The translations under genes were made by a program, and so were the position numbers. This document shows positions 1-64,000 of a DNA stretch of 64,000 nucleotides, one piece after another (positions within the stretch are counted from its first letter, which is position 1; every line of letters begins with the position of its first letter). The DNA comes from Elusimicrobia bacterium GWF2_62_30 (lineage in GTDB: Bacteria > Elusimicrobiota > Elusimicrobia > Elusimicrobiales > UBA9959), in the NCBI GenBank assembly GCA_001799995.1, contig MGUK01000084.1:62001-126000 (forward strand). Direction: 5' to 3'. The notes under the pieces were generated by a model, which was not told the DNA's origin, made no database searches, and was given only the letters and a program-made list of their open reading frames with translations.

Positions 1-1
1 A

Positions 2-1978
2 CACGATTCCTACTGGGTGGGCATAAACGGTGTGCTCAATTCCGGCATAGCCGGGGTCAAGGGCACGCTGCGCCACCTGGTCTCGGTAAAGAAAGAGGAC
101 CGCGTTGTAGTGGACGACGCGCTGGGCCGCTTCATGGATTCCGTGGTCTGCGAAATGACCGGCTCCGCCGAGGAAGCGGTAAATTACCTCAAGCACATCG
201 GCAAAGGCCGCTGCCGCCTGCTCATCCTCGACCGCGTGCCGCAGGCCGCCTCCCAGGAAGGCTGGCTGCCGCCCGGCGCGCAGCGCGTGCTGGAAAAGAT
301 CTCCTGCGAGCCGCAGTACCAGCCGCTCTTGGCCGCGCTGCTTACCGGGGTTTACGCTTCCGGCGGCGCCGTGCACGGCCCTTTCTGGGTCACCGGCGGC
401 GTGGAAGAAGTGGTCTCCAACGAACCCTACTGGGAGGAAGCCGGGGACCTGAAGGACCAGCTCCGGAAATTCGACGAAGAGAACACGGCATTGGAGGCCG
501 AGAAGGCCGGCCTGCAGCCGCAACTGGAGGCCGCCCGGGCGGCCGGGACCGAAGCGCAGGAGCGCTCGCGCTCCCTGGACATAGAATTCCACAAGAACGA
601 GACCGAAGTCTCCGGCGCGGGCGACGACCTGCGCCTGAAGCGGGAGAACCTGGCGCTGTCCCAGTCCGAGAAGGACAAGGCCGAAGCCGGGATGAGGCAG
701 GCCGAGGCCGAGTTCGCCGTGCTTCAGCAGAGCAAGGCCGAGACCGGCGCGGCTACGGAGGCCAAGCGCTCCGAGCAGATGGCGCTGGGCGCGAAGAAAG
801 AATCTCTGCATAACGCTTTCGCGCAGCAGAAGGAAGATCTGGGCGTGCGCAAGGCCAACCTGGATAATTACCGCCAGACCCTGGACGCCCTCAAAGGCGA
901 GCTGTCCCGCGCCGAAGGCGACCTGGCCTCGCTGACCGAGGAGAAATCACATTTCGAAGAGCGCCGCGGCGAGCTGGCCGGGCGCGAGGAACGCTACCAG
1001 GGCGAGATAGCCTCCTCCAAGGCCCGCCTGGTAGAGCTGATGCACGACCTGGCGGAGAAGGAGGTCATAGACCGCGCGCTCGAGGACGAGCTTAACGAGA
1101 TGCGCGGCGGCATGGCCAGGCTTTACGCCAACCTTAAGGACAACCAGGCCCTGTCCCAGGAGAACGACAAGATCCGCCAGCAGATAGAGACCGAGCTGGC
1201 CACCATAGCCGCCCGGGCCGACGAGACCGCCAAGCGCATGACCGACGAGTTCGGCGTCACTCCCGCCGAGGCCCGCGAAAGGTACGCCGGCATCCAGTCC
1301 GACCATGACCGCGTGCTGTTCCTGCGGCGCCGCATCTCCGAGATGGGCAACGTCAACATGACCGCGCCCGAGGAATACGAGGCCCTGACGCAGCGCTACA
1401 ACTTCATCAATTCGCAGGTGGAGGACCTCAACCGCGCGAAGGCCGACCTGCGCAGCGCCATCAACAAGATCAACGACACCACCCGCGAGAACTTCAAGAT
1501 AACGTTCGACAAGGTGCGGATCTATTTCAAGGAGATCTACTCGCTGCTGTTCAACGGCGGCGAGGCGGACCTGATCCTGACCATGCCCGACAACCTGTTG
1601 GAGACCGGCGTGGAGATACTGGCGCACCCGCCCGGCAAGAAGCTGGTGAGCATCACGCAGCTTTCCGGCGGCGAGAAGGCGCTTACCGCGCTGGCCCTGC
1701 TGTTCAGCTTCTTCCGCGTGAACCCGTCCCCGTTCTGCATCATGGACGAGGCCGACGCCCCGCTGGACGAGGCCAACGTGGAGCGCTTCGTGCGCCTGAT
1801 CCGCGAATTCTCCTCCATGACTCAGTTCATCGTGATCACGCATAACAAGCGCACGATGGAAGCCGCCGACACGCTTTACGGCGTGACGATGGAGGAGCTG
1901 GGAGTCTCGAAACTGATCTCGGTGGACCTCAAGCGGGCGGAAGACCTGGTGGTAAACCGGGAAGAAGTGGGGGTCTGA
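2..1978 (+). CDS. smc: Chromosome segregation protein SMC, C-terminal part (5' end outside window)
   Basis: The reading frame is open from the left edge, so this is the 3' part of a longer gene; the GTG at 17 is only an internal codon. The first ~90 residues match an SMC hinge (GVLNSGIAGVKGTL, then a DDALG segment). About 370 residues of charged, heptad-like coiled coil follow, up to roughly residue 440. The C-terminal ATPase half carries the ABC signature LSGGEKALTALALL and the Walker B DEADAPLD, followed by FIVITHNKRTME. SMC dimers with ScpA/ScpB organise and segregate the chromosome; the N-terminal Walker A half must lie upstream. The next gene starts 5 bases after the stop, so co-transcription is likely. 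Confidence 0.95.
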   Translation, partial: HDSYWVGINGVLNSGIAGVKGTLRHLVSVKKEDRVVVDDALGRFMDSVVCEMTGSAEEAVNYLKHIGKGRCRLLILDRVPQAASQEGWLPPGAQRVLEKISCEPQYQPLLAALLTGVYASGGAVHGPFWVTGGVEEVVSNEPYWEEAGDLKDQLRKFDEENTALEAEKAGLQPQLEAARAAGTEAQERSRSLDIEFHKNETEVSGAGDDLRLKRENLALSQSEKDKAEAGMRQAEAEFAVLQQSKAETGAATEAKRSEQMALGAKKESLHNAFAQQKEDLGVRKANLDNYRQTLDALKGELSRAEGDLASLTEEKSHFEERRGELAGREERYQGEIASSKARLVELMHDLAEKEVIDRALEDELNEMRGGMARLYANLKDNQALSQENDKIRQQIETELATIAARADETAKRMTDEFGVTPAEARERYAGIQSDHDRVLFLRRRISEMGNVNMTAPEEYEALTQRYNFINSQVEDLNRAKADLRSAINKINDTTRENFKITFDKVRIYFKEIYSLLFNGGEADLILTMPDNLLETGVEILAHPPGKKLVSITQLSGGEKALTALALLFSFFRVNPSPFCIMDEADAPLDEANVERFVRLIREFSSMTQFIVITHNKRTMEAADTLYGVTMEELGVSKLISVDLKRAEDLVVNREEVGV

Positions 1979-1983
1979 CAACG

Positions 1984-2718
1984 ATGCGTTACGGCGTATT
2001 CTCCGACGTGCACGGCAACTACGAGGCGTTCAGCGCCGTGCTCGAATTCTACCGTAAGAACGGCGTGGAGAATTACGTCTGCTGCGGCGACATCATCGGC
2101 TACGGGCCCCAGCCGCTGGAGTGCGTGAAGGCCATCTCCGGCCTTAAGAAGCTCCACATCGTGATGGGCAACCATGACGGCGCGCTGGCCGGGCGCATAG
2201 ACATCAAGTGGTTCAACCCGAACGCGATGGCCGCCATAGAGTTCGCCCGCTCCAGGCTGGACGGCCAGGCGCTGGATTTCATAGCGCGCCTGCCCGAAAA
2301 AGTGGAGACCGCCGATTTCACCCTGGTGCACGGCTCCCCGCGCAAGCCGCTCACGGAGTACATGCTCAGCGAGTCCCAGTTCGCCGACAACGCCTCTTCG
2401 TGGAAAGTGTCGCCCTGCTTCATCGGCCACAGCCACATGCCGCTTTACTTCAAGGAAAGAGAAGGCTCCCTGCCGGAGACGGATTTCCTCAAGCCGATGA
2501 TGAAGGTTTCCGCCGAGAACTGCCGGGTCATGTTCAACCCGGGCTCGGTGGGCCAGCCGCGCGACGGAGACCCCAGGGCCTCCTGCGCCGTTTACGATTC
2601 CGATAAAAAAGTGTTCGAGCTTTTCCGGGTTTTCTACAACGTGGAAAACACCCAGAAGCTGATGGGCGAGATGAAGCTGCCGGCCATGCTGGCGGAAAGG
2701 CTGAGTTTTGGATTTTAA
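1984..2718 (+). CDS. Calcineurin-like metallophosphoesterase (YfcE/ApaH-like superfamily)
   Basis: This 244-residue protein has the full dinuclear-metal phosphoesterase set: D8-x-H10 (SDVHGN), D36 in CGD, N63-H64 in GNHD, H116 in VHGSPR, and H149-x-H151 in GHSH. A late FNPGSVGQPRDGDP stretch is typical of the bacterial YfcE/diadenosine tetraphosphatase-like branch. There is no signal peptide, so it is probably cytosolic. The substrate cannot be told from sequence; cyclic nucleotides, dinucleoside polyphosphates and protein phosphates are all possible. It lies 5 bases after smc and 2 bases before a receiver-domain gene, suggesting one transcript. Confidence 0.88.
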   Translation: MRYGVFSDVHGNYEAFSAVLEFYRKNGVENYVCCGDIIGYGPQPLECVKAISGLKKLHIVMGNHDGALAGRIDIKWFNPNAMAAIEFARSRLDGQALDFIARLPEKVETADFTLVHGSPRKPLTEYMLSESQFADNASSWKVSPCFIGHSHMPLYFKEREGSLPETDFLKPMMKVSAENCRVMFNPGSVGQPRDGDPRASCAVYDSDKKVFELFRVFYNVENTQKLMGEMKLPAMLAERLSFGF

Positions 2719-2720
2719 CT

Positions 2721-3128
2721 ATGCCGATGAAAATACTGATAGTGGACGACGATAAGAATTTCATAGATACGCTGGAGGACGGCCTTAAGCTCAAGAACGT
2801 GGAGGCCGAAGTGGCGGTGGCCAAGTCCGCCCGGGAGGCGATGGACGCCCTCGGCCGCGACGTGCCGTCGCTGATCATACTCGACATCCAGCTGCCGGAC
2901 ATGCACGGCGTGGAGTTCCTGCGCGTGATCCGCGACTCCGAGAAGCTTAAAAAAGTGCCGGTGGTCTTCATCTCGGCGAAATATACCGAGCCCGCAGACC
3001 GCTCCGAGGCCATGCTGGCCGGGGCCGGCGCTTTCTTTTCCAAGCCGATTGATATCGATGAGCTTTGGAAAGAAATAAAATACCTGCTTGGCCGCCCTGA
3101 CGGCCAGAGGCTTGACAATCAAAAATAA
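2721..3128 (+). CDS. Single-domain response regulator (CheY-like receiver)
   Basis: This 135-residue protein is a stand-alone receiver. It has the acidic pocket D9-D10-D11, the predicted phospho-acceptor D55 in IILDIQLPDMHG, an S/T switch position in VFISAK, and the conserved lysine in FFSKPID. No output domain follows, so it should act by protein-protein contact or within a phosphorelay. No histidine kinase lies in the window, making it an orphan. ATG codons at 2721 and 2727 are both possible starts. The TTGACA of the trxA promoter lies inside its last codons. Confidence 0.9.
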   Translation: MPMKILIVDDDKNFIDTLEDGLKLKNVEAEVAVAKSAREAMDALGRDVPSLIILDIQLPDMHGVEFLRVIRDSEKLKKVPVVFISAKYTEPADRSEAMLAGAGAFFSKPIDIDELWKEIKYLLGRPDGQRLDNQK

Positions 3129-3140
3129 GTCTTATATTCT
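3112..3140 (+). promoter_or_regulatory. Predicted sigma70-type promoter of trxA
   Basis: A perfect TTGACA occurs at 3112-3117. With a 17-base spacer the -10 is TATTCT (3135-3140); with 15 bases it is TATATT (3133-3138). It sits at the end of the receiver gene, so trxA can be transcribed independently of the smc run. Confidence 0.6.
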
Positions 3141-3184
3141 TGCAGTTGGGGAAGATTTCCGTAATTAAAGCTAAGGAGAGCCAT

Positions 3185-3511
3185 ATGTCAAACGAAATAC
3201 AGCTGACCGATTCCAATTTCGAGCAGGAAGTAGTAAAGAGCGCCCTGCCCGTGCTGGTGGATTTCTGGGCCCCTTGGTGCGGCCCCTGCAAGATGATAGG
3301 CCCGCTCATCGAAGAGCTGGCCACGGAATACGCCGGCAAAGTTAAGGTCTGCAAGCTCAACACCGATGAGGCGCAGGACACGGCTTCCAAGTTCAATATT
3401 TCCGCCATCCCTACCATCCTGCTCTTCAAGGGCGGCAAGGTAGTGCAGGAAATGGTGGGCCTTCAGAAGAAAGACGAGCTGAAGAAACACCTGGACGCGC
3501 TGCTGGCTTAA
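3185..3511 (+). CDS. trxA: Thioredoxin
   Basis: A 108-residue cytosolic disulfide reductase with the canonical active site WAPWCGPCKM near residues 25-35 and the cis-proline region ISAIPTILLFKGGK. The frame can be extended upstream to a TTG at 3140. The ATG at 3185 is chosen because AAGGAG (3173-3178) lies at ideal spacing and the protein then has the normal family length. It probably has its own promoter overlapping the preceding gene. Confidence 0.97.
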   Translation: MSNEIQLTDSNFEQEVVKSALPVLVDFWAPWCGPCKMIGPLIEELATEYAGKVKVCKLNTDEAQDTASKFNISAIPTILLFKGGKVVQEMVGLQKKDELKKHLDALLA

Positions 3512-3523
3512 GCCGCAGAAATT

Positions 3524-3546
3524 GCGCGGGGGCCCGGCCCCCGCGC
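3524..3546. repeat. GC-only palindrome between trxA and polA
   Basis: An exact inverted repeat with 11-base arms around one central base (GCGCGGGGGCC / GGCCCCCGCGC). No T-run follows, so it is not a standard intrinsic terminator. It could stabilise the trxA mRNA end or favour pausing. Confidence 0.5.
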
Positions 3547-3585
3547 GGTCCGTCCGCCGTTCCTCCCGCACAGTTCCCTTTTTAA

Positions 3586-6174
3586 ATGTCAACCAAGCGC
3601 GTTTTTATAATAGACGCACACGCTTTCCTGCACAGGAGCTACCACGCCCTGCCCAAGTTCTCCACCTCCAAAGGCGAGGAGGTGGGGGCCCTTTTCGGCT
3701 TTCTGCGGCTGCTGCTCAAGATCCTGCGCGAGCGTAAGCCCGAGTATGTGGCGGTCTGCTTCGACTCCAAGGGCGGCAGTTTCCGCGACGAACTGTACGG
3801 GGACTACAAGGCCAACCGCTCCGAGACAGAGCCGGGCCTGGTCGGGCAGCTCAATACCGCGCGCGACCTGGTTAAAGCGATAGGCCTCAAAGGCGTGTAC
3901 CTGAAAGGTTACGAAGCTGACGACCTGATAGCCACGCTGGCGCGCCGCGCCGGGCAAGCCGGCCTGGAAGCCGTGATAGTTTCCGGCGACAAGGACGCGG
4001 CGCAGCTGGTGGGGGAGCGCGTAAAGATGTGGGACGGCTCCTCCCCCGATTTCACCGGGCCGGAGGCCGTGGAGAAGAAATACGGCCTGCCCCCGGGCCT
4101 GCTGCCGGATTATTTCGCGCTTACCGGGGATTCCTCCGACAACGTGCCCGGCGTAGCCGGCGTGGGCCCGAAAAGCGCCGCCAAGCTGGTGCAGACCTAC
4201 GGCCCGCTGGAAAAGATCCTGGCGGCCGCCCTGGACCCCGCGCTGGTGGCCGCCGACAAGGCGCTGGCCAAGGTGGCCAAGGATATGGAGAACGCCCGGC
4301 TTTCGCGCCGGCTGGTCTCGCTGGAGGCCGACGCGCCGGTGGAAGAGGGCCTGGAGCTATTCAGGCCCGCCGCCCCCGGAGGGGCGGAGCTGGAAGAGAT
4401 GGCCCGCCGCCTTGAATTCAAGGACCTGGCGGCGCTGTCCGCCGCGGGCCCCGCGCCGGTGCGCGACGCGGCGCCTCTCCCGCCGGTGAGAACCCCGGAG
4501 GAAATATTGCCCGCCCTGGCCGGCTCCGCGTCCTTCGCGGCTTTCGAGGACGCGCTGGCCATAGGCTCCGGTAAAGGAGTCTGCTTCCTGCGGCCCGGCG
4601 CTTTCTCCGCCGAAGTTTCTCAGGCGGCCGCGCGCCTCCTGGCCGACAAAAATATCCATAAAGCCGTGTACGGCCTCAAGTCCGTGATGCGGGCACTCGA
4701 CCTGCCGCCCGGCTATACGCCGGAGAATTTCATGGACGCCGAAGCCGCCGCCGCGCTGCTCTCCGCCGGTGCCCGCGGCAGTACCCTGCCGCAGCTGGCG
4801 TTCGAAAGGCTGGGCCTGCCCCTGCAGCTGCCCGGCTCCGAAGAGGAGAAGGCCCAGGCCTGCGGCGCGCTGGAAGAACTTTCCCGGAAACTCCGTGAGG
4901 AACTGGAGAAAAGCGGGATGTGGAACGTTTATTCGGAACTGGAGCTGCCGCTGCTGCCCGTGGTCTTCGCCATGGAGCGCGCCGGCACCGCCGCGGATTC
5001 GGCCCTGCTGGGCGAACTCTCCTCCCGCTTCGAAAAGAAACTGGCCGAACTCCAGGCGCAGGCCGAACAGCTGACCGGCGCGGAGATCAACCTCAATTCC
5101 CCGAAGCAGGTGGGCTTCCTGCTGTATGAAAAGCTCAACCTGGGCCTGGGCGAGGCGCAGAAAAAACAGTTCAAGAACAAGGACGGCGGCTATTCCACCG
5201 GGGAAGAAGCCCTGCAGTACCTGAAGGCCGCCCACCCGGTGGTGCCGCTGCTGCTGGAGTTCAGGGAGATCTCCAAGCTCAAGTCCTCGTTCGTGGACAA
5301 CCTGCTGGCCGCTACCGGGCCCGACGGGCGCCTACATACCACTTTCGACCAGCTGGGCACCGCCACCGGGCGCTTCTCCAGCTCCAAGCCCAACCTGCAG
5401 AACATCCCGGTGCGCTCCGAGGCCGGCCTGCTGGTGCGCAAATGCTTTACCGCGGCGGAGGGCTTCACCCTGCTCAGCGCCGACTATTCTCAGATAGACC
5501 TGCGGGTGCTGGCGCACCTTTCCCTGGACGCCAACCTGGTCTCGGCTTTCAGGCACGGCGAAGATATCCACGCGCGCACGGCGTCCGAAGTGTTCAATTG
5601 CGCCCCTGAATTCGTAACCCCCGAGATGCGCCGCGCCGCCAAGGCCATAAATTTCGGCATCGTCTACGGCCAGACGGCGCAGGGGCTTTCCCGCGAGCTG
5701 GGCATAAGCCGCACCGAAGCTGCTGACTATATAAAGCACTATTTCGAAGCCTGTCCCGGGGTGAAGGCCTGGAGCGAAAAGACCGTGGAGGAGGCCAAGA
5801 AGAACGGCTTCGTGACCACGTTCACCGGCCGCCGGCGCCCGCTGCCCGAGCTGGCCGCCTCCAACCCGCACCTGCGCGGCTTCGCCGAAAGGGCGGCCGT
5901 GAACACCCCGGTACAGGGCGGTTCGGCGGAGATCATAAAAAAGGCCATGCTGCGCATTGCCCCGCTCATAAAAGGCTCGCGCGACATAATAATGCTGCTG
6001 CAGGTGCACGACGAACTGGTTTTTGAGGTGCGCGGCGCCCGCCTGGCAGAGGCCGCTCTCCTTATTAAGAGGGAAATGGAAAGCGCCTATGAACTGGCCG
6101 TGCCGCTGAAAGCGGACCTGAAGACCGGCCCCAACTGGCGGGATATGAAGAAGTACGCCGGGGGCGGGAACTGA
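3586..6174 (+). CDS. polA: DNA polymerase I
   Basis: An 862-residue family A polymerase with three regions. The 5' nuclease (about 1-290) shows GYEADDLIATLA and GDSSDNVPGVAGVGPK. The middle domain occupies about 300-460. The polymerase domain has motif A DYSQIDLRVLAHL near 633, motif B RRAAKAINFGIVYGQ near 685-697, and motif C QVHDELVFE near 809. The middle 3'-5' exonuclease domain lacks the DxE motif and the later catalytic Asp (YGLKSVMRAL where family members have a D), so proofreading is probably lost, as in Taq polymerase. It acts in Okazaki fragment maturation and repair. No Shine-Dalgarno is visible before the ATG. The stop overlaps the next start by one base. Confidence 0.97.
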   Translation: MSTKRVFIIDAHAFLHRSYHALPKFSTSKGEEVGALFGFLRLLLKILRERKPEYVAVCFDSKGGSFRDELYGDYKANRSETEPGLVGQLNTARDLVKAIGLKGVYLKGYEADDLIATLARRAGQAGLEAVIVSGDKDAAQLVGERVKMWDGSSPDFTGPEAVEKKYGLPPGLLPDYFALTGDSSDNVPGVAGVGPKSAAKLVQTYGPLEKILAAALDPALVAADKALAKVAKDMENARLSRRLVSLEADAPVEEGLELFRPAAPGGAELEEMARRLEFKDLAALSAAGPAPVRDAAPLPPVRTPEEILPALAGSASFAAFEDALAIGSGKGVCFLRPGAFSAEVSQAAARLLADKNIHKAVYGLKSVMRALDLPPGYTPENFMDAEAAAALLSAGARGSTLPQLAFERLGLPLQLPGSEEEKAQACGALEELSRKLREELEKSGMWNVYSELELPLLPVVFAMERAGTAADSALLGELSSRFEKKLAELQAQAEQLTGAEINLNSPKQVGFLLYEKLNLGLGEAQKKQFKNKDGGYSTGEEALQYLKAAHPVVPLLLEFREISKLKSSFVDNLLAATGPDGRLHTTFDQLGTATGRFSSSKPNLQNIPVRSEAGLLVRKCFTAAEGFTLLSADYSQIDLRVLAHLSLDANLVSAFRHGEDIHARTASEVFNCAPEFVTPEMRRAAKAINFGIVYGQTAQGLSRELGISRTEAADYIKHYFEACPGVKAWSEKTVEEAKKNGFVTTFTGRRRPLPELAASNPHLRGFAERAAVNTPVQGGSAEIIKKAMLRIAPLIKGSRDIIMLLQVHDELVFEVRGARLAEAALLIKREMESAYELAVPLKADLKTGPNWRDMKKYAGGGN

Positions 6175-6941
6175 TGCGCGGGCTGGCCAGGCTGGGGCTC
6201 ACTCCGTTCGGCGAACTGCCGCCCGTCACGCGCTGGCTGGCGGCTTCCTTCCTGGCCGGCTGGCTCTGTTACCTGGTCTTCGGCTTCAGGCTTACCTTTT
6301 ACTTCGGCCTGGTCCCGTTCAACGTCACCGGGCAGTACTGGCTCTGGCAGACCGTCACGTATCTCTTCATCCACGGCGGCTTCTGGCATTTCCTTTTCAA
6401 CGCGCTGATGCTCTGGATGCTGGGCGGCATGCTGGAAGCGGAGATGGGGTCCAGGAAATTCCTGCTCTATTTCCTGGTCTGCGGCGCGGCCGCCGCGCTG
6501 GTGACGGTGGCCTTTGCTCCCGCCTCTGACGCTTTGAGGCCCGTGGTAGGCGCCTCGGGGGCGATATTCGCGCTGCTGGCGGCTTTCGCCTTCCTGCATC
6601 CGGACATGACGGTCTATGTCTATTTCCTTTTCCCGATGCGCGCCAGGACCATGGCCCTGCTGCTGGGGCTGCTGGAATTCGCCCTGAGCTTTTCCCGGCA
6701 GGGGTCCATGGTCTCCAATATCACGCACCTGGGCGGGCTGGTGGCCGGTTTTGCCTGGCTGTGGACCGAACGCCGCCTGGCAGCCGCCGCGCGGGAGCGG
6801 GTGGTGCCTGACCCCGCGGCCGTTGAGCAGGCCGAGATAGACCGCCTGCTGGAGAAGATCTCGAAGCACGGCCAGGCCTCCCTGAGCGCCGCGGAGCTGG
6901 CGCGCCTCGACGACTACGCAAAAAAAGGCGGGCACGCGTGA
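6174..6941 (+). CDS. Rhomboid family intramembrane serine protease
   Basis: A 255-residue protein with about six hydrophobic segments. The catalytic dyad is visible: S128 in VGASGAIF and H185 in NITHLGGLVAG. The family HGGFWHFLFN segment contributes the oxyanion-side histidine and asparagine. The cytosolic C-terminus (EIDRLLEKISKHGQASLS, then DDYAKK) resembles the small domain found at the end of many bacterial rhomboids. It cleaves transmembrane substrates within the inner membrane; the substrate is unknown. It overlaps polA by one base and coaE by four, so the three genes are translationally linked. Confidence 0.93.
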   Translation: MRGLARLGLTPFGELPPVTRWLAASFLAGWLCYLVFGFRLTFYFGLVPFNVTGQYWLWQTVTYLFIHGGFWHFLFNALMLWMLGGMLEAEMGSRKFLLYFLVCGAAAALVTVAFAPASDALRPVVGASGAIFALLAAFAFLHPDMTVYVYFLFPMRARTMALLLGLLEFALSFSRQGSMVSNITHLGGLVAGFAWLWTERRLAAAARERVVPDPAAVEQAEIDRLLEKISKHGQASLSAAELARLDDYAKKGGHA

Positions 6942-7582
6942 ATAAGGAGCTGGAAAAGTGGAAAAAGAGGCTGGCCGCCGTCAGGGGGAAGACCCTTATA
7001 GGGCTTACCGGCCCTATCGCCTCGGGGAAAAGCCTGGCGCTGGACTGCTTCAGGAAGGAAGGCGCGCTGTGCATTTCGGCCGACGCCGTTGCCGCGGAGG
7101 TGTTGACATCTCCCGCCTGTTATAATAGAATTCTACTGAAGTTCGGTACTAGAACAATCCTGACAAACGGTTTCCTGGACAAAGAACGGCTTGCCGCTGA
7201 GATCTTTAGCGCTCCGGCAAAACGCAAGTGGCTTGAGAGTCTGCTCCACCCAGAGATTTTAAAGAGAATTCATTCTTTAACGACAAAATCCCGGAAAAAA
7301 GTTGTGGTAGTGGAAGCGCCCCTGCTTTTTGAAGCCGGGCTTGCGGGTTGTTTTACTATTACCATTTGTCTGTCCGCCCCTGAAAAAGAACTGCGCAGGC
7401 GCGCAATGGGGCGGGGCTGGACCAGGGCGCAGTACCTGGCCAGGGCGAAGGCCCAGCTGGGCGCGCCGGAAAAATACGCGCTGGCCGACCTAACGCTGGA
7501 TAACGGCGGGAAGCCCGGAGACCTGCGCAAGAGAGTAAGAGCTTTATACCGCTTTATCAATAACGCGGCTGGAGAAAACTAA
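6938..7582 (+). CDS. coaE: Dephospho-CoA kinase
   Basis: A 214-residue P-loop kinase catalysing the last step of coenzyme A synthesis. The P-loop GPIASGKS lies near residues 25-32. [10 protein letters not shown] and the central [12 protein letters not shown] are family features, as is the C-terminal LDNGG segment. The GTG start overlaps the rhomboid gene by four bases. The middle of the gene (about 7100-7380) is clearly more AT-rich than its flanks and contains promoter-like motifs. The protein remains in frame and motif-complete, so the gene looks intact. Confidence 0.92.
7118..7126 (+). promoter_or_regulatory. Possible internal extended -10 promoter inside coaE
   Basis: TGTTATAAT fits the TGn-TATAAT extended -10 form. 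A TTGACA at 7103-7108 is only 12 bases away, too close to pair as a normal -35. If used, it would transcribe rho and genes downstream from within coaE. Confidence 0.35.
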
Positions 7583-7583
7583 C

Positions 7584-9146
7584 ATGATGGATCAACAGGA
7601 ACGGGGCGACAGATATTCAAGACCGGCCGGCGGCGGCAGGGGCGGCGGCAGGCCGAGACGCTTTCATGGCAGGCCGGACGGCGGACATTCCGGCAACGGG
7701 AACGGCAACGGGAACGTTAACGGCAATGTCGGCAGGCCCCAGGGCGACCCCCAGATGCAGGCGGGGGGACAGAACATGCCGGGAACGCAGGACGAGACAG
7801 CAAGGAGAAACGAACAAATGGAAAACAACAGGACGCCCGGCCAGGCGCAGACGCCGCCCCAGCCCCAGAACAGCAATTTGCCTAAAGTAGATATGACGGC
7901 CATGACGAAGATGACCGTGGCCGAGCTGGTGAAGATAGCCGAGCAGTTCAACCTGGAAGGCGTGGCCAGCCTGCGCAAGCAGGAACTGATCGGCAAGATC
8001 ATGGAAGCCCAGGCCAAGCAGAACGGCATCGTCCAGGGCGTGGGCGTGCTGGAAATACTTCCCGACGGCTTCGGCTTTCTCCGGTCCCAGGAATACAATT
8101 ACCTTTCCAGCCATGAAGACATCTATGTCTCCCCTTCGCAGATAAAGAAGCTGGGCCTGCGCAAAGGCGACTACGTCAACGGCCTGATCCGGCCCCCCAA
8201 GGACGGCGAGCGCTTTTTCGCGCTGCTGCAGGTGAAGACCGTCAACGGCATAGAGATAGAGAAGATAGGCCACAGGCCGCTCTTCGACAACCTTACCCCG
8301 CTGCACCCCAACAAGCGCTTTACGCTTGAGACCGCGAAAACCGAAATGACCGGCCGCGTGATCGACCTGATCGTGCCCGTGGGCAAAGGCCAGCGCCAGC
8401 TCATCGTGGCCGCGCCCAAGACCGGCAAGACCATGATCCTGCAGCGCATCGCCAATTCCCTGGCCACCAACCATCCCGAGATCGAGCTGATAGTGCTCCT
8501 GATCGACGAGCGCCCCGAGGAAGTCACCGACATGAAGCGCTCCGTCAGGGGCGAAGTGCTGGCTTCCACCTTCGACGAGCCGGCCGACCGCCACGTGCAG
8601 GTGGCCGAGATCGTGCTTGAAAAGGCCAAGCGCCTTACCGAGCACGGCAAGGACGTGGTGGTGCTGCTGGACTCGATCACGCGCCTTGCCCGCGCCTACA
8701 ATACCGTGGCGCCGTCCTCCGGCCGCGTGCTTTCCGGCGGTCTTGAATCCACCTCCCTCCAGCGGCCCAAGCGCTTCTTCGGCGCGGCCCGCAATATTGA
8801 GGAAGGCGGCTCCCTGACCATCATCGCCACCGCCCTCGTCGAGACCGGCAGCCGCATGGACGACGTTATCTTCGAGGAATTCAAAGGTACCGGCAACTCG
8901 GAAATTTACCTGGAGCGCAAGCTGGCCGACCGCCGCGTGTTCCCGGCCATCGACATCAACCGCACCTCTACCCGCAAGGAAGAGCTGCTGATGAGCGAGG
9001 ACGAGCTCAACAAGGTCTGGATCCTGCGCAAGGTGCTGGCTCCGCTGTCGCCTATCGATTCGCTGGAGCTGCTGATCTCGAAGCTCTCCGCCACCAAATC
9101 CAACAAGGACTTCCTGCGCTCCATGGAGATGGGGTCCGACAGGTAA
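7584..9146 (+). CDS. rho: Transcription termination factor Rho
   Basis: A 520-residue hexameric RNA helicase that ends transcripts. A low-complexity N-terminal extension (about 1-105) is rich in Gly, Asn, Arg and Gln, with GNGN repeats and RGG-like pieces. The Rho N-terminal segment [15 protein letters not shown] and the RNA-binding cold-shock-like domain (about 150-230) follow. The ATPase core has Walker A APKTGKT near 277-283, Walker [16 protein letters not shown], and the hexamer Q/R-loop parts [13 protein letters not shown]. Known Rho proteins with such inserts show altered RNA binding or phase separation, but that is not shown here. The start lies one base after coaE. Confidence 0.97.
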
Positions 9147-9154
9147 GGGAAGCG

Positions 9155-10123
9155 ATGCCGGAAGAACAGCAAGCCGCAGGGCGAGCCGGGCCGCGGGTCC
9201 GTGGCGGGCGCTGGAAGCTCGCCGCGGGGCTGGGCGTGCTCCTGGGCATGTCCGCCCTTTCTTCCGCGGTGGCCCCGGGCATCTCGCCCTTCTACTACGC
9301 CAGGTTCTCAGTCCTTACGCCTCCCGGGCCGGAAGTCCCGCCGCCGGCGGCCTTCCGCCTGATACCGCGCCTTATCCATACCCGGCACAAAGTGGCCAAA
9401 GGCGAGGATATCCGTTCCATAGCCTCGGCCTACGGCACGGACGTGCGTTCGCTGCAGAGCACCAACGGCAACGAGTTCATCTTCCTGTCGCGCGGCGGCT
9501 ACATCCGCGTGCACAACGGCCGCGGCCTGCTTTACGAGGTCACCGGCAACAAGGAGACCTTGAACGGCCTGGCCTCGCGCTACGCGGCCAAGGGCAGGGA
9601 CCTTAAGGCTTTCAAGGCGGAGGTAGTAGCAGAGAACGGCCTGCCGCCTTCGGCGCTGCTGGTCCCCTACACTTTTAAAAAGGGCGACAGGATCTACCTG
9701 CCCGGGGTCTACCTGGACCTGGACACCTACCGCTTGCCGCTGCGCAGCTTTTCGCGCGTTAGCTCCCGCTTCGGGGTGCGCTACCACCCGGTGCTGAAGC
9801 GCCGCATCATGCACAAGGGCACGGATATCCCCATGCCCTACGGCACCCCCGTCTACCCGTCCCGCTCCGGCACCGTGACCTTCGCGGGGCAGAAGGGCGG
9901 CTACGGCAACCTGGTGGAGGTTATCCACAAGGACGGCTCCCGCTGCCGCTACGGGCATTTGCAGCAGATAAGCGTGAAGGAAGGCGAGACGGTGCAGAAG
10001 TCAAAGACCCTGCTGGGCAAGGTCGGCTCTTCAGGCATGTCCACCGGGCCCCACCTGCACTTCGAGATCATCACGCCTTCCGGCAAGTCCATCAACCCGA
10101 TGGCGAAGATAGGGAAGAAGTAG
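9155..10123 (+). CDS. LysM-like / M23 family metallopeptidase (periplasmic cell-wall hydrolase)
   Basis: A 322-residue protein with one N-terminal membrane segment (about 24-44), so it is exported or inner-membrane anchored. A LysM-like module ([18 protein letters not shown]) lies near residues 72-95. The C-terminal lysostaphin-like domain has the metal set H220-KGT-D224 and H300-L-H302, with the intact order HxxxD, GHL, HLH. It may cut peptidoglycan cross-links or activate amidases, since the M23 group also contains EnvC/NlpD-like activators. The complete metal ligands favour an active enzyme. It lies 8 bases after rho. Confidence 0.9.
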
Positions 10124-10134
10124 CCGGGCCGGTT

Positions 10135-10146
10135 TTATGCTATAAT
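10135..10146 (+). promoter_or_regulatory. Predicted rpmE promoter, extended -10
   Basis: TGCTATAAT (10138-10146) is an exact TGn plus TATAAT extended -10 about 33 bases before the rpmE start. No -35 match is visible, as is common for extended -10 promoters. An AGAGGAA ribosome site follows at 10168-10174. Confidence 0.65.
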
Positions 10147-10179
10147 TTATATTCGCACGCTGATTTTAGAGGAATAATT

Positions 10180-10539
10180 ATGAAAAACGACCTGCATCCC
10201 AAATACGATATTTGCGAAGTTACCTGCGCCTGCGGCAACAGCTTCAAGACCCGGTCCATCCGGCCGGTCATTAAAGTCGAGATCTGCGCGGCCTGCCATC
10301 CGTTCTTCACCGGAAAGCAGCGCTTCACGGACACCGCCGGCCGCGTGGAGAAATTCCAGAAGAAATTCGCCGCCACCGAAGGCAAGATGGTGGAGCGCAA
10401 GGTGAAGGCAACGGCCGTGAAGTCCGTGACCCCGCGCCATACCGCCAAGCGCAAGGTGCTGTCTTCCGCCCCTCTCAAGAAGGACGACAAGGCCGCCAAG
10501 CCCGCGCCGAAAGTTGTAAAAGCCCCTGAAGCGAAGTAG
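10180..10539 (+). CDS. rpmE: Large ribosomal subunit protein bL31, with a long basic C-terminal tail
   Basis: The first ~70 residues are a zinc-type bL31, with C16-A-C18 and C36-A-A-C39 as the predicted zinc ligands. Family members are usually about 65-85 residues. This one has 119 because of a Lys/Ala/Pro/Val-rich tail ([12 protein letters not shown], then [13 protein letters not shown]). Such a tail would be disordered and could bind rRNA. It has its own extended -10 promoter, a clear ribosome site and a strong terminator, so it is a single-gene unit. Confidence 0.95.
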
Positions 10540-10552
10540 CTTCGCGGCCCAG

Positions 10553-10590
10553 GCAGGCGTTCCCTTTCACGGGAGCGCCTGCTTTTTTTT
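10553..10590 (+). terminator. Intrinsic terminator of rpmE
   Basis: A 12-base-pair stem (GCAGGCGTTCCC with GGGAGCGCCTGC, one G-T pair), a six-base loop and eight T residues. Confidence 0.93.
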
Positions 10591-10604
10591 GATATCCAGG
10601 GTGA

Positions 10605-10718
10605 CGCGGGGACAGGGTTAGTAAAACCTTCCGGAGGCCGAGGCTTGCATCGCGCCGAGGCCGGAGGATGAGCGAGGCACGGTGTTGCCGAGCGCGTTTT
10701 ACGAACCCTGTCCCCGCG
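10605..10718 (+). repeat. Dispersed palindromic element, copy 1
   Basis: Outer arms at 10605-10627 and 10696-10718 pair as CGCGGGGACAGGGTT plus GTAAAAC with one internal mismatch. They enclose a core (10628-10695) that recurs on the minus strand at 20454-20520 with one substitution and one single-base insertion. The core opens with CCTTCCGGAGGCCGAGG and contains GGAGGATGAGCGAGGCACGG. Arm sequences differ between copies. This copy lies between the rpmE terminator and the prfA start, leaving prfA without another visible promoter. Confidence 0.88.
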
Positions 10719-10741
10719 GCACCAGACCAGTCCCAGGTGCA

Positions 10742-11815
10742 ATGCTGAAAGAAGAACTTGAAGCTATCAAAAGGGAGTTCGCCGAAACCGAGGCCCGGCT
10801 GGCCTCGGGGGGGCTGCAGCCTTCGGAAATAGAGCACCTGTCCCGCCGTCACTCCGCCTGCCGCCAGATCCTGGAAACCCTGGCCGCCTTTGAGAAAGCC
10901 GCGAAAGAAGCCGAAGATACGCGGCAGATGCTTTCCAATACGGATCCCGAGATGGCCGCGCTGGCCGCGGCCGAGCTGCCGGCGCTGGAAGCCGCCGCCG
11001 CCGAGCTTGAAAAGAAATTAAGCCTGCTGCTGATCCCGCCGGACCCGGCGGATTCCAAGAACATCTTCCTCGAAATACGCGCCGGCGTGGGCGGCGACGA
11101 GTCCGCGCTGTTCGCCGGCGACCTGCTGCGCGTCTACACGCGCTTCGCGCAGCGAATGGGCTGGAACGCCGAACTGCGCGACCTTACCGCCACCGGGCTT
11201 AAGGGCATAAAGTACGCCGTTCTTTATATTTCCGGAACGGACGTCTTCGCCTGGATGAAGTACGAGGGCGGCGTGCACCGCGTGCAGCGCGTGCCGCAGA
11301 CCGAGGCGTCCGGCCGCGTGCACACCTCCACCGTCACCGTGGCGGTCATGCACGAAGTCGACGAGGTGGAGATCAAGATAGAGGCCAAGGACCTGAAGAT
11401 GGACACCTACCGCTCCAGCGGGGCCGGCGGCCAGAACGTCAACAAGGTGGAGACCGCCGTGCGCATCACGCATCTCCCCACCGGCATCATCACGGCCTGT
11501 CAGGAAGAGCGCTCGCAGGGCAAGAACCGCGCCAAGGCCATGGCCATGCTGGCGGCCAAACTGGCGCAGATCAGCGAGGAGAACCAGGCCAGGGAGAACG
11601 CCGGGGCGCGCAAGAGCCAGGTGGGCACCGGCGACCGCTCCGAGAAGATCCGCACCTATAATTTTCCGCAGAACAGGGTGACCGACCACCGCATCCAGGA
11701 GTCCTGGCATAACATGCCGGAGATCATGGACGGCAACATAAAGGCGATATTGGAAGAAGTGAAGCTTAACATCGATAAAAAAGGCACAAATGACAGCGGC
11801 AGCGATACTGACTAA
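10742..11815 (+). CDS. prfA: Peptide chain release factor 1
   Basis: A 357-residue release factor that ends translation at UAA and UAG. The stop-codon reading motif is P185-Q186-T187 (PxT type, hence RF1 and not the SPF of RF2), and the peptidyl-hydrolysis motif is G229-G230-Q231. The frame is open further upstream through the palindromic element. ATG 10742 gives the normal family start and length. The Shine-Dalgarno is weak (AGGTG). The gene overlaps prmC, whose product methylates the GGQ glutamine, by 26 bases. Confidence 0.96.
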
Positions 11816-12632
11816 AGCCTGCGCCCGGCTGACCGCCAACGGCGTGGAGGAACCGGACCTCAACGCTCAGTGGCTGCTGGCCGACGCTTTGGGCCTCGAG
11901 CGCCTGAACCTGCTGGCGGACAGGTCCATCCCCGTGCCGCCCGCCGCCGCGAAACGTTTTGAAAAAACCCTGAAGCTCAAGGAAAGCGGGCTGCCGCTGG
12001 CCTATATCCTGGGCTGGCAGAATTTCCGCGGGCTCAGGATCGGCGTGGACGAGCGCGTGCTGGTGCCCCGCCCCGAAACCGAGGAACTTGCGGCCCTGGC
12101 GGCGGACCACCTGCGCCCGCTCTCCGGCCGGGCCGCGGCGCTGGATTACGGCGCGGGCAGCGGCGCCATCGGGCTCTGGCTGGCCCACACCTTCCCGGCG
12201 CTGACGGTCACGGCGGCCGAGATCTCGGCCAAGGCCCTGGCCTGCGCCCGAGGGAACGCGCGCGCGCTGGGCCTTTCCGGCAGGATGAATTTTATAAAGA
12301 CCGCCTCGCTCACCGGAGTGAAAGGGCCGTTCGACGTGATAGTTTCCAACCCGCCTTATATCCCGAGCGCCGTGATCCCGGGCCTTTCCCCCGAAGTGCA
12401 GAGCGAGCCGCTGGTGGCGCTGGACGGCGGGGGGGACGGGCTGGACGTGGCGCGCATGCTGGTGAAGCTGGCGCCCGGGCGGCTTAAAAAAGGCGGCGCG
12501 CTGATCCTGGAGCTGGGCGCCGACCAGGCCAAAGAACTGCTGGCCGGGCTGGACGCCGCCGTCTGGACGGACAAGAAGATCTTCAAGGACCTCAACGGGC
12601 TGGAACGGTTCTTTCACGCGGTGAAACGTTAG
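11790..12632 (+). CDS. prmC: Release factor glutamine methyltransferase
   Basis: A 280-residue SAM-dependent methyltransferase. It has an N-terminal helical RF-binding part (about 1-85), a [12 protein letters not shown] segment, the SAM-binding motif [15 protein letters not shown], and the signature N187-PPY-190 that holds the target glutamine amide. It modifies the GGQ glutamine of RF1/RF2. Its 26-base overlap with prfA couples the enzyme to its substrate. Confidence 0.94.
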
Positions 12633-12657
12633 CGTATCCGGTAAGGAGCTATCGACA

Positions 12658-13914
12658 ATGGATAATTTTATAATACGCGGCGGCCGCCCGCTCTCCGGGC
12701 AGACGGCGATCAGCGGTTCGAAGAACGCCGCGCTGCCCATCCTGGCGGCCACGCTGCTGACCCGGGAGAAGTGCGAGATAAAGAACGTGCCGGAGCTGAT
12801 GGACATACGGTCCACCTTCGAACTCCTGAACTACCTGGGCAAGAACTGCTTTTACGGCTACGGCAACTTCGTGGCCGAGGAGCACGGCGCGCTGAAGCTG
12901 CACGCCCCGTACGACCTGGTGCGCAAGATGCGCGCCTCCATGCTGGTGTCGGGCCCGCTGCTGGCCCGCTTTAAAAAAGTGCGGTTCTCGCTGCCGGGCG
13001 GCTGCTCCATCGGCATGCGCCCTATCGACATCCACCTCGAGGCTTTCAAGAAGCTGGGCGCGCAGGTCTCCTACGAGAAAGGCGACGTGATCCTCACGGC
13101 CAAAAAACTTAAGCCCGCGAAGATAAAGTTCCGCTTCCCCAGCGTCGGGGCCACCGAGAACCTGATGATGTGCGCCGCGCTGATCGAGGGCGTGACCACG
13201 CTGGAAAACTGCGCCAGGGAGCCGGAAATAGAAGACCTGGCCGCGGCCCTGACCAAGATGGGAGCGCCCGTGGAGGGCGCCGGCACCCCGACGATAAAGA
13301 TCCGCGGGGCGGCTTCCCTTAAAGGCCTTAAATACACCGTGATGCCCGACCGTATCGAGGCCGGGACCTTCATGCTGCTAGCCGCCGCCGCCGGGGGGAA
13401 GATAAAGCTCCTCAACGCCGCCCCGAAGAACCTGGACGCGCTGATACGCTGCATGAAGAAGGCCGGCATCAAAATTACGGCCTATAAAGATTCCCTGGAA
13501 GTTTTCGCGCCGCGCAGCCGCCCCAGGCCCGTGAACGTTTCAACCAAGCCGCACCCCGGTTTCCCCACCGACCTGCAGGCGCCCTGGATGGCTTTCATGG
13601 CGCGCGCCAACGGCGTCAGCGAAGTGCATGAACATATTTTCGAGAACCGCTTCATGCACGCGCCCGAGCTGGTCCGCATGGGCGCGGATATCACGGTGAT
13701 GGACAAGAAGGCCGTAATGCGCGGCGTGCCGGAACTCCTGGGCGCGCCGGTGATGGCCTCCGACCTCAGGGCCGGGGCGGCCCTGGTGGTGGCGGCCGCG
13801 GCCGCCAAAGGCAGGACCACGATCCGCCGCATCTACCATATCGACCGCGGTTACGAGAAGCTGGAGCACAAACTTAAGGACCTGGGCGTGGACGTGTCGC
13901 GCGTCAAGGCCTGA
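12658..13914 (+). CDS. murA: UDP-N-acetylglucosamine 1-carboxyvinyltransferase
   Basis: A 418-residue EPSP-synthase-fold enzyme for the first committed step of peptidoglycan synthesis. The Lys22-Asn23 pair is in GSKNAALP, and the catalytic Cys116 is in LPGGCSIGMRPID, followed by R121. Having Cys rather than Asp at this position is the fosfomycin-sensitive form. AAGGAG lies just upstream of the ATG. It follows prmC by 25 bases. Confidence 0.97.
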   Translation: MDNFIIRGGRPLSGQTAISGSKNAALPILAATLLTREKCEIKNVPELMDIRSTFELLNYLGKNCFYGYGNFVAEEHGALKLHAPYDLVRKMRASMLVSGPLLARFKKVRFSLPGGCSIGMRPIDIHLEAFKKLGAQVSYEKGDVILTAKKLKPAKIKFRFPSVGATENLMMCAALIEGVTTLENCAREPEIEDLAAALTKMGAPVEGAGTPTIKIRGAASLKGLKYTVMPDRIEAGTFMLLAAAAGGKIKLLNAAPKNLDALIRCMKKAGIKITAYKDSLEVFAPRSRPRPVNVSTKPHPGFPTDLQAPWMAFMARANGVSEVHEHIFENRFMHAPELVRMGADITVMDKKAVMRGVPELLGAPVMASDLRAGAALVVAAAAAKGRTTIRRIYHIDRGYEKLEHKLKDLGVDVSRVKA

Positions 13915-13945
13915 AGCCGGCGCGGAAGTTTTTAGCGAACTGAAA

Positions 13946-15250
13946 ATGACTGGTTTCGAAGAAGCGAAAAAAGAGCTGATCTCGCGGCAGGACTTCGTTA
14001 AGAAGGAAGGCCTGGCGCGCGTCTATGCCTGCCTGGGGCGGCTGGGAAACCCGCACCTGCGCCTTAAAACGGTGCATGTCACCGGCACCAACGGCAAAGG
14101 CTCTGTCTGCGCTCTTTTCGAGGCGTCGGCCAGGGCCGCCGGCCTTAAGACCGGCCTTTTTATCTCGCCGCACCTGGTGAACATCACGGAACGTATACAA
14201 CTGAACGGCAAGCCCATAAGCGAGGACGCCTTCACCGCGCTTTTCGCGGAGGTCCTGGCCGCCGGGCCCGACCTGAGTTTCTTCGAGCTGCTGACGTGCA
14301 TGGCCTTCCTCTGTTTCGCGCGGGAGAAGACGGAACTGGCCGTTTTCGAGGTGGGCATAGGCGGCCGCCTGGATACCACCAACGTGCTGCCCAGGCCGGA
14401 GCTCAGCATTATAACCTCCGTGGATTATGACCATAAAAAATATCTGGGCAATACGCTCGGCGAGATAGCCTCCCAGAAGGCGGGCATCATAAAGCCCGGC
14501 GGCATCTGCCTGGCGCCGCTGCTGCCCCCCGAGGCCAGGGTGGAGGTTTCCAGGGAGGCCGCGGAGAAGAACGCGCAGTGCCATTTCTTCGCGCCGGTCT
14601 TCGACATCGTCTCGAAGGACTGGGAAAAGAACAGCATGACGCTGCGCCATAAAAAAACCGGCGAGGAATTGCAATTCGGCATACTGGGCGCCCCGCAGGC
14701 GTCGAACGCCACGCTTGTCTGGGAGGGCTTCGAGCTGCTGCGGGGCCTGGGCTGGCCGGTGAACACCGCCCACGCCGCGGCCGGCTTCGCGTCGGTGCGC
14801 TGGCCGGCCAGGTTCCAGGCGCTGCGCGGCGGGGCTGATTTTTCGGGAGCGCTCTTTATAGTGGACGGGGCCCACAACGAGGAGGCCGCGCGCGCTTTTT
14901 CCCAGAACTGGCGAGCCTCGCCTTTCGCCGCCCAAAAGGCCGCTTTCGTGGTAGGCATGCTGCAGGACAAGGAGCGCGGCGGCATCCTGCGGCTGCTGGC
15001 GCCGCTGGCCGGGAAATTCATCTTTACGCGTCCGGAATCGCCGCGCGCGGCGGACCCGTGCGCGCTTGCCGACGAGCTTTCGGCTATAAGGCCGGACGCC
15101 GAAGTGGAAGTGCAGGAGGATATCAGGGCGGCGCTGGTCTCGGCGTCCGCCTCCGGCGCCGCCGCGGTACTTGGGTCGTTCTACCTGGCCGGGTCGGCGC
15201 TGGAAATACTGCAGGCTCAGGCGGCCGCGGATAAAGGGGTTAAATTATGA
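13946..15250 (+). CDS. folC: Folylpolyglutamate synthase / dihydrofolate synthase family
   Basis: A 434-residue Mur-ligase-like ATPase. The P-loop VTGTNGKGSV lies near residues 45-54, SPHLVNITERIQLNG is the folate-site segment, and FEVGIGGRLDTTN, TSVDYDH and the C-terminal VDGAHNEEA are family motifs. It adds glutamates to folates and may also make dihydrofolate from dihydropteroate; the sequence does not separate the two activities. The stop overlaps the next ATG in an ATGA. Confidence 0.95.
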   Translation: MTGFEEAKKELISRQDFVKKEGLARVYACLGRLGNPHLRLKTVHVTGTNGKGSVCALFEASARAAGLKTGLFISPHLVNITERIQLNGKPISEDAFTALFAEVLAAGPDLSFFELLTCMAFLCFAREKTELAVFEVGIGGRLDTTNVLPRPELSIITSVDYDHKKYLGNTLGEIASQKAGIIKPGGICLAPLLPPEARVEVSREAAEKNAQCHFFAPVFDIVSKDWEKNSMTLRHKKTGEELQFGILGAPQASNATLVWEGFELLRGLGWPVNTAHAAAGFASVRWPARFQALRGGADFSGALFIVDGAHNEEAARAFSQNWRASPFAAQKAAFVVGMLQDKERGGILRLLAPLAGKFIFTRPESPRAADPCALADELSAIRPDAEVEVQEDIRAALVSASASGAAAVLGSFYLAGSALEILQAQAAADKGVKL

Positions 15251-16191
15251 TCGGAATAGGCATAGATATAGGCGGTACCAATACTAAACTCGTGGCCGTG
15301 ACCAGCGAGGGGAAACTGCTGGGGCAGGACCGGTTCCGCACCGAGCCGGAGAAGGGCGCCGCCGACTTCGTCCGCCGCCTGTCAAAAATGGTGCTGGCTT
15401 TCAAGAAGGACTACGGCCGCCGGGTGGTGTCCATCGGCATAGGCGCCGCCGGCGACGTGGACCCGGAGCGCGGGCTGATACGGTTTTCACCCAACCTCGC
15501 CTGGAGGAACGTGAAGCTCGCTGCGCCGCTGGAAAAGCTGACCGGCCTGCCCTGTTTCATGGAGAACGACGCCAACATGGCCGCCTGGGGCGCTTTCGAA
15601 CTGGAGTTGGGGCGGAAAACGGGCAACGTCATAGCCCTGACGCTGGGCACCGGCATCGGCTCCGGCCTTATCTTCGACGGCAAGCTCTATCACGGCGCCA
15701 ACGGCTCGGCCGGAGAGTCCGGCCACCTCAAAGTCCAGCGCGACGGGCGCCCCTGCCACTGCGGCGGCAAAGGCTGCTTCGAGGCGTACTGCGGCAGCTA
15801 CGCCATCATGGCCCGCGCCAGGGAGCTCATCAAGGATGAAAAAGCTTTCGTCCGCAAATACTCGGCCCCGGACAGGGAAAAATTCAACACCATCTGCCTG
15901 ACCAACGGCGCGGCGGCCGGCAACAAGGCGGCGCGCAGGGTCTGGGCCGAGACCGGGGACTGGCTGGGCCGCGGCCTCGCCGGGCTGATACTGGTGCTGA
16001 ATCCGGACTGCATAGTCCTTACGGGCGGGGTTTCAAAGGCCAAGAAATGGTTCCTGCCCGCCATGAACAAGGTGCTGGGCGACCAGCAGATCTGCACCCC
16101 GTTCTCCCGGGTAAAGATAAAAGTTTCTGATAACGCGGACCTGGGGTCGCACGGCGCGGCCCTGTTCGGGCTGGAGAAGGCGCTGAAATAA
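15247..16191 (+). CDS. ROK family sugar kinase (glucokinase-like)
   Basis: A 314-residue sugar kinase. The N-terminal phosphate loop is DIGGTNTKL, the sugar-binding/catalytic part is ENDANMAAWG, ESGHLKV contributes the zinc-site histidine, and the cysteine cluster is C170-H-C172 to C177 (CHCGGKGC). No N-terminal DNA-binding domain is present, so it is an enzyme rather than a ROK repressor. Glucose is the likely substrate, though other hexoses are possible. It may feed glucose-6-phosphate to the glycogen-type metabolism suggested by the GH57 gene near 61300. Confidence 0.9.
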   Translation: MIGIGIDIGGTNTKLVAVTSEGKLLGQDRFRTEPEKGAADFVRRLSKMVLAFKKDYGRRVVSIGIGAAGDVDPERGLIRFSPNLAWRNVKLAAPLEKLTGLPCFMENDANMAAWGAFELELGRKTGNVIALTLGTGIGSGLIFDGKLYHGANGSAGESGHLKVQRDGRPCHCGGKGCFEAYCGSYAIMARARELIKDEKAFVRKYSAPDREKFNTICLTNGAAAGNKAARRVWAETGDWLGRGLAGLILVLNPDCIVLTGGVSKAKKWFLPAMNKVLGDQQICTPFSRVKIKVSDNADLGSHGAALFGLEKALK

Positions 16192-16222
16192 GGATAACAC
16201 GGGCCAGGGATAAACTTCACGG

Positions 16223-18301
16223 ATGAAGAGGACGATACTCCTGCTGTTCTTAGCGGCCTGCGCGGCCGACGCCGCGGCCTACGACCTGCCGTCCTCCACC
16301 GGCGCGCACCGCGTGCGCTTCGAGGCCGACGAGGCGAAGTTCAACGAGGATACGCGCGTCATAAACCTCAAGGGCAACGTCAAGCTCGAGGAGGTTTCCC
16401 CGGAAGACAAGGTAGTCAAGATAATACGCGCCATGGACCTCTCGGTGAGCATGGCCAGCCGCACCGTGGTGTCCCCGTCCGATTTCGTGATCGACGACGA
16501 TACCGGCAGCGTCTACGGCAAGAGCGGCAGCATGGACTACGGCGGGCAGACGGGGCGCATAAACAACGGGCGCTTCACGCACAGCAATTTCATCTTCCGC
16601 GGCCGCACGGTGACCTTCGACCACGCGGATTACACCTATAAAAAAGCCAGCATCACCAGCTGCGAAGAGGAGCCGGCGCATTACCAGCTCAGGGCTTCCC
16701 GCATCTTCCTGGCCCCGGGCCGCTATTTCCTGGCGTACAATACCGTGTTCTTCGTCGGCAAGGTGCCCGTGTTCTATTTTCCGGTGGTTTACAAGCCGCT
16801 GTCGGGCGGAACGCCGTTCGTCAGCATCTTCCGGCCGGGCTACGACCAGCGCAACGGGTTCTTCATCAAGTCCACCTATGTCTACCGGGTCAACCGCGAG
16901 ACCAGGGCGAAGGTCTTCCTGGACTATTTCGACAGGCGCGGCATAGGCATGGGCGGCGAAGTGGATTTCCAGCGCGTGGAAAAGAACATCACCAACCTTT
17001 CTTTCTACCGCATCCGCGAATACGGCTCGGATTCGGCCAGGTGGGGCGCCAACGGCGGCTACTGGCACAGGCTCAACAGGTTCAACGAATCGGACCCGTC
17101 GCAGTATTACAGCCAGGGCTATTTCCGCCTGCTCTCCGACCCCAGGGTAAACAACGATTTTTTCAGGAGCAACCCTTTCGCGGTCAGCCCCGACGAGCAG
17201 GCCAGCCTGGCCCTGACCAGGCAGACCAGCTACACGCTGACGCGCGTGAGCGCCTACGGCCGCGAGACGCGGTCGTCGGACATGACGAAGTTCCAGAAAG
17301 CCAACAGCTCCATCCCCAGGCTGGATTTCAACACGGTCCCTTTCAGGGTGCTGCGCCTGCCGGTCCTGAATTCGTTCGGCGGGTATTTCGAGAACGCCCG
17401 CGACGAGGGGCAGCCCTTTATCCAGCAGCGGGGGAAGGGCACCTGGACGGTCTCGAAATCGCTGCCGATGTCGCGCAGCGTCATCCTTTCACCGTCGGTC
17501 TTTTACGACCAGTCGCTCTTCATTTCCACCGTGCCGCGCAAGACGGATACCTGGACGGGCCGCTACGGCGGCGGAGCCACGCTGCGCTATGACCGCTCCT
17601 GGGGCTCCCTGGACCTGGGGTATTCCTATACGCAGCGCCTCAAGAACAACAAGTTCGCGAGCGCGGCCGGCGCCCCGGATAAGGGGCAGGAAACCCATTC
17701 GCTCAGCTCCCAGCTGTTCGTCATGCCGCGGTTCAATACTTATTACAAACTGTCCACCTCCTACGACCTGCGCGACTATTTCACGGATTCCTTTTCACGC
17801 CGCCTCGCCCCCATAACGGGGGAGATCTATTACGGGCCGAAGCCGAACATGGAGTTCTTCGTGTCCGAGACGTACAGCCTGCACAGCGGAACGCGCAGTT
17901 TCGTGACGCACGGCAGTATCGGCGACAGCATCAACTATATCGGCGGGGGAATAGCCAATTACAGCAACGCTCCGCATGACTGGATCGTGAGCAATACGCT
18001 GGGGTTCCGCCCGTGGAAGGGGTCGCAGTGGCGCGCGGAGACCGTGGTGCGCAGCCGCCTGGTCTCGCAGGGCGGGTTCAAGTTCAGCGACGTAAAACTG
18101 TTCGAGAAAGGGATAACCCTTTACCGCGATTTCCACGACTTCCACACCCGCTGGAACTTCCGGGAAAGGTCCGGCGGCGTGCGCGAGTTCTTCTTCTACA
18201 TAACGCTGAAGCTCAACGAGCCCAAGCGCGTCGACGACCTGGATCAGAAATCCAGGGAGTTCTGGCACCCCTGGCGGCAGGAGGGCGAGGTCAGGGACTG
18301 A
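16223..18301 (+). CDS. lptD: LPS-assembly protein LptD (OstA family outer-membrane protein)
   Basis: A 692-residue protein with an N-terminal signal sequence (LLLFLAACAADAAA). The OstA/jellyroll domain (about 30-200) contains VINLKGNVKLEE, SGSMDYGGQTGRI and FYFPVVYKP. The remainder is a long aromatic-rich beta-barrel of about 480 residues. The family inserts lipopolysaccharide into the outer leaflet with LptE. It is slightly shorter than E. coli LptD (784). I do not see the four-cysteine pattern needed for its disulfide switch; C166, in the SITSCEEEPAH segment, is the only obvious cysteine of the mature protein. Confidence 0.9.
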   Translation: MKRTILLLFLAACAADAAAYDLPSSTGAHRVRFEADEAKFNEDTRVINLKGNVKLEEVSPEDKVVKIIRAMDLSVSMASRTVVSPSDFVIDDDTGSVYGKSGSMDYGGQTGRINNGRFTHSNFIFRGRTVTFDHADYTYKKASITSCEEEPAHYQLRASRIFLAPGRYFLAYNTVFFVGKVPVFYFPVVYKPLSGGTPFVSIFRPGYDQRNGFFIKSTYVYRVNRETRAKVFLDYFDRRGIGMGGEVDFQRVEKNITNLSFYRIREYGSDSARWGANGGYWHRLNRFNESDPSQYYSQGYFRLLSDPRVNNDFFRSNPFAVSPDEQASLALTRQTSYTLTRVSAYGRETRSSDMTKFQKANSSIPRLDFNTVPFRVLRLPVLNSFGGYFENARDEGQPFIQQRGKGTWTVSKSLPMSRSVILSPSVFYDQSLFISTVPRKTDTWTGRYGGGATLRYDRSWGSLDLGYSYTQRLKNNKFASAAGAPDKGQETHSLSSQLFVMPRFNTYYKLSTSYDLRDYFTDSFSRRLAPITGEIYYGPKPNMEFFVSETYSLHSGTRSFVTHGSIGDSINYIGGGIANYSNAPHDWIVSNTLGFRPWKGSQWRAETVVRSRLVSQGGFKFSDVKLFEKGITLYRDFHDFHTRWNFRERSGGVREFFFYITLKLNEPKRVDDLDQKSREFWHPWRQEGEVRD

Positions 18302-18302
18302 T

Positions 18303-18330
18303 TTGAAGCTGAAATTAAAAATGATAGACT
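18303..18330 (+). promoter_or_regulatory. Possible promoter of the epimerase gene
   Basis: TTGAAG (18303-18308), a 16-base spacer, then TAGACT (18325-18330) preceded by TGA (extended -10). A CAGGGA ribosome site lies just before the ATG. Confidence 0.4.
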
Positions 18331-18351
18331 TTATTTCACAGGGATAAAAAC

Positions 18352-19308
18352 ATGAAAAAACCGCTATGGCTGGTAACCGGCGGGGCCGGGTTCATAGGCT
18401 CCAATATAGTCGAGGAACTGCTGCGCCGCGGCCTGCGCGTACGCGTGTTCGATAATTTTTCAACCGGCAAAAAAGAGAACCTCGCCCCGTTCGCCGGCAA
18501 GTTCGAGCTGGTGACCGGCGACCTGCGCGAGCCCAAGGACGTGGCCAGGGCCATGCGGGGTGTCACCTATGTGCTGCACCAGGCGGCTTTCCGTTCCGTG
18601 CCCAAATCGGTGGACAATCCGCGCGCCGCCAACGACAACAACGCCACCGGCACGCTCAACGCGCTGATGGCGGCCAAAGAGGCCGGCGTGAAGCGCTTCG
18701 TCTACGCGGCCACGAGCTCCGCCTACGGCGAATGCCGCGTTTTCCCGCAGAAAGAATCGCTGCCGACGATGCCGGTCTCGCCTTACGCGGTCAGCAAACT
18801 GGCCGGCGAGCATTACTGCCATGTTTTCGCCAAGACGTACGGCCTCGAGACCGTGGCGCTGCGCTACTTCAACGTGTTCGGGCCGCGGCAGAACCCGGAA
18901 TCGGTCTATTCCGCCGTGATCCCGCGCTTCATGGAACTGGTAGTGCAGGGCAAGCCCCTGGAGATCCACTGGGACGGCAAGCAGTCGCGCGATTTCACTT
19001 ACGTCAGCAACGTCGTGGACGGCAATATCCGCGCGGCGCTGGCCCCGGCCTCGGTTTCCGGCCTGACGATAAACGTGGCCACCGGCACCAATATCTCGCT
19101 GCTCGACATAGCCCGGCAGCTGGAGAAGATAACCGGGAAAAAGATAGAGAAGACGTTCTCCCCGAAGCGCAAGGGCGACATCCGCAAGACCTATTCGGAC
19201 ATCTCCCGCGCGCGCAAGCTGCTCAAGTACAAGCCGCTGGTCACATTCCCCGACGGGCTTAAGCTCACCTGGGATTATTTCTCCAAGAAATTCACGGGGG
19301 CGAAATGA
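18352..19308 (+). CDS. NAD-dependent nucleotide-sugar epimerase (extended SDR)
   Basis: A 318-residue extended short-chain dehydrogenase. It has the NAD motif GGAGFIGSN near residues 10-18, catalytic Ser/Tyr-x3-Lys in TSSAYGE and SPYAVSKLAGE, and RYFNVFGPRQNP. It is closest by eye to UDP-glucose or UDP-N-acetylglucosamine 4-epimerases (WbpP/Gne type), which supply sugars for LPS or surface polymers. The exact substrate is not determinable. It overlaps tdk by four bases and sits behind lptD. Confidence 0.88.
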   Translation: MKKPLWLVTGGAGFIGSNIVEELLRRGLRVRVFDNFSTGKKENLAPFAGKFELVTGDLREPKDVARAMRGVTYVLHQAAFRSVPKSVDNPRAANDNNATGTLNALMAAKEAGVKRFVYAATSSAYGECRVFPQKESLPTMPVSPYAVSKLAGEHYCHVFAKTYGLETVALRYFNVFGPRQNPESVYSAVIPRFMELVVQGKPLEIHWDGKQSRDFTYVSNVVDGNIRAALAPASVSGLTINVATGTNISLLDIARQLEKITGKKIEKTFSPKRKGDIRKTYSDISRARKLLKYKPLVTFPDGLKLTWDYFSKKFTGAK

Positions 19309-19868
19309 TCTTCAACGTCTCATCTTCTTCCGGCTGGATCGAGGTCGTCTGCGGCAGCATGTTCTCGGGCAAGACGCAGGAGCTGATCCGCCGGCTTAAG
19401 CTGGCCAATATCGCCCGGCAGAAAGTGCAGGTCTTCAACTCCCACCTGGACACGCGCTACTCTAAAGAACATCTCGTGTCGCACGATAAGTCCACGCTGG
19501 CCGCCCGCCCGGTGAAGGGAGCCAAAGAGATACTCAAGGACGTGCTGCCCGATACCCAGGTGGTGGGCATAGACGAAGCGCACTTTTTCGGCGCCGAGAT
19601 AGTGGAGGTGGCGCAGAAGCTGGCCGATTCCGGGCGCCGCGTGATAGTGGCGGGCCTGGACCAGGATTACCGCGGCGAGGCTTTCGACAACATGGCCAAG
19701 CTGATGGCGGTGGCCGAGTTCGTGACCAAGAACCTGGCTATCTGCATGGTGTGCGGCAACCCCGCCCATTTCAGCCAGCGCCTGACCGATTCCGGCCGCA
19801 GGATAGAGGTGGGGGCCGGCGACAAGTACGAGGCCCGCTGCCGCAAATGTTTTAAACCCGAGAAATAA
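19305..19868 (+). CDS. tdk: Thymidine kinase
   Basis: A 187-residue type II thymidine kinase of the salvage pathway. The P-loop is GSMFSGKT near residues 17-24, the Walker B-like segment is VVGIDEAHFF, GLDQDYRGEAF follows, and the structural zinc ligands are C-M-V-C and C-R-K-C near the end. The ATGA overlap couples it to the epimerase gene. Confidence 0.96.
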   Translation: MIFNVSSSSGWIEVVCGSMFSGKTQELIRRLKLANIARQKVQVFNSHLDTRYSKEHLVSHDKSTLAARPVKGAKEILKDVLPDTQVVGIDEAHFFGAEIVEVAQKLADSGRRVIVAGLDQDYRGEAFDNMAKLMAVAEFVTKNLAICMVCGNPAHFSQRLTDSGRRIEVGAGDKYEARCRKCFKPEK

Positions 19869-19897
19869 CACGGCCGGCCGCCGGCAGTCTTCTAACT

Positions 19898-20398
19898 ATG
19901 TACCGCTCTGAAAAATTCAACCCTTCGCTGTTCGGAAAATTATTCCATCTTGGCGGCAAACTGGCCGAGTCCAACCGCTGGCTTAAGCTGGCGGAGGCGC
20001 TGCCCTGGGAAAAGCTGGATGAGGCCTACGGCCGCTTTTTCTCGGCCGGCTACGGCCGCCCGGCGAAGGATTCGCGCCTGGTCTGCGGGCTCCTTGCCGT
20101 TAAGCAGCTGAAGGGGCTTTCCGACGAGGATACGGTGGCGGAATTCATGGAGAGCCCTTACCTGCAGGCTTTCTGCGGGCAGGAATACTTCGCTCTCGAG
20201 GACGTCATTAATCCCGGCATCCTTTCCGAGCGGCGCAAGCGCCTGGGCGCGGAGTTCCTGGCGCTGCTGGACGCCGAGCTCTTGGCCGCCATCAAGGCCA
20301 ACAAGGACCTGAAGTTCCACGTCGCCCGGCCCGCGGCGGAAGAGGCCTGCTTCCTCTGCTCCCTCGCCGGCAAGATCAAAGCCGCCTTCTCCAACTAA
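19898..20398 (+). CDS. Solitary transposase N-terminal domain (DUF772/InsH type); truncated or domesticated
   Basis: A 166-residue protein whose first ~125 residues match the DUF772 domain that begins many IS5/IS1182-group transposases: LPWEKLDEAYGRFFSAGYGRPA, LVCGLLAVKQLKGLSDEDTV, YLQAFCGQEYF, and SERRKRLG. The DDE catalytic half is absent. The frame ends with an unrelated ~35-residue tail and an ordinary stop, so it cannot be an active transposase. No terminal inverted repeats were found around it, and no Shine-Dalgarno is visible. Codon use matches its neighbours, arguing for an old remnant or a retained small protein. Copy 2 of the palindromic element begins 25 bases downstream. Confidence 0.7.
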   Translation: MYRSEKFNPSLFGKLFHLGGKLAESNRWLKLAEALPWEKLDEAYGRFFSAGYGRPAKDSRLVCGLLAVKQLKGLSDEDTVAEFMESPYLQAFCGQEYFALEDVINPGILSERRKRLGAEFLALLDAELLAAIKANKDLKFHVARPAAEEACFLCSLAGKIKAAFSN

Positions 20399-20422
20399 CC
20401 TTCCAAGGCTTGCTTCAGTGCT

Positions 20423-20552
20423 CGGGCCTGTCATGGGGACCGGAACGCAAACCGCGCTCGGCACACCGTGCCTCGCTCATCCTCCGGCCTCGGCGCTATG
20501 CAAGCCTCGGCCTCCGGAAGGGTTTGCTAACCCGGTCCTCATGACAGGCCCG
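20423..20552 (-). repeat. Dispersed palindromic element, copy 2
   Basis: Outer arms at 20423-20443 and 20532-20552 pair as CGGGCCTGTCATG plus GGACCGG with one mismatch. An inner GCAAACC / GGTTTGC pair (20447-20453, 20521-20527) follows. The core (20454-20520) is the near-identical reverse complement of the core at 10628-10695. The arms share no obvious sequence with copy 1, yet pair as well. It lies between the solitary DUF772 gene and the tolB terminator. Confidence 0.88.
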
Positions 20553-20591
20553 ACGCCATGCACAAGTTAATGCTTTTATCCGAAGATACGC

Positions 20592-20625
20592 AAATAAAAA
20601 AGCGGGACGCTGGTCCCGCTTTTGG
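20592..20625 (-). terminator. Intrinsic terminator of the pal-cpoB-tolB operon
   Basis: Read on the minus strand: stem AGCGGGAC / GTCCCGCT, four-base loop, then TTTTTTATTTG. A few T residues on the plus side could make it work in both directions. Confidence 0.85.
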
Positions 20626-20645
20626 CGCTTTGCCTGGGGGGATTT

Positions 20646-21932
20646 TTACGGGCTCCAGTTGGGGGTGAAGGTGCTGCCCTTGAGGTCCGTGAGGGGGTGG
20701 GGGGCGCTGCCGTCGGCGTCCATTACGAACAGCTCCTTGCGGCCCCGGCGCGTCGACGTGAAGGCTATGAACCTGCCGTCGGGCGACCAGGAGGGGTCTT
20801 CGTTGTCGCCGGCCTTAACGGTAAGGCGGCGTATCTGGCTGCCGGTCAGGTCCGTTACGAAAATATTGAACTTTTCCTTCGAGGTTTCCCGCCCGGAAAA
20901 AATAAGCCATTGGCCCGACGGGGACCAGGCGGGTGAGTCGCACCAGTTCATGCGGGGGGTCAGGCGGCGCGTCTTGCCCGAGGCCAGGTTGAGGACGTAG
21001 ATCTGCGGGTTGCCCGCCCTGTCCGAGACGAAGGCGACTTCCTTGCCGTCGGGGGACCAGGTGGGCGAGGAGCTCACCCCGAAACCTTTCATGAGGGCCT
21101 TGAGGCCCTTCGTGACTATATCCAGCGCGTAAATGCCGGGGTCGTCCCCGCGGGACAGGGTCATCACCATCGTCATCCCGTCGGGCGAGAACCCGCCGGG
21201 GATGTTCAGCCCCTGGAAAGTGGTGAAGGGGCGGATCTTGCCGGCTTTCAGGTCTATCTCGAACATGTCCGGGTTGCCCCAGCGGTAGGTGGTGTAATAG
21301 ATGCGCATGCCGTCCAGCGACCAGCGCGGCAGCAGGTTAATGCTGTTGTCCGAGGTGAGCTTGGTGAGGTTATCCCCGTCGTAGTCCACCATGTAGATCT
21401 CTTTGCGGCCGGTGGCGTTGTTGGAGAAGACCAGCTTGGAATGGGCTATGCCCGGCTTGCCCGCCAGGCGCCGGGTCACGTCGTCGGCGAACATGTGCGC
21501 CGCGCGGCGCATCGCGCGCTTCTCGCCCTGGTAGAACTTCTCCATGACCGGCCGCCCGGAGGCGAGGTCGTACAGGCGCGGGTTGAAGGTCCAGACCCTG
21601 CCGGCGTCCCTGGCCTTGCCCGTGATAAGGCTGGGGGCCAGCGCCTTCCAGAACGCCAACGACTGCGTGCTGACGTCGAGGTTGGCCGCCGTGAGCGCGT
21701 CTTCCTGTATGTCGAAATACCTGGAGTAAAGCAGGTCGGCGCGGACTATGTCCCGGAAATTCTCGGCTATGTCCAGGTCCGCCTGGCTGGTGGTGTGCTC
21801 GGGCAGGAACTGCGACAGGGCGAGCCGCGTCTGCTTCGCCTCGACGGCGGAATCTACGCCGATATAGACGTTGGTGGCCGCGCAAAGCGGCGAGGCGCCC
21901 AGGAGCAGGAATAGTGCCGCGAGCGCTTTCAT
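20646..21932 (-). CDS. tolB: Tol-Pal system beta-propeller protein TolB
   Basis: A 428-residue periplasmic protein with signal peptide (FLLLGASPLCAA). An N-terminal TolB domain (about 20-165) covers the DIAENFRDIVRADLLYSRYF region. A six-bladed propeller follows with repeated PxWSPDGxxIAF motifs (LPRWSLDGMRIYY, SSPTWSPDGKEVAF, DSPAWSPSGQWLIF, EDPSWSPDGRFIAF). It works with Pal to link outer membrane and peptidoglycan during division. It is the last gene of the minus-strand pal-cpoB-tolB unit. tolQ, tolR and tolA are not nearby. Confidence 0.95.
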   Translation of the reverse strand: MKALAALFLLLGASPLCAATNVYIGVDSAVEAKQTRLALSQFLPEHTTSQADLDIAENFRDIVRADLLYSRYFDIQEDALTAANLDVSTQSLAFWKALAPSLITGKARDAGRVWTFNPRLYDLASGRPVMEKFYQGEKRAMRRAAHMFADDVTRRLAGKPGIAHSKLVFSNNATGRKEIYMVDYDGDNLTKLTSDNSINLLPRWSLDGMRIYYTTYRWGNPDMFEIDLKAGKIRPFTTFQGLNIPGGFSPDGMTMVMTLSRGDDPGIYALDIVTKGLKALMKGFGVSSSPTWSPDGKEVAFVSDRAGNPQIYVLNLASGKTRRLTPRMNWCDSPAWSPSGQWLIFSGRETSKEKFNIFVTDLTGSQIRRLTVKAGDNEDPSWSPDGRFIAFTSTRRGRKELFVMDADGSAPHPLTDLKGSTFTPNWSP

Positions 21933-21939
21933 GTGGAGG

Positions 21940-22704
21940 TCAGACCTTTTTCTTCAGCGGCTTTGCCGGCTTCGGCGCCGGTTCCTGCTTCGCGGGGGGG
22001 GACAGCCTGGTTATGTGGTCTTTGGCCGTCGCGGCTTCCTGGGAGTTGGGGAATTCGCGCACCACGGATTTGAGGTACGTCAGCGCTTCGCCTTTCTTGT
22101 CCTCCGGCAGCTTAAGCAGCGTCAGGGCGTATTTCAGCCTGGCGGCGGGAACGCGGGAGGATCTGGGGAATTTCTCGAACACGTTGGCGTACGCCACGGC
22201 CGCTTCCTGCCAGCGCTCCTTCAGGTAGAGCGCTTCGCCCAGGTAGAAGTAGGCGCCCTCCGCGAGTTCGCCGTTGGGGAACTTCGCCAGGTAGTTCTTG
22301 AACCCGGTCGAGGCGCTGTCGAAGTTGTTGTTGAGGTAAGCGTTGTACGCGTCGTTATAGAGCTTGGCGGGCAGCAGGGCGGTCTGGACCTCTTCCTGCT
22401 GTTTCTTTATAGTCTGGCCGATGGCGTTGACGCGCTTGTTCATCGTCGAGTCCATCTCTTCCAGGCGCGTGGACAGGCGGCCCATCTGCGTGGAAATGTC
22501 CTTCATGTTCTCGGAGGAGACGTTGAGGTTCTTGGAAAGATCCTCCATCTTCACGGCCAGCTCGGCCTGGTTCTTCTGCATCGTGGAAAGATTGTTGTTC
22601 AGGTCGTCCATCTGGCTCTGCATCTGCAGCATGTCCTGCTGCGTGGCGACGCAGCCGGAGGCCAGGAGGAACAACGGGACCAGGAGAAGGTGCCCGGCGC
22701 GCAT
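21940..22704 (-). CDS. cpoB: CpoB/YbgF-like lipoprotein: coiled coil plus TPR repeats
   Basis: A 254-residue protein with a lipobox (LLASGC) predicting lipid attachment at Cys18. A coiled-coil segment (about 25-105, Met/Gln/Asn-rich heptads) precedes C-terminal TPR units (YNDAYNAYLNNNFDSA, GAYFYLGEALYLKERW, ARLKYALTLLKL). CpoB ties Tol-Pal action to cell-wall synthesis. E. coli CpoB is a soluble periplasmic protein; lipid-anchored forms occur elsewhere. The Lys/Pro-rich end is unremarkable. It starts immediately after the pal stop. Confidence 0.9.
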   Translation of the reverse strand: MRAGHLLLVPLFLLASGCVATQQDMLQMQSQMDDLNNNLSTMQKNQAELAVKMEDLSKNLNVSSENMKDISTQMGRLSTRLEEMDSTMNKRVNAIGQTIKKQQEEVQTALLPAKLYNDAYNAYLNNNFDSASTGFKNYLAKFPNGELAEGAYFYLGEALYLKERWQEAAVAYANVFEKFPRSSRVPAARLKYALTLLKLPEDKKGEALTYLKSVVREFPNSQEAATAKDHITRLSPPAKQEPAPKPAKPLKKKV

Positions 22705-23253
22705 TTATTTCACCCTTATCTTGGTCTCTGCGCGGCGGTTGGCCAGCCAGCAGGATTCCATTTCTTCCTGGCAGAGAGGCATTTCTTCGCCGTACGAAAT
22801 GGTCCCTACCGAGTCTTCCGATACGCCCAGGCGCACGTAATAGTCCCGCACCGACTTGGCGCGCTTCTGGCCGAGGGCCAGGTTGTATTCCGTCGTGCCG
22901 CGCCCGTCGCAGTGGCCCTCCACCAGGACCACCCACTCCTTGCGCACCTTGAGAAGTTCGGCGTTGGCCTGCAGCGTCCTGCGGGCGTTGTCGGAGAGTT
23001 CGTAGCGGTCGTAATCGTAGTTGATGGTCTTAAGGCTTTCCTGGGCCTGGAATTCCGGCCCGCGGATGTCCCCTTCCAGTTTCATCGTGTCGCTGCTGTC
23101 GGTCACTTCCAGGGCGGCAAGGGAACTGGTATCGCCGGTCATGCTGGTATTGCCGGCGCCGTCTTTTTTAGCGTTCTTGCCGGCGCAGGAAGAAAGGGCG
23201 AACGCGGCTATGAGGGGCAGGGCGAGCGCCATCAGGAATTTGTAATTTCTCAT
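22705..23253 (-). CDS. pal: Peptidoglycan-associated lipoprotein Pal
   Basis: A 182-residue lipoprotein with lipobox ALSSC (Cys23). An acidic linker leads to an OmpA-like peptidoglycan-binding domain (about 75-182) showing FDYDRYELSD-type and VEGHCDGRGTTEYNLALGQKRA motifs. The EEMPLCQEEMESCW segment holds a likely disulfide pair. It is the first gene of the operon, whereas the common proteobacterial order is tolB-pal-cpoB. GGAGG lies about 11 bases before the ATG. Confidence 0.95.
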   Translation of the reverse strand: MRNYKFLMALALPLIAAFALSSCAGKNAKKDGAGNTSMTGDTSSLAALEVTDSSDTMKLEGDIRGPEFQAQESLKTINYDYDRYELSDNARRTLQANAELLKVRKEWVVLVEGHCDGRGTTEYNLALGQKRAKSVRDYYVRLGVSEDSVGTISYGEEMPLCQEEMESCWLANRRAETKIRVK

Positions 23254-23287
23254 CTTGTTTGGAACCTCCGTGAAAATCAGCCCCTAT

Positions 23288-23316
23288 AATTTATAAAAAA
23301 ATAGAGAACATTACAA
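23288..23316 (-). promoter_or_regulatory. Possible promoter of the pal-cpoB-tolB operon
   Basis: On the minus strand, TTGTAA (23316-23311), 17 bases, then TAAATT (23293-23288). The stretch is strikingly AT-rich between GC-rich genes. Each hexamer matches the consensus at four of six positions. Confidence 0.4.
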
Positions 23317-23334
23317 TGGGTCACGGCGGCGGGG

Positions 23335-24183
23335 TCAGTGCGCCAGGTGCAGCCCGGCCGAAAGCAACAGGCCGTATACCGCCACCAGGCGCCCCGTTTC
23401 CGGCACCAGCGGGGTGAATTCGCCGCGCGCCGCGCGGGCCTTAAGTTTCAGCGCCAGCGGAAGCGAAAGCGCGCAGAGCACCGGAGGCCAGAAGCTGCCG
23501 AAGGAAAGGCAGAAGAGATACGGGGTAAAGATAAGCGCGCAGTAGAACGCCCGGGAATGCGCCGGGCCAAGCAGCCCGGCAAGCGTCCTGAAGCGGGCCT
23601 CCGAGTCGGAGGCCATGTCGCGCATGTTGTTTGCGTGGACTATGGCGACGATGAGCAGTCCTACGGGAATGGAAGCCCAGAGCGCTTCCGGTACGAAGCC
23701 GCCCGTCTGTATAAGGGCGGTGCCAGTCACGATGGCCGGGCCGAAAGCCAGGAAGATCCCCGCGTCGCCCAGGGCCCTGTACTTGTAGCCGGGGCCGCCG
23801 GTGTAGAACCAGGCCAGCGCGAGGCCGGCCGCGCCGAGCCAGAGCAGTTCCGGCACGTGGTTCTTGAAGGCCAGGAAGAAGCCGATGAGCGCGCCGGCCG
23901 CCGTCAGCGCGAGGGCCAGGGCCAGCGCCAGCCGGGGGGAGATCATGTTGTCGACCAGGGACCTGTCGTCGGAGGAGGCAGGAGTGTCCACACCCTTCTT
24001 GAAGTCGAAATAGCTGTTGGCGAGGTTGGCCGCGCACTGCACCATCAGCGCCGCGGGCAGAGTCAGGAAAAGATCAAGCCAGGAGAACCGCCCGGTGCCA
24101 GAGGCGGCGACCGAGCCTACTACTACGGGCACCAGCGAGGCGGGCCAGGAGTAGGCGCGCATTACGATGAACCACTTTTTCAC
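23335..24183 (-). CDS. menA: 1,4-dihydroxy-2-naphthoate polyprenyltransferase (UbiA superfamily)
   Basis: A 282-residue membrane protein with about eight transmembrane segments. The first Asp-rich motif is NSYFDFKKGVDT, the second NNMRDMASDSEARFRTLA; the latter form is typical of MenA. It attaches the polyprenyl tail to dihydroxynaphthoate in menaquinone synthesis. Its start overlaps the polyprenyl synthase stop by four bases, so the tail-making and tail-attaching enzymes are co-translated. No terminator hairpin follows before pal. Confidence 0.88.
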   Translation of the reverse strand: MKKWFIVMRAYSWPASLVPVVVGSVAASGTGRFSWLDLFLTLPAALMVQCAANLANSYFDFKKGVDTPASSDDRSLVDNMISPRLALALALALTAAGALIGFFLAFKNHVPELLWLGAAGLALAWFYTGGPGYKYRALGDAGIFLAFGPAIVTGTALIQTGGFVPEALWASIPVGLLIVAIVHANNMRDMASDSEARFRTLAGLLGPAHSRAFYCALIFTPYLFCLSFGSFWPPVLCALSLPLALKLKARAARGEFTPLVPETGRLVAVYGLLLSAGLHLAH

Positions 24184-25145
24184 GCGGTGCGCTCTCCGAG
24201 CGTGAGCAGGAAAGTCTTCAGCGCCGCCGCGCCTTCGGTGCCGGGCAGGCGGTCTATGAGGGGGAAAAGTTCCTTTATTTTTTCGGAGGCTTTGCGCCTC
24301 GCCTGCGCGGAGAAGCCGCCGCTACTGACGAGGCCGGCGAGTTCCACCGCGGCCGAAAGGTCCGCTTCCGGCCCGGTCTTCATCCGCGAAAGGAGTTTTT
24401 CGGCTTTCGGCCCGGCGGCGGCATCGTTCAGGGCGAGTATCAGCGGCAGCGTGAATTTCCCTTCTTTGATGTCCTTAAGGGTTTCCTTGCCGCAGGCCCC
24501 GGCGTCGCCTTCGAAGTCGAGCACGTCGTCTATCATCTGGAACGCCGTGCCGGCGTCCTTGCCGATGCGCCCGCAGGTTTCCAGGAGTTCGGGCCTGCCG
24601 GCCAGGCGGCAGGCGGCCAGCGCGCACCAGCGGAAGAGCGCCCCGGTCTTAAGCTCCACTATGCGGTCGGCTTCCGCGGCGGAGATCTTGCGGCCCTTGG
24701 CGTTCTCTTCGAGCAGGGCGCCTTCGGTCATGTGCCTTATCGCGAGCACCAGCTCCTGGACCAGGTCCTGGGAGGCGCTGGCGGCGAAATCCAAAGCCAG
24801 CGACACGATAAGGTCGCCCACCAGTATGGCCGTATTGACCCCGAGCTTTTCGTTGAGCGTGGGCAGCCCGCGCCGGTAAAGGGCGCGGTCTATGCAGTCG
24901 TCGTGCAGGAGGGAGGCGGTGTGGGTCAGTTCCGCCGCGGAGGCGAGGCGGGCGGACCGGTCGCGGCCGAGCAGCAGCGCGTCCCCGGCCAGTATGGTAA
25001 AGCGCGCCCTGGCCGCTTTCCCCATGAAACTGAACGGGAAGCGCCTGAAATCGAATACCGCCGGGTCTATCCTTCCCAGGGCCGCGTTCAGGTCGTCCCT
25101 GACGGAGCGTAAAGTGTCTTCTATATTCTGGGCCGTTCCGGGCAT
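24180..25145 (-). CDS. Trans-polyprenyl diphosphate synthase
   Basis: A 321-residue isoprenyl synthase with both Asp-rich motifs intact: D82-D83-CI-D86 and D206-D207-VL-D210. The first motif is followed by RALYRRGLPTLN. It condenses isopentenyl diphosphate into a long chain. Operon pairing with menA suggests the product is the menaquinone side chain. Chain length cannot be set from the sequence alone. The middle FRWCALAACR helix lies where chain length is often controlled. Confidence 0.9.
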   Translation of the reverse strand: MPGTAQNIEDTLRSVRDDLNAALGRIDPAVFDFRRFPFSFMGKAARARFTILAGDALLLGRDRSARLASAAELTHTASLLHDDCIDRALYRRGLPTLNEKLGVNTAILVGDLIVSLALDFAASASQDLVQELVLAIRHMTEGALLEENAKGRKISAAEADRIVELKTGALFRWCALAACRLAGRPELLETCGRIGKDAGTAFQMIDDVLDFEGDAGACGKETLKDIKEGKFTLPLILALNDAAAGPKAEKLLSRMKTGPEADLSAAVELAGLVSSGGFSAQARRKASEKIKELFPLIDRLPGTEGAAALKTFLLTLGERTA

Positions 25146-25184
25146 AATGTCGGAATAATTCTAGCATTTTAGGCGGACCGCGCC

Positions 25185-25197
25185 TTCCGGTCCGGAA
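25185..25197. promoter_or_regulatory. 13-base inverted repeat upstream of the cation efflux gene (candidate operator)
   Basis: TTCCGG-T-CCGGAA lies five bases before a TATAAT in the divergent gap between the polyprenyl synthase and the efflux gene. The position would suit a repressor site, but no regulator is known here. Confidence 0.35.
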
Positions 25198-25202
25198 AGT
25201 AA

Positions 25203-25208
25203 TATAAT
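25203..25208 (+). promoter_or_regulatory. TATAAT six bases before the efflux gene ATG (possible leaderless start)
   Basis: A perfect -10 whose expected transcription start would coincide with the ATG at 25215. No -35 match and no Shine-Dalgarno are visible. Confidence 0.45.
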
Positions 25209-25214
25209 GTGGGC

Positions 25215-26177
25215 ATGTCACACGACCACCACCATGAGCACGCGGGCGAATGCGGGCACGGCCATCATGGCCATGGTGAAAAGCATTCCAGCCGTTCGCA
25301 GCTGAAAGCGGTCCGGACGGCTTTCTTCATTACGGCCGCTTTCATGCTGGTGGAGGCCGCCGGCGGGCTGCTTACGGGCAGCATGGCGCTTCTGAGCGAT
25401 TCCATGCACATGCTCACCGACGCCGCGGCGCTGGGCATGAGCTTCTTCGCGTCGCGCCTCGCCGGGCTCAGGCCGGATTCTTCAAGGACTTTCGGTTACC
25501 GCAGGGCCGAAGTGGTGGCCGCGCTGGCCAACGCCATGCTGCTCTGGATCCTGTCCGGGTACATGCTGCGCGAGGTCTACGGGCGGTTCCACGAGCCGGT
25601 GGCGATACTGCCGGTGCCGATGCTGGCGGTGGCTTTCGTCGGGCTCCTGGCCAACCTGGTCTGCGCCAGGGTCCTGCACTCCCACAGCGCGGGGAACATA
25701 AATATACGCGGGGCCTTCCTGCACGTGCTCAGCGACCTGGCCGGCTCCGCCGCGGCTATCGTGGCCGGCGTCGTGGTCTATTTCACCGGCTGGTATATGG
25801 CCGATACGCTAGTTTCCCTGCTCATCATCGCGCTGATCCTGTTCGGCTCCACGCGCCTGCTGCTGGAGGCTTTCCACATCCTGATGGAGGGGGCGCCGAA
25901 GCACATCTCCCTCAAGGAACTTGACCGGGCGCTGCGGGGTATCGACGGGGTTTCGGAGGTGCACGAGCTTCATGCCTGGAGCCTCTCGTCCGGTTTCAAC
26001 GCGCTGAGCGCGCACCTGGTGGTGAAGGACAAGGCCAAGCATGAAGCCGCGCTGAAGGCGGCTGCCTGCTCCGTTTCGGCCGGGTTCGGGATACGCCATT
26101 CCGTGTTTCAGATAGAGAGCGAACCGGTGGAAAATTCCTCCTGCGACGCCTGCGGCGCCCCCGAACCGGAAGAGTGA
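25215..26177 (+). CDS. Cation diffusion facilitator (CzcD/ZitB-like zinc efflux transporter)
   Basis: A 320-residue, six-transmembrane metal/proton antiporter. The His-rich N-terminus (HDHHHEH, then GHGHHGHG) and the two HxxxD transport sites (SMHMLTDA and HVLSDLAGS) point to Zn(II) and related ions. A cytosolic C-terminal domain (about 215-300) carries HELHAWSL. The last residues contain a CDAC pair that could bind metal. A GTG at 25209 would add two residues. The ATG at 25215 is preferred because a TATAAT ends six bases before it. Confidence 0.93.
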   Translation: MSHDHHHEHAGECGHGHHGHGEKHSSRSQLKAVRTAFFITAAFMLVEAAGGLLTGSMALLSDSMHMLTDAAALGMSFFASRLAGLRPDSSRTFGYRRAEVVAALANAMLLWILSGYMLREVYGRFHEPVAILPVPMLAVAFVGLLANLVCARVLHSHSAGNINIRGAFLHVLSDLAGSAAAIVAGVVVYFTGWYMADTLVSLLIIALILFGSTRLLLEAFHILMEGAPKHISLKELDRALRGIDGVSEVHELHAWSLSSGFNALSAHLVVKDKAKHEAALKAAACSVSAGFGIRHSVFQIESEPVENSSCDACGAPEPEE

Positions 26178-26210
26178 GGGCGCTTGTGCCAAATGTTACA
26201 TTGTTTTTGA

Positions 26211-26240
26211 TTGACATCGGTTAGGCGCCTTGCATATAAT
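26211..26240 (+). promoter_or_regulatory. Consensus sigma70 promoter of the first FecR/PorV cassette
   Basis: TTGACA (26211-26216), an 18-base spacer and TATAAT (26235-26240). It is the best promoter in the window. The transcript would have a leader of about 75 bases before the FecR gene. Confidence 0.88.
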
Positions 26241-26323
26241 TTAAAAACTGCCCGGCAAGTCAAAACAGCGGCCGGCCGCATGGATTTCAGGGGTTTGGAT
26301 ACCGTGTTTTACAGGAGCGTTCC

Positions 26324-27763
26324 ATGAAACATTTTCTGGTTTCTGTCCTTATGCTTTGCCTTTGCGGCATTTCCGACGCCGCCTACGTGGATCAATGGCG
26401 CGGGGAGGTCAGCATAAAAAAGAACGGGGACACGGAATGGGCCGCGCTCAAGGGAAGCGGCAAGGTTAAACTGGTTTCCGGCGACGAACTGCGCACCTCC
26501 AGGGCCTCCACCGCCGAGATCTTCATGGACGACGGCACCAGGGTGAAGCTGGCCCCCGTTTCCGCTTTTAAAGTGGCGTCGGAGACCGGGGACGAAGTGT
26601 CGCTGGGGCTTTACTTCGGGCGCGTGCGCTCCTGGGTCAAGAAGTTCTCCAAAAAATTCGAAGTGCGCACCCCCTCGGCCGTCTGCGCCGTGCGCGGCAC
26701 GGATTTCATGGTGCAGGCCGACGCCGACGGCGGCACGCGCGTGGAGGTTTACGAAGGCAGCGTGCTGACCGGGGACGCCAAGGGCAATACCGGCCTGCTG
26801 CGCCAGGGCCAGTTCGTGGAAATACCGCGGGGAGGCACGTTCAAAGAGCCCTCTGAGAACCCCAACGACCCCAGCAACATGGATTCCACGCTGGGCAACG
26901 CCCGGCTGGAGGCGCGCAGGGAGATCTACAACGAGATCTCCAAGGCCGACGTGCTGGCGCGCGCGCAGGAGGAGATCCAGTCCGCGGAGTTCCAGAACCG
27001 TAAGGTGGCCATCGACGCCTTCGGCTACCGGGTGCGCATGGAGGAATACACCATACGGCCCGCCGCCAACCAGTTCAAATACGTGGTGCTCAATACCCGC
27101 GATGACAGCTTCAACTTCGGCAAGATCCTCTTCACTTTCAACAACACCCTGCCTTCCGACCTGTCCCTGGCCACCAGGAACATGCTGTCCGCCACCGGCG
27201 CCGCCAGGCCCGCCTGGGAACTGACGGAGATAAACAGCATCATGTCCAACACCCTGGACAAGGTGACCGAAGACTCCTACGGCGGGAAGATGATAGCCGA
27301 CAATCCGTCCGCCCCCACCCTCTGGACCCATTTCTTCGCTAACAGGGATTTTTACGTGCAGGGCGGGGACCAGGCGGTGGAGAACGGGGGCATGGGCAAG
27401 ATGTTGTGGTCCTATAGCGATGCCAATTCCGATAATGTGGAGCAGGCCGGGGAATACGCTTATCTGGGCGGTTCCTTTACCGTGATAGACTCACAGCCCG
27501 ACGGAACGGACGTTTTTCACAGCGTGAAACGCAACACTTTTGCGGACGGTACCTGGATACAGGCCGAGGACTTCGTCTTGTTCGACGACGGGAAGATACT
27601 GGCCGCCGGGGATTTCGCCGGCAGCCTTACCTCCGACATGGATACGGTCACGGACAAGCTGAATTTTCAGCGCGTTTATACCAGTTCCCTTTTCAGCGGA
27701 AGAAAGATAGACCTGGAATATTCGGCCAAGCTGCTTAAAGACGCCGGCCTGCTGCGGTTCTGA
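26324..27763 (+). CDS. Secreted FecR-domain protein (cassette 1)
   Basis: A 479-residue protein with signal peptide (about 1-20, LMLCLCGISDAA). A FecR domain (about 25-165) has GDELRTSRASTAEIFMDDG, VRTPSAVCAVRGTDF and VEVYEGSV. The C-terminal ~300 residues match nothing I recognise. Classic FecR proteins are inner-membrane sigma regulators; no sigma factor gene and no transmembrane helix after the signal peptide are present. A periplasmic or surface scaffold role is therefore more likely. It is the first gene of a cassette ending in a PorV-like barrel. AGGAG precedes the ATG. Confidence 0.85.
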   Translation: MKHFLVSVLMLCLCGISDAAYVDQWRGEVSIKKNGDTEWAALKGSGKVKLVSGDELRTSRASTAEIFMDDGTRVKLAPVSAFKVASETGDEVSLGLYFGRVRSWVKKFSKKFEVRTPSAVCAVRGTDFMVQADADGGTRVEVYEGSVLTGDAKGNTGLLRQGQFVEIPRGGTFKEPSENPNDPSNMDSTLGNARLEARREIYNEISKADVLARAQEEIQSAEFQNRKVAIDAFGYRVRMEEYTIRPAANQFKYVVLNTRDDSFNFGKILFTFNNTLPSDLSLATRNMLSATGAARPAWELTEINSIMSNTLDKVTEDSYGGKMIADNPSAPTLWTHFFANRDFYVQGGDQAVENGGMGKMLWSYSDANSDNVEQAGEYAYLGGSFTVIDSQPDGTDVFHSVKRNTFADGTWIQAEDFVLFDDGKILAAGDFAGSLTSDMDTVTDKLNFQRVYTSSLFSGRKIDLEYSAKLLKDAGLLRF

Positions 27764-27788
27764 GGTTTTTAAAAATATTAATTAAACT

Positions 27789-29018
27789 ATGCATAAAAAC
27801 AAACTCCTGATAAAGCCGGTACTTTCAGTATTCTCTTTCCTTTGCCTGCTCTCGCCGCTCAGCGCCGAGATAAAAATGACCCCGGTAGCTAACGCCTCGC
27901 TCCTGGGCGGAAAATACTACCTCGATTCCGAAGCCGCTTCCTTCAACGGGCGCCTGGACCTTTTCCTCTCCCCGGTGCTCAAGCTGGGCGAGAACAATAC
28001 CCTTATCCCGATCTATTCCTGGAACTATTCCGGCACGCAGGACATACAGGAGCTGGCCGGCGGCGGCGTGCTCACCCGCCAGCGCCAGGCGCATACCCTT
28101 TCCCTGAAACACGTCTATACGCGCGAGTTCAACAAATACAAGCCGCGGTTCTCCTACTCCAAGGCGCTGGTGCAGGAGACCAAGGACGAGGACTGGGGGG
28201 ACGGGCTTTTCGACTATACCACGATGTCTTTCGGCGTGGAGGCGGAGCAGGAAAAGCCGCACGGCACTTTTACCGAGTCCTACGACTATTCCCTGGTGTC
28301 CTACCCGAATTACAGCACGCTGCTTTCGCAGTCGCAAACCGTCATAGACACGGCCACTTTTAACGAGCTTGCCGCCAATGCCGGCAAGGATACCATGGAC
28401 AATGCCGGCCACCGGCTGGCGCTGGGCTATACCTGGTTCCCCGAGCCGCTGACGATGCAGGCCGGTTACGACCTGACCTACCGCACGTACGGCGACCAGC
28501 CTGTTATTAACGAGCCGGCCACCGGCCAGCCTTCTTTCAGCTCGGACAAGCGCACGGACCTGGTGCAGAACCTTAGCCTGACCGCCACCAGGGCGCTGAA
28601 GCCGCTGGTGCTCAACGCGGTGCTGCGCGGGGCCTGGCTCAGCTCCAACCAGAATTCCTACGATTCCTCCCGCACCAAGTACATCGAAGATTATTACAGC
28701 TACACCGAGGTGGGCTTCGCCCCGTCGATGAGCCTGGCCCTGAAGAACGGCACGCAGTTCGGCCTGGCGCTGGACTGGCGCCGCCTGGCCTATACCGGCC
28801 GCCTGCGGCAGGATGAGTCCGGCAATTACAGCAGGTCCAAAATAAACCAGACCGTCTGGCTGAGCTCCCTTTCCGCCAGGTACCCGGTCTATAAGAAACT
28901 TTTCGCCAGGGCGGTCTACAACTACCAGGTCTCGTCGTCAAACATGCGCTACGAGGCCAGCTACCGGTACAACTACAGGGCCAGCACCTACCTGGTGGGC
29001 GTGGAGTGGGAGTTTTAA
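27789..29018 (+). CDS. Outer-membrane beta-barrel protein, unknown function (cassette 1)
   Basis: A 409-residue protein with an N-terminal signal peptide (FSFLCLLSPLSAE). Alternating hydrophobic/polar strands run throughout (LKLGENNTLIPIYSWNY, FGLALDWRRLAYTG), with many Tyr residues and the terminal VEWEF typical of barrels folded by BamA. It resembles surface-lipoprotein or autotransporter-type barrels only in general style; I recognise no specific family. It sits between the FecR gene and the giant secreted protein. The 25-base upstream gap is AT-only apart from its first bases and has no clear ribosome site. Confidence 0.75.
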   Translation: MHKNKLLIKPVLSVFSFLCLLSPLSAEIKMTPVANASLLGGKYYLDSEAASFNGRLDLFLSPVLKLGENNTLIPIYSWNYSGTQDIQELAGGGVLTRQRQAHTLSLKHVYTREFNKYKPRFSYSKALVQETKDEDWGDGLFDYTTMSFGVEAEQEKPHGTFTESYDYSLVSYPNYSTLLSQSQTVIDTATFNELAANAGKDTMDNAGHRLALGYTWFPEPLTMQAGYDLTYRTYGDQPVINEPATGQPSFSSDKRTDLVQNLSLTATRALKPLVLNAVLRGAWLSSNQNSYDSSRTKYIEDYYSYTEVGFAPSMSLALKNGTQFGLALDWRRLAYTGRLRQDESGNYSRSKINQTVWLSSLSARYPVYKKLFARAVYNYQVSSSNMRYEASYRYNYRASTYLVGVEWEF

Positions 29019-29103
29019 GCGCTAATCCGGTTTCAGCGGGGGAAGGTTTTTCAGGTCGCGCAGTATAGATTTTCGTCTGCCGGTATTTCGGTTGGAGAAC
29101 ACT

Positions 29104-32100
29104 ATGAGCAAGATAAAAAACAGCCTCATCAAAATTTTCGTCGCGGGGGTACTGGCCGCCGGCCTTTCAGTCGCGGCCTACGCCCAGACTTATACCGGCA
29201 ACTTCACGCTGCCGGAAGGCTCTAATTTTGACGGCGGCGACAGGGACGCCGGCTGGGCAACAACCTACTACAACGGCAGCACTTACGTGGTCGGCTCCTC
29301 CTCTTCCGCCATCGGCCTCAGCGGCCTCCTGGTCAAGTATGACGGCAGCGGCGTCTGGGTTTCCTCTGCGGTACTGCCCGGCGTGGACTTCAAAGGCGTG
29401 GCGGTCAACGCCAACGGCATTTACGTGGTGGGCACGAGCGACACCGATATGGTGACCGCGAAATACGACCAGGCCCTTGTGCTGGTCTCTTCAAGAGTGG
29501 TGGGATTCCAGATTACCGTCGGGGCCGACATAGCCCTGTCGGCGGCCGGCAATGTCTTTGTGGTGGGTTCCGACCTGACCCAGCTGGATTCCAAGATAGT
29601 GATGTACGACGCCAACCTTGCTCTTCAATCCGAGAACGGCATAGACAGCGCCGGCGGCGTGGACACCGGTGTGGGCGTGGCCGTGGACGGCACCAATGTA
29701 TACATGGGCGGGTACAGCCTTAAATCGGGCGCCACTTATTTCGTGCTGGCAAAATTCGATGAGAGCAGTTATTTGAGTTCCTATTCCTCCACCTCCCTTT
29801 CCGGGGTTTACCTCGATGCCACGATCCGGGCGGGCGGGAAGCTGGCCGTGAACCCGGTTACGCACGAAGTTTACGCGGCGCTCAACCTTGCCGACGCCAT
29901 GATGGTGGTGAAGTACGACCAGTACCTGGTCAAACAGGGCACGCAGACCTTTTACAGCCCTTTCTATGCCCAGGCTTCCGACGTGGTACTGGACAGTACC
30001 GGCAACGTCTACCTGGCCGGCGCCTTTAATTCCGGCGCCGACGATTATGCTGTAATGCTGAAATATAACCCCAACTTGTTATTCCTCTCCAGCGCGGCAA
30101 GCGTGCAGACCTACGGCTACGAGGCCACCTCCGTGGCGCTCGATACCGCGACCGGCTACGGCTATGTGACCGGCGTGTATTTTTCCGACGGCAGCGGCAA
30201 CGAGCCGGGCTGGGATATGAGAACCGTTCGCCTCGGCCCGCTGGGAGATGGCGGCGGGGCGCAGCAGCCCGAGGCCACTTTCTCGGGCAACTTCGGCGAC
30301 ACCGAACTGGGCGCTGTTTTCGGCCTGACTTCGGGCCTTGAGGCGGACAACCTGGCGGTGGACAATTATACCGCCGGCGGGCCGTTCGTCTACATCGTCG
30401 GCTACGCCTCCAACCTGGTCAGCGGCAAGAAAGACGGCTATATAATAAAATACAGCAGCGACGGCGTTAAGCTGTCCTCGGCCGCTATTACGCAGCCCGG
30501 CTACGACTTTACCGCGGAGGCCGTTAAGGTTTCCTCAGAAGGCTTCGTCTACGTCGCCGGCGGCGCGGCGGCTGCCGATTCCGTCTATTCCCTTGTGGTG
30601 AAATACACGCCCTCGCTGGTGGTGGTCACTTCCGTTACCCATGGCGGGTATGACCTTACCATGGCGCTCGGTCCTACCGGAGAAGTGGTGGTGGGCGGCT
30701 TTAAATACATCTCCTTTTACGGCCACGATGCCTGGTATATCACTAAATACGACAGCGCCTTGAATTACGTTACCAACAGCAATGCGCTCTCGTTCGCTTC
30801 CTTCGATTCCACGGAAACCGTGCAGGGTCTGGCCCTGGACAGCGCGGGCAATATCTACGCCGTCGGCAATAAGTACGACAATTCTTTCGGTAATTATGGT
30901 ATCCAGGTCATCAAGGCCAACCCCGGCATGACCACCTATTCAACTATCATGCCCGGCGATGGCCTGGGCATAGGCGTTGACATACTCGGGAACAAGAACC
31001 TGGGGCACGCTTCCGTGCTTGTGGACGCCGCCGATAATCTCTATGTCATCCATCCCTCCACCAACGCGGCCACGGGGCTGGCCACGGCGATCAGGAAATA
31101 CGACACGGTCCCGGACCTCATCGGGTACCAGACTTTCGACTCCGCTTATCACGACGAGCCGCTTACCTCCGGTTTCGACCGCTACGGCAACCTGCTGGTG
31201 AGCGGCTGGAGCTTCAACGACCAGCGCGTTTACCAGGGCGGGTTCCTGCTGCTGTACAACCCGGAACTGGTCCTTATCACTTCCGGCCCCATGATGGCGG
31301 CGGGCCTGGACGCGGACATGAACCGCGATTACGTATACACTCTCGCAGGCGGCGGCCCCGAGGTCCACACTTTCCGGTTCAACCTGCCGTCTGCCGGCAA
31401 CATCTTCAGCGGCGGCGTTTACGAGGCGGGCGGCGCGCTGGTTTCCAACCTTTTCGCTACCGGCGTCGCCTACTATGGGTCCGAGGTTTATTCCGTAGGC
31501 GTGAACGGAACCGACAGCCTGCTGGTGCGCTATAACATGGTCGGAAACCTGGTCTCTTCCGCCGTTTTCACCGGCGCCGAATTCCGCGCGGTGAAAGCCA
31601 ATGCCAACGGCGTTTACCTCGCCGGCGGCGGCATGGTGGCCAAGTACGACCACAGCTCCGGCCTGGTGCTCAGCTCCGCCGCGGTGCTGCCCGGCGACCC
31701 GACCGCGAACGACCTGGTGCTGGACGAGGCCGGGAACGTTTACGTAGCGGCTTCCGAGACCGGCGCCGGCGGTTCCGACTTTAAGCTCGTTAAATTCGAC
31801 AGCGACCTGACCTATCTCACTTCCGTGACCCAGGATTTCGGCGGCTTCGAACGCGGCTTTGGAGTGGACGTGGATACGGTCGCCGGCCGCGTGTATATCG
31901 CCGGCACCAGCCTTCAGGGCCCGTCTACCTTCTATATGTCGGGCGGCTATAACACCGGCGACCTGGGCTCGCCTGTCTTCTCGGCGCCGTATGGCGGCGT
32001 TTATTCTGATCCCGAAATGAATCTCGGCGCCAAGCTGGCGGTCAACCCGGTCACGCACGACGTGTTCCTGGTGGGTTCGCTCGGCACGGAAAATGACAGG

Positions 32101-35100
32101 AAGATCCTGACCCTGAAGTATAACCAGAACCTTACCTTGTCCTCTGCCGCGGCGTTCCCGGGAGGCATGTACCAGCTCGGGATGGACGTGAAGGTCAGCA
32201 GCGAAGGCTACGTTTACGTGCTGGGTAAGGACGATACCGGCGGGTATGACTCGACCGCGCTCCTCAAGTACGATGAGAACCTGGTCTTCCTTTCCAGTTC
32301 TGCCCAATACGTGCCCGGCGTGAAATTCGTCGGTCTTTCCCTGGCCCTGCATCCCGATCTCGGCGACGCTTACGCCGCGGGCGTCCTCGATGCGGGTTCC
32401 GGCACGAACATGTTCACGGCCCGCTTTGAGGCTTTGCCCGGAGTAAAATACGTGCCCCCGCTGGCCTTTACCGGGCTTTTTGCCGAAGCTACCGGCGTCA
32501 CCGTCAACGGCGGCGGCATGGATATGGGCACGGGCGCCGCGGTTTACGGGTCTTACGTCTACGCCGTCGGCCATTCCGCCCCGGCGGGCAGCGTTATAGT
32601 CAAGTACGACCAGACCGGCAATGTGGCTTCTTCTGCCACTTACAGCGGCGCCGGGTTCATGAACGTAGTGGCCAACGGCGACGGTGTGTATGTCGCCGCC
32701 CAGGGCGATGGCACCGGCTTTGTTACCTTGAAATATACCCATAGCCTTGTCCTAAGTTCGGCCGCCGTGCTGCCCGGAGATTCCAGCGCCAGGGATATCG
32801 CCCTGGACGCCTCGGGCAACGTTTACGTGATAGGTTCCAACATGGGCGAGGGCGGGAACGACGACTACAAGATAGTCAAGTACGACCAGTACCTGGCGCA
32901 GCAGGGCGCCCCCGGGCTCTTCGACGCGGGCGGCTACGACGAAGGCCGCGGCATAGCCGTGGATAACGGCTTCATCTATGTGACGGGCGACAGCCTCATG
33001 GCCGGCGCCACTTATTTTGTGACGGCAAAGCTTAACTCTTCGTACGCGGTGGTCGCTTCCACGGTCTACGCCGGGGCTTATGTGTCCGCCGAGTTCCCGA
33101 TGGGCGAGAAACTGGCGATAAACCCGGTCACTCACAACGTGTACCTGGCCGCGAACGCCTCCCCGGCCACGATGCTGATCCTGAAATACGACCAGGACCT
33201 CGTGCCCCAGGCGGAAGAAACGGTCTTCAGCACCTCCTCCTATGCGCATGCCGCGGGGATAAAACTGGACGCCAGCGGGGACATCCACGTCGCAGGCTCC
33301 TATAGCAACAGTCTCCGGGACATCCCGCTGCTGCTTAAGTACGACCCGCAGCTCGTGCTCCTTTCCAGCGCTGCCAAGGCGCAGCCCTATAATTTTGAGG
33401 TCGTCGGGCTGGCGCTCGACACGACCACCGGCAGCGGCTATCTGCCCGGCGTTTACTTCTCCGACGGGAACGGCGGCAACCAGTCCATGTGGGACATGCG
33501 CACCGTCAAGATGGACCCGCTGCCCGGCACCGGCGTGTACGGCGTGATCACCGGCACGGTATCTTACGACGGAATGCAGACCGGCGAATCCCTTGTCGCT
33601 ATCTTCACCAGTACCGACATAATCAATTCTAACCCGTATACTTTCGCCACCATCAATACCGCGGCTAACCCCTGGGACTATACCACTCCCAACCTGCCCG
33701 CCGGCACCTATTACCTGCTCGGCATAATCCTTACCCAGGGCATGGAGGCGGGACCGCAGAAATACGACCCCTGGGACGTCCTTGGCTCCACCGATAATAT
33801 GACCGCGGTGGTCATCAGCGAGGCCGGCGTCCAGCCCGGCATTAACTTAGCGCTTGTCGACGGTACCGACGAGAATCCCAATCCCGTCTTTACCGGCGGC
33901 TACATAAAAGGGGCCGTCTCCTATTCCGGCGCCGTCCAGGGCGTCGCCCGCGTGGCGCTTTCCTCCGCTCCGCTGGCCCTTGGTTCGAGCGAGAACATCA
34001 TTACGAATATGCTCGTGGGAGCGAACAGTTATGAGTTCGGCGGCCTTACCATGCCCGGTACATACTACATCACGGCCTGGCTGGACGAGAACGAGAACTC
34101 CCAGCTGGACTGCGGCGAGTCCAACGGCGCTTACAGGCCCACCCGCGGCGTGGACTGCGCGTTCGAGTCCCGGCCCATCTTCCTGGCCGAGAATACCGCG
34201 CTTGCCGGGGCGGACATTACCGTCACGGATTTCGTTTCGGTGACCGGTTCCATCTTCAAGGACATGACGATGCCCGACGGCAACGGCGTGTTCATGGCCA
34301 CCCAGTCCGCCGCCGGTTATGTGCCTTTCTATATGGGCGCGTACATAGCGGGAACTTCAGATATCCCTTACGAATTCCGGCTCTCCACCAGCGCCGCGCC
34401 GTACGATATTACGCTTTACATAGACGAGAACGAAGATCTGAACCGCGGTTTCTTCGAGGCCTATGGCTCGACAGCCGGCGTTCTGGTCGCCTACGGCAGC
34501 CCGGTGACGGGCGCGGACATAATCCTGTCTACGCCGATCATCCCCGTCCCATCCCTCGACTGGGCGGGCGGCATGAGCTACAACGAGACCGGCGTTCCCG
34601 ACGGGTATTCCGGCCTGTTCGTGTACAGGGTGAAATACACCAGCCCCAACAACCTGGCCCCTGCGAACGGCTATCCCAAGGTGAACATCGCCTATGATGG
34701 CGTTCCCCTGAGCAGTTCGCCGTTCACGATGACGGCGCTCGCCCCTGAGGATACGGACTACTCCGACGGCAAGATGTTCACCTATACCTGGGCGCTCTCC
34801 GCGGGCTCCGGGAGCGCCGGGTATTCCTACCAGTTCGCGGCGTACGACTCCGACAACATCCCCGCCGTGGGTCCCGCCGCCGAGGCGACGGACGGACCGC
34901 TGGTTTCTGAACCACCGGCGATAACCTACGCCACGACAACGCATGTGCTGTCTGGCATCACGGCGCAGGTGATCACCAACGGCATGTCCGGCGCCCAGCG
35001 CCTGGCCAGGGACACGGCCGGCAACATCTATTCGGCGCAGGAAGATTCCGGGATCCTGGTGCTCACCAGGCGCACAGGCTCCGGAGTTACGCAGACCACG

Positions 35101-38100
35101 TTCGTGGAATTCGGCGGCGCCACGCTTAAGGATCTGGCGGTGGACCCGTTCGGCAACAGCTATATCCTGGCCGGGACGGGAGAATCGCCGCTTGTGGCAA
35201 AATTTGGGACTTCCGGTGAGGAGTTATGGATAAGCACCTTTGGTTACGGTGCGGACCCGGTTTCACTGGGCGTTTCCACCTCCGGCGTGGTTTACGCCGC
35301 GGCCAATGATACTACGGACAGGAGCATACTGCTCTACAAACTGAAGCCCGACGGCTCCGAGGTGTGGGAAACCCCCGTGCGCTACCAGTACGCGCAAGGC
35401 GCCTCCACCGATACCGTGGCCCATATCTCGGTGGTGCCCCAGTCCAATGTGGTCGCCATTTACGTGGCCGGCGCCGTGAGTACGGGGCCTATGGTCACCA
35501 GCGGCCTGCTGGCTAAGTTCATAGATAACGGCGGCGCCGTTACCTTGCCGGCGTGGGTTAAACTTTATTCCAGCGCCAGCCGGGACGAGTACAGCGAATA
35601 CAGATATGCCGTGGCTAAAGCCGTAGCGGCCGATAAGAACGGCAACGTTTACGTGGCCGGGACCGATAACCGGTACGACGCCGGCCAGGGCACCGACGTC
35701 TGGCTGCTGAAATATAATTCCGGCGGGTTCCAGCAATGGGCTTCGGCCAAGACTTTCAATTCCGACGCCTACGCCGACGACGACGTCGCGGCCCTGGCGC
35801 TGGACTCCATCGGCGACCTGTATGTTTCCGGCGGCGTTGTCGCCTGGAGCAGCGGCGGGTTTAACCTCTGGGTCGCTAAATACAGCTCCGGCGGCGTCAG
35901 GCTGCTCAGCCGGACGTACGACTATAACGGCAACTCTGATTACGGTTACGATGTTATCGCCGGTTCGGCCGCGGTTTACACTGCCGCTGAGTTCGACGGT
36001 GCTTCCGGCCTTTACGAACTGCCGCTTTCCATAGGCGCGCAGTCGGAGTATTTCACGGCGGCGGAGGGCCCCAATACGGGCTCCGTCTCGCTTGCGTGGA
36101 ATTACCCCGTTCCCCTGCCGGAGGGCTCAACGTTCTACGTGCAGTACAGCTCGGCCGCGGTGCCGAACTGGGCGACCGTGCCGCTGGTTACGGTAAGCAC
36201 CGGCGTCGCGCAGTGGGAAAGCCAGGAGTACCTGGTCGGCGGCCTCATGACCGGCCGCGACGCCAGCCAGAACATCTTCCCGCAGTACAAGTTCCGGGTA
36301 AGCCTGCGGTCCTCCGCCGGCATTTACACCGTGCTGGTCTCTACCCCCTCGAGCTACGCCAGGACTCCGTTCGCGTACGACAGCACCCTGCCGTACGGTA
36401 CGGCTAAGTTCTCGTATATGCACGGGACCACGGCCGGCGAGAATACCGGCAACGCCATAGCCGTTAGCGGCAGCTATGTCTACCAGGCTTTCGGCAACGA
36501 TTCCGGGGATTCCGTCGGACTGGGCTTCCGGAAACATAACACCAACACCTCCGCCGTAGAGTGGACCAAGTTCTTCAATACGGCTGCCGGGGCCTACTTC
36601 AGCGTGAACGCGCTCCTGCGCGACAGCGCGGGCAGTTTCTACGCCGTGGGCAGCCGCGCGTCCATAGAGGACCCGGCCAATACGGACTTCTGGATAGGCA
36701 AATTCAACGCTGACGGCGACCTGATAGGGAGCTATTCCCAGGACGTGGACGGCGGCAGCGACGAGCTGTTCGGCGCGGTGCTGGACGGCGCCGGCGGCCT
36801 CTACACCGCGGGCAAGTTCACCGATGTGACAGGAGAGAACGGGGGGGAGATCTCCGTGCGCAAGTATAATGTGGCAGCCTCGTCTCCCTACCTTCTCTGG
36901 GCTTCTACCCAGTCTGGTTCCGGCGCGGGGCAATTTGTAAGTATGCCCGCCAGGACGGGCAAGTCTCCCGCCAAGTTCGGCCAATCCGGGTCGGGCGATG
37001 ACGCGGCCTACGGTATAGCGCTCGACGTCAACAACTCGCGCCTCTACGTGACCGGCGCCATAACGGTGGAAGCCGGGAACACCGACCTCTGGGCGGCCAG
37101 GTACACGCTGGACAACCACATGGTCTCCTCTTTCACTTATAATACCGGTTCCGGCAATGCCGCGGGCTACGGCGTGGCCGTGGCTCCCTCCGGTGTGTTC
37201 GTTGCCGGTTCCAGGTCCAATGGCTCCGGCACCCCCGTGATGTACGTCGCGCAGTATTCGCTCGATTTCTCCACCACGGTGTGGGACATGGCCGAGGGCC
37301 CTGACTCCGAGTCCGCGCTGCATAGCGTGGTGGTGGACGCGAACGGCTACGGCTACGGGGCCGGGTTCGAGTCCTCCTGGGAACAGGAAGGGCTGAACGC
37401 CATCTTCGGCAAGCTGGCCCCTAACGGCAATATTGTCTGGAACCGCTACTTCAACGACGATGCCCGCAACGTGGACGAGGCCGCCTACAGCATTGTGCTG
37501 GATACGGCCAACAGGGTTTTCTCTTCCATCCGCACGGGCTCGTACGGTTCCTTCAGCCCCGGTTTCTACATGTTCCCGCAGCCTTCGTTCAATATGACCG
37601 CCGCGGAATATCACGTTCCGGGAGCGGTGAGCCTTACCTGGCTGTCCCAGGCTACCCTGCCTGCCGGCACCACCTTCTACGTGCAGTACGCTACCAACAA
37701 CGTCACCGTAGTCTGGTCGGCCGCGGCTGCCCAGGAGAGTTTCATAACGGACAAACCCTTGTGGGAAAGCGGACAGATGGAGTACAAGGTTTACGGGCTG
37801 GATAACGGCAAGAACGCGCTGGGCGCGGCCATCGGCCCGGACTATTACTTCAGGGTCTGGTATTCCACCGGCGCGGGTTCTTACACCGCCGTGCCCGGGA
37901 TCCCGGCCGCCAAGGCGGCCAACGCCTATATGCCGGAAAGCACCCTGGTTTATTCCGGCGACAACAGGTTATATACCGCCGGAGTGCGGTATATGATGGA
38001 CAACGGGTTGACGCTGAACGGCGCGGTGCGCGGGCCTTTGGGCAATATCTATTCCGTGGTCAACGCCATGCAGGGCGAGTCAAGCCTGTTCGCGCTGCGC

Positions 38101-41100
38101 AAGCTGAGCCCGGGCGGCCTTCCGCTCTGGACGAAGTATTTCACCACTTCGGAATATGACCGCATAAAAGCCAACAGGATGGCGGTGGACGCCGCCGGGA
38201 ACCTTTATGTTACCGGCAGGCGGGCCCGCTGGGACGAGACGACGCAGACGGACGAAAGCCGCATGTTCCTGATCCGCTATAACGCCGACGGCGTTATGGC
38301 CTGGAAATACTCCGGGCCGCTTTATACCGAAGGCTACAGCGTGGCCGCGGACGCCTCTGGCCATGTTTACGTGGCCGGCAGCTCCGGCACGTACATGACG
38401 GGGGGCAATGACGCCTGGATGGCGAAGTTCAGCGTGACGAGTTCCAGCGCGACCCTGTTGTGGGAAAACCTGAATGACGGCGCCGCGAACGAGTACGACA
38501 GCGCTTATGGCGTGGCCGTGGCAGGCAGTATGGCGTATTTCGCGGGTTATTCTACCGAGCAGACCGGCGATGGCGGCGTCTGGCTCGGCAAGTACGACGG
38601 CTCGGGAGTTCTGGTTTCCAGCCGCAGCATTAGCAACGCGCCCGGCGAAGAGGCCGCTTACGGCGTTGCCGTATCCCCTGTTACCGGCAGTATTTATGTG
38701 GCAGGCCAGGCGATAAATAACGACTACGGCACGTACGACGGCGTGGTCTACATCTCCAGCGCGGACCTGAGCGACTTCGGCGTGACGGTTTCCACCTATC
38801 ACAGCGCCAGCACCCAGTGGGGCAGAGCGGCGGCCTACGGCCTTACGCTTGACGCCGCCGGCGCCGTTTACGTGACCGGCACGGATGACCGCAGCGACAT
38901 CGGCTGGGGCAGGGACCTGTGGCTGCGCAAGTATACCTCGCAGCTCGGGGCGGACTCCGAACTCTGGACGCAGACGTTCAATTCCAACGGGCAGGACGAC
39001 GCGGGCTACAGCGTGGCGCTGGACAGCTCAGGCTACGTCTACGCCGCGGGCGCGTTCGGCATGGGCGACGGTGTGTACCGCTACAAGCAGGCCAGCAACC
39101 TGGCGTACAATCCTACCCTTACGGCCAGGATAATGCGCGGGGCCCCGGGCACTACGGACACCACGCCCTTCGCCGGCGTTAGCGTGGCCTTCATCCCGTA
39201 TTCGCAGACCGGCGGTATAGACGCCTACGGCGTCAGGATGGGTTCTACGAACGCTTCCGGCTATTTCACCCGGGAAATGGCTCCCGGCCGGCAGTACTTC
39301 ATCGCCGTTGCCACGCAGGGTTATACCCCGACGGTCAAGGACCAGCAGATCGACCCGAACGGGACGTACTTCGTCCAGTTCGCGGGAGACTACGAAAAAA
39401 CCTTCACGCTGTACCCTGCCGCCGATCCCGGCAACGCCCTCAGCGTAACGGTGACCTCGGCCACGGCCGGGGACCTTGTGACCGCCGAAGTGTTCTTCAC
39501 CGAGACCGGCGAAAAGATGGCCTATGCCATGGCGCAGGTGCCGGCTTCGACTACTACCGTCACGTTCACCGTGCCGAGCGTAGCCACGGCCGCGGCCAAC
39601 GTGTACACGCTGGGCGTCACTATCCCCTCCAGGAGCGTGCAGCGCAGCAGGAAGCTGGATTCGGCCTTCCCTTCTTCGAGGAACGCTTACGATGTGTGTA
39701 TGTCCACCACGGACGGGGCCATCATCTCCTCGGCCGGCTTCGATGTGACGGCTTCGACCGTCCCGGCTTCTTTCAGCGGCGTGGTGCGCAACAGCGCCAC
39801 CAATGCCCCCGTGGAGAACGTCAGGGTCTCGCTCTACCACCAGGACTGCGTGCCCGAAGTAAAGAACAACGCCTACGACGAATACCAGATGCTGACAGAC
39901 GTGAACGGCAAGTTCTCGTTCTACGGCGTGACGCCCAGCACCGTCCCCTACCTGGCTACCCTCAGGAAGGCGGGCTATGGGGCCACCGGCATGGGCTGGT
40001 GCCAGTATTTCGTCTCTTCCTCCGTAGTGAACGGAGGCGTGACGGTCTCGCAGGGCGGGGGGTTCAATTACCAGGACTTCTCCCTTGCCGAAGCCACGTT
40101 CACGTTCAAAGGTATAGTCACGTATGACAACGTGCCGATACCCAACGCCAACGTAATGGTGCATGGCGACTATACCTGGTACACCGGCGGTTCCGACTCC
40201 TACCGCCAAGGCCAGGGCATGGGCACCGACGCCAAGATCCGCACCGGCGCCGACGGTTCCTTCACGTTCAGCTCCGCCACGGCCAACGGCCTGCTGGAAG
40301 GCGGCTTGCGGCTGAATGTGGATTTCCTCGGCAGCTGGAGGCAGTTCAACGAGGGGCGGACCAACTCGAACACGGTCGACTCCGACGATATCCGGATAGT
40401 GATCTCCGGCCAGCGTTCTACCACCACCGTCAGCGGCTGCGCCAACGGCAAGGTGTGGATGCTGAGCGCCACGGACGGCTCCTGCCGCGCCGCGGTGTAT
40501 CCCGGCACGCCGCTCGTCCTCAATATAGAGCCGCCCGCCGGGGAAAGCCGGATCGGCCGCATCTACGGCGACCTGGTCTTCGTGACCACTTACACGGTGA
40601 CCGAGCAGTCGCCGCTGTTGATCTCTACCGCCGCGCCGGTTACCGTAATGGCCATGGCAAACTGCGAGGGCAGCTGTTCCAATACCCAGATGGGCTTTGT
40701 GACCCTGTCCGGAGCTTATACCGTCAATACGGCCACTTACAGCATCTCGCTGGCTACCGGCACGAACTACGACGTCAAGCTGGTTTCCACGGAATGGGGC
40801 CTGACCAGTTCCTTCGATATGGACGTGGACCTGCAGTCCACCGACACGGCGAGGGTCAACTTCACGGTAGGCCGGGCGGGCAAGCTGACGGGCAACATCC
40901 TGCTGCCCAGCGGCGCCAGCTACAGGCCGAACCTGGTATCGGAAGACGATCCTGCGTTCCATTCGATGTATATCACCATCAAGGGCCAGCAGATGGACGT
41001 CTTCGAAAAGACCATGCCCGACGAGAACGGCGAGTTCGAGTTCCCTAATATCGCCCCCGGCTCCTACGACCTGGCCCTGGTCCCGCGCGGCGACGGCTTC

Positions 41101-43803
41101 TCCTGGCCGCCGCTGACCATGGAAGGGATAACCGTGGCCTCCGGCCGGACCACGCAGGTAAAGCCGCAGTTGGGCGAAGGCCTGGTGGTGCAGCCGCAGA
41201 TAGTGGGCCTGCCCGAGCAGTCCACCCCGACCTGGCGCTACCTGATGATCCCGGTGGAATCCGGGACGGAGATGAACCAGAAGAAGGTGAGCGAACTGTT
41301 CTTCGCCGAGGACAGTTTCGCGTTCGGGTATGCTACGGCCACCGCTACCTGGGATAAAAAATACATGCAGCCCGGCCAGTATGACTTCTACCTGGTGCTC
41401 CGGGCGCAGTACAACCCGGGGAGCGAGGGGTCCTTCTCCCAGTTCGGCAACTTTATAGGCAAGATAAAGGGCGTTACCATACAGCGGTCCGAGGCCAACC
41501 CCGGTCTGGGCTCCTACGCCCAGCCGATAAGCGTCAGCATCCTGGGCGCCATCGGCCAGGGCGTGTTCAACGGCACGCTTACCGGCGCCAAGGTGTTCAC
41601 CGAAAACGACTGCCAGCGCTTCTTCGGCAACTTCAACGAGATGTTCTCGGTGATCCCGGCGGTGATGGTGTACGACGGGGCCGGCGACCTGAAAGGGTAT
41701 ACGGCCGCCATGCCCACGGAAGCGGACCTGCCCGGGTTCCTGTCGGTCATGCAGGCCCAGGACCTGGAAGGCTGCAAGAACTACTTCGTCGCGCATCCCG
41801 CCGCGTTCGTCATGCCCGGGCTGCCGCCCGGCAACTACACGGCGGTGTTCAACAACCCGAACTACCCGCCCGTGGCGAAAGAGCTGTCCCTGCCGTACGA
41901 GAACTACGCGTTCGACTTTGACGCGCAGAACCTCCTGTCGGGGTCCATCTCCGGCACGATAAAGAGCTCCTCCACGCTGGAGGCGGTGGCGAACGCCACC
42001 GTGTTCCTGAAGCACCGTACGGTGGAGAAGTACGTCAACAGCGCCTCGGACGGCAGCTTCCGGTTCGAGAACCTGCCCGCCGGCATCTACCGGCTGGAAG
42101 TGCTGCACAGCGGCTTCGTGAAGGCGGGCGCGAAAACCTCGCTTTCCGCCTCCGATGCCGCCAGCCTCAGCTTCTACCTGATCCCGTCGGAAGCCATCAT
42201 GAGCGGTAAGGTTTACATGAGCAAGTTCCCGTCCCCGGTCACCAAGGCGGGCGTGAAGATAGTGGCTTACGACGAGACCCTGAACGTGGAGGCCCCTTCG
42301 GCGTACCTGCCCAAGATAGAAGCCAACACCAACTCGAGCGGCGAGTACGAACTGCCCGGCATAATTCCCGGCCACCTCTACAAGGTGTCCGCGTTCTATC
42401 CCGGCAAGCTCACCACCACGCTGGACGTTACGGCCGTGGACGGCTACACGTATATCGACGACATCGTGCTCTCCGATATAAGACCGCAGATAACCGTCAA
42501 GGCGAAGAAGTCGCCCGACTCGGCGAGCAAGGTGGACGTGACCATCAAGTCGCCCAAGAAGCTGGTAACGGCCCCGGTGTGCAAGTTCAACCCGTCGGGA
42601 GCCGCGGCGGAATACCTGCCCGCCACGGCGGTGACCCTGGCGCTGGTGCCCGGCCCGAACAACACGTATAACGGCCAGTTCACCGTCTCGCGCAGCCAGC
42701 GGTATTATACCGTCTACGTGCTGGCCGGCGACACGGACAAGACCGAGAAAACCGTGCTGTACGACCAGAACAACGAGGCCAGGACCGACCAGTACATCCA
42801 GGACGAGTCCATAAGGGGCGGCGAAGTGCAGATGGACGTGGAGAGCGAGGAGTATTCCGGCATAGAGCTGGATCCCGGCTCCATCTCCTACTCCACCAAC
42901 CCGGCGGGGACTTCGGCGTACTCCGTCTCGGCGGCCGGGGGAGACCTCGTTGGAGGCTTCTTCAGCTCGCTGCCCAGCGTGCGCACCGTGAAGACGGCGA
43001 AGGGTAATCTGACCATCGAGGCCGCGGTACAGGACCTCATGGCGTCGGAGGTCTATGACATGGACCTCGACAACGCCAGCGTCAACAAGCCCATCACCCT
43101 CACGCTGAAGTACGACAAGGAGAAGGGCGCCGGGGCCAACCTGAAGATCTACAGGAGGAACCCCGAGACCGGCGAGTGGGAGGAAGTCCCCGGCAACTAT
43201 ACCGTGGACCCCATGCTCGGCGTGGTGTCCGTGGACGTGGAGTGTCTGGACCACGCCCAGGACTGTCAGGGGGCTTCGAATACGCCGCTGGGGCGCAAAC
43301 GCTACGGCATGAGCGCCGTGGTCAACGGCCGGTATGTCATGCCGGCTTCCGGGACCGGCACCCAGAGCGGCCAGTTCGCCGTGTTCACCGCCAAGCCCGC
43401 CACCGGGATAGCCTACACCGGAGGGTTCGATGTCTATAATCTGCCGAACCCGTTCAGCCTGAAGAACAAGACCGTTACCAACATACAGGGTACCGGGGCC
43501 TTTACGGGGCTGAGCGGTTATAACTCCGGCGCGCAGTCCTATACCGTGAAAGGAACGCTGCTGAAGTACCACCTGCCCCCGGGCAAGTCGGGCAACCTCA
43601 AGTTCGTCATCTATAACCTGGCGGGCGAGAAGGTGCGGACCATCGACGACAGCCACAGGGACGGCGGCTGGATCTACTACTCCGAGTGGGACGGCAAGAA
43701 CGACAACGGCGCGGACTGCGCGTCGGGCGTCTACTTCATGCTGACCTACCTCGACGGCAAGCAGCTCGGCACCAAGGCGCACAAGATGGCGCTGATAAAA
43801 TAA
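29104..43803 (+). CDS. Giant secreted multi-beta-propeller protein with FlgD-Ig-like C-terminal domain (cassette 1 cargo)
   Basis: 4,899 residues. A TTG at 29092 would add four residues, but the ATG at 29104 is preferred because GGAG lies at good spacing. A signal peptide (IFVAGVLAAGLSVAAYA) is followed by four consecutive seven-bladed propellers (29188-33530) built of GNVYVAG...KYD repeats (SBBP-like). Three prealbumin-like domains (33541-34540) and an Ig-like domain (34541-34920) come next. Three more propellers (34921-39110) are separated by two FN3-like domains. About eight carboxypeptidase-regulatory-like domains fill 39111-42480, then a linker domain. The end (43401-43800) is a FlgD-Ig-like domain with VYNLPNPF, WDGKNDNG and ASGVYF. 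There are no catalytic motifs. Adhesion, surface coating or glycan binding is plausible. A PorV-like gene follows. Confidence 0.85.
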   Translation: MSKIKNSLIKIFVAGVLAAGLSVAAYAQTYTGNFTLPEGSNFDGGDRDAGWATTYYNGSTYVVGSSSSAIGLSGLLVKYDGSGVWVSSAVLPGVDFKGVAVNANGIYVVGTSDTDMVTAKYDQALVLVSSRVVGFQITVGADIALSAAGNVFVVGSDLTQLDSKIVMYDANLALQSENGIDSAGGVDTGVGVAVDGTNVYMGGYSLKSGATYFVLAKFDESSYLSSYSSTSLSGVYLDATIRAGGKLAVNPVTHEVYAALNLADAMMVVKYDQYLVKQGTQTFYSPFYAQASDVVLDSTGNVYLAGAFNSGADDYAVMLKYNPNLLFLSSAASVQTYGYEATSVALDTATGYGYVTGVYFSDGSGNEPGWDMRTVRLGPLGDGGGAQQPEATFSGNFGDTELGAVFGLTSGLEADNLAVDNYTAGGPFVYIVGYASNLVSGKKDGYIIKYSSDGVKLSSAAITQPGYDFTAEAVKVSSEGFVYVAGGAAAADSVYSLVVKYTPSLVVVTSVTHGGYDLTMALGPTGEVVVGGFKYISFYGHDAWYITKYDSALNYVTNSNALSFASFDSTETVQGLALDSAGNIYAVGNKYDNSFGNYGIQVIKANPGMTTYSTIMPGDGLGIGVDILGNKNLGHASVLVDAADNLYVIHPSTNAATGLATAIRKYDTVPDLIGYQTFDSAYHDEPLTSGFDRYGNLLVSGWSFNDQRVYQGGFLLLYNPELVLITSGPMMAAGLDADMNRDYVYTLAGGGPEVHTFRFNLPSAGNIFSGGVYEAGGALVSNLFATGVAYYGSEVYSVGVNGTDSLLVRYNMVGNLVSSAVFTGAEFRAVKANANGVYLAGGGMVAKYDHSSGLVLSSAAVLPGDPTANDLVLDEAGNVYVAASETGAGGSDFKLVKFDSDLTYLTSVTQDFGGFERGFGVDVDTVAGRVYIAGTSLQGPSTFYMSGGYNTGDLGSPVFSAPYGGVYSDPEMNLGAKLAVNPVTHDVFLVGSLGTENDRKILTLKYNQNLTLSSAAAFPGGMYQLGMDVKVSSEGYVYVLGKDDTGGYDSTALLKYDENLVFLSSSAQYVPGVKFVGLSLALHPDLGDAYAAGVLDAGSGTNMFTARFEALPGVKYVPPLAFTGLFAEATGVTVNGGGMDMGTGAAVYGSYVYAVGHSAPAGSVIVKYDQTGNVASSATYSGAGFMNVVANGDGVYVAAQGDGTGFVTLKYTHSLVLSSAAVLPGDSSARDIALDASGNVYVIGSNMGEGGNDDYKIVKYDQYLAQQGAPGLFDAGGYDEGRGIAVDNGFIYVTGDSLMAGATYFVTAKLNSSYAVVASTVYAGAYVSAEFPMGEKLAINPVTHNVYLAANASPATMLILKYDQDLVPQAEETVFSTSSYAHAAGIKLDASGDIHVAGSYSNSLRDIPLLLKYDPQLVLLSSAAKAQPYNFEVVGLALDTTTGSGYLPGVYFSDGNGGNQSMWDMRTVKMDPLPGTGVYGVITGTVSYDGMQTGESLVAIFTSTDIINSNPYTFATINTAANPWDYTTPNLPAGTYYLLGIILTQGMEAGPQKYDPWDVLGSTDNMTAVVISEAGVQPGINLALVDGTDENPNPVFTGGYIKGAVSYSGAVQGVARVALSSAPLALGSSENIITNMLVGANSYEFGGLTMPGTYYITAWLDENENSQLDCGESNGAYRPTRGVDCAFESRPIFLAENTALAGADITVTDFVSVTGSIFKDMTMPDGNGVFMATQSAAGYVPFYMGAYIAGTSDIPYEFRLSTSAAPYDITLYIDENEDLNRGFFEAYGSTAGVLVAYGSPVTGADIILSTPIIPVPSLDWAGGMSYNETGVPDGYSGLFVYRVKYTSPNNLAPANGYPKVNIAYDGVPLSSSPFTMTALAPEDTDYSDGKMFTYTWALSAGSGSAGYSYQFAAYDSDNIPAVGPAAEATDGPLVSEPPAITYATTTHVLSGITAQVITNGMSGAQRLARDTAGNIYSAQEDSGILVLTRRTGSGVTQTTFVEFGGATLKDLAVDPFGNSYILAGTGESPLVAKFGTSGEELWISTFGYGADPVSLGVSTSGVVYAAANDTTDRSILLYKLKPDGSEVWETPVRYQYAQGASTDTVAHISVVPQSNVVAIYVAGAVSTGPMVTSGLLAKFIDNGGAVTLPAWVKLYSSASRDEYSEYRYAVAKAVAADKNGNVYVAGTDNRYDAGQGTDVWLLKYNSGGFQQWASAKTFNSDAYADDDVAALALDSIGDLYVSGGVVAWSSGGFNLWVAKYSSGGVRLLSRTYDYNGNSDYGYDVIAGSAAVYTAAEFDGASGLYELPLSIGAQSEYFTAAEGPNTGSVSLAWNYPVPLPEGSTFYVQYSSAAVPNWATVPLVTVSTGVAQWESQEYLVGGLMTGRDASQNIFPQYKFRVSLRSSAGIYTVLVSTPSSYARTPFAYDSTLPYGTAKFSYMHGTTAGENTGNAIAVSGSYVYQAFGNDSGDSVGLGFRKHNTNTSAVEWTKFFNTAAGAYFSVNALLRDSAGSFYAVGSRASIEDPANTDFWIGKFNADGDLIGSYSQDVDGGSDELFGAVLDGAGGLYTAGKFTDVTGENGGEISVRKYNVAASSPYLLWASTQSGSGAGQFVSMPARTGKSPAKFGQSGSGDDAAYGIALDVNNSRLYVTGAITVEAGNTDLWAARYTLDNHMVSSFTYNTGSGNAAGYGVAVAPSGVFVAGSRSNGSGTPVMYVAQYSLDFSTTVWDMAEGPDSESALHSVVVDANGYGYGAGFESSWEQEGLNAIFGKLAPNGNIVWNRYFNDDARNVDEAAYSIVLDTANRVFSSIRTGSYGSFSPGFYMFPQPSFNMTAAEYHVPGAVSLTWLSQATLPAGTTFYVQYATNNVTVVWSAAAAQESFITDKPLWESGQMEYKVYGLDNGKNALGAAIGPDYYFRVWYSTGAGSYTAVPGIPAAKAANAYMPESTLVYSGDNRLYTAGVRYMMDNGLTLNGAVRGPLGNIYSVVNAMQGESSLFALRKLSPGGLPLWTKYFTTSEYDRIKANRMAVDAAGNLYVTGRRARWDETTQTDESRMFLIRYNADGVMAWKYSGPLYTEGYSVAADASGHVYVAGSSGTYMTGGNDAWMAKFSVTSSSATLLWENLNDGAANEYDSAYGVAVAGSMAYFAGYSTEQTGDGGVWLGKYDGSGVLVSSRSISNAPGEEAAYGVAVSPVTGSIYVAGQAINNDYGTYDGVVYISSADLSDFGVTVSTYHSASTQWGRAAAYGLTLDAAGAVYVTGTDDRSDIGWGRDLWLRKYTSQLGADSELWTQTFNSNGQDDAGYSVALDSSGYVYAAGAFGMGDGVYRYKQASNLAYNPTLTARIMRGAPGTTDTTPFAGVSVAFIPYSQTGGIDAYGVRMGSTNASGYFTREMAPGRQYFIAVATQGYTPTVKDQQIDPNGTYFVQFAGDYEKTFTLYPAADPGNALSVTVTSATAGDLVTAEVFFTETGEKMAYAMAQVPASTTTVTFTVPSVATAAANVYTLGVTIPSRSVQRSRKLDSAFPSSRNAYDVCMSTTDGAIISSAGFDVTASTVPASFSGVVRNSATNAPVENVRVSLYHQDCVPEVKNNAYDEYQMLTDVNGKFSFYGVTPSTVPYLATLRKAGYGATGMGWCQYFVSSSVVNGGVTVSQGGGFNYQDFSLAEATFTFKGIVTYDNVPIPNANVMVHGDYTWYTGGSDSYRQGQGMGTDAKIRTGADGSFTFSSATANGLLEGGLRLNVDFLGSWRQFNEGRTNSNTVDSDDIRIVISGQRSTTTVSGCANGKVWMLSATDGSCRAAVYPGTPLVLNIEPPAGESRIGRIYGDLVFVTTYTVTEQSPLLISTAAPVTVMAMANCEGSCSNTQMGFVTLSGAYTVNTATYSISLATGTNYDVKLVSTEWGLTSSFDMDVDLQSTDTARVNFTVGRAGKLTGNILLPSGASYRPNLVSEDDPAFHSMYITIKGQQMDVFEKTMPDENGEFEFPNIAPGSYDLALVPRGDGFSWPPLTMEGITVASGRTTQVKPQLGEGLVVQPQIVGLPEQSTPTWRYLMIPVESGTEMNQKKVSELFFAEDSFAFGYATATATWDKKYMQPGQYDFYLVLRAQYNPGSEGSFSQFGNFIGKIKGVTIQRSEANPGLGSYAQPISVSILGAIGQGVFNGTLTGAKVFTENDCQRFFGNFNEMFSVIPAVMVYDGAGDLKGYTAAMPTEADLPGFLSVMQAQDLEGCKNYFVAHPAAFVMPGLPPGNYTAVFNNPNYPPVAKELSLPYENYAFDFDAQNLLSGSISGTIKSSSTLEAVANATVFLKHRTVEKYVNSASDGSFRFENLPAGIYRLEVLHSGFVKAGAKTSLSASDAASLSFYLIPSEAIMSGKVYMSKFPSPVTKAGVKIVAYDETLNVEAPSAYLPKIEANTNSSGEYELPGIIPGHLYKVSAFYPGKLTTTLDVTAVDGYTYIDDIVLSDIRPQITVKAKKSPDSASKVDVTIKSPKKLVTAPVCKFNPSGAAAEYLPATAVTLALVPGPNNTYNGQFTVSRSQRYYTVYVLAGDTDKTEKTVLYDQNNEARTDQYIQDESIRGGEVQMDVESEEYSGIELDPGSISYSTNPAGTSAYSVSAAGGDLVGGFFSSLPSVRTVKTAKGNLTIEAAVQDLMASEVYDMDLDNASVNKPITLTLKYDKEKGAGANLKIYRRNPETGEWEEVPGNYTVDPMLGVVSVDVECLDHAQDCQGASNTPLGRKRYGMSAVVNGRYVMPASGTGTQSGQFAVFTAKPATGIAYTGGFDVYNLPNPFSLKNKTVTNIQGTGAFTGLSGYNSGAQSYTVKGTLLKYHLPPGKSGNLKFVIYNLAGEKVRTIDDSHRDGGWIYYSEWDGKNDNGADCASGVYFMLTYLDGKQLGTKAHKMALIK
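29188..33530 (+). repeat. Four tandem seven-blade propeller modules in the giant protein
   Basis: Approximate modules are 29188-30285, 30286-31390, 31391-32460 and 32461-33530. Each has seven V/I-Y-V-x-G strands followed by a KYD/KYN strand. Modules 1, 3 and 4 share AVNPVTH or AINPVTH before blade 5. Modules 1 and 4 both end with VYFSDG and WDMRTV, indicating internal duplication. Confidence 0.8.
34921..39110 (+). repeat. Second propeller group with two FN3-like separators
   Basis: Three further propeller modules (about 34921-36040, 36381-37590, 37931-39110). They are separated by paired FN3-like domains at about 36055-36352 and 37595-37905, which share SVSLAW / AVSLTW, TFYVQY and YKFRV / YYFRV strands. 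The blades contain many Trp residues in KYxxGG...W positions, unlike the first group. Confidence 0.7.
43401..43803 (+). other. FlgD-Ig-like C-terminal domain of the giant protein (predicted sorting signal)
   Basis: It begins with VYNLPNPF, akin to the YPNPF entry of type IX sorting domains. It continues with VIYNLAGEKVRT, WDGKND, ASGVYF and a terminal KMALIK. The protease encoded at 55869 ends with the same elements (IYTQNGGLVRT, WDGRND, ASGVYL, KVVVIK). Confidence 0.7.
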
Positions 43804-43813
43804 AGCGGCGATA

Positions 43814-43838
43814 CGGCGGCCGGGAGTTCCGGCCGCCG
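43814..43838 (+). other. Stem-loop between the giant gene and its PorV-like gene
   Basis: A 10-base-pair GC stem (CGGCGGCCGG / CCGGCCGCCG) with a five-base loop and no following T-run. It could be an mRNA processing or attenuation point between the very long gene and the barrel gene. Confidence 0.5.
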
Positions 43839-43884
43839 CGGATTTGTTCTCCGGTTCTTGATCAGGGCGTGATAGAGGTAACTT

Positions 43885-44814
43885 ATGAAAAAGCTATTCA
43901 TCCTTTGCGTTGGTCTGCTCCTGCCGTCCGGTGCGTACGCCTCCGGCGCGGGCACTACGGCCGCTAACTTCCTGAAGGTGGCCATGAGCCCCCGCGCCAT
44001 GAGCATGGGGGGGGCATACAGCGCCATCTCCGACGATTCCGGCGCGGTGTTCGTCAACCCGGCCGGGCTCGCCCAAAGCGAAACGAAAGAGGTGGCCCTG
44101 GACTTCTCTACCTACCTGCAGGACGCCAAAATGGGGAATCTTTCCTATTCCGGCGTGACCGGCGGGAACCGCTTCGGCCTGGGCGCCACGTTCCTGACGG
44201 TGGGCGGGATAGAAAGGCGGGGCAACAGCGATGCGGTGGGCGTAGTGCCAGAGCTCGGCACCTTCGACGCCAACGACCTGGCCGTCACGTTCTCCTACGC
44301 GAAAAAGAATTTTACGCCGGAGCTGATGCCGCGTCTCGACGCGGGGATTTCCGTGAAGTTCATCCATTCCACCCTGTACAGCAAGTCCGCTTTCGCGGCG
44401 GCGGTAGACGCCGGAGCGCTGTACCGCGCCACGGATAAGATCAGCCTGGCGCTGGTGCTGCAGAACCTCGGCACGGAGATGAAATTCGACGAGGAATCCG
44501 ATCCGCTCCCGCTCTGCCTCCGCACCGGCATGCTTTACAAGGCTTCGGACGATCTCAATATCTCCGCTGAAGTGAGCGAATACCTGCAGGACGAAAAATT
44601 CTATCCCGCCGTCGGCGCGGAATACTGGTTCCGCAGGTCTTTCGCGCTGCGCGCCGGGTACAAGTACGGTTATGACACCGAAAACCTCGGGTCGGTGGTG
44701 GGGTTGAGCGTCGGGTTCGGCCTGAAAGCTTCCGGGATGGGCGTGGATTACGCCTTCCTGCCTTTCGGCGACCTGGGCAGCATACACCGCTTCGGCCTGT
44801 GGATGGGCTTTTAA
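43885..44814 (+). CDS. PorV/PorQ-family outer-membrane barrel (cassette 1)
   Basis: A 309-residue barrel with signal peptide (FILCVGLLLPSGAYA). The PorV/PorQ (UPF0164) opening is GAGTTAANFLKVAMSPRAMSMGGAYSA split by the usual turn, then DDSGAVFVNPAGLAQ. FadL-like strands and a terminal LWMGF follow. In Bacteroidota, PorV is the shuttle that takes C-terminal-domain cargo from the type IX translocon. Its position directly after the FlgD-Ig-tailed giant protein suggests a similar partnership here, which is inference. AGAGGT precedes the ATG, and a strong terminator follows. Confidence 0.88.
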   Translation: MKKLFILCVGLLLPSGAYASGAGTTAANFLKVAMSPRAMSMGGAYSAISDDSGAVFVNPAGLAQSETKEVALDFSTYLQDAKMGNLSYSGVTGGNRFGLGATFLTVGGIERRGNSDAVGVVPELGTFDANDLAVTFSYAKKNFTPELMPRLDAGISVKFIHSTLYSKSAFAAAVDAGALYRATDKISLALVLQNLGTEMKFDEESDPLPLCLRTGMLYKASDDLNISAEVSEYLQDEKFYPAVGAEYWFRRSFALRAGYKYGYDTENLGSVVGLSVGFGLKASGMGVDYAFLPFGDLGSIHRFGLWMGF

Positions 44815-44834
44815 CACACAACTTAGCGGACCGC

Positions 44835-44873
44835 AATAAATAAGGCCCCGGGGATCCGGGGCCTTATTTATTT
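44835..44873. terminator. Bidirectional intrinsic terminator between convergent genes
   Basis: A 17-base-pair stem (AATAAATAAGGCCCCGG and its complement), loop GGAT. The A/T flanks give U-rich tails in both directions. It serves the PorV-like gene (plus) and the valS operon (minus). Confidence 0.9.
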
Positions 44874-44891
44874 CAGGGACCGTTCCCGCGG

Positions 44892-45542
44892 TTACTTCAT
44901 GAAATCCTGCTCCTGCCAGTCGCCGGGCGCGCCGTCTATAGAGGCCAGGCGCTGGTCCGAACCCGAACCGCCCGCGCTGTTCTTGAAGGAATCTTTCAGC
45001 TCGGACAGCGAGACGTCGGCCCGCTTGATGCGCATGAGCAGGTAATAGGTCACGGCGCCCATCACGGCGGAAACCGGCAGGGCGTAAAGGCCCGACGCGG
45101 ACTTCAGGGTGAAGAGCAGGATGGCGCAGAGGAAGATCCAGAAAGAAAGCACGAGGCTGATCCCCGAGACGAAGTAGGAGATTATAAGGCTGTATTCGTC
45201 GTTCTTCGGGAGCGAGGCGAGGATGGCGGCTATCGCGATATTGAGAAGCGTGATGTACAGGGTGCGCTCCAGCCAGCTCTTCCACCGGTTCTTCGAAGTT
45301 ATTACCACGCCTTCCCTGGGGTCGTTGCGCACCACCACCTCTTCGTCCATCACGGTTTCCACGGTGGGCTTCAGGGGCTGCAGCCTGGTCTCCTCGCCGT
45401 TGGCGGGCGTATAATCGAAAGCGCGCTCCTGTTCCGGCGTCTGCGCGCGCAGGGTCGCGCTGCAGGCCAATACGGCCAGCGGCGCCAGCAGGAGGAAAAG
45501 CGCGGTCCTTGCGCGCCGCCCGGTCGGTGATATGGTCCGCAT
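44892..45542 (-). CDS. Membrane protein of unknown function downstream of valS
   Basis: A 216-residue protein I do not recognise. An N-terminal signal-like segment (LFLLLAPLAVLACSATLRA) is followed by a hydrophilic stretch (about 35-85) and three transmembrane helices (about 93-113, 118-140, 148-166). A polar tail rich in Ser/Gly/Asp ends in QEQDFMK. The cysteine in VLACSA resembles a lipobox only weakly. It lies three bases after the small membrane gene at 45546 and is the last gene of the valS transcript. Confidence 0.75.
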   Translation of the reverse strand: MRTISPTGRRARTALFLLLAPLAVLACSATLRAQTPEQERAFDYTPANGEETRLQPLKPTVETVMDEEVVVRNDPREGVVITSKNRWKSWLERTLYITLLNIAIAAILASLPKNDEYSLIISYFVSGISLVLSFWIFLCAILLFTLKSASGLYALPVSAVMGAVTYYLLMRIKRADVSLSELKDSFKNSAGGSGSDQRLASIDGAPGDWQEQDFMK

Positions 45543-45545
45543 GCG

Positions 45546-45863
45546 TCAGTTCCCCTCGTTCTCGTCGAGACCGGGGACAGCGGGGCCGTCCTCGTTGTCG
45601 ATCTTGTAATACTGCCTGCTTCCGGACTTCATCTTGGTGGGCATGAACTGCACTTCCTTAAGCGCGTTCTGCTGTACTTCCTGGGGCTTCCTGGCGTTGA
45701 TCTTCATCTTCTTGCGGATAGCCACCCGGTCCTGGAAGTGCCAGTAGGTCGACACCTGGCCGGCTATCATGGCCGTCAGGGTAAGGCCGCCGAGCAGGAA
45801 AGCTTCCCGGTCTTTGCGTATCCAGTACTTGCGCAGTTTCGTTATCGCTGCAGGTATTTTCAT
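45546..45863 (-). CDS. Small single-pass membrane protein of unknown function
   Basis: A 105-residue protein with basic N-terminus (TKLRKYWIRKDRE), one transmembrane segment (about 22-42, FLLGGLTLTAMIAG), a lysine-rich stretch and an acidic end (GLDENEGN). No family is recognised. Its ATG overlaps the valS stop by four bases, so it depends on valS translation. The fixed trio valS - small protein - membrane protein may be lineage-specific. Confidence 0.7.
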   Translation of the reverse strand: MKIPAAITKLRKYWIRKDREAFLLGGLTLTAMIAGQVSTYWHFQDRVAIRKKMKINARKPQEVQQNALKEVQFMPTKMKSGSRQYYKIDNEDGPAVPGLDENEGN

Positions 45864-48553
45864 TTTAGTTCTTCCAGTATGGCCGTCAGCCTCTCCATCT
45901 TCCCCTGCGTGTCGGAGGCCCGGGCCTTTATCTTTTCGACTTCCGCCGCCGGGGCATGCCCCATGAACGACGGGTCGCGCAGGCGCTCAAGGCACTGCGC
46001 GCTGTCCCTCTGGACGCGCTCCAGCTCTTTCGCCAGCCTCGCTTTTTCCTTTTCCAGGTCCACGGCCCCGTCCATGGGGACGTAAATATTGAACTGCCCC
46101 GAGATCGCGCTTACGGAGCGGGGGGGCTTCTGTATGTCCGCGCCGAGGGCGAGGTCTTCCACTTTAGCCAGCAGCTTCACATAGCCGGCGCCCGTCCTGA
46201 GGCGCTCCAGCGCGGCGGGGTCGCTTGAAGCGGCCAGCACCTTTATCTGTTTGCCGGGCGGGATCTCGAACTGCGCCCTGGCGGCGCGTATCTGGGTGAT
46301 CACGGCCATGAGCTCCTCCATCTGCGCGGAGGCCCCGGTCCCGGCGGCGCCGGGTTCGGGCCAGGCCGCTTTGAGCAGGAACGCTTCCCCGGTTTTTAGG
46401 TAAGGTTTCAGGGTGGAATAAAGTTCTTCCGTGATATACGGGATGAACGGGTGCAGCGCTTTCAGCGCGCCGGTGAAAAGGTCCAGCATCAGGCCGAGCA
46501 CCTTCTCTTTGTCCGGGCCCGCCAGGCGCGGCTTCGCCAGCTCCAGGTACCAGTCGCACAGCTCGTCCCAGACGAACGCGTAAAGCGCGTCCTGCGCTTT
46601 CGGCAGGTCGTATTCGGCCATGGCCGCCTTGGAGCGCGCGAGCGCCCCGGCGAAGCGTTCCGTTATCCAGCGGTCGGCGAGCTCGCCGGGCCGCTCCGCC
46701 GTGAGCGGGGCGGGCGTCTCCGGCAGGTACATCTGCAGGAACCGGGCCACGTTGTAGAGCTTGTTCACGAAGTTGCGGCCGCCTATGATGGCGTCGTCGG
46801 AGAAGGGGATGTCCTTGCCGCCCAGGGTCTGCGCCATCAGCGAGAAGCGCATGGCGTCGGTGCCGTACTTCTCTATCATGGTAAGCGGGTCTATCACGTT
46901 GCCCAGCGACTTGGACATCTTCTTACCGTGCTTGTCCCGCACGATGCCGTGCAGGTACACCTGGGAGAACGGGGGCTTGCCCATGTGCTCTATGCCGCTC
47001 ATCACCATGCGGGCTACCCACAGGTAAAGTATCTCGTAGCCGGTGACCAGCACGGAGGTGGGGTAATAGTAAGCCAGCTCTTTGGTCTTTTCGGGCCAGC
47101 CGAAAACCGAGAAAGGCCACAGCGCCGAAGAGAACCAGGTGTCCAGCACGTCGGGGTCCTGCAGCAGGTCCGTGCCGCCGCAGTCCGGGCAGGCGGCGGG
47201 TTTGGCGAAGGAGATCACCGGCTTGGCGCCCTGCGCGAAAGAAACGCGGGAGAGCTCCCCTTTGTCGGAGAACTTAAGCCCGGCGCCGGAACAGCTGCGG
47301 CAGTACCAGGCCGGGATGCGGTGGCCCCACCAGATCTGGCGGGAAATGCACCAGTCCTGGATGTTGCCCAGCCACTCCGTGAAGGGCTTCTTCCACGACG
47401 GAGGATAGAATTTCACGTCGCCGTTCTCGGCGGCGGCGGCGGCCGGCGCGGCCAGGCCTTTCATCTTCACGAACCACTGCTCCGACACCAGCGGCTCGAT
47501 ATGCTGGTTGCAGCGGGAGCATTTGCTCACCGAGTGTTTGTAATGTTCCTCTTTCTCCAGCAGGCCCGCGGCGTTGAGGTCTTCCACTATCAGCTTGCGC
47601 GCGGCCTGCACGTTCAGCCCGGCGTACTTCTCCGGGCAGTTGGTCATTTTCCCTTCGTAGGAAATTATGCGTATGTTCTCCAGGCCATGGCGCTGGCCTA
47701 TCTCGAAGTCGAGCGGGTCGTGCGCCGGGGTTACCTTTACGGCGCCGGTCCCGAAGCCTTTTTCCACGCCCTCGTCGGCCAGCAGCGGTATCAGGCGGTC
47801 GGTCAGCGGCAGCTTGAGCTTCTTGCCGGTCTTGCCTTTGTACCTTTCGTCTTCCGGGTGCACGGCCACGGCCGTGTCGCCCAGCATGGTTTCGGGGCGC
47901 GTCGTGGCCACGGTGACCGAGCCGGAGCCGTCTTCGAAAGCGTAGCGGATGTGCCAGAGCTTGGATTTCTCGTCCTCGTGCTCCACCTCTATGTCGGAAA
48001 GGGCGGTGCCGCAGCGCGTGCACCAGTTGATCATGCGCTCGCCGCGGTAGATCAGCTTTTTATCCCAGAGCGAACGGAACTCCTCGAAGACCGAGGCCGC
48101 GCGCTTGTCGTCCATCGTGAACCGCACGTTGTCGGCGTTGAGGTCCAGCGAACAGCCGAGCTTGCGCAGCTGGCCGAGTATGGTGTTGCCGCATTCCGCG
48201 TACCAGGCCCAGGTGCGCTTTAAAAATTCTTCGCGCCCCAGGTCATGGCGGGTCTTGCCCTCGGCCTTGAGCATCTTCTCCATCACGTTCTGGGTGGCGA
48301 TGCCGCCGTGGTCGGTGCCCGGCACCCAGTAGGCCTCGCGGCCCAGCATGCGCTGGTAGCGCACCAACACGTCCTGCAGGGTGTTGTTCAGGGCGTGGCC
48401 CATGTGCAGCGCGCCGGTGATATTGGGCGGGGGGATGACCACCACGAAAGGTTTGCGGTCCGGGTTCGGAGCGGAGATGAAAAGCCTTTCAGCCTGCCAG
48501 GCTTCGGCCCACTTGGCCTCCACCGGCTTGGGATCGTATACCTTGCTGAGCAT
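45860..48553 (-). CDS. valS: Valyl-tRNA synthetase
   Basis: An 897-residue class Ia synthetase. It has the HIGH-type motif HMGH at 50-53 (in PPPNITGALHMGHA), the KMSKS motif GKKMSKSLGN near 540-548, the editing domain (about 190-345, TTRPETMLGDTAVAVHPED), and zinc-binding pairs CTRCG, CSRCN and CPDCG. A C-terminal coiled-coil arm (about 830-897) binds tRNA. It charges tRNA-Val and clears mischarged threonine. A GAGG site precedes the ATG. Confidence 0.97.
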   Translation of the reverse strand: MLSKVYDPKPVEAKWAEAWQAERLFISAPNPDRKPFVVVIPPPNITGALHMGHALNNTLQDVLVRYQRMLGREAYWVPGTDHGGIATQNVMEKMLKAEGKTRHDLGREEFLKRTWAWYAECGNTILGQLRKLGCSLDLNADNVRFTMDDKRAASVFEEFRSLWDKKLIYRGERMINWCTRCGTALSDIEVEHEDEKSKLWHIRYAFEDGSGSVTVATTRPETMLGDTAVAVHPEDERYKGKTGKKLKLPLTDRLIPLLADEGVEKGFGTGAVKVTPAHDPLDFEIGQRHGLENIRIISYEGKMTNCPEKYAGLNVQAARKLIVEDLNAAGLLEKEEHYKHSVSKCSRCNQHIEPLVSEQWFVKMKGLAAPAAAAAENGDVKFYPPSWKKPFTEWLGNIQDWCISRQIWWGHRIPAWYCRSCSGAGLKFSDKGELSRVSFAQGAKPVISFAKPAACPDCGGTDLLQDPDVLDTWFSSALWPFSVFGWPEKTKELAYYYPTSVLVTGYEILYLWVARMVMSGIEHMGKPPFSQVYLHGIVRDKHGKKMSKSLGNVIDPLTMIEKYGTDAMRFSLMAQTLGGKDIPFSDDAIIGGRNFVNKLYNVARFLQMYLPETPAPLTAERPGELADRWITERFAGALARSKAAMAEYDLPKAQDALYAFVWDELCDWYLELAKPRLAGPDKEKVLGLMLDLFTGALKALHPFIPYITEELYSTLKPYLKTGEAFLLKAAWPEPGAAGTGASAQMEELMAVITQIRAARAQFEIPPGKQIKVLAASSDPAALERLRTGAGYVKLLAKVEDLALGADIQKPPRSVSAISGQFNIYVPMDGAVDLEKEKARLAKELERVQRDSAQCLERLRDPSFMGHAPAAEVEKIKARASDTQGKMERLTAILEELK

Positions 48554-48571
48554 GATTACCTCGATGTGGTC

Positions 48572-49663
48572 TTAAACGAATTCTCGGAAAACGGCGTTGG
48601 AAACGTAGAGGCGGTCCTCTTTGATCCTGAGCGTCCGGCCGTTCATTTCCACCAGGCCGGCGGCCAGCAGGCGCCGCGTCTCTTCCTTGAATTCTATAAT
48701 TATATCGTCCTGCAGTTCAATTCCGGCGGTCTTGCGCAGGCCTAGCATCAGCTTTTCCGCCCTTATCGCGCGCCCGGACAGCGTTTCCCTGTACTGCAGG
48801 GGTATCTCGGCTCCGGAGATGGCGGCGCGCGCGTAAGCGGCCGTATCCGCGGTGTTGGCGCGGCGCTCGCCTCCCAGGTAGGAAGCCGCCGCGGCGCCGA
48901 GCCCGAGGTATTCTCCCTGGTCCCAGTAATTAAGGTTATGCGCCGACGCGCGCCCCGGCCGCGCGAAATTGGAGATCTCGTAGCGGGGCAGGCCGGCGCG
49001 CTTCAGCAGGCCCGCCGCCGCCTCGTACATGGCCGCGGCCTCTTCCGGTGCCTCTTTCACCCCGGCCGCGCCGAACGGGGTGTTCTCATGCACTTCCAGC
49101 GCGTAAAGCGATACATGCTCCGGCTTCAAATCCAGCAGCCGCTCGAGGGACAGCGTAAAGTCGGCCAGGCTCTGGCCCGGCAGCCCGCACATCAGGTCCG
49201 CGCTGATATTGGCGAAGCCGGCAGCGCGCAGGGCGCGGTAGGCTTTAAGAAAATCCGAGTTCATCGCTATCCGGCCAAGTTTTTTCAGCAGGGCGTCCTG
49301 CCACGCCTGCAGGCCCAGGCTTATCCTGTTCAGCCCGGCGCTTTTGAGCAGCGCGGCCTTGTGCGCGTCCAGGCTTTCCGGGTTGGCCTCGAACGTGCTT
49401 TCGGCCAGGCCCGCCACTGGGCCTGTCAGGGGGGCCAGCGCCGCAAAAAGCTTTTCAAGCTGCGCCGCGGAGAGGAGGCTGGGGGTGCCGCCGCCGATAT
49501 AAAGTGTGCCGAAACTCCCGGCCAGCCCGGAGTAGGCCGAGGCCTCGCGGGCCAGCGCGGCCAGGTAATCGTCTATGCGGTCCTCCTGCCCCGCGGCGGA
49601 GGCAAAGTCGCAGTAGCCGCATTTTGACCGGCAGAAGGGGATATGTACGTAGAGGCCGCGCAT
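48572..49663 (-). CDS. hemW: HemW-like radical SAM protein (heme chaperone family)
   Basis: A 363-residue radical SAM enzyme with the cluster motif C11-xxx-C15-xx-C18 in FCRSKCGYCDF, the SAM motif YIGGGTPS, and the HemW-type EANPESL, GLQAWQ and LNYWDQGEYLGLGAAA segments. The C-terminal HemN domain ends in VSNAVFREF. HemW carries heme; it was long misnamed coproporphyrinogen oxidase. A TATAAT ends six bases before the ATG, so the mRNA may be leaderless. It is followed by valS 18 bases downstream. Confidence 0.92.
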   Translation of the reverse strand: MRGLYVHIPFCRSKCGYCDFASAAGQEDRIDDYLAALAREASAYSGLAGSFGTLYIGGGTPSLLSAAQLEKLFAALAPLTGPVAGLAESTFEANPESLDAHKAALLKSAGLNRISLGLQAWQDALLKKLGRIAMNSDFLKAYRALRAAGFANISADLMCGLPGQSLADFTLSLERLLDLKPEHVSLYALEVHENTPFGAAGVKEAPEEAAAMYEAAAGLLKRAGLPRYEISNFARPGRASAHNLNYWDQGEYLGLGAAAASYLGGERRANTADTAAYARAAISGAEIPLQYRETLSGRAIRAEKLMLGLRKTAGIELQDDIIIEFKEETRRLLAAGLVEMNGRTLRIKEDRLYVSNAVFREFV

Positions 49664-49669
49664 GTAGAG

Positions 49670-49675
49670 ATTATA
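49670..49675 (-). promoter_or_regulatory. TATAAT six bases before the hemW ATG (possible leaderless start)
   Basis: On the minus strand TATAAT is followed by six bases and the ATG. The expected transcription start falls on or next to the start codon. No Shine-Dalgarno or good -35 is visible. Confidence 0.45.
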
Positions 49676-49705
49676 GCGGATTCGGCGGAGAGGGGTGGAA
49701 TGGCG

Positions 49706-49739
49706 AAAAAAAGACGGCCCGGTTTTATGCCGGGCCGTC
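49706..49739 (-). terminator. Intrinsic terminator of the slipin gene
   Basis: Minus-strand stem GACGGCCCGG / CCGGGCCGTC with a seven-base loop, then seven T residues. Confidence 0.92.
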
Positions 49740-49759
49740 TCGTTCTCAGGCGGGACTGA

Positions 49760-50509
49760 TCACGCCTGGGGCTTGGGCTTATCGAAGAACATCTTTACCA
49801 GGTCCATGGGGACGGGGAAGATTATCGTAGAGCTCTTTTCCGCGGAGATCTCGGTCAGGGTCTGCAGGTACCTGAGCTGGATGGCGGCGGGGTTGACGGC
49901 CATGATAGCGGCGGCGTCGGAGAGCTTCTGTGAGGCCTGGAATTCGCCTTCGGCATGGATGACCTTGGCGCGGCGTTCGCGTTCCGCCTCCGCCTGCTTG
50001 GCGATGGCGCGCTGCATCTCCTGCGGCAGGTCCACGTTCTTCACTTCCACGCTGGACACCTTTATGCCCCAGGGCTCGGTATGCTGGTCCAGGATCTCCT
50101 GCAGGTTCTTGTTGATCTTGTCGCGGTTGGAGAGCAGGTCGTCCAGTTCCTGCTGGCCGAGCACGCTGCGCAGGGTGGTCTGCGCCAGCTGGCTGGTGGC
50201 GTACATGAAGTTCTCCACGTTAAGGATGGCGGACTGCGGGTTGACCACGCGGAAGTAGACCACGGCGTTGACCTTCACGGAGATGTTGTCGCGGGTGATG
50301 ATGTCCTGCGGGGGCACGTCCATGACCACCACGCGGGTGCTGACGCGGAACAGCTGCTGGACGCCGGGGATGAGGATGATGAGGCCCGGGCCTTTCACGC
50401 CGGTGAAGCGGCCGAGGGTCAGCGTAACGCCCCGCTCGTATTCGTTCAGCACTTTTATGCTGGAAAACAGTATGATGACGCCTAGGATTATTAATGGTGC
50501 GTATGCCAT
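49760..50509 (-). CDS. Slipin / SPFH-domain membrane protein
   Basis: A 249-residue protein with an N-terminal membrane hairpin segment (about 3-18) and an SPFH/band 7 domain (about 20-180: [52 protein letters not shown] split across the helix). The C-terminal oligomerisation part is [12 protein letters not shown]. Slipins form membrane rings or scaffolds and are often paired with an NfeD-type protease gene, which is absent here. It has AGGAGG, its own promoter and terminator, so it is a single-gene unit. Confidence 0.9.
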
Positions 50510-50546
50510 GGAAACCTCCTGAACCCGTGCGGTTTTTCGAATCTAA

Positions 50547-50575
50547 AGTGTACCAAAGATGCCGGCTGAAAGCAA
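50547..50575 (-). promoter_or_regulatory. Predicted promoter of the slipin gene
   Basis: On the minus strand, TTGCTT (50575-50570), a 17-base spacer, then TACACT (50552-50547). It is followed by a leader of about 30 bases ending in AGGAGG before the ATG. Confidence 0.5.
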
Positions 50576-50645
50576 ACCTCCGCCGTGGCCCCGCGGAACT
50601 CCGGCATAAGTCTTTTTAAATTTAGTATTATATGGAGAGCGGTCT

Positions 50646-53092
<2,447 letters not shown>

Positions 53093-53107
53093 GCCGGCGG
53101 CTGCACA

Positions 53108-54607
53108 ATGGATAAAACAGCCTACCTGAGCGTGTACGACAAGACCGGGGTGGAGGATTTCGCCCGCGGCCTGTACGAACTCGGCTTCGGGATCTACGCT
53201 TCCGGCTCCACATATGAACTGCTTAAAGAGGCCGGGATCGAGGCCGAAGAGGTGCGCTATTCCCCGCCCGTGCCTTACGCCGTGCTCAAGGCGCTGTCGG
53301 GCCGCTTCCCGGCCGTTTCGGAGAACGGGGTGGAGCTGCCCCGGTTCTACGTCGTGGCGGCCAACCTTTTCCCCATAGCCAGCATCGTCGGGCAGGAAGA
53401 ATTCGCCATAGAAGAGCTTTCCAGCTACCTCGATCAGTCAAATTCTTCGGTGCTCAGGGCTGCCGCCAGGGATTTTACCGGGGTCATTACCATCTCCAGC
53501 CAGGCGGACTATGGCCCCGTGCTAGGCGCGCTGAAGGAAGCCGGCGGGCTGGAGCCCGACGTAAAAAAACAGCTGGCCGCCAAGGCCTGGCAGCACCTGG
53601 CCGCTTACGACGCCACCGTGGCGCAGTACCTTTCCGAAACGGGGAACCTGCTGGGCGACGAAGTGGTGATGAGCCTGAAGAAAGTGTCCGACCTGGATTA
53701 CGGCGAGAACCGCCACCAGAAGGCGGCCTTTTACGCCCTGAGCGGGGCCCGCCCCCGCGGCCTTAACGCGGCCAGGCTGCTCTCCGGCGGGGCGCTCAAC
53801 CTTAACCATTACCTTGACCTGGATACGGCGTTCGAGCTGGCGATGGAGTTCGAGGAGCAGGTCTGTGTTATTTCGAAACACGCCCGCCCGGCGGCGGTGT
53901 GCGCCGTTCCCCAGCAGGGCGAATGCCTCCGCGGCGCCCTGCGCTGCGACCCTGTGGGAGCGGTAGGCGGCACGGCGGCGTTCAACCGCCAGGTAGAGGC
54001 GGCCACGGCTGATATGCTTAGGGGTACGTTCATCGAGAGCGTGGTGGCGCCCGGCTACGCCCCGGAGGCGCTCAGGCTGCTGCGTTCGCGCGAAGGCCTG
54101 CGGGTGCTGGAACTGCCCGCCCCGGTCCTTTCGCCGCACGAAGTGGAACTCCATTCCGTCTCGGGCGGCCTGCTTATAGAGACCAAGGACAACCAGCTTT
54201 TTTCCCGGGAGACGCCGTGCGTGACGCGCCGCAAGCCTTCCGAAGAAGAGCTGCGGGCCCTCAAGCTGGCCTGGAAAACGGTAAAATACGCCAAGACCTA
54301 TTCCATCGTGCTCGCCGACGCGTGCGGCACCCTCGCGGTCAGCGCCGCCGAAAGCTCCACGTACGACGCCGTGCGCGGGGCGCTGTGGAAGATGCACGAC
54401 AAGCGCGCCCTGCTCCCGTCCCCGGGCCCGCTGGCGATGGCGGCCGACGCCGCGCTGCCGCTCAAGACGCTCCAGACGGCGCTGGCCGGCGGGGTCCGGG
54501 CCGTCATCCAGCCCGGCGGCTGGCAGGACGACCGCGACTGCGCCGAACTTTGCGATTCGAAGAACGCCGCCATGCTTTTTTCCGGCATACGCCATTTCAG
54601 GCACTGA
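53108..54607 (+). CDS. purH: Divergent PurH homologue (AICAR formyltransferase / IMP cyclohydrolase family) lacking signature motifs
   Basis: A 499-residue protein with overall PurH layout: an N-terminal MGS-like domain (AYLSVYDKTGVEDFA, ASGSTYELL) and a C-terminal AICAR transformylase-like domain (DYGENRHQKAAFY, K257-H258 in ISKHARPA, VIQPGGWQDD, terminal GIRHFRH). Several motifs are replaced. The cyclohydrolase GRVKTLHP region reads SGRFPAVSENG. GENPHQ is GENRHQ. The NPCG after KH is RPAA. SNAI reads TYSI, losing the catalytic Asn. The GIGAGQ/MSR block reads AVSAAESS, and DAFFPF reads DAALPL. It may be an altered enzyme or a paralogue with a new role. It follows ligA by 15 bases. Confidence 0.8.
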   Translation: MDKTAYLSVYDKTGVEDFARGLYELGFGIYASGSTYELLKEAGIEAEEVRYSPPVPYAVLKALSGRFPAVSENGVELPRFYVVAANLFPIASIVGQEEFAIEELSSYLDQSNSSVLRAAARDFTGVITISSQADYGPVLGALKEAGGLEPDVKKQLAAKAWQHLAAYDATVAQYLSETGNLLGDEVVMSLKKVSDLDYGENRHQKAAFYALSGARPRGLNAARLLSGGALNLNHYLDLDTAFELAMEFEEQVCVISKHARPAAVCAVPQQGECLRGALRCDPVGAVGGTAAFNRQVEAATADMLRGTFIESVVAPGYAPEALRLLRSREGLRVLELPAPVLSPHEVELHSVSGGLLIETKDNQLFSRETPCVTRRKPSEEELRALKLAWKTVKYAKTYSIVLADACGTLAVSAAESSTYDAVRGALWKMHDKRALLPSPGPLAMAADAALPLKTLQTALAGGVRAVIQPGGWQDDRDCAELCDSKNAAMLFSGIRHFRH

Positions 54608-54626
54608 ACGAAGGAAGGGAACAATT

Positions 54627-55823
54627 ATGGGAAACATCATCTTTGGCGCGCTGCGGGCCGTACTCCCGGCGCTGATCCTCCTGGCCGCCTGCCGCGCGGA
54701 GGGCGTCTGCGCCCCGGTCTTTACCGAAGTCCAGGGCAAGGTCCTGTACCGCGCCTCGGCGGACCAGGAATGGGCGCAGGCAAGCCCGGGCCTGCGGGTG
54801 GCCGCGGGCGGCAGGGTAAAGACGGGCTGGTTCTCCTGGGCGGAGATCCGTTACGACGAGCGGACCATGATCGGGCTGGGGTTCGACACCGATCTCACCA
54901 TCTATACCGCCAAGGCCGACGAATATTTTTCCAAACTGGCCGCCGGGACCGTGCGCGCGGTGGTCAAGACCGCCATCAAGTTCACCATAAAGACGCCCGT
55001 TTCCGTGGTGGCGGTGAAGACCAAGGGCACGCGTTTCGTGACCGTGGCTACGGCTTTGGGCCAGACCAAGGTAAAGGTCTTCTCCGGGATAGTGACGGTC
55101 AGCGACGCCAAGACCCGCGACAAGGCCGTGAAGCCGGAAGAGACCCTCTCCATCGACGAGGAAGGCTCCGGGCCCCCGGAGCGGGCGGCGTCCGTTTCCC
55201 TGGGCGGGGGCTGGGCCATCGACCCGCCGTACGGGTTCCGGGCCCGCGGCAAGACCGGCTGGGAGATGAAGACCTTCTCGCCTACCAGCGTAAGTTTCAA
55301 AGGCATCGAAGTGTCCATGGAGCGGACCGAAACCCTTTCGCTGGAGAAGCGGCAGGTCAGGTGGGAAAAGGGACAGGATTGGCCGATGCAGTGCCCCGCG
55401 GGGCTTTCGGCCCGCGAAGTAAGGATAGGCTCCCTCGAAGGCAAGCCTTTTGTTTCCTACGCCTGCCCGTCGCAGGACCTGGGCCGGGCCGAGTGGCAGA
55501 ACCGCTATTATGAGATGCCGATAGAGGACAGCGCCGGAGCGGTTTCCTCCGCGCTGCGTATGCGCTATAAGCATTCCGTCCAGGCCAAGCTGCCCTCCGC
55601 CGCCGAGCTGGGCAAACTGTACGGCAGGCAGCCCGCCGGCGGCTACGCCGGCAGGTTCCAGGCCGACGTGATGCCCCTGATAGCCGCCGCCGCTAATAAA
55701 ACGAAGCTGGACGGCCCGGGGATAAAAGCGGCCACCGAGTCCGTCCTGACCCTGTACCGCGAAATATGGGCCGGCAGCAATACCGACGAGTACAGCGGCA
55801 AAGTGGTGCCGATGATACAGTAG
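54627..55823 (+). CDS. Secreted FecR-domain protein (cassette 2)
   Basis: A 398-residue protein with signal peptide (PALILLAACRAEGVCA; the AAC could be a weak lipobox). A FecR domain (about 30-170) has GKVLYRASADQEW, GGRVKTGWFSWAEIRYDE, VKTKGTRFVTV and VKVFSGIVTV. The C-terminal ~200 residues are of unknown fold. As in cassette 1, there is no sigma factor nearby and no internal transmembrane helix, and the gene precedes an FlgD-Ig-tailed secreted protein and a PorV-like barrel. AAGGAAGG precedes the ATG, 19 bases after the purH stop. No separate promoter is visible. Confidence 0.82.
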   Translation: MGNIIFGALRAVLPALILLAACRAEGVCAPVFTEVQGKVLYRASADQEWAQASPGLRVAAGGRVKTGWFSWAEIRYDERTMIGLGFDTDLTIYTAKADEYFSKLAAGTVRAVVKTAIKFTIKTPVSVVAVKTKGTRFVTVATALGQTKVKVFSGIVTVSDAKTRDKAVKPEETLSIDEEGSGPPERAASVSLGGGWAIDPPYGFRARGKTGWEMKTFSPTSVSFKGIEVSMERTETLSLEKRQVRWEKGQDWPMQCPAGLSAREVRIGSLEGKPFVSYACPSQDLGRAEWQNRYYEMPIEDSAGAVSSALRMRYKHSVQAKLPSAAELGKLYGRQPAGGYAGRFQADVMPLIAAAANKTKLDGPGIKAATESVLTLYREIWAGSNTDEYSGKVVPMIQ

Positions 55824-55832
55824 GAACATAAA

Positions 55833-55851
55833 CTGCGGGGAAATACCGCAG
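55833..55851 (+). other. Small stem-loop upstream of the protease gene
   Basis: CTGCGG / CCGCAG with a seven-base loop lies 17 bases before the protease ATG and takes the place of a clear ribosome site. It may modulate translation, but it could be chance. Confidence 0.3.
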
Positions 55852-55868
55852 CTGGACGTGTCTGAACG

Positions 55869-57575
55869 ATGAAAAATATATATTCAGGGATACTGGTCCC
55901 GGTTCTGGCCACGGCGCTGTTCGCGCACGCCGCAGGCGCAGCGAACGTAAAGGCGGAACTGGCTCCGCTTAACCCGGAGTTCGTCCAGTATTTACAGGTC
56001 GTGAACTCGACCGCTGTCTTGTCCGCGCTTCCTGCCCCGAACGCGGTACTGGGGAGCGCCGGGCGCGGGTTCGGCCGGATCCCTTCCCCGCTTCTCCCGG
56101 TCAGGGGCCGCGCTTTAACCGCGGAGGAGAACGACTCCGGGCTCACTTACGCTCCCGCCTACGACTTGCGCGACCATGGCAAGGTCACCGCGGTGAAAGA
56201 TCAGGGCGCCTGCGGCGACTGCTGGGCTTTCTCGGCGATGGGTTCAATGGAATCCTACTTCATGCCCAATATTCTGGACCTGTCGGAGGCGGACCTGAAC
56301 GCCAACAGCGGGTTCGACAATGGCTCCTGCAATGGCGGCAATGACTACATGTCCGCCGCGTACCTGACGCGCTGGAGCGGGCCGCTCCCGGAGTCCAGCT
56401 CCGGGGTGATAAAGCACGCGCAGGATATTATCTTCCTGACTCCGCGCTCCGGTCCAGCGGATAACGACCGCATTAAAAGCGCCCTGCTGGCCTATGGGGG
56501 CGTTACGGCCGCGTTCTATTACAGCGACGCCAATTACAACGCCGCTACCCACGCCTACTATGCTTCAGTTTCCGCCGCCGGCAACCATGAGGTCGTCATA
56601 GTAGGCTGGGACGATAATTACGATAAGGCCAATTTTAACACGGTTCCCGCCGGCAACGGCGCCTTCCTCTGCAAAAATTCCTGGGGCGCCTCCTGGGGCG
56701 ACAATGGCTATTTCCATGTTTCCTATTACGATGCCGTGTTTTCCCGCTCGGATTATTCCTCGGCCTTTACCGGGGAACCGGTCGGGAATTATTCCCGGGT
56801 GTACAGCTATGACAAACTGGGCTGGGTACAAAATTACGGGTACAGCGCCGTTACCGCCTGGTATTCCAATATTTTCACCGCTGTCGCCGAAGAGGGGTTA
56901 AAGGCGGTCGGGTTTTATACCAACGATTCGGCTACCGCCTACACGGTCTATGTTTATCGCGGGGTGAACGCCGGCCAGCCGGTCAGCGGGTCACTCGCCT
57001 ATTCGGCGAGCGGGTCTTTCACCTCCCCCGGCTATCATACGGTTTCCGTGGGCTACCTTCCCCTCAGCGCGGGCCAGCGCTTCTCCGTGGTCGTAAAGGC
57101 GGTTAATGCGAGTTATACCTTCCCGGTCCCCGTAGAGGTGAAATTGACCGGCTATTCCGGACAGGCTTCCGCTTCGGGCAACAGCTATATGAGCGGCGAT
57201 GGCGCTTCCTGGAGCGCTTTGCCGGCGCTGGCCGCAACGCTCACCAACGTCCCGCTGAAAGCTTACACTTCCTCGCAGCCCCCGGAAGGCGTGGTCGCGC
57301 TGACGGACAACCTGCTAAGGCCGCTGAAGAACCCCGCCGTGAAATGCAAAATAGCCCTGTCCATCTTCTCTCCCGGCAATGTGAGCGTAAAGATCTATAC
57401 ACAGAACGGGGGACTGGTAAGGACGCTGTATCACGGGCCGCAGGCCATCGGATCAGCCAATTACTTATGGGACGGCAGGAACGATGGCGGCGGGCTGGTG
57501 GCCAGCGGGGTCTACCTGGTCCATATCAAGGGACCGGGCACCGCTAAGACCGAGAAAGTGGTGGTGATAAAATGA
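55869..57575 (+). CDS. Secreted papain-like (C1) cysteine protease with lectin-like and FlgD-Ig-like C-terminal domains (cassette 2 cargo)
   Basis: A 568-residue protein with signal peptide (LATALFAHAAGAA) and a propeptide-like region (about 26-95). The C1 peptidase domain has oxyanion Gln in KDQGACGDCWAF, catalytic C118, H240 (GNHEVVIVGWDD) and N270 (CKNSWGASWG), all intact. A lectin-like beta domain (about 315-455) follows. The C-terminal FlgD-Ig-like domain (about 490-568) has IYTQNGGLVRT, WDGRNDGG, ASGVYL and final KVVVIK. It is probably exported to the surface or outside. The ATGA overlap with the PorV-like gene is strong evidence of a functional pair. Confidence 0.92.
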   Translation: MKNIYSGILVPVLATALFAHAAGAANVKAELAPLNPEFVQYLQVVNSTAVLSALPAPNAVLGSAGRGFGRIPSPLLPVRGRALTAEENDSGLTYAPAYDLRDHGKVTAVKDQGACGDCWAFSAMGSMESYFMPNILDLSEADLNANSGFDNGSCNGGNDYMSAAYLTRWSGPLPESSSGVIKHAQDIIFLTPRSGPADNDRIKSALLAYGGVTAAFYYSDANYNAATHAYYASVSAAGNHEVVIVGWDDNYDKANFNTVPAGNGAFLCKNSWGASWGDNGYFHVSYYDAVFSRSDYSSAFTGEPVGNYSRVYSYDKLGWVQNYGYSAVTAWYSNIFTAVAEEGLKAVGFYTNDSATAYTVYVYRGVNAGQPVSGSLAYSASGSFTSPGYHTVSVGYLPLSAGQRFSVVVKAVNASYTFPVPVEVKLTGYSGQASASGNSYMSGDGASWSALPALAATLTNVPLKAYTSSQPPEGVVALTDNLLRPLKNPAVKCKIALSIFSPGNVSVKIYTQNGGLVRTLYHGPQAIGSANYLWDGRNDGGGLVASGVYLVHIKGPGTAKTEKVVVIK

Positions 57576-58519
57576 AACTATTACCCGCCGCCGCCTGTTT
57601 CTCTCTCGCCGCGTTCCTGTTCTCCTGCGGGCGCGCAGGAGCCGACACCGGGCTTACCGGGGCGTCGATACTTACCCGCCCTGTCGGCGCGAGGTCCTCC
57701 GGGATGGGACGCGCGTTCACGGCTGTGCCGGGGGACGCGGAGAGCTTGCTATATAACCCGGCCGGCCCGGGCCTTGCCGCGCGGAGCTCCGTGTATCTCG
57801 CGTACATGAACGGCTTCGCTGACGGCCGGTACGGGCTGGCCGCCCTCCCGCTCAGGCTCGGACCTCTTACGCTGACCCCGGCTTATCTCTACTATGATTC
57901 CGGCAAGATAACCCTGAACCTTTCGGACGGCACGCAGGAAACGGTGACCGCCGAGTTGGACAAGGTGGCCATGATCTCCGGCGCATACTCCCCGGCGGCC
58001 GGACTGGCGGTGGGGGGCACTTTGAAATTCACTACGATAGCCCTGGCCGAGACCGCGTCCGCCTCGGCCAGCCATTATGACCTGGGCATCCTGTACCGGA
58101 TGGCTTCCGGGCTCAGCTTCGGCGCGGCTTCGCTTAATCACGGGGACTACATTAAATTCGAGGAAGAAGGGGATCCCGCGCCTGTGACAACGCGCGCCGG
58201 AGTTTCCTACAAAACAGAATTCCGCCCGGAGCTGATAGGCAGCCCGGATGACATTTCTTACAGCGATATCGTGCTTTCCGCCGACTGGAGCAGGACCGCG
58301 AAAGAAAGCTCCTGTTACCAGGCCGGCGCGGAGGTGAACATGGAGATGAGCGTGGGGGTAATGCTCAGCCTGCGGGGGGGCTACCTGTTCGACAGGGACG
58401 ACGAAGGGATGACCCTCGGTGTAGGGGTCAGGAAGAACGAGTGGAACTTCGGCGTCGGCTACGAAACTTCGAAAAACCTGTCCCCCAGGTTCCCGGTCTC
58501 GCTTTCCCTGGAATTCTGA
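57572..58519 (+). CDS. PorV/PorQ-family outer-membrane barrel (cassette 2)
   Basis: A 315-residue barrel with signal peptide (CFSLAAFLFSCGRAGA). It has the family opening GASILTRPVGARSSGMGRAFTA and DAESLLYNPAGPGL, barrel strands and a terminal VSLSLEF ending in Phe. Its ATG lies inside the protease stop (ATGA), so the two are co-translated. It is clearly related in layout to the barrel at 43885, though diverged in sequence. A role in carrying or anchoring the protease C-terminal domain is inferred from PorV biology in Bacteroidota. Confidence 0.85.
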   Translation: MKLLPAAACFSLAAFLFSCGRAGADTGLTGASILTRPVGARSSGMGRAFTAVPGDAESLLYNPAGPGLAARSSVYLAYMNGFADGRYGLAALPLRLGPLTLTPAYLYYDSGKITLNLSDGTQETVTAELDKVAMISGAYSPAAGLAVGGTLKFTTIALAETASASASHYDLGILYRMASGLSFGAASLNHGDYIKFEEEGDPAPVTTRAGVSYKTEFRPELIGSPDDISYSDIVLSADWSRTAKESSCYQAGAEVNMEMSVGVMLSLRGGYLFDRDDEGMTLGVGVRKNEWNFGVGYETSKNLSPRFPVSLSLEF

Positions 58520-58525
58520 CGCCCG

Positions 58526-59716
<1,191 letters not shown>

Positions 59717-59739
59717 GATGGTTCTCCTTGGACCCGCCG

Positions 59740-60774
59740 TTAAGGCGTCAGAATAACTTTGCCGCATTTCTTCTCCCTGGAATTTATCAGGTCGAAGGCC
59801 TTCCTGAAATCCTTGAAACGGTAGGTGTGCGTGACGGCGGGCCTGGGGTCGACGGCGCCGGATTTAAGCAGGCTTTCCATCTTGTACCAGCTGCGGAAGA
59901 TCTCCCGCCCGGAAATGCCTTCCAGCCGTATGCCGCGGCGCACGATGTCGCCGGCGTAGTCTATGCTGAGGTTCGTGACCGGGAGGCCGAAAGCGACGAA
60001 GCGCCCGCCGGGCCGGAGGGCTTTCAGGCACAGTTCCACGGAGTCCGCCGCGCCGCTCATTTCCACTACCGCGTCCGCGCCTTCCGCCCCGCAGACCTTG
60101 GCGATCTTCTGCAGGCAGTCCTTTGCCGTTGGATCTATCGCCGTGGCCGCGCCCATTTTAAGGGCGAGGCGCCGGCGGTAAAGCGAGGCGTCCAGCGCTA
60201 TCACTTTGCGCGCGCCGCCGGCTTTGGCGATGCCCGCCGCGAAAAGCCCCTGAGGCGCGCAGCCGGAAATGACCACCGTTTTGCCGACGATGTCTTCGGC
60301 CAGAATGGCGTGGACGGAACTGCCGAACGGGCCCATCACGGCGCCGACGTCCTTAAGGGTGTCGTCGGTGTGCTTCCAGGAGCAGCGGGCGGGCACGGCG
60401 GCGTATTCGGCGAGCCCGCCGGGGATGTCGCGGCCGATAACGCGCAGGTCCTGGCAGATATGGCGCTGGTCGTTGCGGCATTGCCCGCAGGTGCCGCAGA
60501 AGATATGGGATTCGACGGAAACGAAATCCCCTTTTTCGAAGCCTTTCGCCAGGGAGCCGGTTTCCACCACTTCGCCGCAGAAGTCCTGGCCGAAGATAAA
60601 GGGGAGAGAGGGAGGGGTGAAAGCGGGGTCGGTCCAGTTGTAGAGCGCAAGGTCGCCGGAACTTATGGAGGCGGCGGTTACCCGGATCAGGAGCTCGTCC
60701 TTGTTGATTACGGGAACTTCCATGTCGCGGTAATCCGCGCCGCGCGCCCGCGAAGTCTTTACTATGGCTTTCAT
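59740..60774 (-). CDS. tdh: L-threonine 3-dehydrogenase-like MDR protein lacking catalytic zinc ligands
   Basis: A 344-residue medium-chain dehydrogenase aligning along its length with E. coli Tdh (LALYNW, GPFGSSVHAILA, GGRFVAFGLP, EIFRSWYKMESLL). The structural zinc cysteines C93, C96, C99 and C107 are kept. All three catalytic zinc ligands are changed: Cys38 is S38 (ISSGD), His63 is Q63 and Glu64 is D64 (FGQDFCG). The NAD-binding loop reads SGCAPQG in place of GAGPIG. Adjacency to kbl implies threonine catabolism, but the chemistry must differ if the protein is active. AAGGAGA precedes the ATG. Confidence 0.82.
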   Translation of the reverse strand: MKAIVKTSRARGADYRDMEVPVINKDELLIRVTAASISSGDLALYNWTDPAFTPPSLPFIFGQDFCGEVVETGSLAKGFEKGDFVSVESHIFCGTCGQCRNDQRHICQDLRVIGRDIPGGLAEYAAVPARCSWKHTDDTLKDVGAVMGPFGSSVHAILAEDIVGKTVVISGCAPQGLFAAGIAKAGGARKVIALDASLYRRRLALKMGAATAIDPTAKDCLQKIAKVCGAEGADAVVEMSGAADSVELCLKALRPGGRFVAFGLPVTNLSIDYAGDIVRRGIRLEGISGREIFRSWYKMESLLKSGAVDPRPAVTHTYRFKDFRKAFDLINSREKKCGKVILTP

Positions 60775-60902
60775 CTGGTTCTCCTTAAGGCCGAAGAAAA
60801 TCGGGACTGACCGGCACCGCAGTATTTATGATATAAAAAAAAGGGCGGAGAAAAAAATATGTTTAATTCCCGGGAAATTTAGTAAATTGTATATGGACCT
60901 TT

Positions 60903-61292
60903 ATGCCGGAACTTTCATGTGTGCTGCCTCCCGAAGACCGCCTGGTGCTTCTGCCGAAGAACCCCGGAGTCCTTTTTCTTTTCTGGCAATTCTCCGCCAG
61001 CCGTGCGGAGGCTTTCCGCGCCTCGGCGCTGGGCGCTGAAGTGGAGCTGCGCCTTTTCTATTCCGAAGACAAGGCGCAGGCCTCCTCCCGCAGGGCCGCG
61101 TGGGATTCCTTCAAGGGCTACCTGGAAGTTCCGGCGCAGGGCAGGACCTATACCGCGGCGCTCTACGCTCTGCGCAACGGCGAGTGGGAAAAGTTCCTGG
61201 AGTCCAACCCCGCCGCCTCCCCGGCTTCCGCCGGAGCGGCCGAAGAGCGCGCCTACGCCAGCCTGGAATTCCACAAGAGGGCCCAGGTATGA
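60903..61292 (+). CDS. DUF4912-like small protein paired with a GH57 enzyme
   Basis: A 129-residue protein with the DUF4912-type opening LVLLPKNPGVLFLFWQFS, a beta-rich middle (ELRLFYSED, YLEVPAQGRTYTAALYAL) and an Ala/Ser-rich tail. The family is found next to glycogen and GH57 genes and is thought to be a carbohydrate-binding-like module. Its stop overlaps the GH57 ATG (ATGA), so the two proteins are probably made in equal amounts. The upstream 130 bases shared with tdh are AT-rich, with several -10-like motifs but none I can assign. Confidence 0.75.
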   Translation: MPELSCVLPPEDRLVLLPKNPGVLFLFWQFSASRAEAFRASALGAEVELRLFYSEDKAQASSRRAAWDSFKGYLEVPAQGRTYTAALYALRNGEWEKFLESNPAASPASAGAAEERAYASLEFHKRAQV

Positions 61293-62896
61293 GCTCGCGC
61301 GGTTCCCTGATGTTCGTGCTGCACGCGCACCTTCCGTACGTGAACCATCCCGCCGATTCCAGCTTCCTCGAGGAGAACTGGTTCTTCGAAGCCGTAGCCG
61401 AGACCTATGTCCCGATAATTTCCTCGCTGGAGCGGCTCGCCTCCGAAGGCATCAGGCCGGGGATCGCCCTTTCGATCTCCCCGACGCTCGGCGCCATGCT
61501 CGAGAACGAGGAGCTGGAAGAAAAGATGGCCCTTTACCTCGGCTCGCGCCTGGAGCTGATCGAGAAGGAGCTTGAGCGCGCCCAGGACGACCCGGCCCTG
61601 CTCAAGACGGTGAAGCTGTACCAGAAACTTTACGAGGACGCCGCGGCGCTGATGCATAAATACAGCGGCGACCTCATCACCCCGCTGAAGGCTTTGCAGC
61701 ACGCGGGGCAGATAGAGATTATCACCACGGCGGCTACCCACGCGGTGCTGCCGCTGCTGACCAGGCCGGAAGCCGTCCGGGCGCAGCTGGCGGTGGCCGC
61801 CGAGGATTATTTCGACCGCTTCAACAGGAAGCCTTCGGGGTTCTGGCTCCCGGAATGCGGCTACGAGCCGCGGCTCAATTCCTATCTCAAGCTTTCGGGC
61901 TTCGGCTATACCTTCGCCGAATCGCACGCCGTGGAGTTCTCCGGCGACAGCGCGCCCGGCGGCGTGTATGCCCCCTACCGCACCTCCAACGGGGTAGGGA
62001 TGTTCGTCAGGGATTCCGCCAGCTCCCGCGAGGTGTGGAGCGCCCAGTTCGGCTACCCGGGCGACCCGGCCTACCGCGAGTTCTACAGGGATTTCGGCTA
62101 CGACGGCGAATATGAATACGTGCGGCCTTATTTCGGCGCCGACGGCGTGCGCCGCCCGCTGGGCCTGAAGTACCACCGCATAACCGGCGCGGGCTCCGAC
62201 CTGGCCGCCAAGCAGTATTACGACCCCGACGCGGCCCTGGCGCGGGTGGAAGCCCATGCCTCCGATTTCCTGGCGCGCCGCATGAAGCAGGTGGACGATT
62301 TCTACGCGGAGCGCGGGGCCAGGCCGCTGATAGTGAGCTGCTACGACGCCGAGCTCTTCGGCCACTGGTGGTTCGAGGGCCCGGCTTTCCTGGAGACGGT
62401 GATAAGGAAGATACGCAGCGAGCGCCTGCCGCTGCAGTTCGTGACCCCGTCGGAATACCTTAATTCCTGCCAGGAGCCCCGGGAGATAACCCCGGGCGTC
62501 TCCTCTTGGGGTGAGAACGGGTACTTCGACCCGTGGGTGAACGAGACCAACGATTTCATCTACCACGCCGTGTACGCCGCTACGGACAAGATGATAGAAA
62601 CGGCCAACCGCTTCCGCAACCAGGACCTGTCCAGCCTGAGCCTGAGGGCACTGAACCAGGCCGCGCGCGAAACGCTGCTGGCGCAGTCGTCGGACTGGGC
62701 TTTCCTGCTTTATATCGGTTCCCACGCGCAGTACGCCAAGAGCCGCCTTGAGGACCACGCGGCAAACGCCATCAGGCTGCTGGGCGAAGTGATAGAGAAA
62801 AAAGTGGATGAAACCGCGCTCAACGAGCTGGAGGAGCGCAATAACCTCTTCCCGCGCCTCGACTTCCGCGTCTTCGCCTCAGTTTCAAAGTTCTAA
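61289..62896 (+). CDS. GH57 family glycoside hydrolase (DUF1957-type, probable 1,4-alpha-glucan branching enzyme)
   Basis: A 535-residue enzyme. The GH57 barrel opens with LMFVLHAHLPYVNHP. The predicted nucleophile is E189 in GFWLPECGYEP, and the acid/base is D353 in SCYDAELFGHWWFEGP; both match the GH57 branching-enzyme pattern. A C-terminal helical domain (about 430-535) has ALNQAARETLLAQSSDWAFLLY. It would introduce alpha-1,6 branches into glycogen in the cytosol; amylase or 4-alpha-glucanotransferase activity is the alternative. The frame is open upstream, but the ATG at 61289 coupled to the DUF4912 stop is the natural start. Confidence 0.92.
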   Translation: MSSRGSLMFVLHAHLPYVNHPADSSFLEENWFFEAVAETYVPIISSLERLASEGIRPGIALSISPTLGAMLENEELEEKMALYLGSRLELIEKELERAQDDPALLKTVKLYQKLYEDAAALMHKYSGDLITPLKALQHAGQIEIITTAATHAVLPLLTRPEAVRAQLAVAAEDYFDRFNRKPSGFWLPECGYEPRLNSYLKLSGFGYTFAESHAVEFSGDSAPGGVYAPYRTSNGVGMFVRDSASSREVWSAQFGYPGDPAYREFYRDFGYDGEYEYVRPYFGADGVRRPLGLKYHRITGAGSDLAAKQYYDPDAALARVEAHASDFLARRMKQVDDFYAERGARPLIVSCYDAELFGHWWFEGPAFLETVIRKIRSERLPLQFVTPSEYLNSCQEPREITPGVSSWGENGYFDPWVNETNDFIYHAVYAATDKMIETANRFRNQDLSSLSLRALNQAARETLLAQSSDWAFLLYIGSHAQYAKSRLEDHAANAIRLLGEVIEKKVDETALNELEERNNLFPRLDFRVFASVSKF

Positions 62897-62903
62897 ATAG
62901 TTA

Positions 62904-62949
62904 TAAAAAAAGCGGGCGCTGACCGAGGTCCGCGCCCGCTGTTATTTTT
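62904..62949. terminator. Bidirectional terminator between GH57 and the pseudouridine synthase
   Basis: Stem AGCGGGCGC / GCGCCCGCT (62911-62919, 62932-62940) with an inner GAC-CGAG-GTC. T-rich tracts lie on both sides (GTTATTTTT on plus; TTTTTTTATAACT on minus). Confidence 0.88.
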
Positions 62950-62958
62950 CGCCCTGGT

Positions 62959-63870
62959 TTACTTCTTTTTCTTGAATTCCTTCCAGACCGTCTTGAAATC
63001 CTCCGGCATCGGGGATTCCAGCGTTATTTTCTTAGCCGTCAGCGGGTGTTTGAAGCTGAGCCTTGTGGAATGGAGCAGCATGCGCGCGGCGGGGCGGCCG
63101 TTGTAGAGGCTGTCGCCGATGATGGAGTTGCCCATGTATTCCATGTGGATGCGGATCTGGTTGGTGCGGCCGGTATGCGGGTAGATCTCGAGCAGCGCGC
63201 AGTCGGCGCCGCGCTCCTTGATCTTGTATTCGGTGACGGCGTCACGGCCGAACTCCCAGACCTTTATCTTCTTGAAACCCGTAGCGCGGCCTATCGGGGC
63301 GTCTATAGTCCCCGTCCGCTGCGCCGGGATGCCGCCCACCGCGCCGAGGTAGGTCTTTTCCATCAGCCGGTCCCTGAACCCGCGGGTCAGCACGGCCTGC
63401 GCCTCCGGGGTTTTGGCCAGGATCATCAGGCCGCTCGTGTCGCGGTCCAGGCGGTGCACCAGGCCCAGCCGGTCCACGCCGCTCTTCGCGACCGCGGGCC
63501 GCGCGGTGAAAAGCAGGGAGATCAGGGTCGGTTCGCCCATCAGCGAAGACTGCGGGTTTACCTGCCAGTTGGCGGAGTTCGGGTGCACGGCCATCCCGGC
63601 CGGCTTTTCAATGGCTATCAGGGATTTGTCCTCGAAGAGGACCAGGCCTTCGAAGCCGGCCTGGCGCTTCCCGGCCTGCGGCACGCTTATTTCCAGGAGG
63701 TCGCCCTCGTGCAGCATGTAGGAGGGCTTGCGGATATCCCCGTTCACCGTGGCGAGCCCGCCTTCGATAAGGGACCGGGAGTAGGCCCTGGAAAAATTCT
63801 CGCCGTTCTCCGTAAGGAAAACGTCCAGCCTCAGCGGTGCCCCGTCATAAACGATCTTGTTTTTTTTCAT
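62959..63870 (-). CDS. RluA-family 23S rRNA pseudouridine synthase
   Basis: A 303-residue enzyme with an N-terminal S4 RNA-binding domain (about 12-62, RLDVFLTENGENFSRAYSRSLI). The catalytic domain has D142 in HRLDRDTSGLMILAKT, plus EKPAGMAVHP and PHTGRTNQIRIHM. It isomerises uridines in 23S rRNA as RluC or RluD does; which sites are used cannot be read from the sequence. A run of eight A residues follows its ATG. Its start lies inside the end of lgt. Confidence 0.92.
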   Translation of the reverse strand: MKKNKIVYDGAPLRLDVFLTENGENFSRAYSRSLIEGGLATVNGDIRKPSYMLHEGDLLEISVPQAGKRQAGFEGLVLFEDKSLIAIEKPAGMAVHPNSANWQVNPQSSLMGEPTLISLLFTARPAVAKSGVDRLGLVHRLDRDTSGLMILAKTPEAQAVLTRGFRDRLMEKTYLGAVGGIPAQRTGTIDAPIGRATGFKKIKVWEFGRDAVTEYKIKERGADCALLEIYPHTGRTNQIRIHMEYMGNSIIGDSLYNGRPAARMLLHSTRLSFKHPLTAKKITLESPMPEDFKTVWKEFKKKK

Positions 63871-64000
63871 AATTTCTTTTTAGTATACCAATATAAACGG
63901 CAGCGGCGCAGAATATAGCGCAGGAAAACAGCTGGGCGGGCGAAAGCCCCAGCAGGAAAGCCCCGCGGTCGTCGCCGCGCAGGAATTCCAGGCCGAAGCG
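63845..64000 (-). CDS. lgt: Prolipoprotein diacylglyceryl transferase, C-terminal end (rest outside window)
   Basis: Only the last 51 codons are present, read from the right edge on the minus strand. They encode RFGLEFLRGDDRGAF, then LGLSPAQLFS and a final hydrophobic segment ending in a short Lys/Arg-rich tail. The R-x-x-EFLRGD and Q-x-x-S pattern with a last transmembrane helix is the usual Lgt C-terminus. The enzyme lipidates lipobox cysteines, such as those of Pal and the CpoB-like protein here. It overlaps the following pseudouridine synthase gene by 26 bases. Confidence 0.85.
   Translation of the reverse strand, partial: RFGLEFLRGDDRGAFLLGLSPAQLFSCAIFCAAAVYIGILKRNYEKKQDRL
63882..63890 (-). 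promoter_or_regulatory. Possible extended -10 promoter of the pseudouridine synthase gene
   Basis: On the minus strand TGGTATACT (TGn plus TATACT) lies 11 bases before the ATG, giving a leader of only about five bases. It lies within the last codons of lgt. Confidence 0.4.

Follow-up and report, generated by a model that had tools for sequence, protein, structure and literature searches.

Genes and features at the locus

The window, the whole stretch of 64,000 nucleotides that we analyzed, contains a 166-residue frame that matches a transposase in its N-terminal part only (the solo gene). It lies between two genes: upstream, one that we take from its family to be a thymidine kinase gene, and downstream, one that is presumably TolB-like. 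The features are as follows.

19305..19868, plus strand: presumed thymidine kinase gene, 29 nt upstream of the solo gene and probably in the same operon
19898..20398, plus strand: solo DUF772 gene, 166 amino acids, ATG start and TAA stop, from the open reading frame list and profile matches; domesticated N-terminal part of an IS5-type transposase
20054..20269, plus strand: DUF772 domain, residues 53–124, from the Pfam match; mostly helical in the structure model
20354..20392, plus strand: predicted C-terminal helix, residues 153–165, pLDDT about 53, from the structure model and hydrophobic-moment analysis
about 20422..20553, minus strand: palindrome copy 2 with its own outer arms, from folding, repeat search, and a model match on the minus strand
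20594..20623, plus strand: terminator-like hairpin, read by eye
20646..21932, minus strand: presumed TolB-like gene, the downstream neighbor in many relatives
10606..10718, plus strand: palindrome copy 1, from the inverted-repeat comparison and a model match

Palindrome copy 2 sits between the stop codon of the solo gene and the terminator-like hairpin, and hairpins resembling the latter were found by eye 3′ of the solo gene in many relatives. The first-pass annotation had placed the palindrome next to the gene with a gap of 25 bases; the adjacency holds, but we read the gap as about 23. Elsewhere in the window, positions 29400–39100 hold direct repeats (families D1 and D3–D5), possibly from repeat-domain proteins.

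The solo protein is the N-terminal part of an IS5-type transposase

The protein matches Pfam DUF772 at residues 53–124 (E = 4e-10) and aligns to positions 8–130 only of the 419-position IS5 transposase model NF033578, which bears out the earlier description of a 166-residue frame restricted to the N-terminal part. Only DUF772 and IS5-type models matched; there was no match to the HUH/Y1 transposase family. The loss of the DDE half, also claimed at first pass, was confirmed: NF033578 positions beyond 130 were not found at the locus, the DDE domain is absent from both the protein and the adjacent frames, and a profile search around the loci placed the DDE part of the IS5 profile nowhere near any solo gene. 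Such a half could not fit at the locus, because the opposite-strand tolB-like frame ends 247 nt downstream of the solo gene. The protein thus has the N-terminal DUF772/IS5 domain of the IS5 type; the multiple copies and variable position of a mobile IS5 element were not found, as there is one copy here and the neighbors are mostly constant (exceptions are G017, g14, g17, and g18).

PMC3711429 gives an experimental demonstration of programmed frameshifting in a DUF772 (IS1182) cluster, and on that precedent the solo gene might be ORF A of a two-ORF transposase whose DDE half lies in another frame. We regard this as very improbable: nothing but the palindrome, the terminator-like hairpin, and the final part of the tolB-like gene on the other strand occupies the following 250 bases, the C-terminal part of the IS5 profile occurs on other contigs only, and the solo gene mostly keeps its neighbors. 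A split transposase with a separate DDE partner was rejected as well. C-terminal parts of the profile were found only in G003, G011, and G018, which carry other, longer DUF772 frames, and in a weak 35-position match in G030.

Distribution and selection

The gene was found in 30 of the 32 genomes of the window's genus, both misses being incomplete genomes, and in all 19 that are at least 90% complete with at most 5% contamination. Within the window's family (f1, Elusimicrobiales), 52 of the 59 listed genomes have it. Order-wide the count is 54 of 149, comprising 52 in f1 and two in the sister family f2 (genera g17 and g18), a split counted among the genomes listed, which leave out 75 without a match. 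Phylum-wide, 60 of 340 genomes match the query; the matches outside the order are long open frames in G162, G168, and G336, repeated copies in G331, and short or weak ones in G334 and G176. All 31 solo-gene loci in the named genome collection came from Elusimicrobia, Elusimicrobiales, Elusimicrobiota, or "bacterium" bins. The gene is usually single copy, with two copies in G017. In G331, IS5-type transposase pieces gave six equal-scoring matches; the two fetched (L361 and L362) are both truncated by contig ends, a pattern that a multicopy insertion sequence would produce.

Among 30 orthologues from the genus, dN/dS over residues 1–140 had a median of 0.13 (427 of 435 pairs, those with dS < 1.5) and fell to 0.02–0.10 in the four closest pairs. 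Within the genus, 69 of these 140 columns are invariant, and 20 columns are invariant across 41 proteins from 12 genera. Residues 1–140 are under strong purifying selection. The orthologue search and selection test proposed at first pass thus showed the truncated form to be a real conserved gene, and the neutral decay in relatives that the same annotation had named as a refutation was not what this median and the near-universal presence in the genus revealed. A decaying insertion-sequence remnant that has yet to be lost would also be a truncated transposase, as this gene is, but strong purifying selection and occurrence in 12 genera leave that explanation with hardly any credibility.

The neighborhood is similarly stable. 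In 48 of 54 loci, a thymidine kinase gene immediately precedes the solo gene in the same orientation, at a gap of −1 to 149 nt (median 6.5). Outside the genus, it is nearby in 21 of 24 loci and tolB in 14 of 24, some of these loci being cut by contig ends. The six loci that lack it upstream belong to four g14 genomes, g17, and g18. In g14, the solo gene stands between its usual neighbors but inverted (three of the four loci were seen whole, one at a contig edge); in g17 and g18, neither the thymidine kinase nor the tolB-like gene was found within about 3.5 kb; and the tolB-like gene of g3 and g15 is more distant or was not found. Because the g14 gene keeps its neighbors yet is turned round, the association with thymidine kinase may be simple synteny.

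Origin of the solo gene

The closest full-length relative in the genus, on contig G003:C42, is about 48% identical over residues 1–139 and continues, a few residues past the end of the alignment, into a motif around position 147, the expected first catalytic aspartate. A tree of 43 N-terminal domains unites 30 f1 solo proteins (of 32 solo proteins) at 89/85, apart from 11 other rows, and places the two f2 solo proteins weakly beside the full-length proteins of G003 and G168. A single clade of all 32 solo proteins was not rejected (p-AU 0.29), and on this phylogeny one or two domestications are possible. The solo genes of g15 split in the tree, those of G142 and G143 (L306 and L305) falling within g1 and that of G144 (L293) with g3; this placement suggests transfer or odd genus labels, and these three genomes are maybe exceptions to vertical descent. 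That the solo gene was domesticated is well supported, and we hold it to be nearly certain.

Structure and the C-terminal tail

The AlphaFold model is confident for residues of about 20–140 only (mean pLDDT 76). A Foldseek search with it returned no convincing relative among solved structures (best E = 0.9), a fold search gave similarity to DnaA domain IV only at Z 4.1–4.3, and a sequence search of solved structures yielded a single irrelevant match (E = 1); the missing fold match is no proof of a new fold. The protein is nearly neutral (23 K+R versus 22 D+E) rather than strongly basic. DNA binding by the solo protein is likely by descent. Our literature searches, outside which most subscription journals lay, found nothing on DUF772 as a domesticated transposase or as the N-terminal domain of IS5 transposases, and nothing relevant on domesticated or truncated transposases or on palindromic repeats of Elusimicrobia.

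Past residue 140, sequence conservation is lost, with no invariant column among the 30 genus orthologues, and amphipathic character is retained. In all 53 uncut solo proteins, the last 20 residues include a 14-residue stretch with a hydrophobic moment of 0.41–0.75 (median 0.62), the 53 tails coming from related proteins and so not counting as independent observations. Other windows of the same proteins had a median of 0.38, with 0.7% of 918 reaching 0.62, and the C-termini of 38 mechanically chosen open reading frames of the window (the solo gene included) had a median of 0.36, with two reaching 0.62. The moment exceeds 95% of the tail's own shuffles in 35 of the 53 proteins and does not in 18; the window's own tail is among the weaker ones (moment 0.46, shuffle p 0.15), and g14 tails are weak. 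Nine full-length relatives reached 0.22–0.47 in the matching stretch and 0.19–0.38 at their own C-termini; the amphipathic C-terminal segment was not seen in these nine. The tails often carry aromatic residues together with lysine or arginine, and their median net charge is +1. AlphaFold places a helix at residues 153–165, beyond a linker of low confidence, with a pLDDT close to 50.

One way to read the tail is by analogy with Noc: DUF772 would bind DNA, and the amphipathic C-terminal helix would anchor the protein to the inner membrane. A segment at the extreme C-terminus of every uncut protein whose character is kept while its letters are not, its absence from the nine full-length relatives, and a helix predicted beyond a linker all speak for such a tether, as does a median moment close to the 0.65 of the FtsA tail and higher than the 0.41 of the MinD tail. 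Amphipathic helices serve dimerization too, however, and the net charge is just +1, a third of the tails (18 of 53, the window's copy included) do not stand out from their shuffles, those of g14 are weak, and the helix prediction is of low confidence. We consider the tether unlikely, and a shade more so its fuller form, in which a transposase DNA-recognition domain freed from its catalytic half and joined to a C-terminal membrane-targeting helix would make a DNA–membrane tether coexpressed with thymidine kinase. If it were true, a nucleoid or replication organizer would have been born from an insertion sequence. A membrane or dimer role of the C-terminal helix is a lead.

The palindrome belongs to a family of structured repeats

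Compared with shuffled DNA, copy 2 of the palindrome has a far better fold (z −5.8), which none of 200 shuffles matched. In the inverted pair I1 (10610–10685 versus 20463–20538), it is 95% complementary to copy 1 over 76 nt, and the element profile matches at 20432–20542 with E = 3e-25, the model having been built partly from that copy. Neither window copy matched in an Rfam covariance-model search, up to E = 5. About 45 copies occur in the window's own genome (49 rows, of which 4 are weak and partial).

The element has a core of roughly 95 nt with covarying helices. The consensus of 35 copies across the genus has outer arms and two hairpins whose loops hardly vary, together with a conserved internal loop (GGTTAGCAAAAC / GTTTTGCGTTCC). 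In the 35-copy alignment, from which the structure was itself derived, 97.9% of cells pair, double changes occur at 19 of 32 pairs, and 0 of 500 shuffles scored as high; slid versions of the structure pair at 31–50%. Within the window's own genome, cores are 96% alike and outer left arms 37% alike (27 usable copies, 300 equal-length pairs, with 3 of 30 loci dropped and one copy misregistered). Each copy's two arms pair with one another at 9.9 of 12 positions; for arms of different copies the figure is 4.7, and none of 10,000 permutations did as well. The outer arms, which are copy-specific, seem to be part of the element.

By eye, further element types with other internal-loop sequences and much the same two hairpin loops can be seen at L199, L205, L210, L211, L212, and L170:16716-16831, and L191 and L192 (G005:C11 and G005:C41) carry a hairpin-like insert of about 27 nt at different positions within the core. 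Another palindrome class, with GGGGAC near the outer end and in some cases long arms, was seen at L048 and L058 (at both, 3′ of the gene) and at L164:17552-17648, L167:19331-19428, and L170:2398-2493; it is possibly REP-like or linked to Y1 transposases.

Turnover of the element was examined in the close genomes G005 and G014. G005 has 44 element matches, of which 19 loci with enough flank were inspected and the flanks of 16 sought; all 16 were found in G014, where 11 sites carry the element in both genomes and 5 have no detected element. At 10 of the 11 shared sites, the core is nearer to another copy of the same genome than to its orthologue, a comparison that somewhat favors paralogues as the best of 10–15 was taken, while the sought flanks are 84–98% identical. 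The exception is L204/L281, whose cores are 98% identical and inverted. By strand comparison, 4 of the 11 shared-site elements are inverted between the genomes. The arms of L201/L285 match (21 of 22), and their cores are 81% alike. Those of L184/L274 differ by no more than a one-base shift and a single change, around a core that is 82% alike in flipped orientation; arm differences are larger at the remaining shared sites. Judged from whole sites rather than from isolated single events, the pattern looks like active exchange of cores by replacement or conversion, at some sites within arms that stay in place. Insertion of cores into preexisting hairpins was rejected: no hairpin was seen by eye at three bare G014 sites that correspond to G005 elements or at one bare G028 site (element in G024), and the arms therefore seem to come with the element. 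A Y1 transposase as universal mobilizer was also set aside: five of the 32 genus genomes gave no match, and all five have elements (assemblies 82–93% complete). The repeat family raises the question of how near-identical cores sit and flip inside copy-specific arms.

Gene and palindrome: partners or neighbors

The first-pass annotation had suggested that the protein might recognize the palindrome as RAYT transposases do REP sequences. In such a pair, the solo protein would bind the folded palindrome and help to spread, protect, or silence it. The element model R1 was built from 35 elements and run with strict filters, at the cost of weak matches; it detects the element in 45 genomes out of 149, from genera g1, g3, g14, g15, and g16. 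Gene and element occur together in five genera, the gene without a detected element in seven, the element without the gene in none, and neither in seven; the one-sided Fisher p for these nested distributions is about 0.07, computed by hand and ignoring phylogeny. The proposed check on co-occurrence thus came out divided, since every element genus has the gene and seven gene genera have no detected element. Within the genus, G001 and G020 carry 23 element matches each with the gene undetected (83% and 66% complete).

Adjacency was seen in 1 of 54 gene loci (252 kb), that of the window, no more often than chance would give with 12 elements per 457 kb; the other locus with elements, L296, has two copies about 1.7 kb from the gene. 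Four gene-positive genera (g4, g5, g12, and g17) were sampled over 422 kb, in which about 11 elements would be expected at that density; the sole match had E = 5.9, the level of chance. A de novo inverted-repeat search of four gene-positive genomes found few repeats, as it did in control genomes. Other short palindromes lie 3′ of the gene at L047, L048, and L058.

The RAYT/REP-like pairing draws on the presence of the gene in five of five element genera, a folded palindrome undergoing turnover, the scarcity of other, longer DUF772 frames (255–562 amino acids, in just 5 of 32 genus genomes), and the five genomes with elements and no detected Y1 transposase. Against it stand the seven genera with the gene and no element (a single chance-level match in 422 kb from four of them), the lone adjacency, G001 and G020, and a solo protein that has no catalytic domain. 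Of the hallmarks of a RAYT/REP system, the usually single-copy, vertically inherited gene is present, the HUH/Y1 domain was not found, and a palindrome lies beside the gene in 1 of 54 loci. The analogy was unsupported by adjacency and by the sampling of gene-positive, element-negative genomes, co-occurrence was divided, and we judge the analogy improbable. A local link is disfavored because adjacency occurs at just that one locus, and a genome-wide link is weakly hinted at by the nested distributions. Independence of the solo protein from the palindrome is the better reading, in our view a quite probable one, and the palindrome looks like a chance neighbor of the gene in the window's genome.

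Interpretation and comparison with known systems

We favor, with a probability of about 0.6, an ancient domesticated, noncatalytic, probably DNA-binding protein beside which the repeat is incidental. An IS5-type transposase would have lost its DDE catalytic half and retained the N-terminal DUF772 domain, and since then, at least in f1, it would have been passed down as a host gene, usually in single copy and mostly right behind thymidine kinase. The two genes would be cotranscribed; the protein would bind DNA through its DUF772 helices and act noncatalytically, either in regulation or as an architectural protein, and its C-terminal helix would mediate dimerization or attachment. A palindrome of an independent structured-repeat family would have settled downstream of the stop codon, ahead of the terminator-like hairpin. 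The finding is more interesting as a protein than as a protein–repeat pair: a stand-alone DUF772 without its catalytic half, selected across at least one bacterial family, is a clean protein for learning the role of the domain.

Among dispersed structured intergenic repeats, bcr1 is one example. The element is a member of an independent family of structured repeats. It differs from known dispersed structured repeats (PMC2267715) in that its outer arms vary between copies and its core is replaced or inverted at shared sites; many copies and a conserved fold are common to both.

The solo protein stands closest to IS5-family transposases (NF033578; G003, G162, G168, and G336), with 46–52% identity over the N-terminal 130–140 residues; it differs in having no DDE domain, a usually single copy, a mostly fixed neighborhood, and an amphipathic C-terminal segment of its own. 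Noc carries its amphipathic helix at the opposite end of the protein. Its domain is unrelated to DUF772, and the likeness is by analogy only, in DNA binding and an amphipathic helix, both predicted for the solo protein (for Noc, PMC4331003 and PMC8429893). With RAYT, or TnpA-REP, and its REP or REPIN sequences, as described in PMC3116915 and PMC8266576, the shared traits are a domesticated transposase-derived gene, usually in one copy, and many folded palindromes. The solo gene departs from that system in its lack of an HUH/Y1 match and of a catalytic domain, in a palindrome that is not regularly adjacent, and in occurring where the palindrome was not detected.

Follow-up and report, generated by a model that had tools for sequence, protein, structure and literature searches.

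The Elusimicrobiota lie outside the FCB bacteria. SprB of Flavobacterium johnsoniae is a very large gliding adhesin. The type IX secretion system (T9SS) has been described in two papers as confined to Bacteroidota (PMC12618676, PMC10202324), and a 2024 paper considered it possible in other FCB phyla and its genes absent from the remaining phyla (PMC11285876). In Bacteroidota, all type-A C-terminal domains (CTDs), which fold as an Ig-like sandwich of seven antiparallel strands, are said to use a single PorV, and type-B CTDs use cognate PorP/SprF proteins that are often encoded just downstream (PMC12618676). Huge proteins, with no function assigned, have been reported as unusually numerous in the Elusimicrobiota, and the Omnitrophota are also rich in them (PMC11573180). 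In the open-access literature that we searched, we found neither a description of PorV-family genes lying next to genes for type-A-like CTD proteins nor a paper joining Elusimicrobiota with PorV and type IX secretion.

The 64-kb stretch of DNA analyzed here (hereafter the window) belongs to an Elusimicrobiota MAG of 2.91 Mb in 99 contigs, which is 84% complete. On its forward strand, a single intact open frame of 4,899 aa (29104..43803) takes up 23% of the window, in agreement with an earlier note on this DNA; it runs from an ATG at 29104, with GGAGAA just 5' of it, to a TAA stop, and is called as one gene by codon-bias scoring. The longest exact DNA repeat within the gene measures 19 bp, which makes a collapse of repeated domains by short reads unlikely, and assembly collapse was rejected for this reason; the gene cassette described below also recurs in more than 20 other MAGs. 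The encoded giant protein begins with a signal-peptide-like N-terminus of about 27 aa (29104..29184, forward strand; MSKIKNSLIKIFVAGVLAAGLSVAAYA/Q, ending AYA/Q), which supports the secretion proposed in the earlier note. From N- to C-terminus, the signal peptide is followed by four propellers of one kind (type A), a linker, three propellers of another kind (type B) with FN3-like domains, a beta-sandwich stem and a CTD.

Beyond what the earlier note had described, the giant gene is the third gene of a conserved four-gene cassette, all on the forward strand. The first gene (26324..27763) encodes a secreted FecR-domain protein of 479 aa (Pfam FecR, E 3.8e-18; 60–72% identical to the neighbour in relatives), and the second (27789..29018) a predicted outer-membrane barrel of 409 aa, as suggested by its signal peptide, amphipathic strands and C-terminal F; the latter is 63–72% identical to its counterpart in relatives and matched no family in Pfam or NCBIfam. 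The fourth gene (43885..44814) encodes an outer-membrane barrel of the PorV/PorQ family (309 aa, 57–76% identical in relatives), which scores 180.5 bits against the curated family cut-off of 90 (NF033709) and matches the solved PorV structure 6h3i_F by phmmer (E 1.9e-7); its Pfam PorV score lies below the cut-off, and Toluene_X/FadL was also matched weakly. The order FecR-domain gene, barrel gene, giant gene, PorV-family gene is the same wherever contigs show it, that is in 21 Elusimicrobiota cassettes including this one, whose neighbouring genes are 57–76% identical among relatives. In one relative (G042), a second, diverged cassette lies beside the first (L090:5325-14591) and holds the genes for a 1,658-aa giant-like protein, PorV, the barrel and FecR in another order.

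A consensus promoter, TTGACA-N18-TATAAT, can be read directly ahead of the cassette (26211..26240, forward strand), 2.9 kb 5' of the giant gene and just before the FecR gene at 26324. In 12 of 15 genomes, the DNA 5' of the FecR gene holds a site that matches 11–12 of the 12 consensus positions; among 200 random 300-bp stretches, 199 reached 10 positions at most. A scan of 28900–44000 revealed no consensus promoter between 28900 and the giant gene. The promoter invoked in the earlier note thus exists and is recurrent, but it directly precedes the FecR gene and not the giant gene. Likewise, the importance that the note ascribed to a surface structure is supported by the conservation of the cassette and by its recurring promoter, whereas the surface location is one that we infer; the overall interpretation given there is supported in part. 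Between the giant and the PorV-like gene, a pattern scan found a hairpin of 11 pairs with a weak T tail (43814..43838, forward strand), which is possibly an attenuator lowering the expression of the PorV-like gene; the count of such hairpins in the region is not above chance.

The four type-A propellers, units of ~355 aa each (residues 30-382, 393-764, 755-1113 and 1122-1475; 29191..33528, forward strand), were located using an HMM of units from orthologues, as BLAST of each giant against itself gave nothing useful, probably because the full-length self-match hides off-diagonal matches. Autocorrelation on the raw giant protein likewise showed no clear blade period, and phmmer of the giant against solved structures returned no match. 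The three type-B propellers with their FN3-like domains (residues about 1962-3340; 34987..39123, forward strand) were recognized by Pfam SBBP propeller repeats and by the NCBIfam SBBP-propeller lipoprotein profile (E 3.9e-34), both with their best matches in the 3' half of the giant, as well as by homology within the region. Between the two groups lies a poorly conserved, variable linker with prealbumin-like domains (residues 1476-1960; 33529..34983, forward strand).

Since alignments spanning two propellers misaligned the units, a second AlphaFold2 model was built for one type-A unit, the linker and one type-B propeller (residues 1118-2317), using an alignment of orthologues and paralogous units. 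In this model, 29 strands were observed in the fourth type-A unit (A4) and 27 in the first type-B unit (B1), corresponding to about 7 x 4, with pLDDT values mostly of 75–98, and the linker between both, for which the model is not reliable, was without resolved structure. Foldseek matched the propeller model to many propellers, among them the symmetric seven-bladed nvWrap-T (TMt 0.82), and also to multi-propeller receptors. Closed seven-bladed rings with four-stranded blades are hence predicted by the model for two of the seven propellers, and the other five are assigned by homology to the modelled kinds. The arrangement proposed in the earlier note, namely four propellers, prealbumin-like domains and then three propellers alternating with FN3-like domains, is borne out on this basis, and segment-wise structure prediction, which that note had put forward as a check on propeller closure in 29188-39110, returned confident propellers for both modelled units. 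The propeller units of the giant are ~25–58% identical to one another, and no recognizable catalytic domain was found in the protein, in keeping with the lack of a catalytic motif noted before.

Downstream of the propellers, a conserved stem of beta-sandwich domains (CarboxypepD_reg, prealbumin-like) spans residues 3380-4811 (39241..43536, forward strand), as delineated by identity in relatives, the structure model and Pfam, in which CarboxypepD_reg matches the C-terminal part of the giant in four stretches. The stem was modelled as successive beta-sandwiches with a mean pLDDT of 69, and its fold matches included pilins, an S-layer protein and other extracellular Ig chains. The protein closes with a FlgD-Ig-like CTD (43537..43800, forward strand), as had been recognized from the sequence: Pfam FlgD_ig matches residues 4826-4877, and the last 88 residues form seven predicted strands in the model. 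This CTD is the best conserved segment, with a mean column identity of 70% versus 40–66% for the rest of residues 3701-4899. It resembles the type-A CTD of type IX secretion, although the giant matched neither TIGR04183 nor TIGR04131 in the NCBIfam scan and was recognized by FlgD_ig in Pfam. Elsewhere in the same genome (contig C88, L041:7365-8930), a 521-aa protein without a PorV neighbour carries a CTD 58% identical to that of the giant and might use the giant's shuttle.

Across the genus and family, most genomes with a match preserve the last 1,520 aa of the giant at about 51–61% identity, and the named stem relatives come from Elusimicrobia/Elusimicrobiota or 'bacterium' MAGs, besides two weak partial Pinibacter matches; in the gut family of this order, a search with the stem found nothing. 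Over this conserved base, the length of the protein varies from 1,543 aa in a relative without propellers (G050) through about 3,050 aa in many genomes to 5,444, 5,700 and 8,010 aa, so that the number of propellers is not fixed and ranges from none to many more than in the window. Propeller-bearing forms are colinear from residue about 1,966 onward, and full type-A units are restricted to the longer forms. A tree of 26 type-A units joined, with good support, units that come from different genomes and sit at different positions, such as G010 3460 and G021 29, or window 1122 and G010 813. This indicates that the head evolves as old units are exchanged, gained and lost, and not through recent tandem duplication. 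Recent tandem amplification was rejected on these grounds and on the lack of long DNA repeats in the gene, and the giant family thus combines a fixed base with a head that varies and recombines. In the 8,010-aa relative (G010; L073, L074), Big_5- and GEVED-like domains and other stretches lie between the type-A units, and one 69-bp exact repeat is present. In another relative (G049, L088), two frames, of 2,822 and 193 aa, take the place of the single giant frame, owing either to a real frameshift or to an assembly error.

The pairing of a CTD-bearing gene with a PorV-family gene extends over the whole genome. Of 32 PorV-family genes located, 27 have a visible upstream gene, and this gene encodes a CTD end in 19 of the 27 cases (leaving eight without a CTD neighbour) versus 6 of 327 other genes, the latter being the genes of the loci retrieved from the genome. 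Without the genes that had trained the CTD model, the pairing was 11 of 19 versus 3 of 324 (Fisher p 1.6e-13). Independently, a search of the genome with TIGR04183, the type-A sorting domain of NCBI, gave 16 matches, of which most exceed the cut-off and many lie just before a PorV-family gene. One such pair lies within the window, where a 568-aa protein, a papain-like peptidase as judged by eye, carries a FlgD-Ig/type-A CTD (55869..57575, forward strand; TIGR04183 and FlgD_ig over the cut-off), and a second PorV/PorQ-family gene (57572..58519, forward strand; NF033709 88.3 bits, just under the cut-off of 90) overlaps the stop of this cargo gene by 4 bases. PorV-family matches number 24–36 per genome in the genus and family, 4–5 in gut relatives and 3 in the Bacteroidota control. 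In one relative (G018), a PorV-family gene lies downstream of an open frame of 14,446 codons that carries a T9SS-like CTD (L158-L160, contig C35:225866-269203; longest exact repeat 22 bp in 52 kb), and a further open frame of 6,824 codons also carries a T9SS-like CTD (L161-L162, contig C15). The paired PorV genes provide a simple rule for locating surface proteins in uncultured Elusimicrobiota.

The genome also encodes a 1,786-aa SprA-like protein (L043:4724-10084), for which SprA is the sole strong family (TIGR04189, whole protein, E 5.5e-42, 143 bits against an equivalog cut-off of 200) and which aligned to SprA of Pinibacter (Bacteroidota) over 974 columns with 98.7% probability in an hhalign profile comparison. 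Pfam gave nothing useful for this protein, and phmmer against solved structures returned no match. As judged by profile similarity, it is a divergent homologue of the SprA/Sov translocon, and it was detected in 41 of 41 genomes of the order searched, the gut lineage having retained it as well. Its gene is oriented divergently, back-to-back, to two genes that resemble LptF/LptG on visual inspection (L043:4724-12383), and this linkage with lipopolysaccharide export may be meaningful.

At the genome level, a SprA/Sov-like translocon, PorV/PorQ-family shuttles and type-A CTD cargos are thus found together. GldM and the C25 (PorU-type) sortase were not detected in 26 genomes, nor in a repeat search of 7 Elusimicrobiota genomes, and GldN was not detected in 8 Elusimicrobiota genomes; all three were found in both Pinibacter controls. 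The energy source of the T9SS and its anchoring step, in which lipopolysaccharide takes the place of the cleaved CTD, are therefore missing or unrecognizable here and, as the motor part GldM, the ring part GldN and the C25 sortase went undetected, we do not file the system as a type IX secretion system. The export system of Elusimicrobiota may nevertheless work like the translocon-shuttle core of type IX secretion.

We propose, with a probability of roughly 60%, that the giant is a surface-displayed binding protein, adhesin or receptor-like, which reaches the outside through a reduced type-IX-like pathway that includes a PorV shuttle dedicated to it. According to this model, Sec would move the giant into the periplasm, where its C-terminal Ig-like domain would serve as a type-IX-like sorting signal, and the protein would then pass the outer membrane via the SprA/Sov-like channel. 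The PorV-family barrel encoded just downstream would take the CTD and hold or anchor the giant at the surface, so that the conserved stem would project the propeller head, whose propellers are predicted to bind ligands; the number and kind of these propellers are exchanged, gained and lost between related strains. The model builds on the observed reading frame, domain make-up, cassette conservation, head variation, CTD-PorV gene pairing and SprA-like protein, and infers from them the export route, the private PorV pairing, surface display and ligand binding. Against it speak the undetected GldM, GldN and C25 sortase, the sub-threshold SprA score, the lack of a TIGR04183 match for the giant's own CTD and the eight PorV-family genes that have no CTD neighbour.

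This model has to be weighed against export by other means. The giant could be exposed or released without any type-IX-like route, with PorV-family proteins acting as FadL/OmpP1-type porins or as assembly helpers that travel with large secreted proteins, and with the SprA-like protein serving elsewhere, for example in lipid or lipopolysaccharide handling. The undetected GldM, GldN and C25 sortase, the LptF/LptG-looking genes next to the SprA-like gene, the sub-threshold Pfam PorV score and the weak Toluene_X/FadL match are all compatible with such a scenario. We nonetheless consider it unlikely, as the cassette barrel matches the PorV family at twice the cut-off, PorV pairing is specific to genes with a type-IX-like CTD, and SprA is by far the best family for the SprA-like protein.

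A different role for the giant itself, as a structural sheath, S-layer-like or stalk component in which propellers are spacers, would agree with the pilins, S-layer protein and extracellular Ig chains among the fold matches of the stem and with a repetitive protein that lacks a catalytic domain and has a consensus promoter; a lattice, however, would be expected to have a fixed size, whereas the length of the giant varies more than five-fold and one relative has no propeller at all, and the divergence among propeller units is a better fit to binding surfaces than to spacers, all of which makes this role somewhat more doubtful still. It has also been proposed for giants of other candidate phyla that they seize other cells, and a part in such a cell-attack or cell-holding apparatus could be imagined here, given that Elusimicrobiota and Omnitrophota share the richness in huge proteins (PMC11573180) and that the window holds a neighbouring cargo resembling a peptidase. 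Hydrolase or lytic domains were, however, found neither in the giant nor in those additional head regions that were searched in its longest relatives, and we regard this possibility as very improbable.

Returning to the proposed surface-displayed binding protein, one huge-protein family of Elusimicrobiota thereby gains an anatomy, together with an operon that is conserved and an export route open to testing. More broadly, and more tentatively, groundwater Elusimicrobiota might run a relative of type IX secretion outside FCB that lacks the known motor, ring and sortase and gives many cargos a private PorV-family shuttle or anchor; this system would display giant modular proteins in which the base for export and stem is fixed and the propeller heads are exchanged between strains. 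The core of type IX secretion, made up of SprA, PorV and CTD, would then appear older or wider than the Bacteroidota/FCB and able to exist without the known motor and sortase and, if this is true, the minimal parts for protein passage across the outer membrane become testable by comparison.

Compared to the T9SS of Bacteroidota, the Elusimicrobiota share a SprA-like protein, PorV-family barrels, type-A-like Ig CTDs and a cargo gene beside a shuttle gene. They differ in that GldM, GldN and the C25 sortase were not found, and in that 24–36 PorV-family matches per genome contrast with 3, many cargos seemingly having a PorV of their own. A parallel in gene arrangement is SprB-SprF of F. johnsoniae, in which the adhesin likewise has a cognate outer-membrane shuttle gene just downstream (PMC12618676); SprB, however, combines a type-B CTD with a PorP/SprF-type shuttle, whereas the giant combines an Ig-like CTD with a PorV-family partner (the NCBIfam scan revealed no type-B CTD, TIGR04131, with a PorP/SprF partner), and no gliding motor part was detected. 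With SBBP beta-propeller proteins such as the Leptospira LipL53 family, the giant shares the profile matched by its type-B propellers, but its 118 bits stay far short of the equivalog cut-off of 400, and it has an ordinary signal peptide and carries many propellers per chain. With the huge Elusimicrobiota proteins reported previously (PMC11573180), it shares both phylum and size class, as illustrated by the 8,010 aa reached within its own family and by the 14,446-codon frame of another CTD gene.
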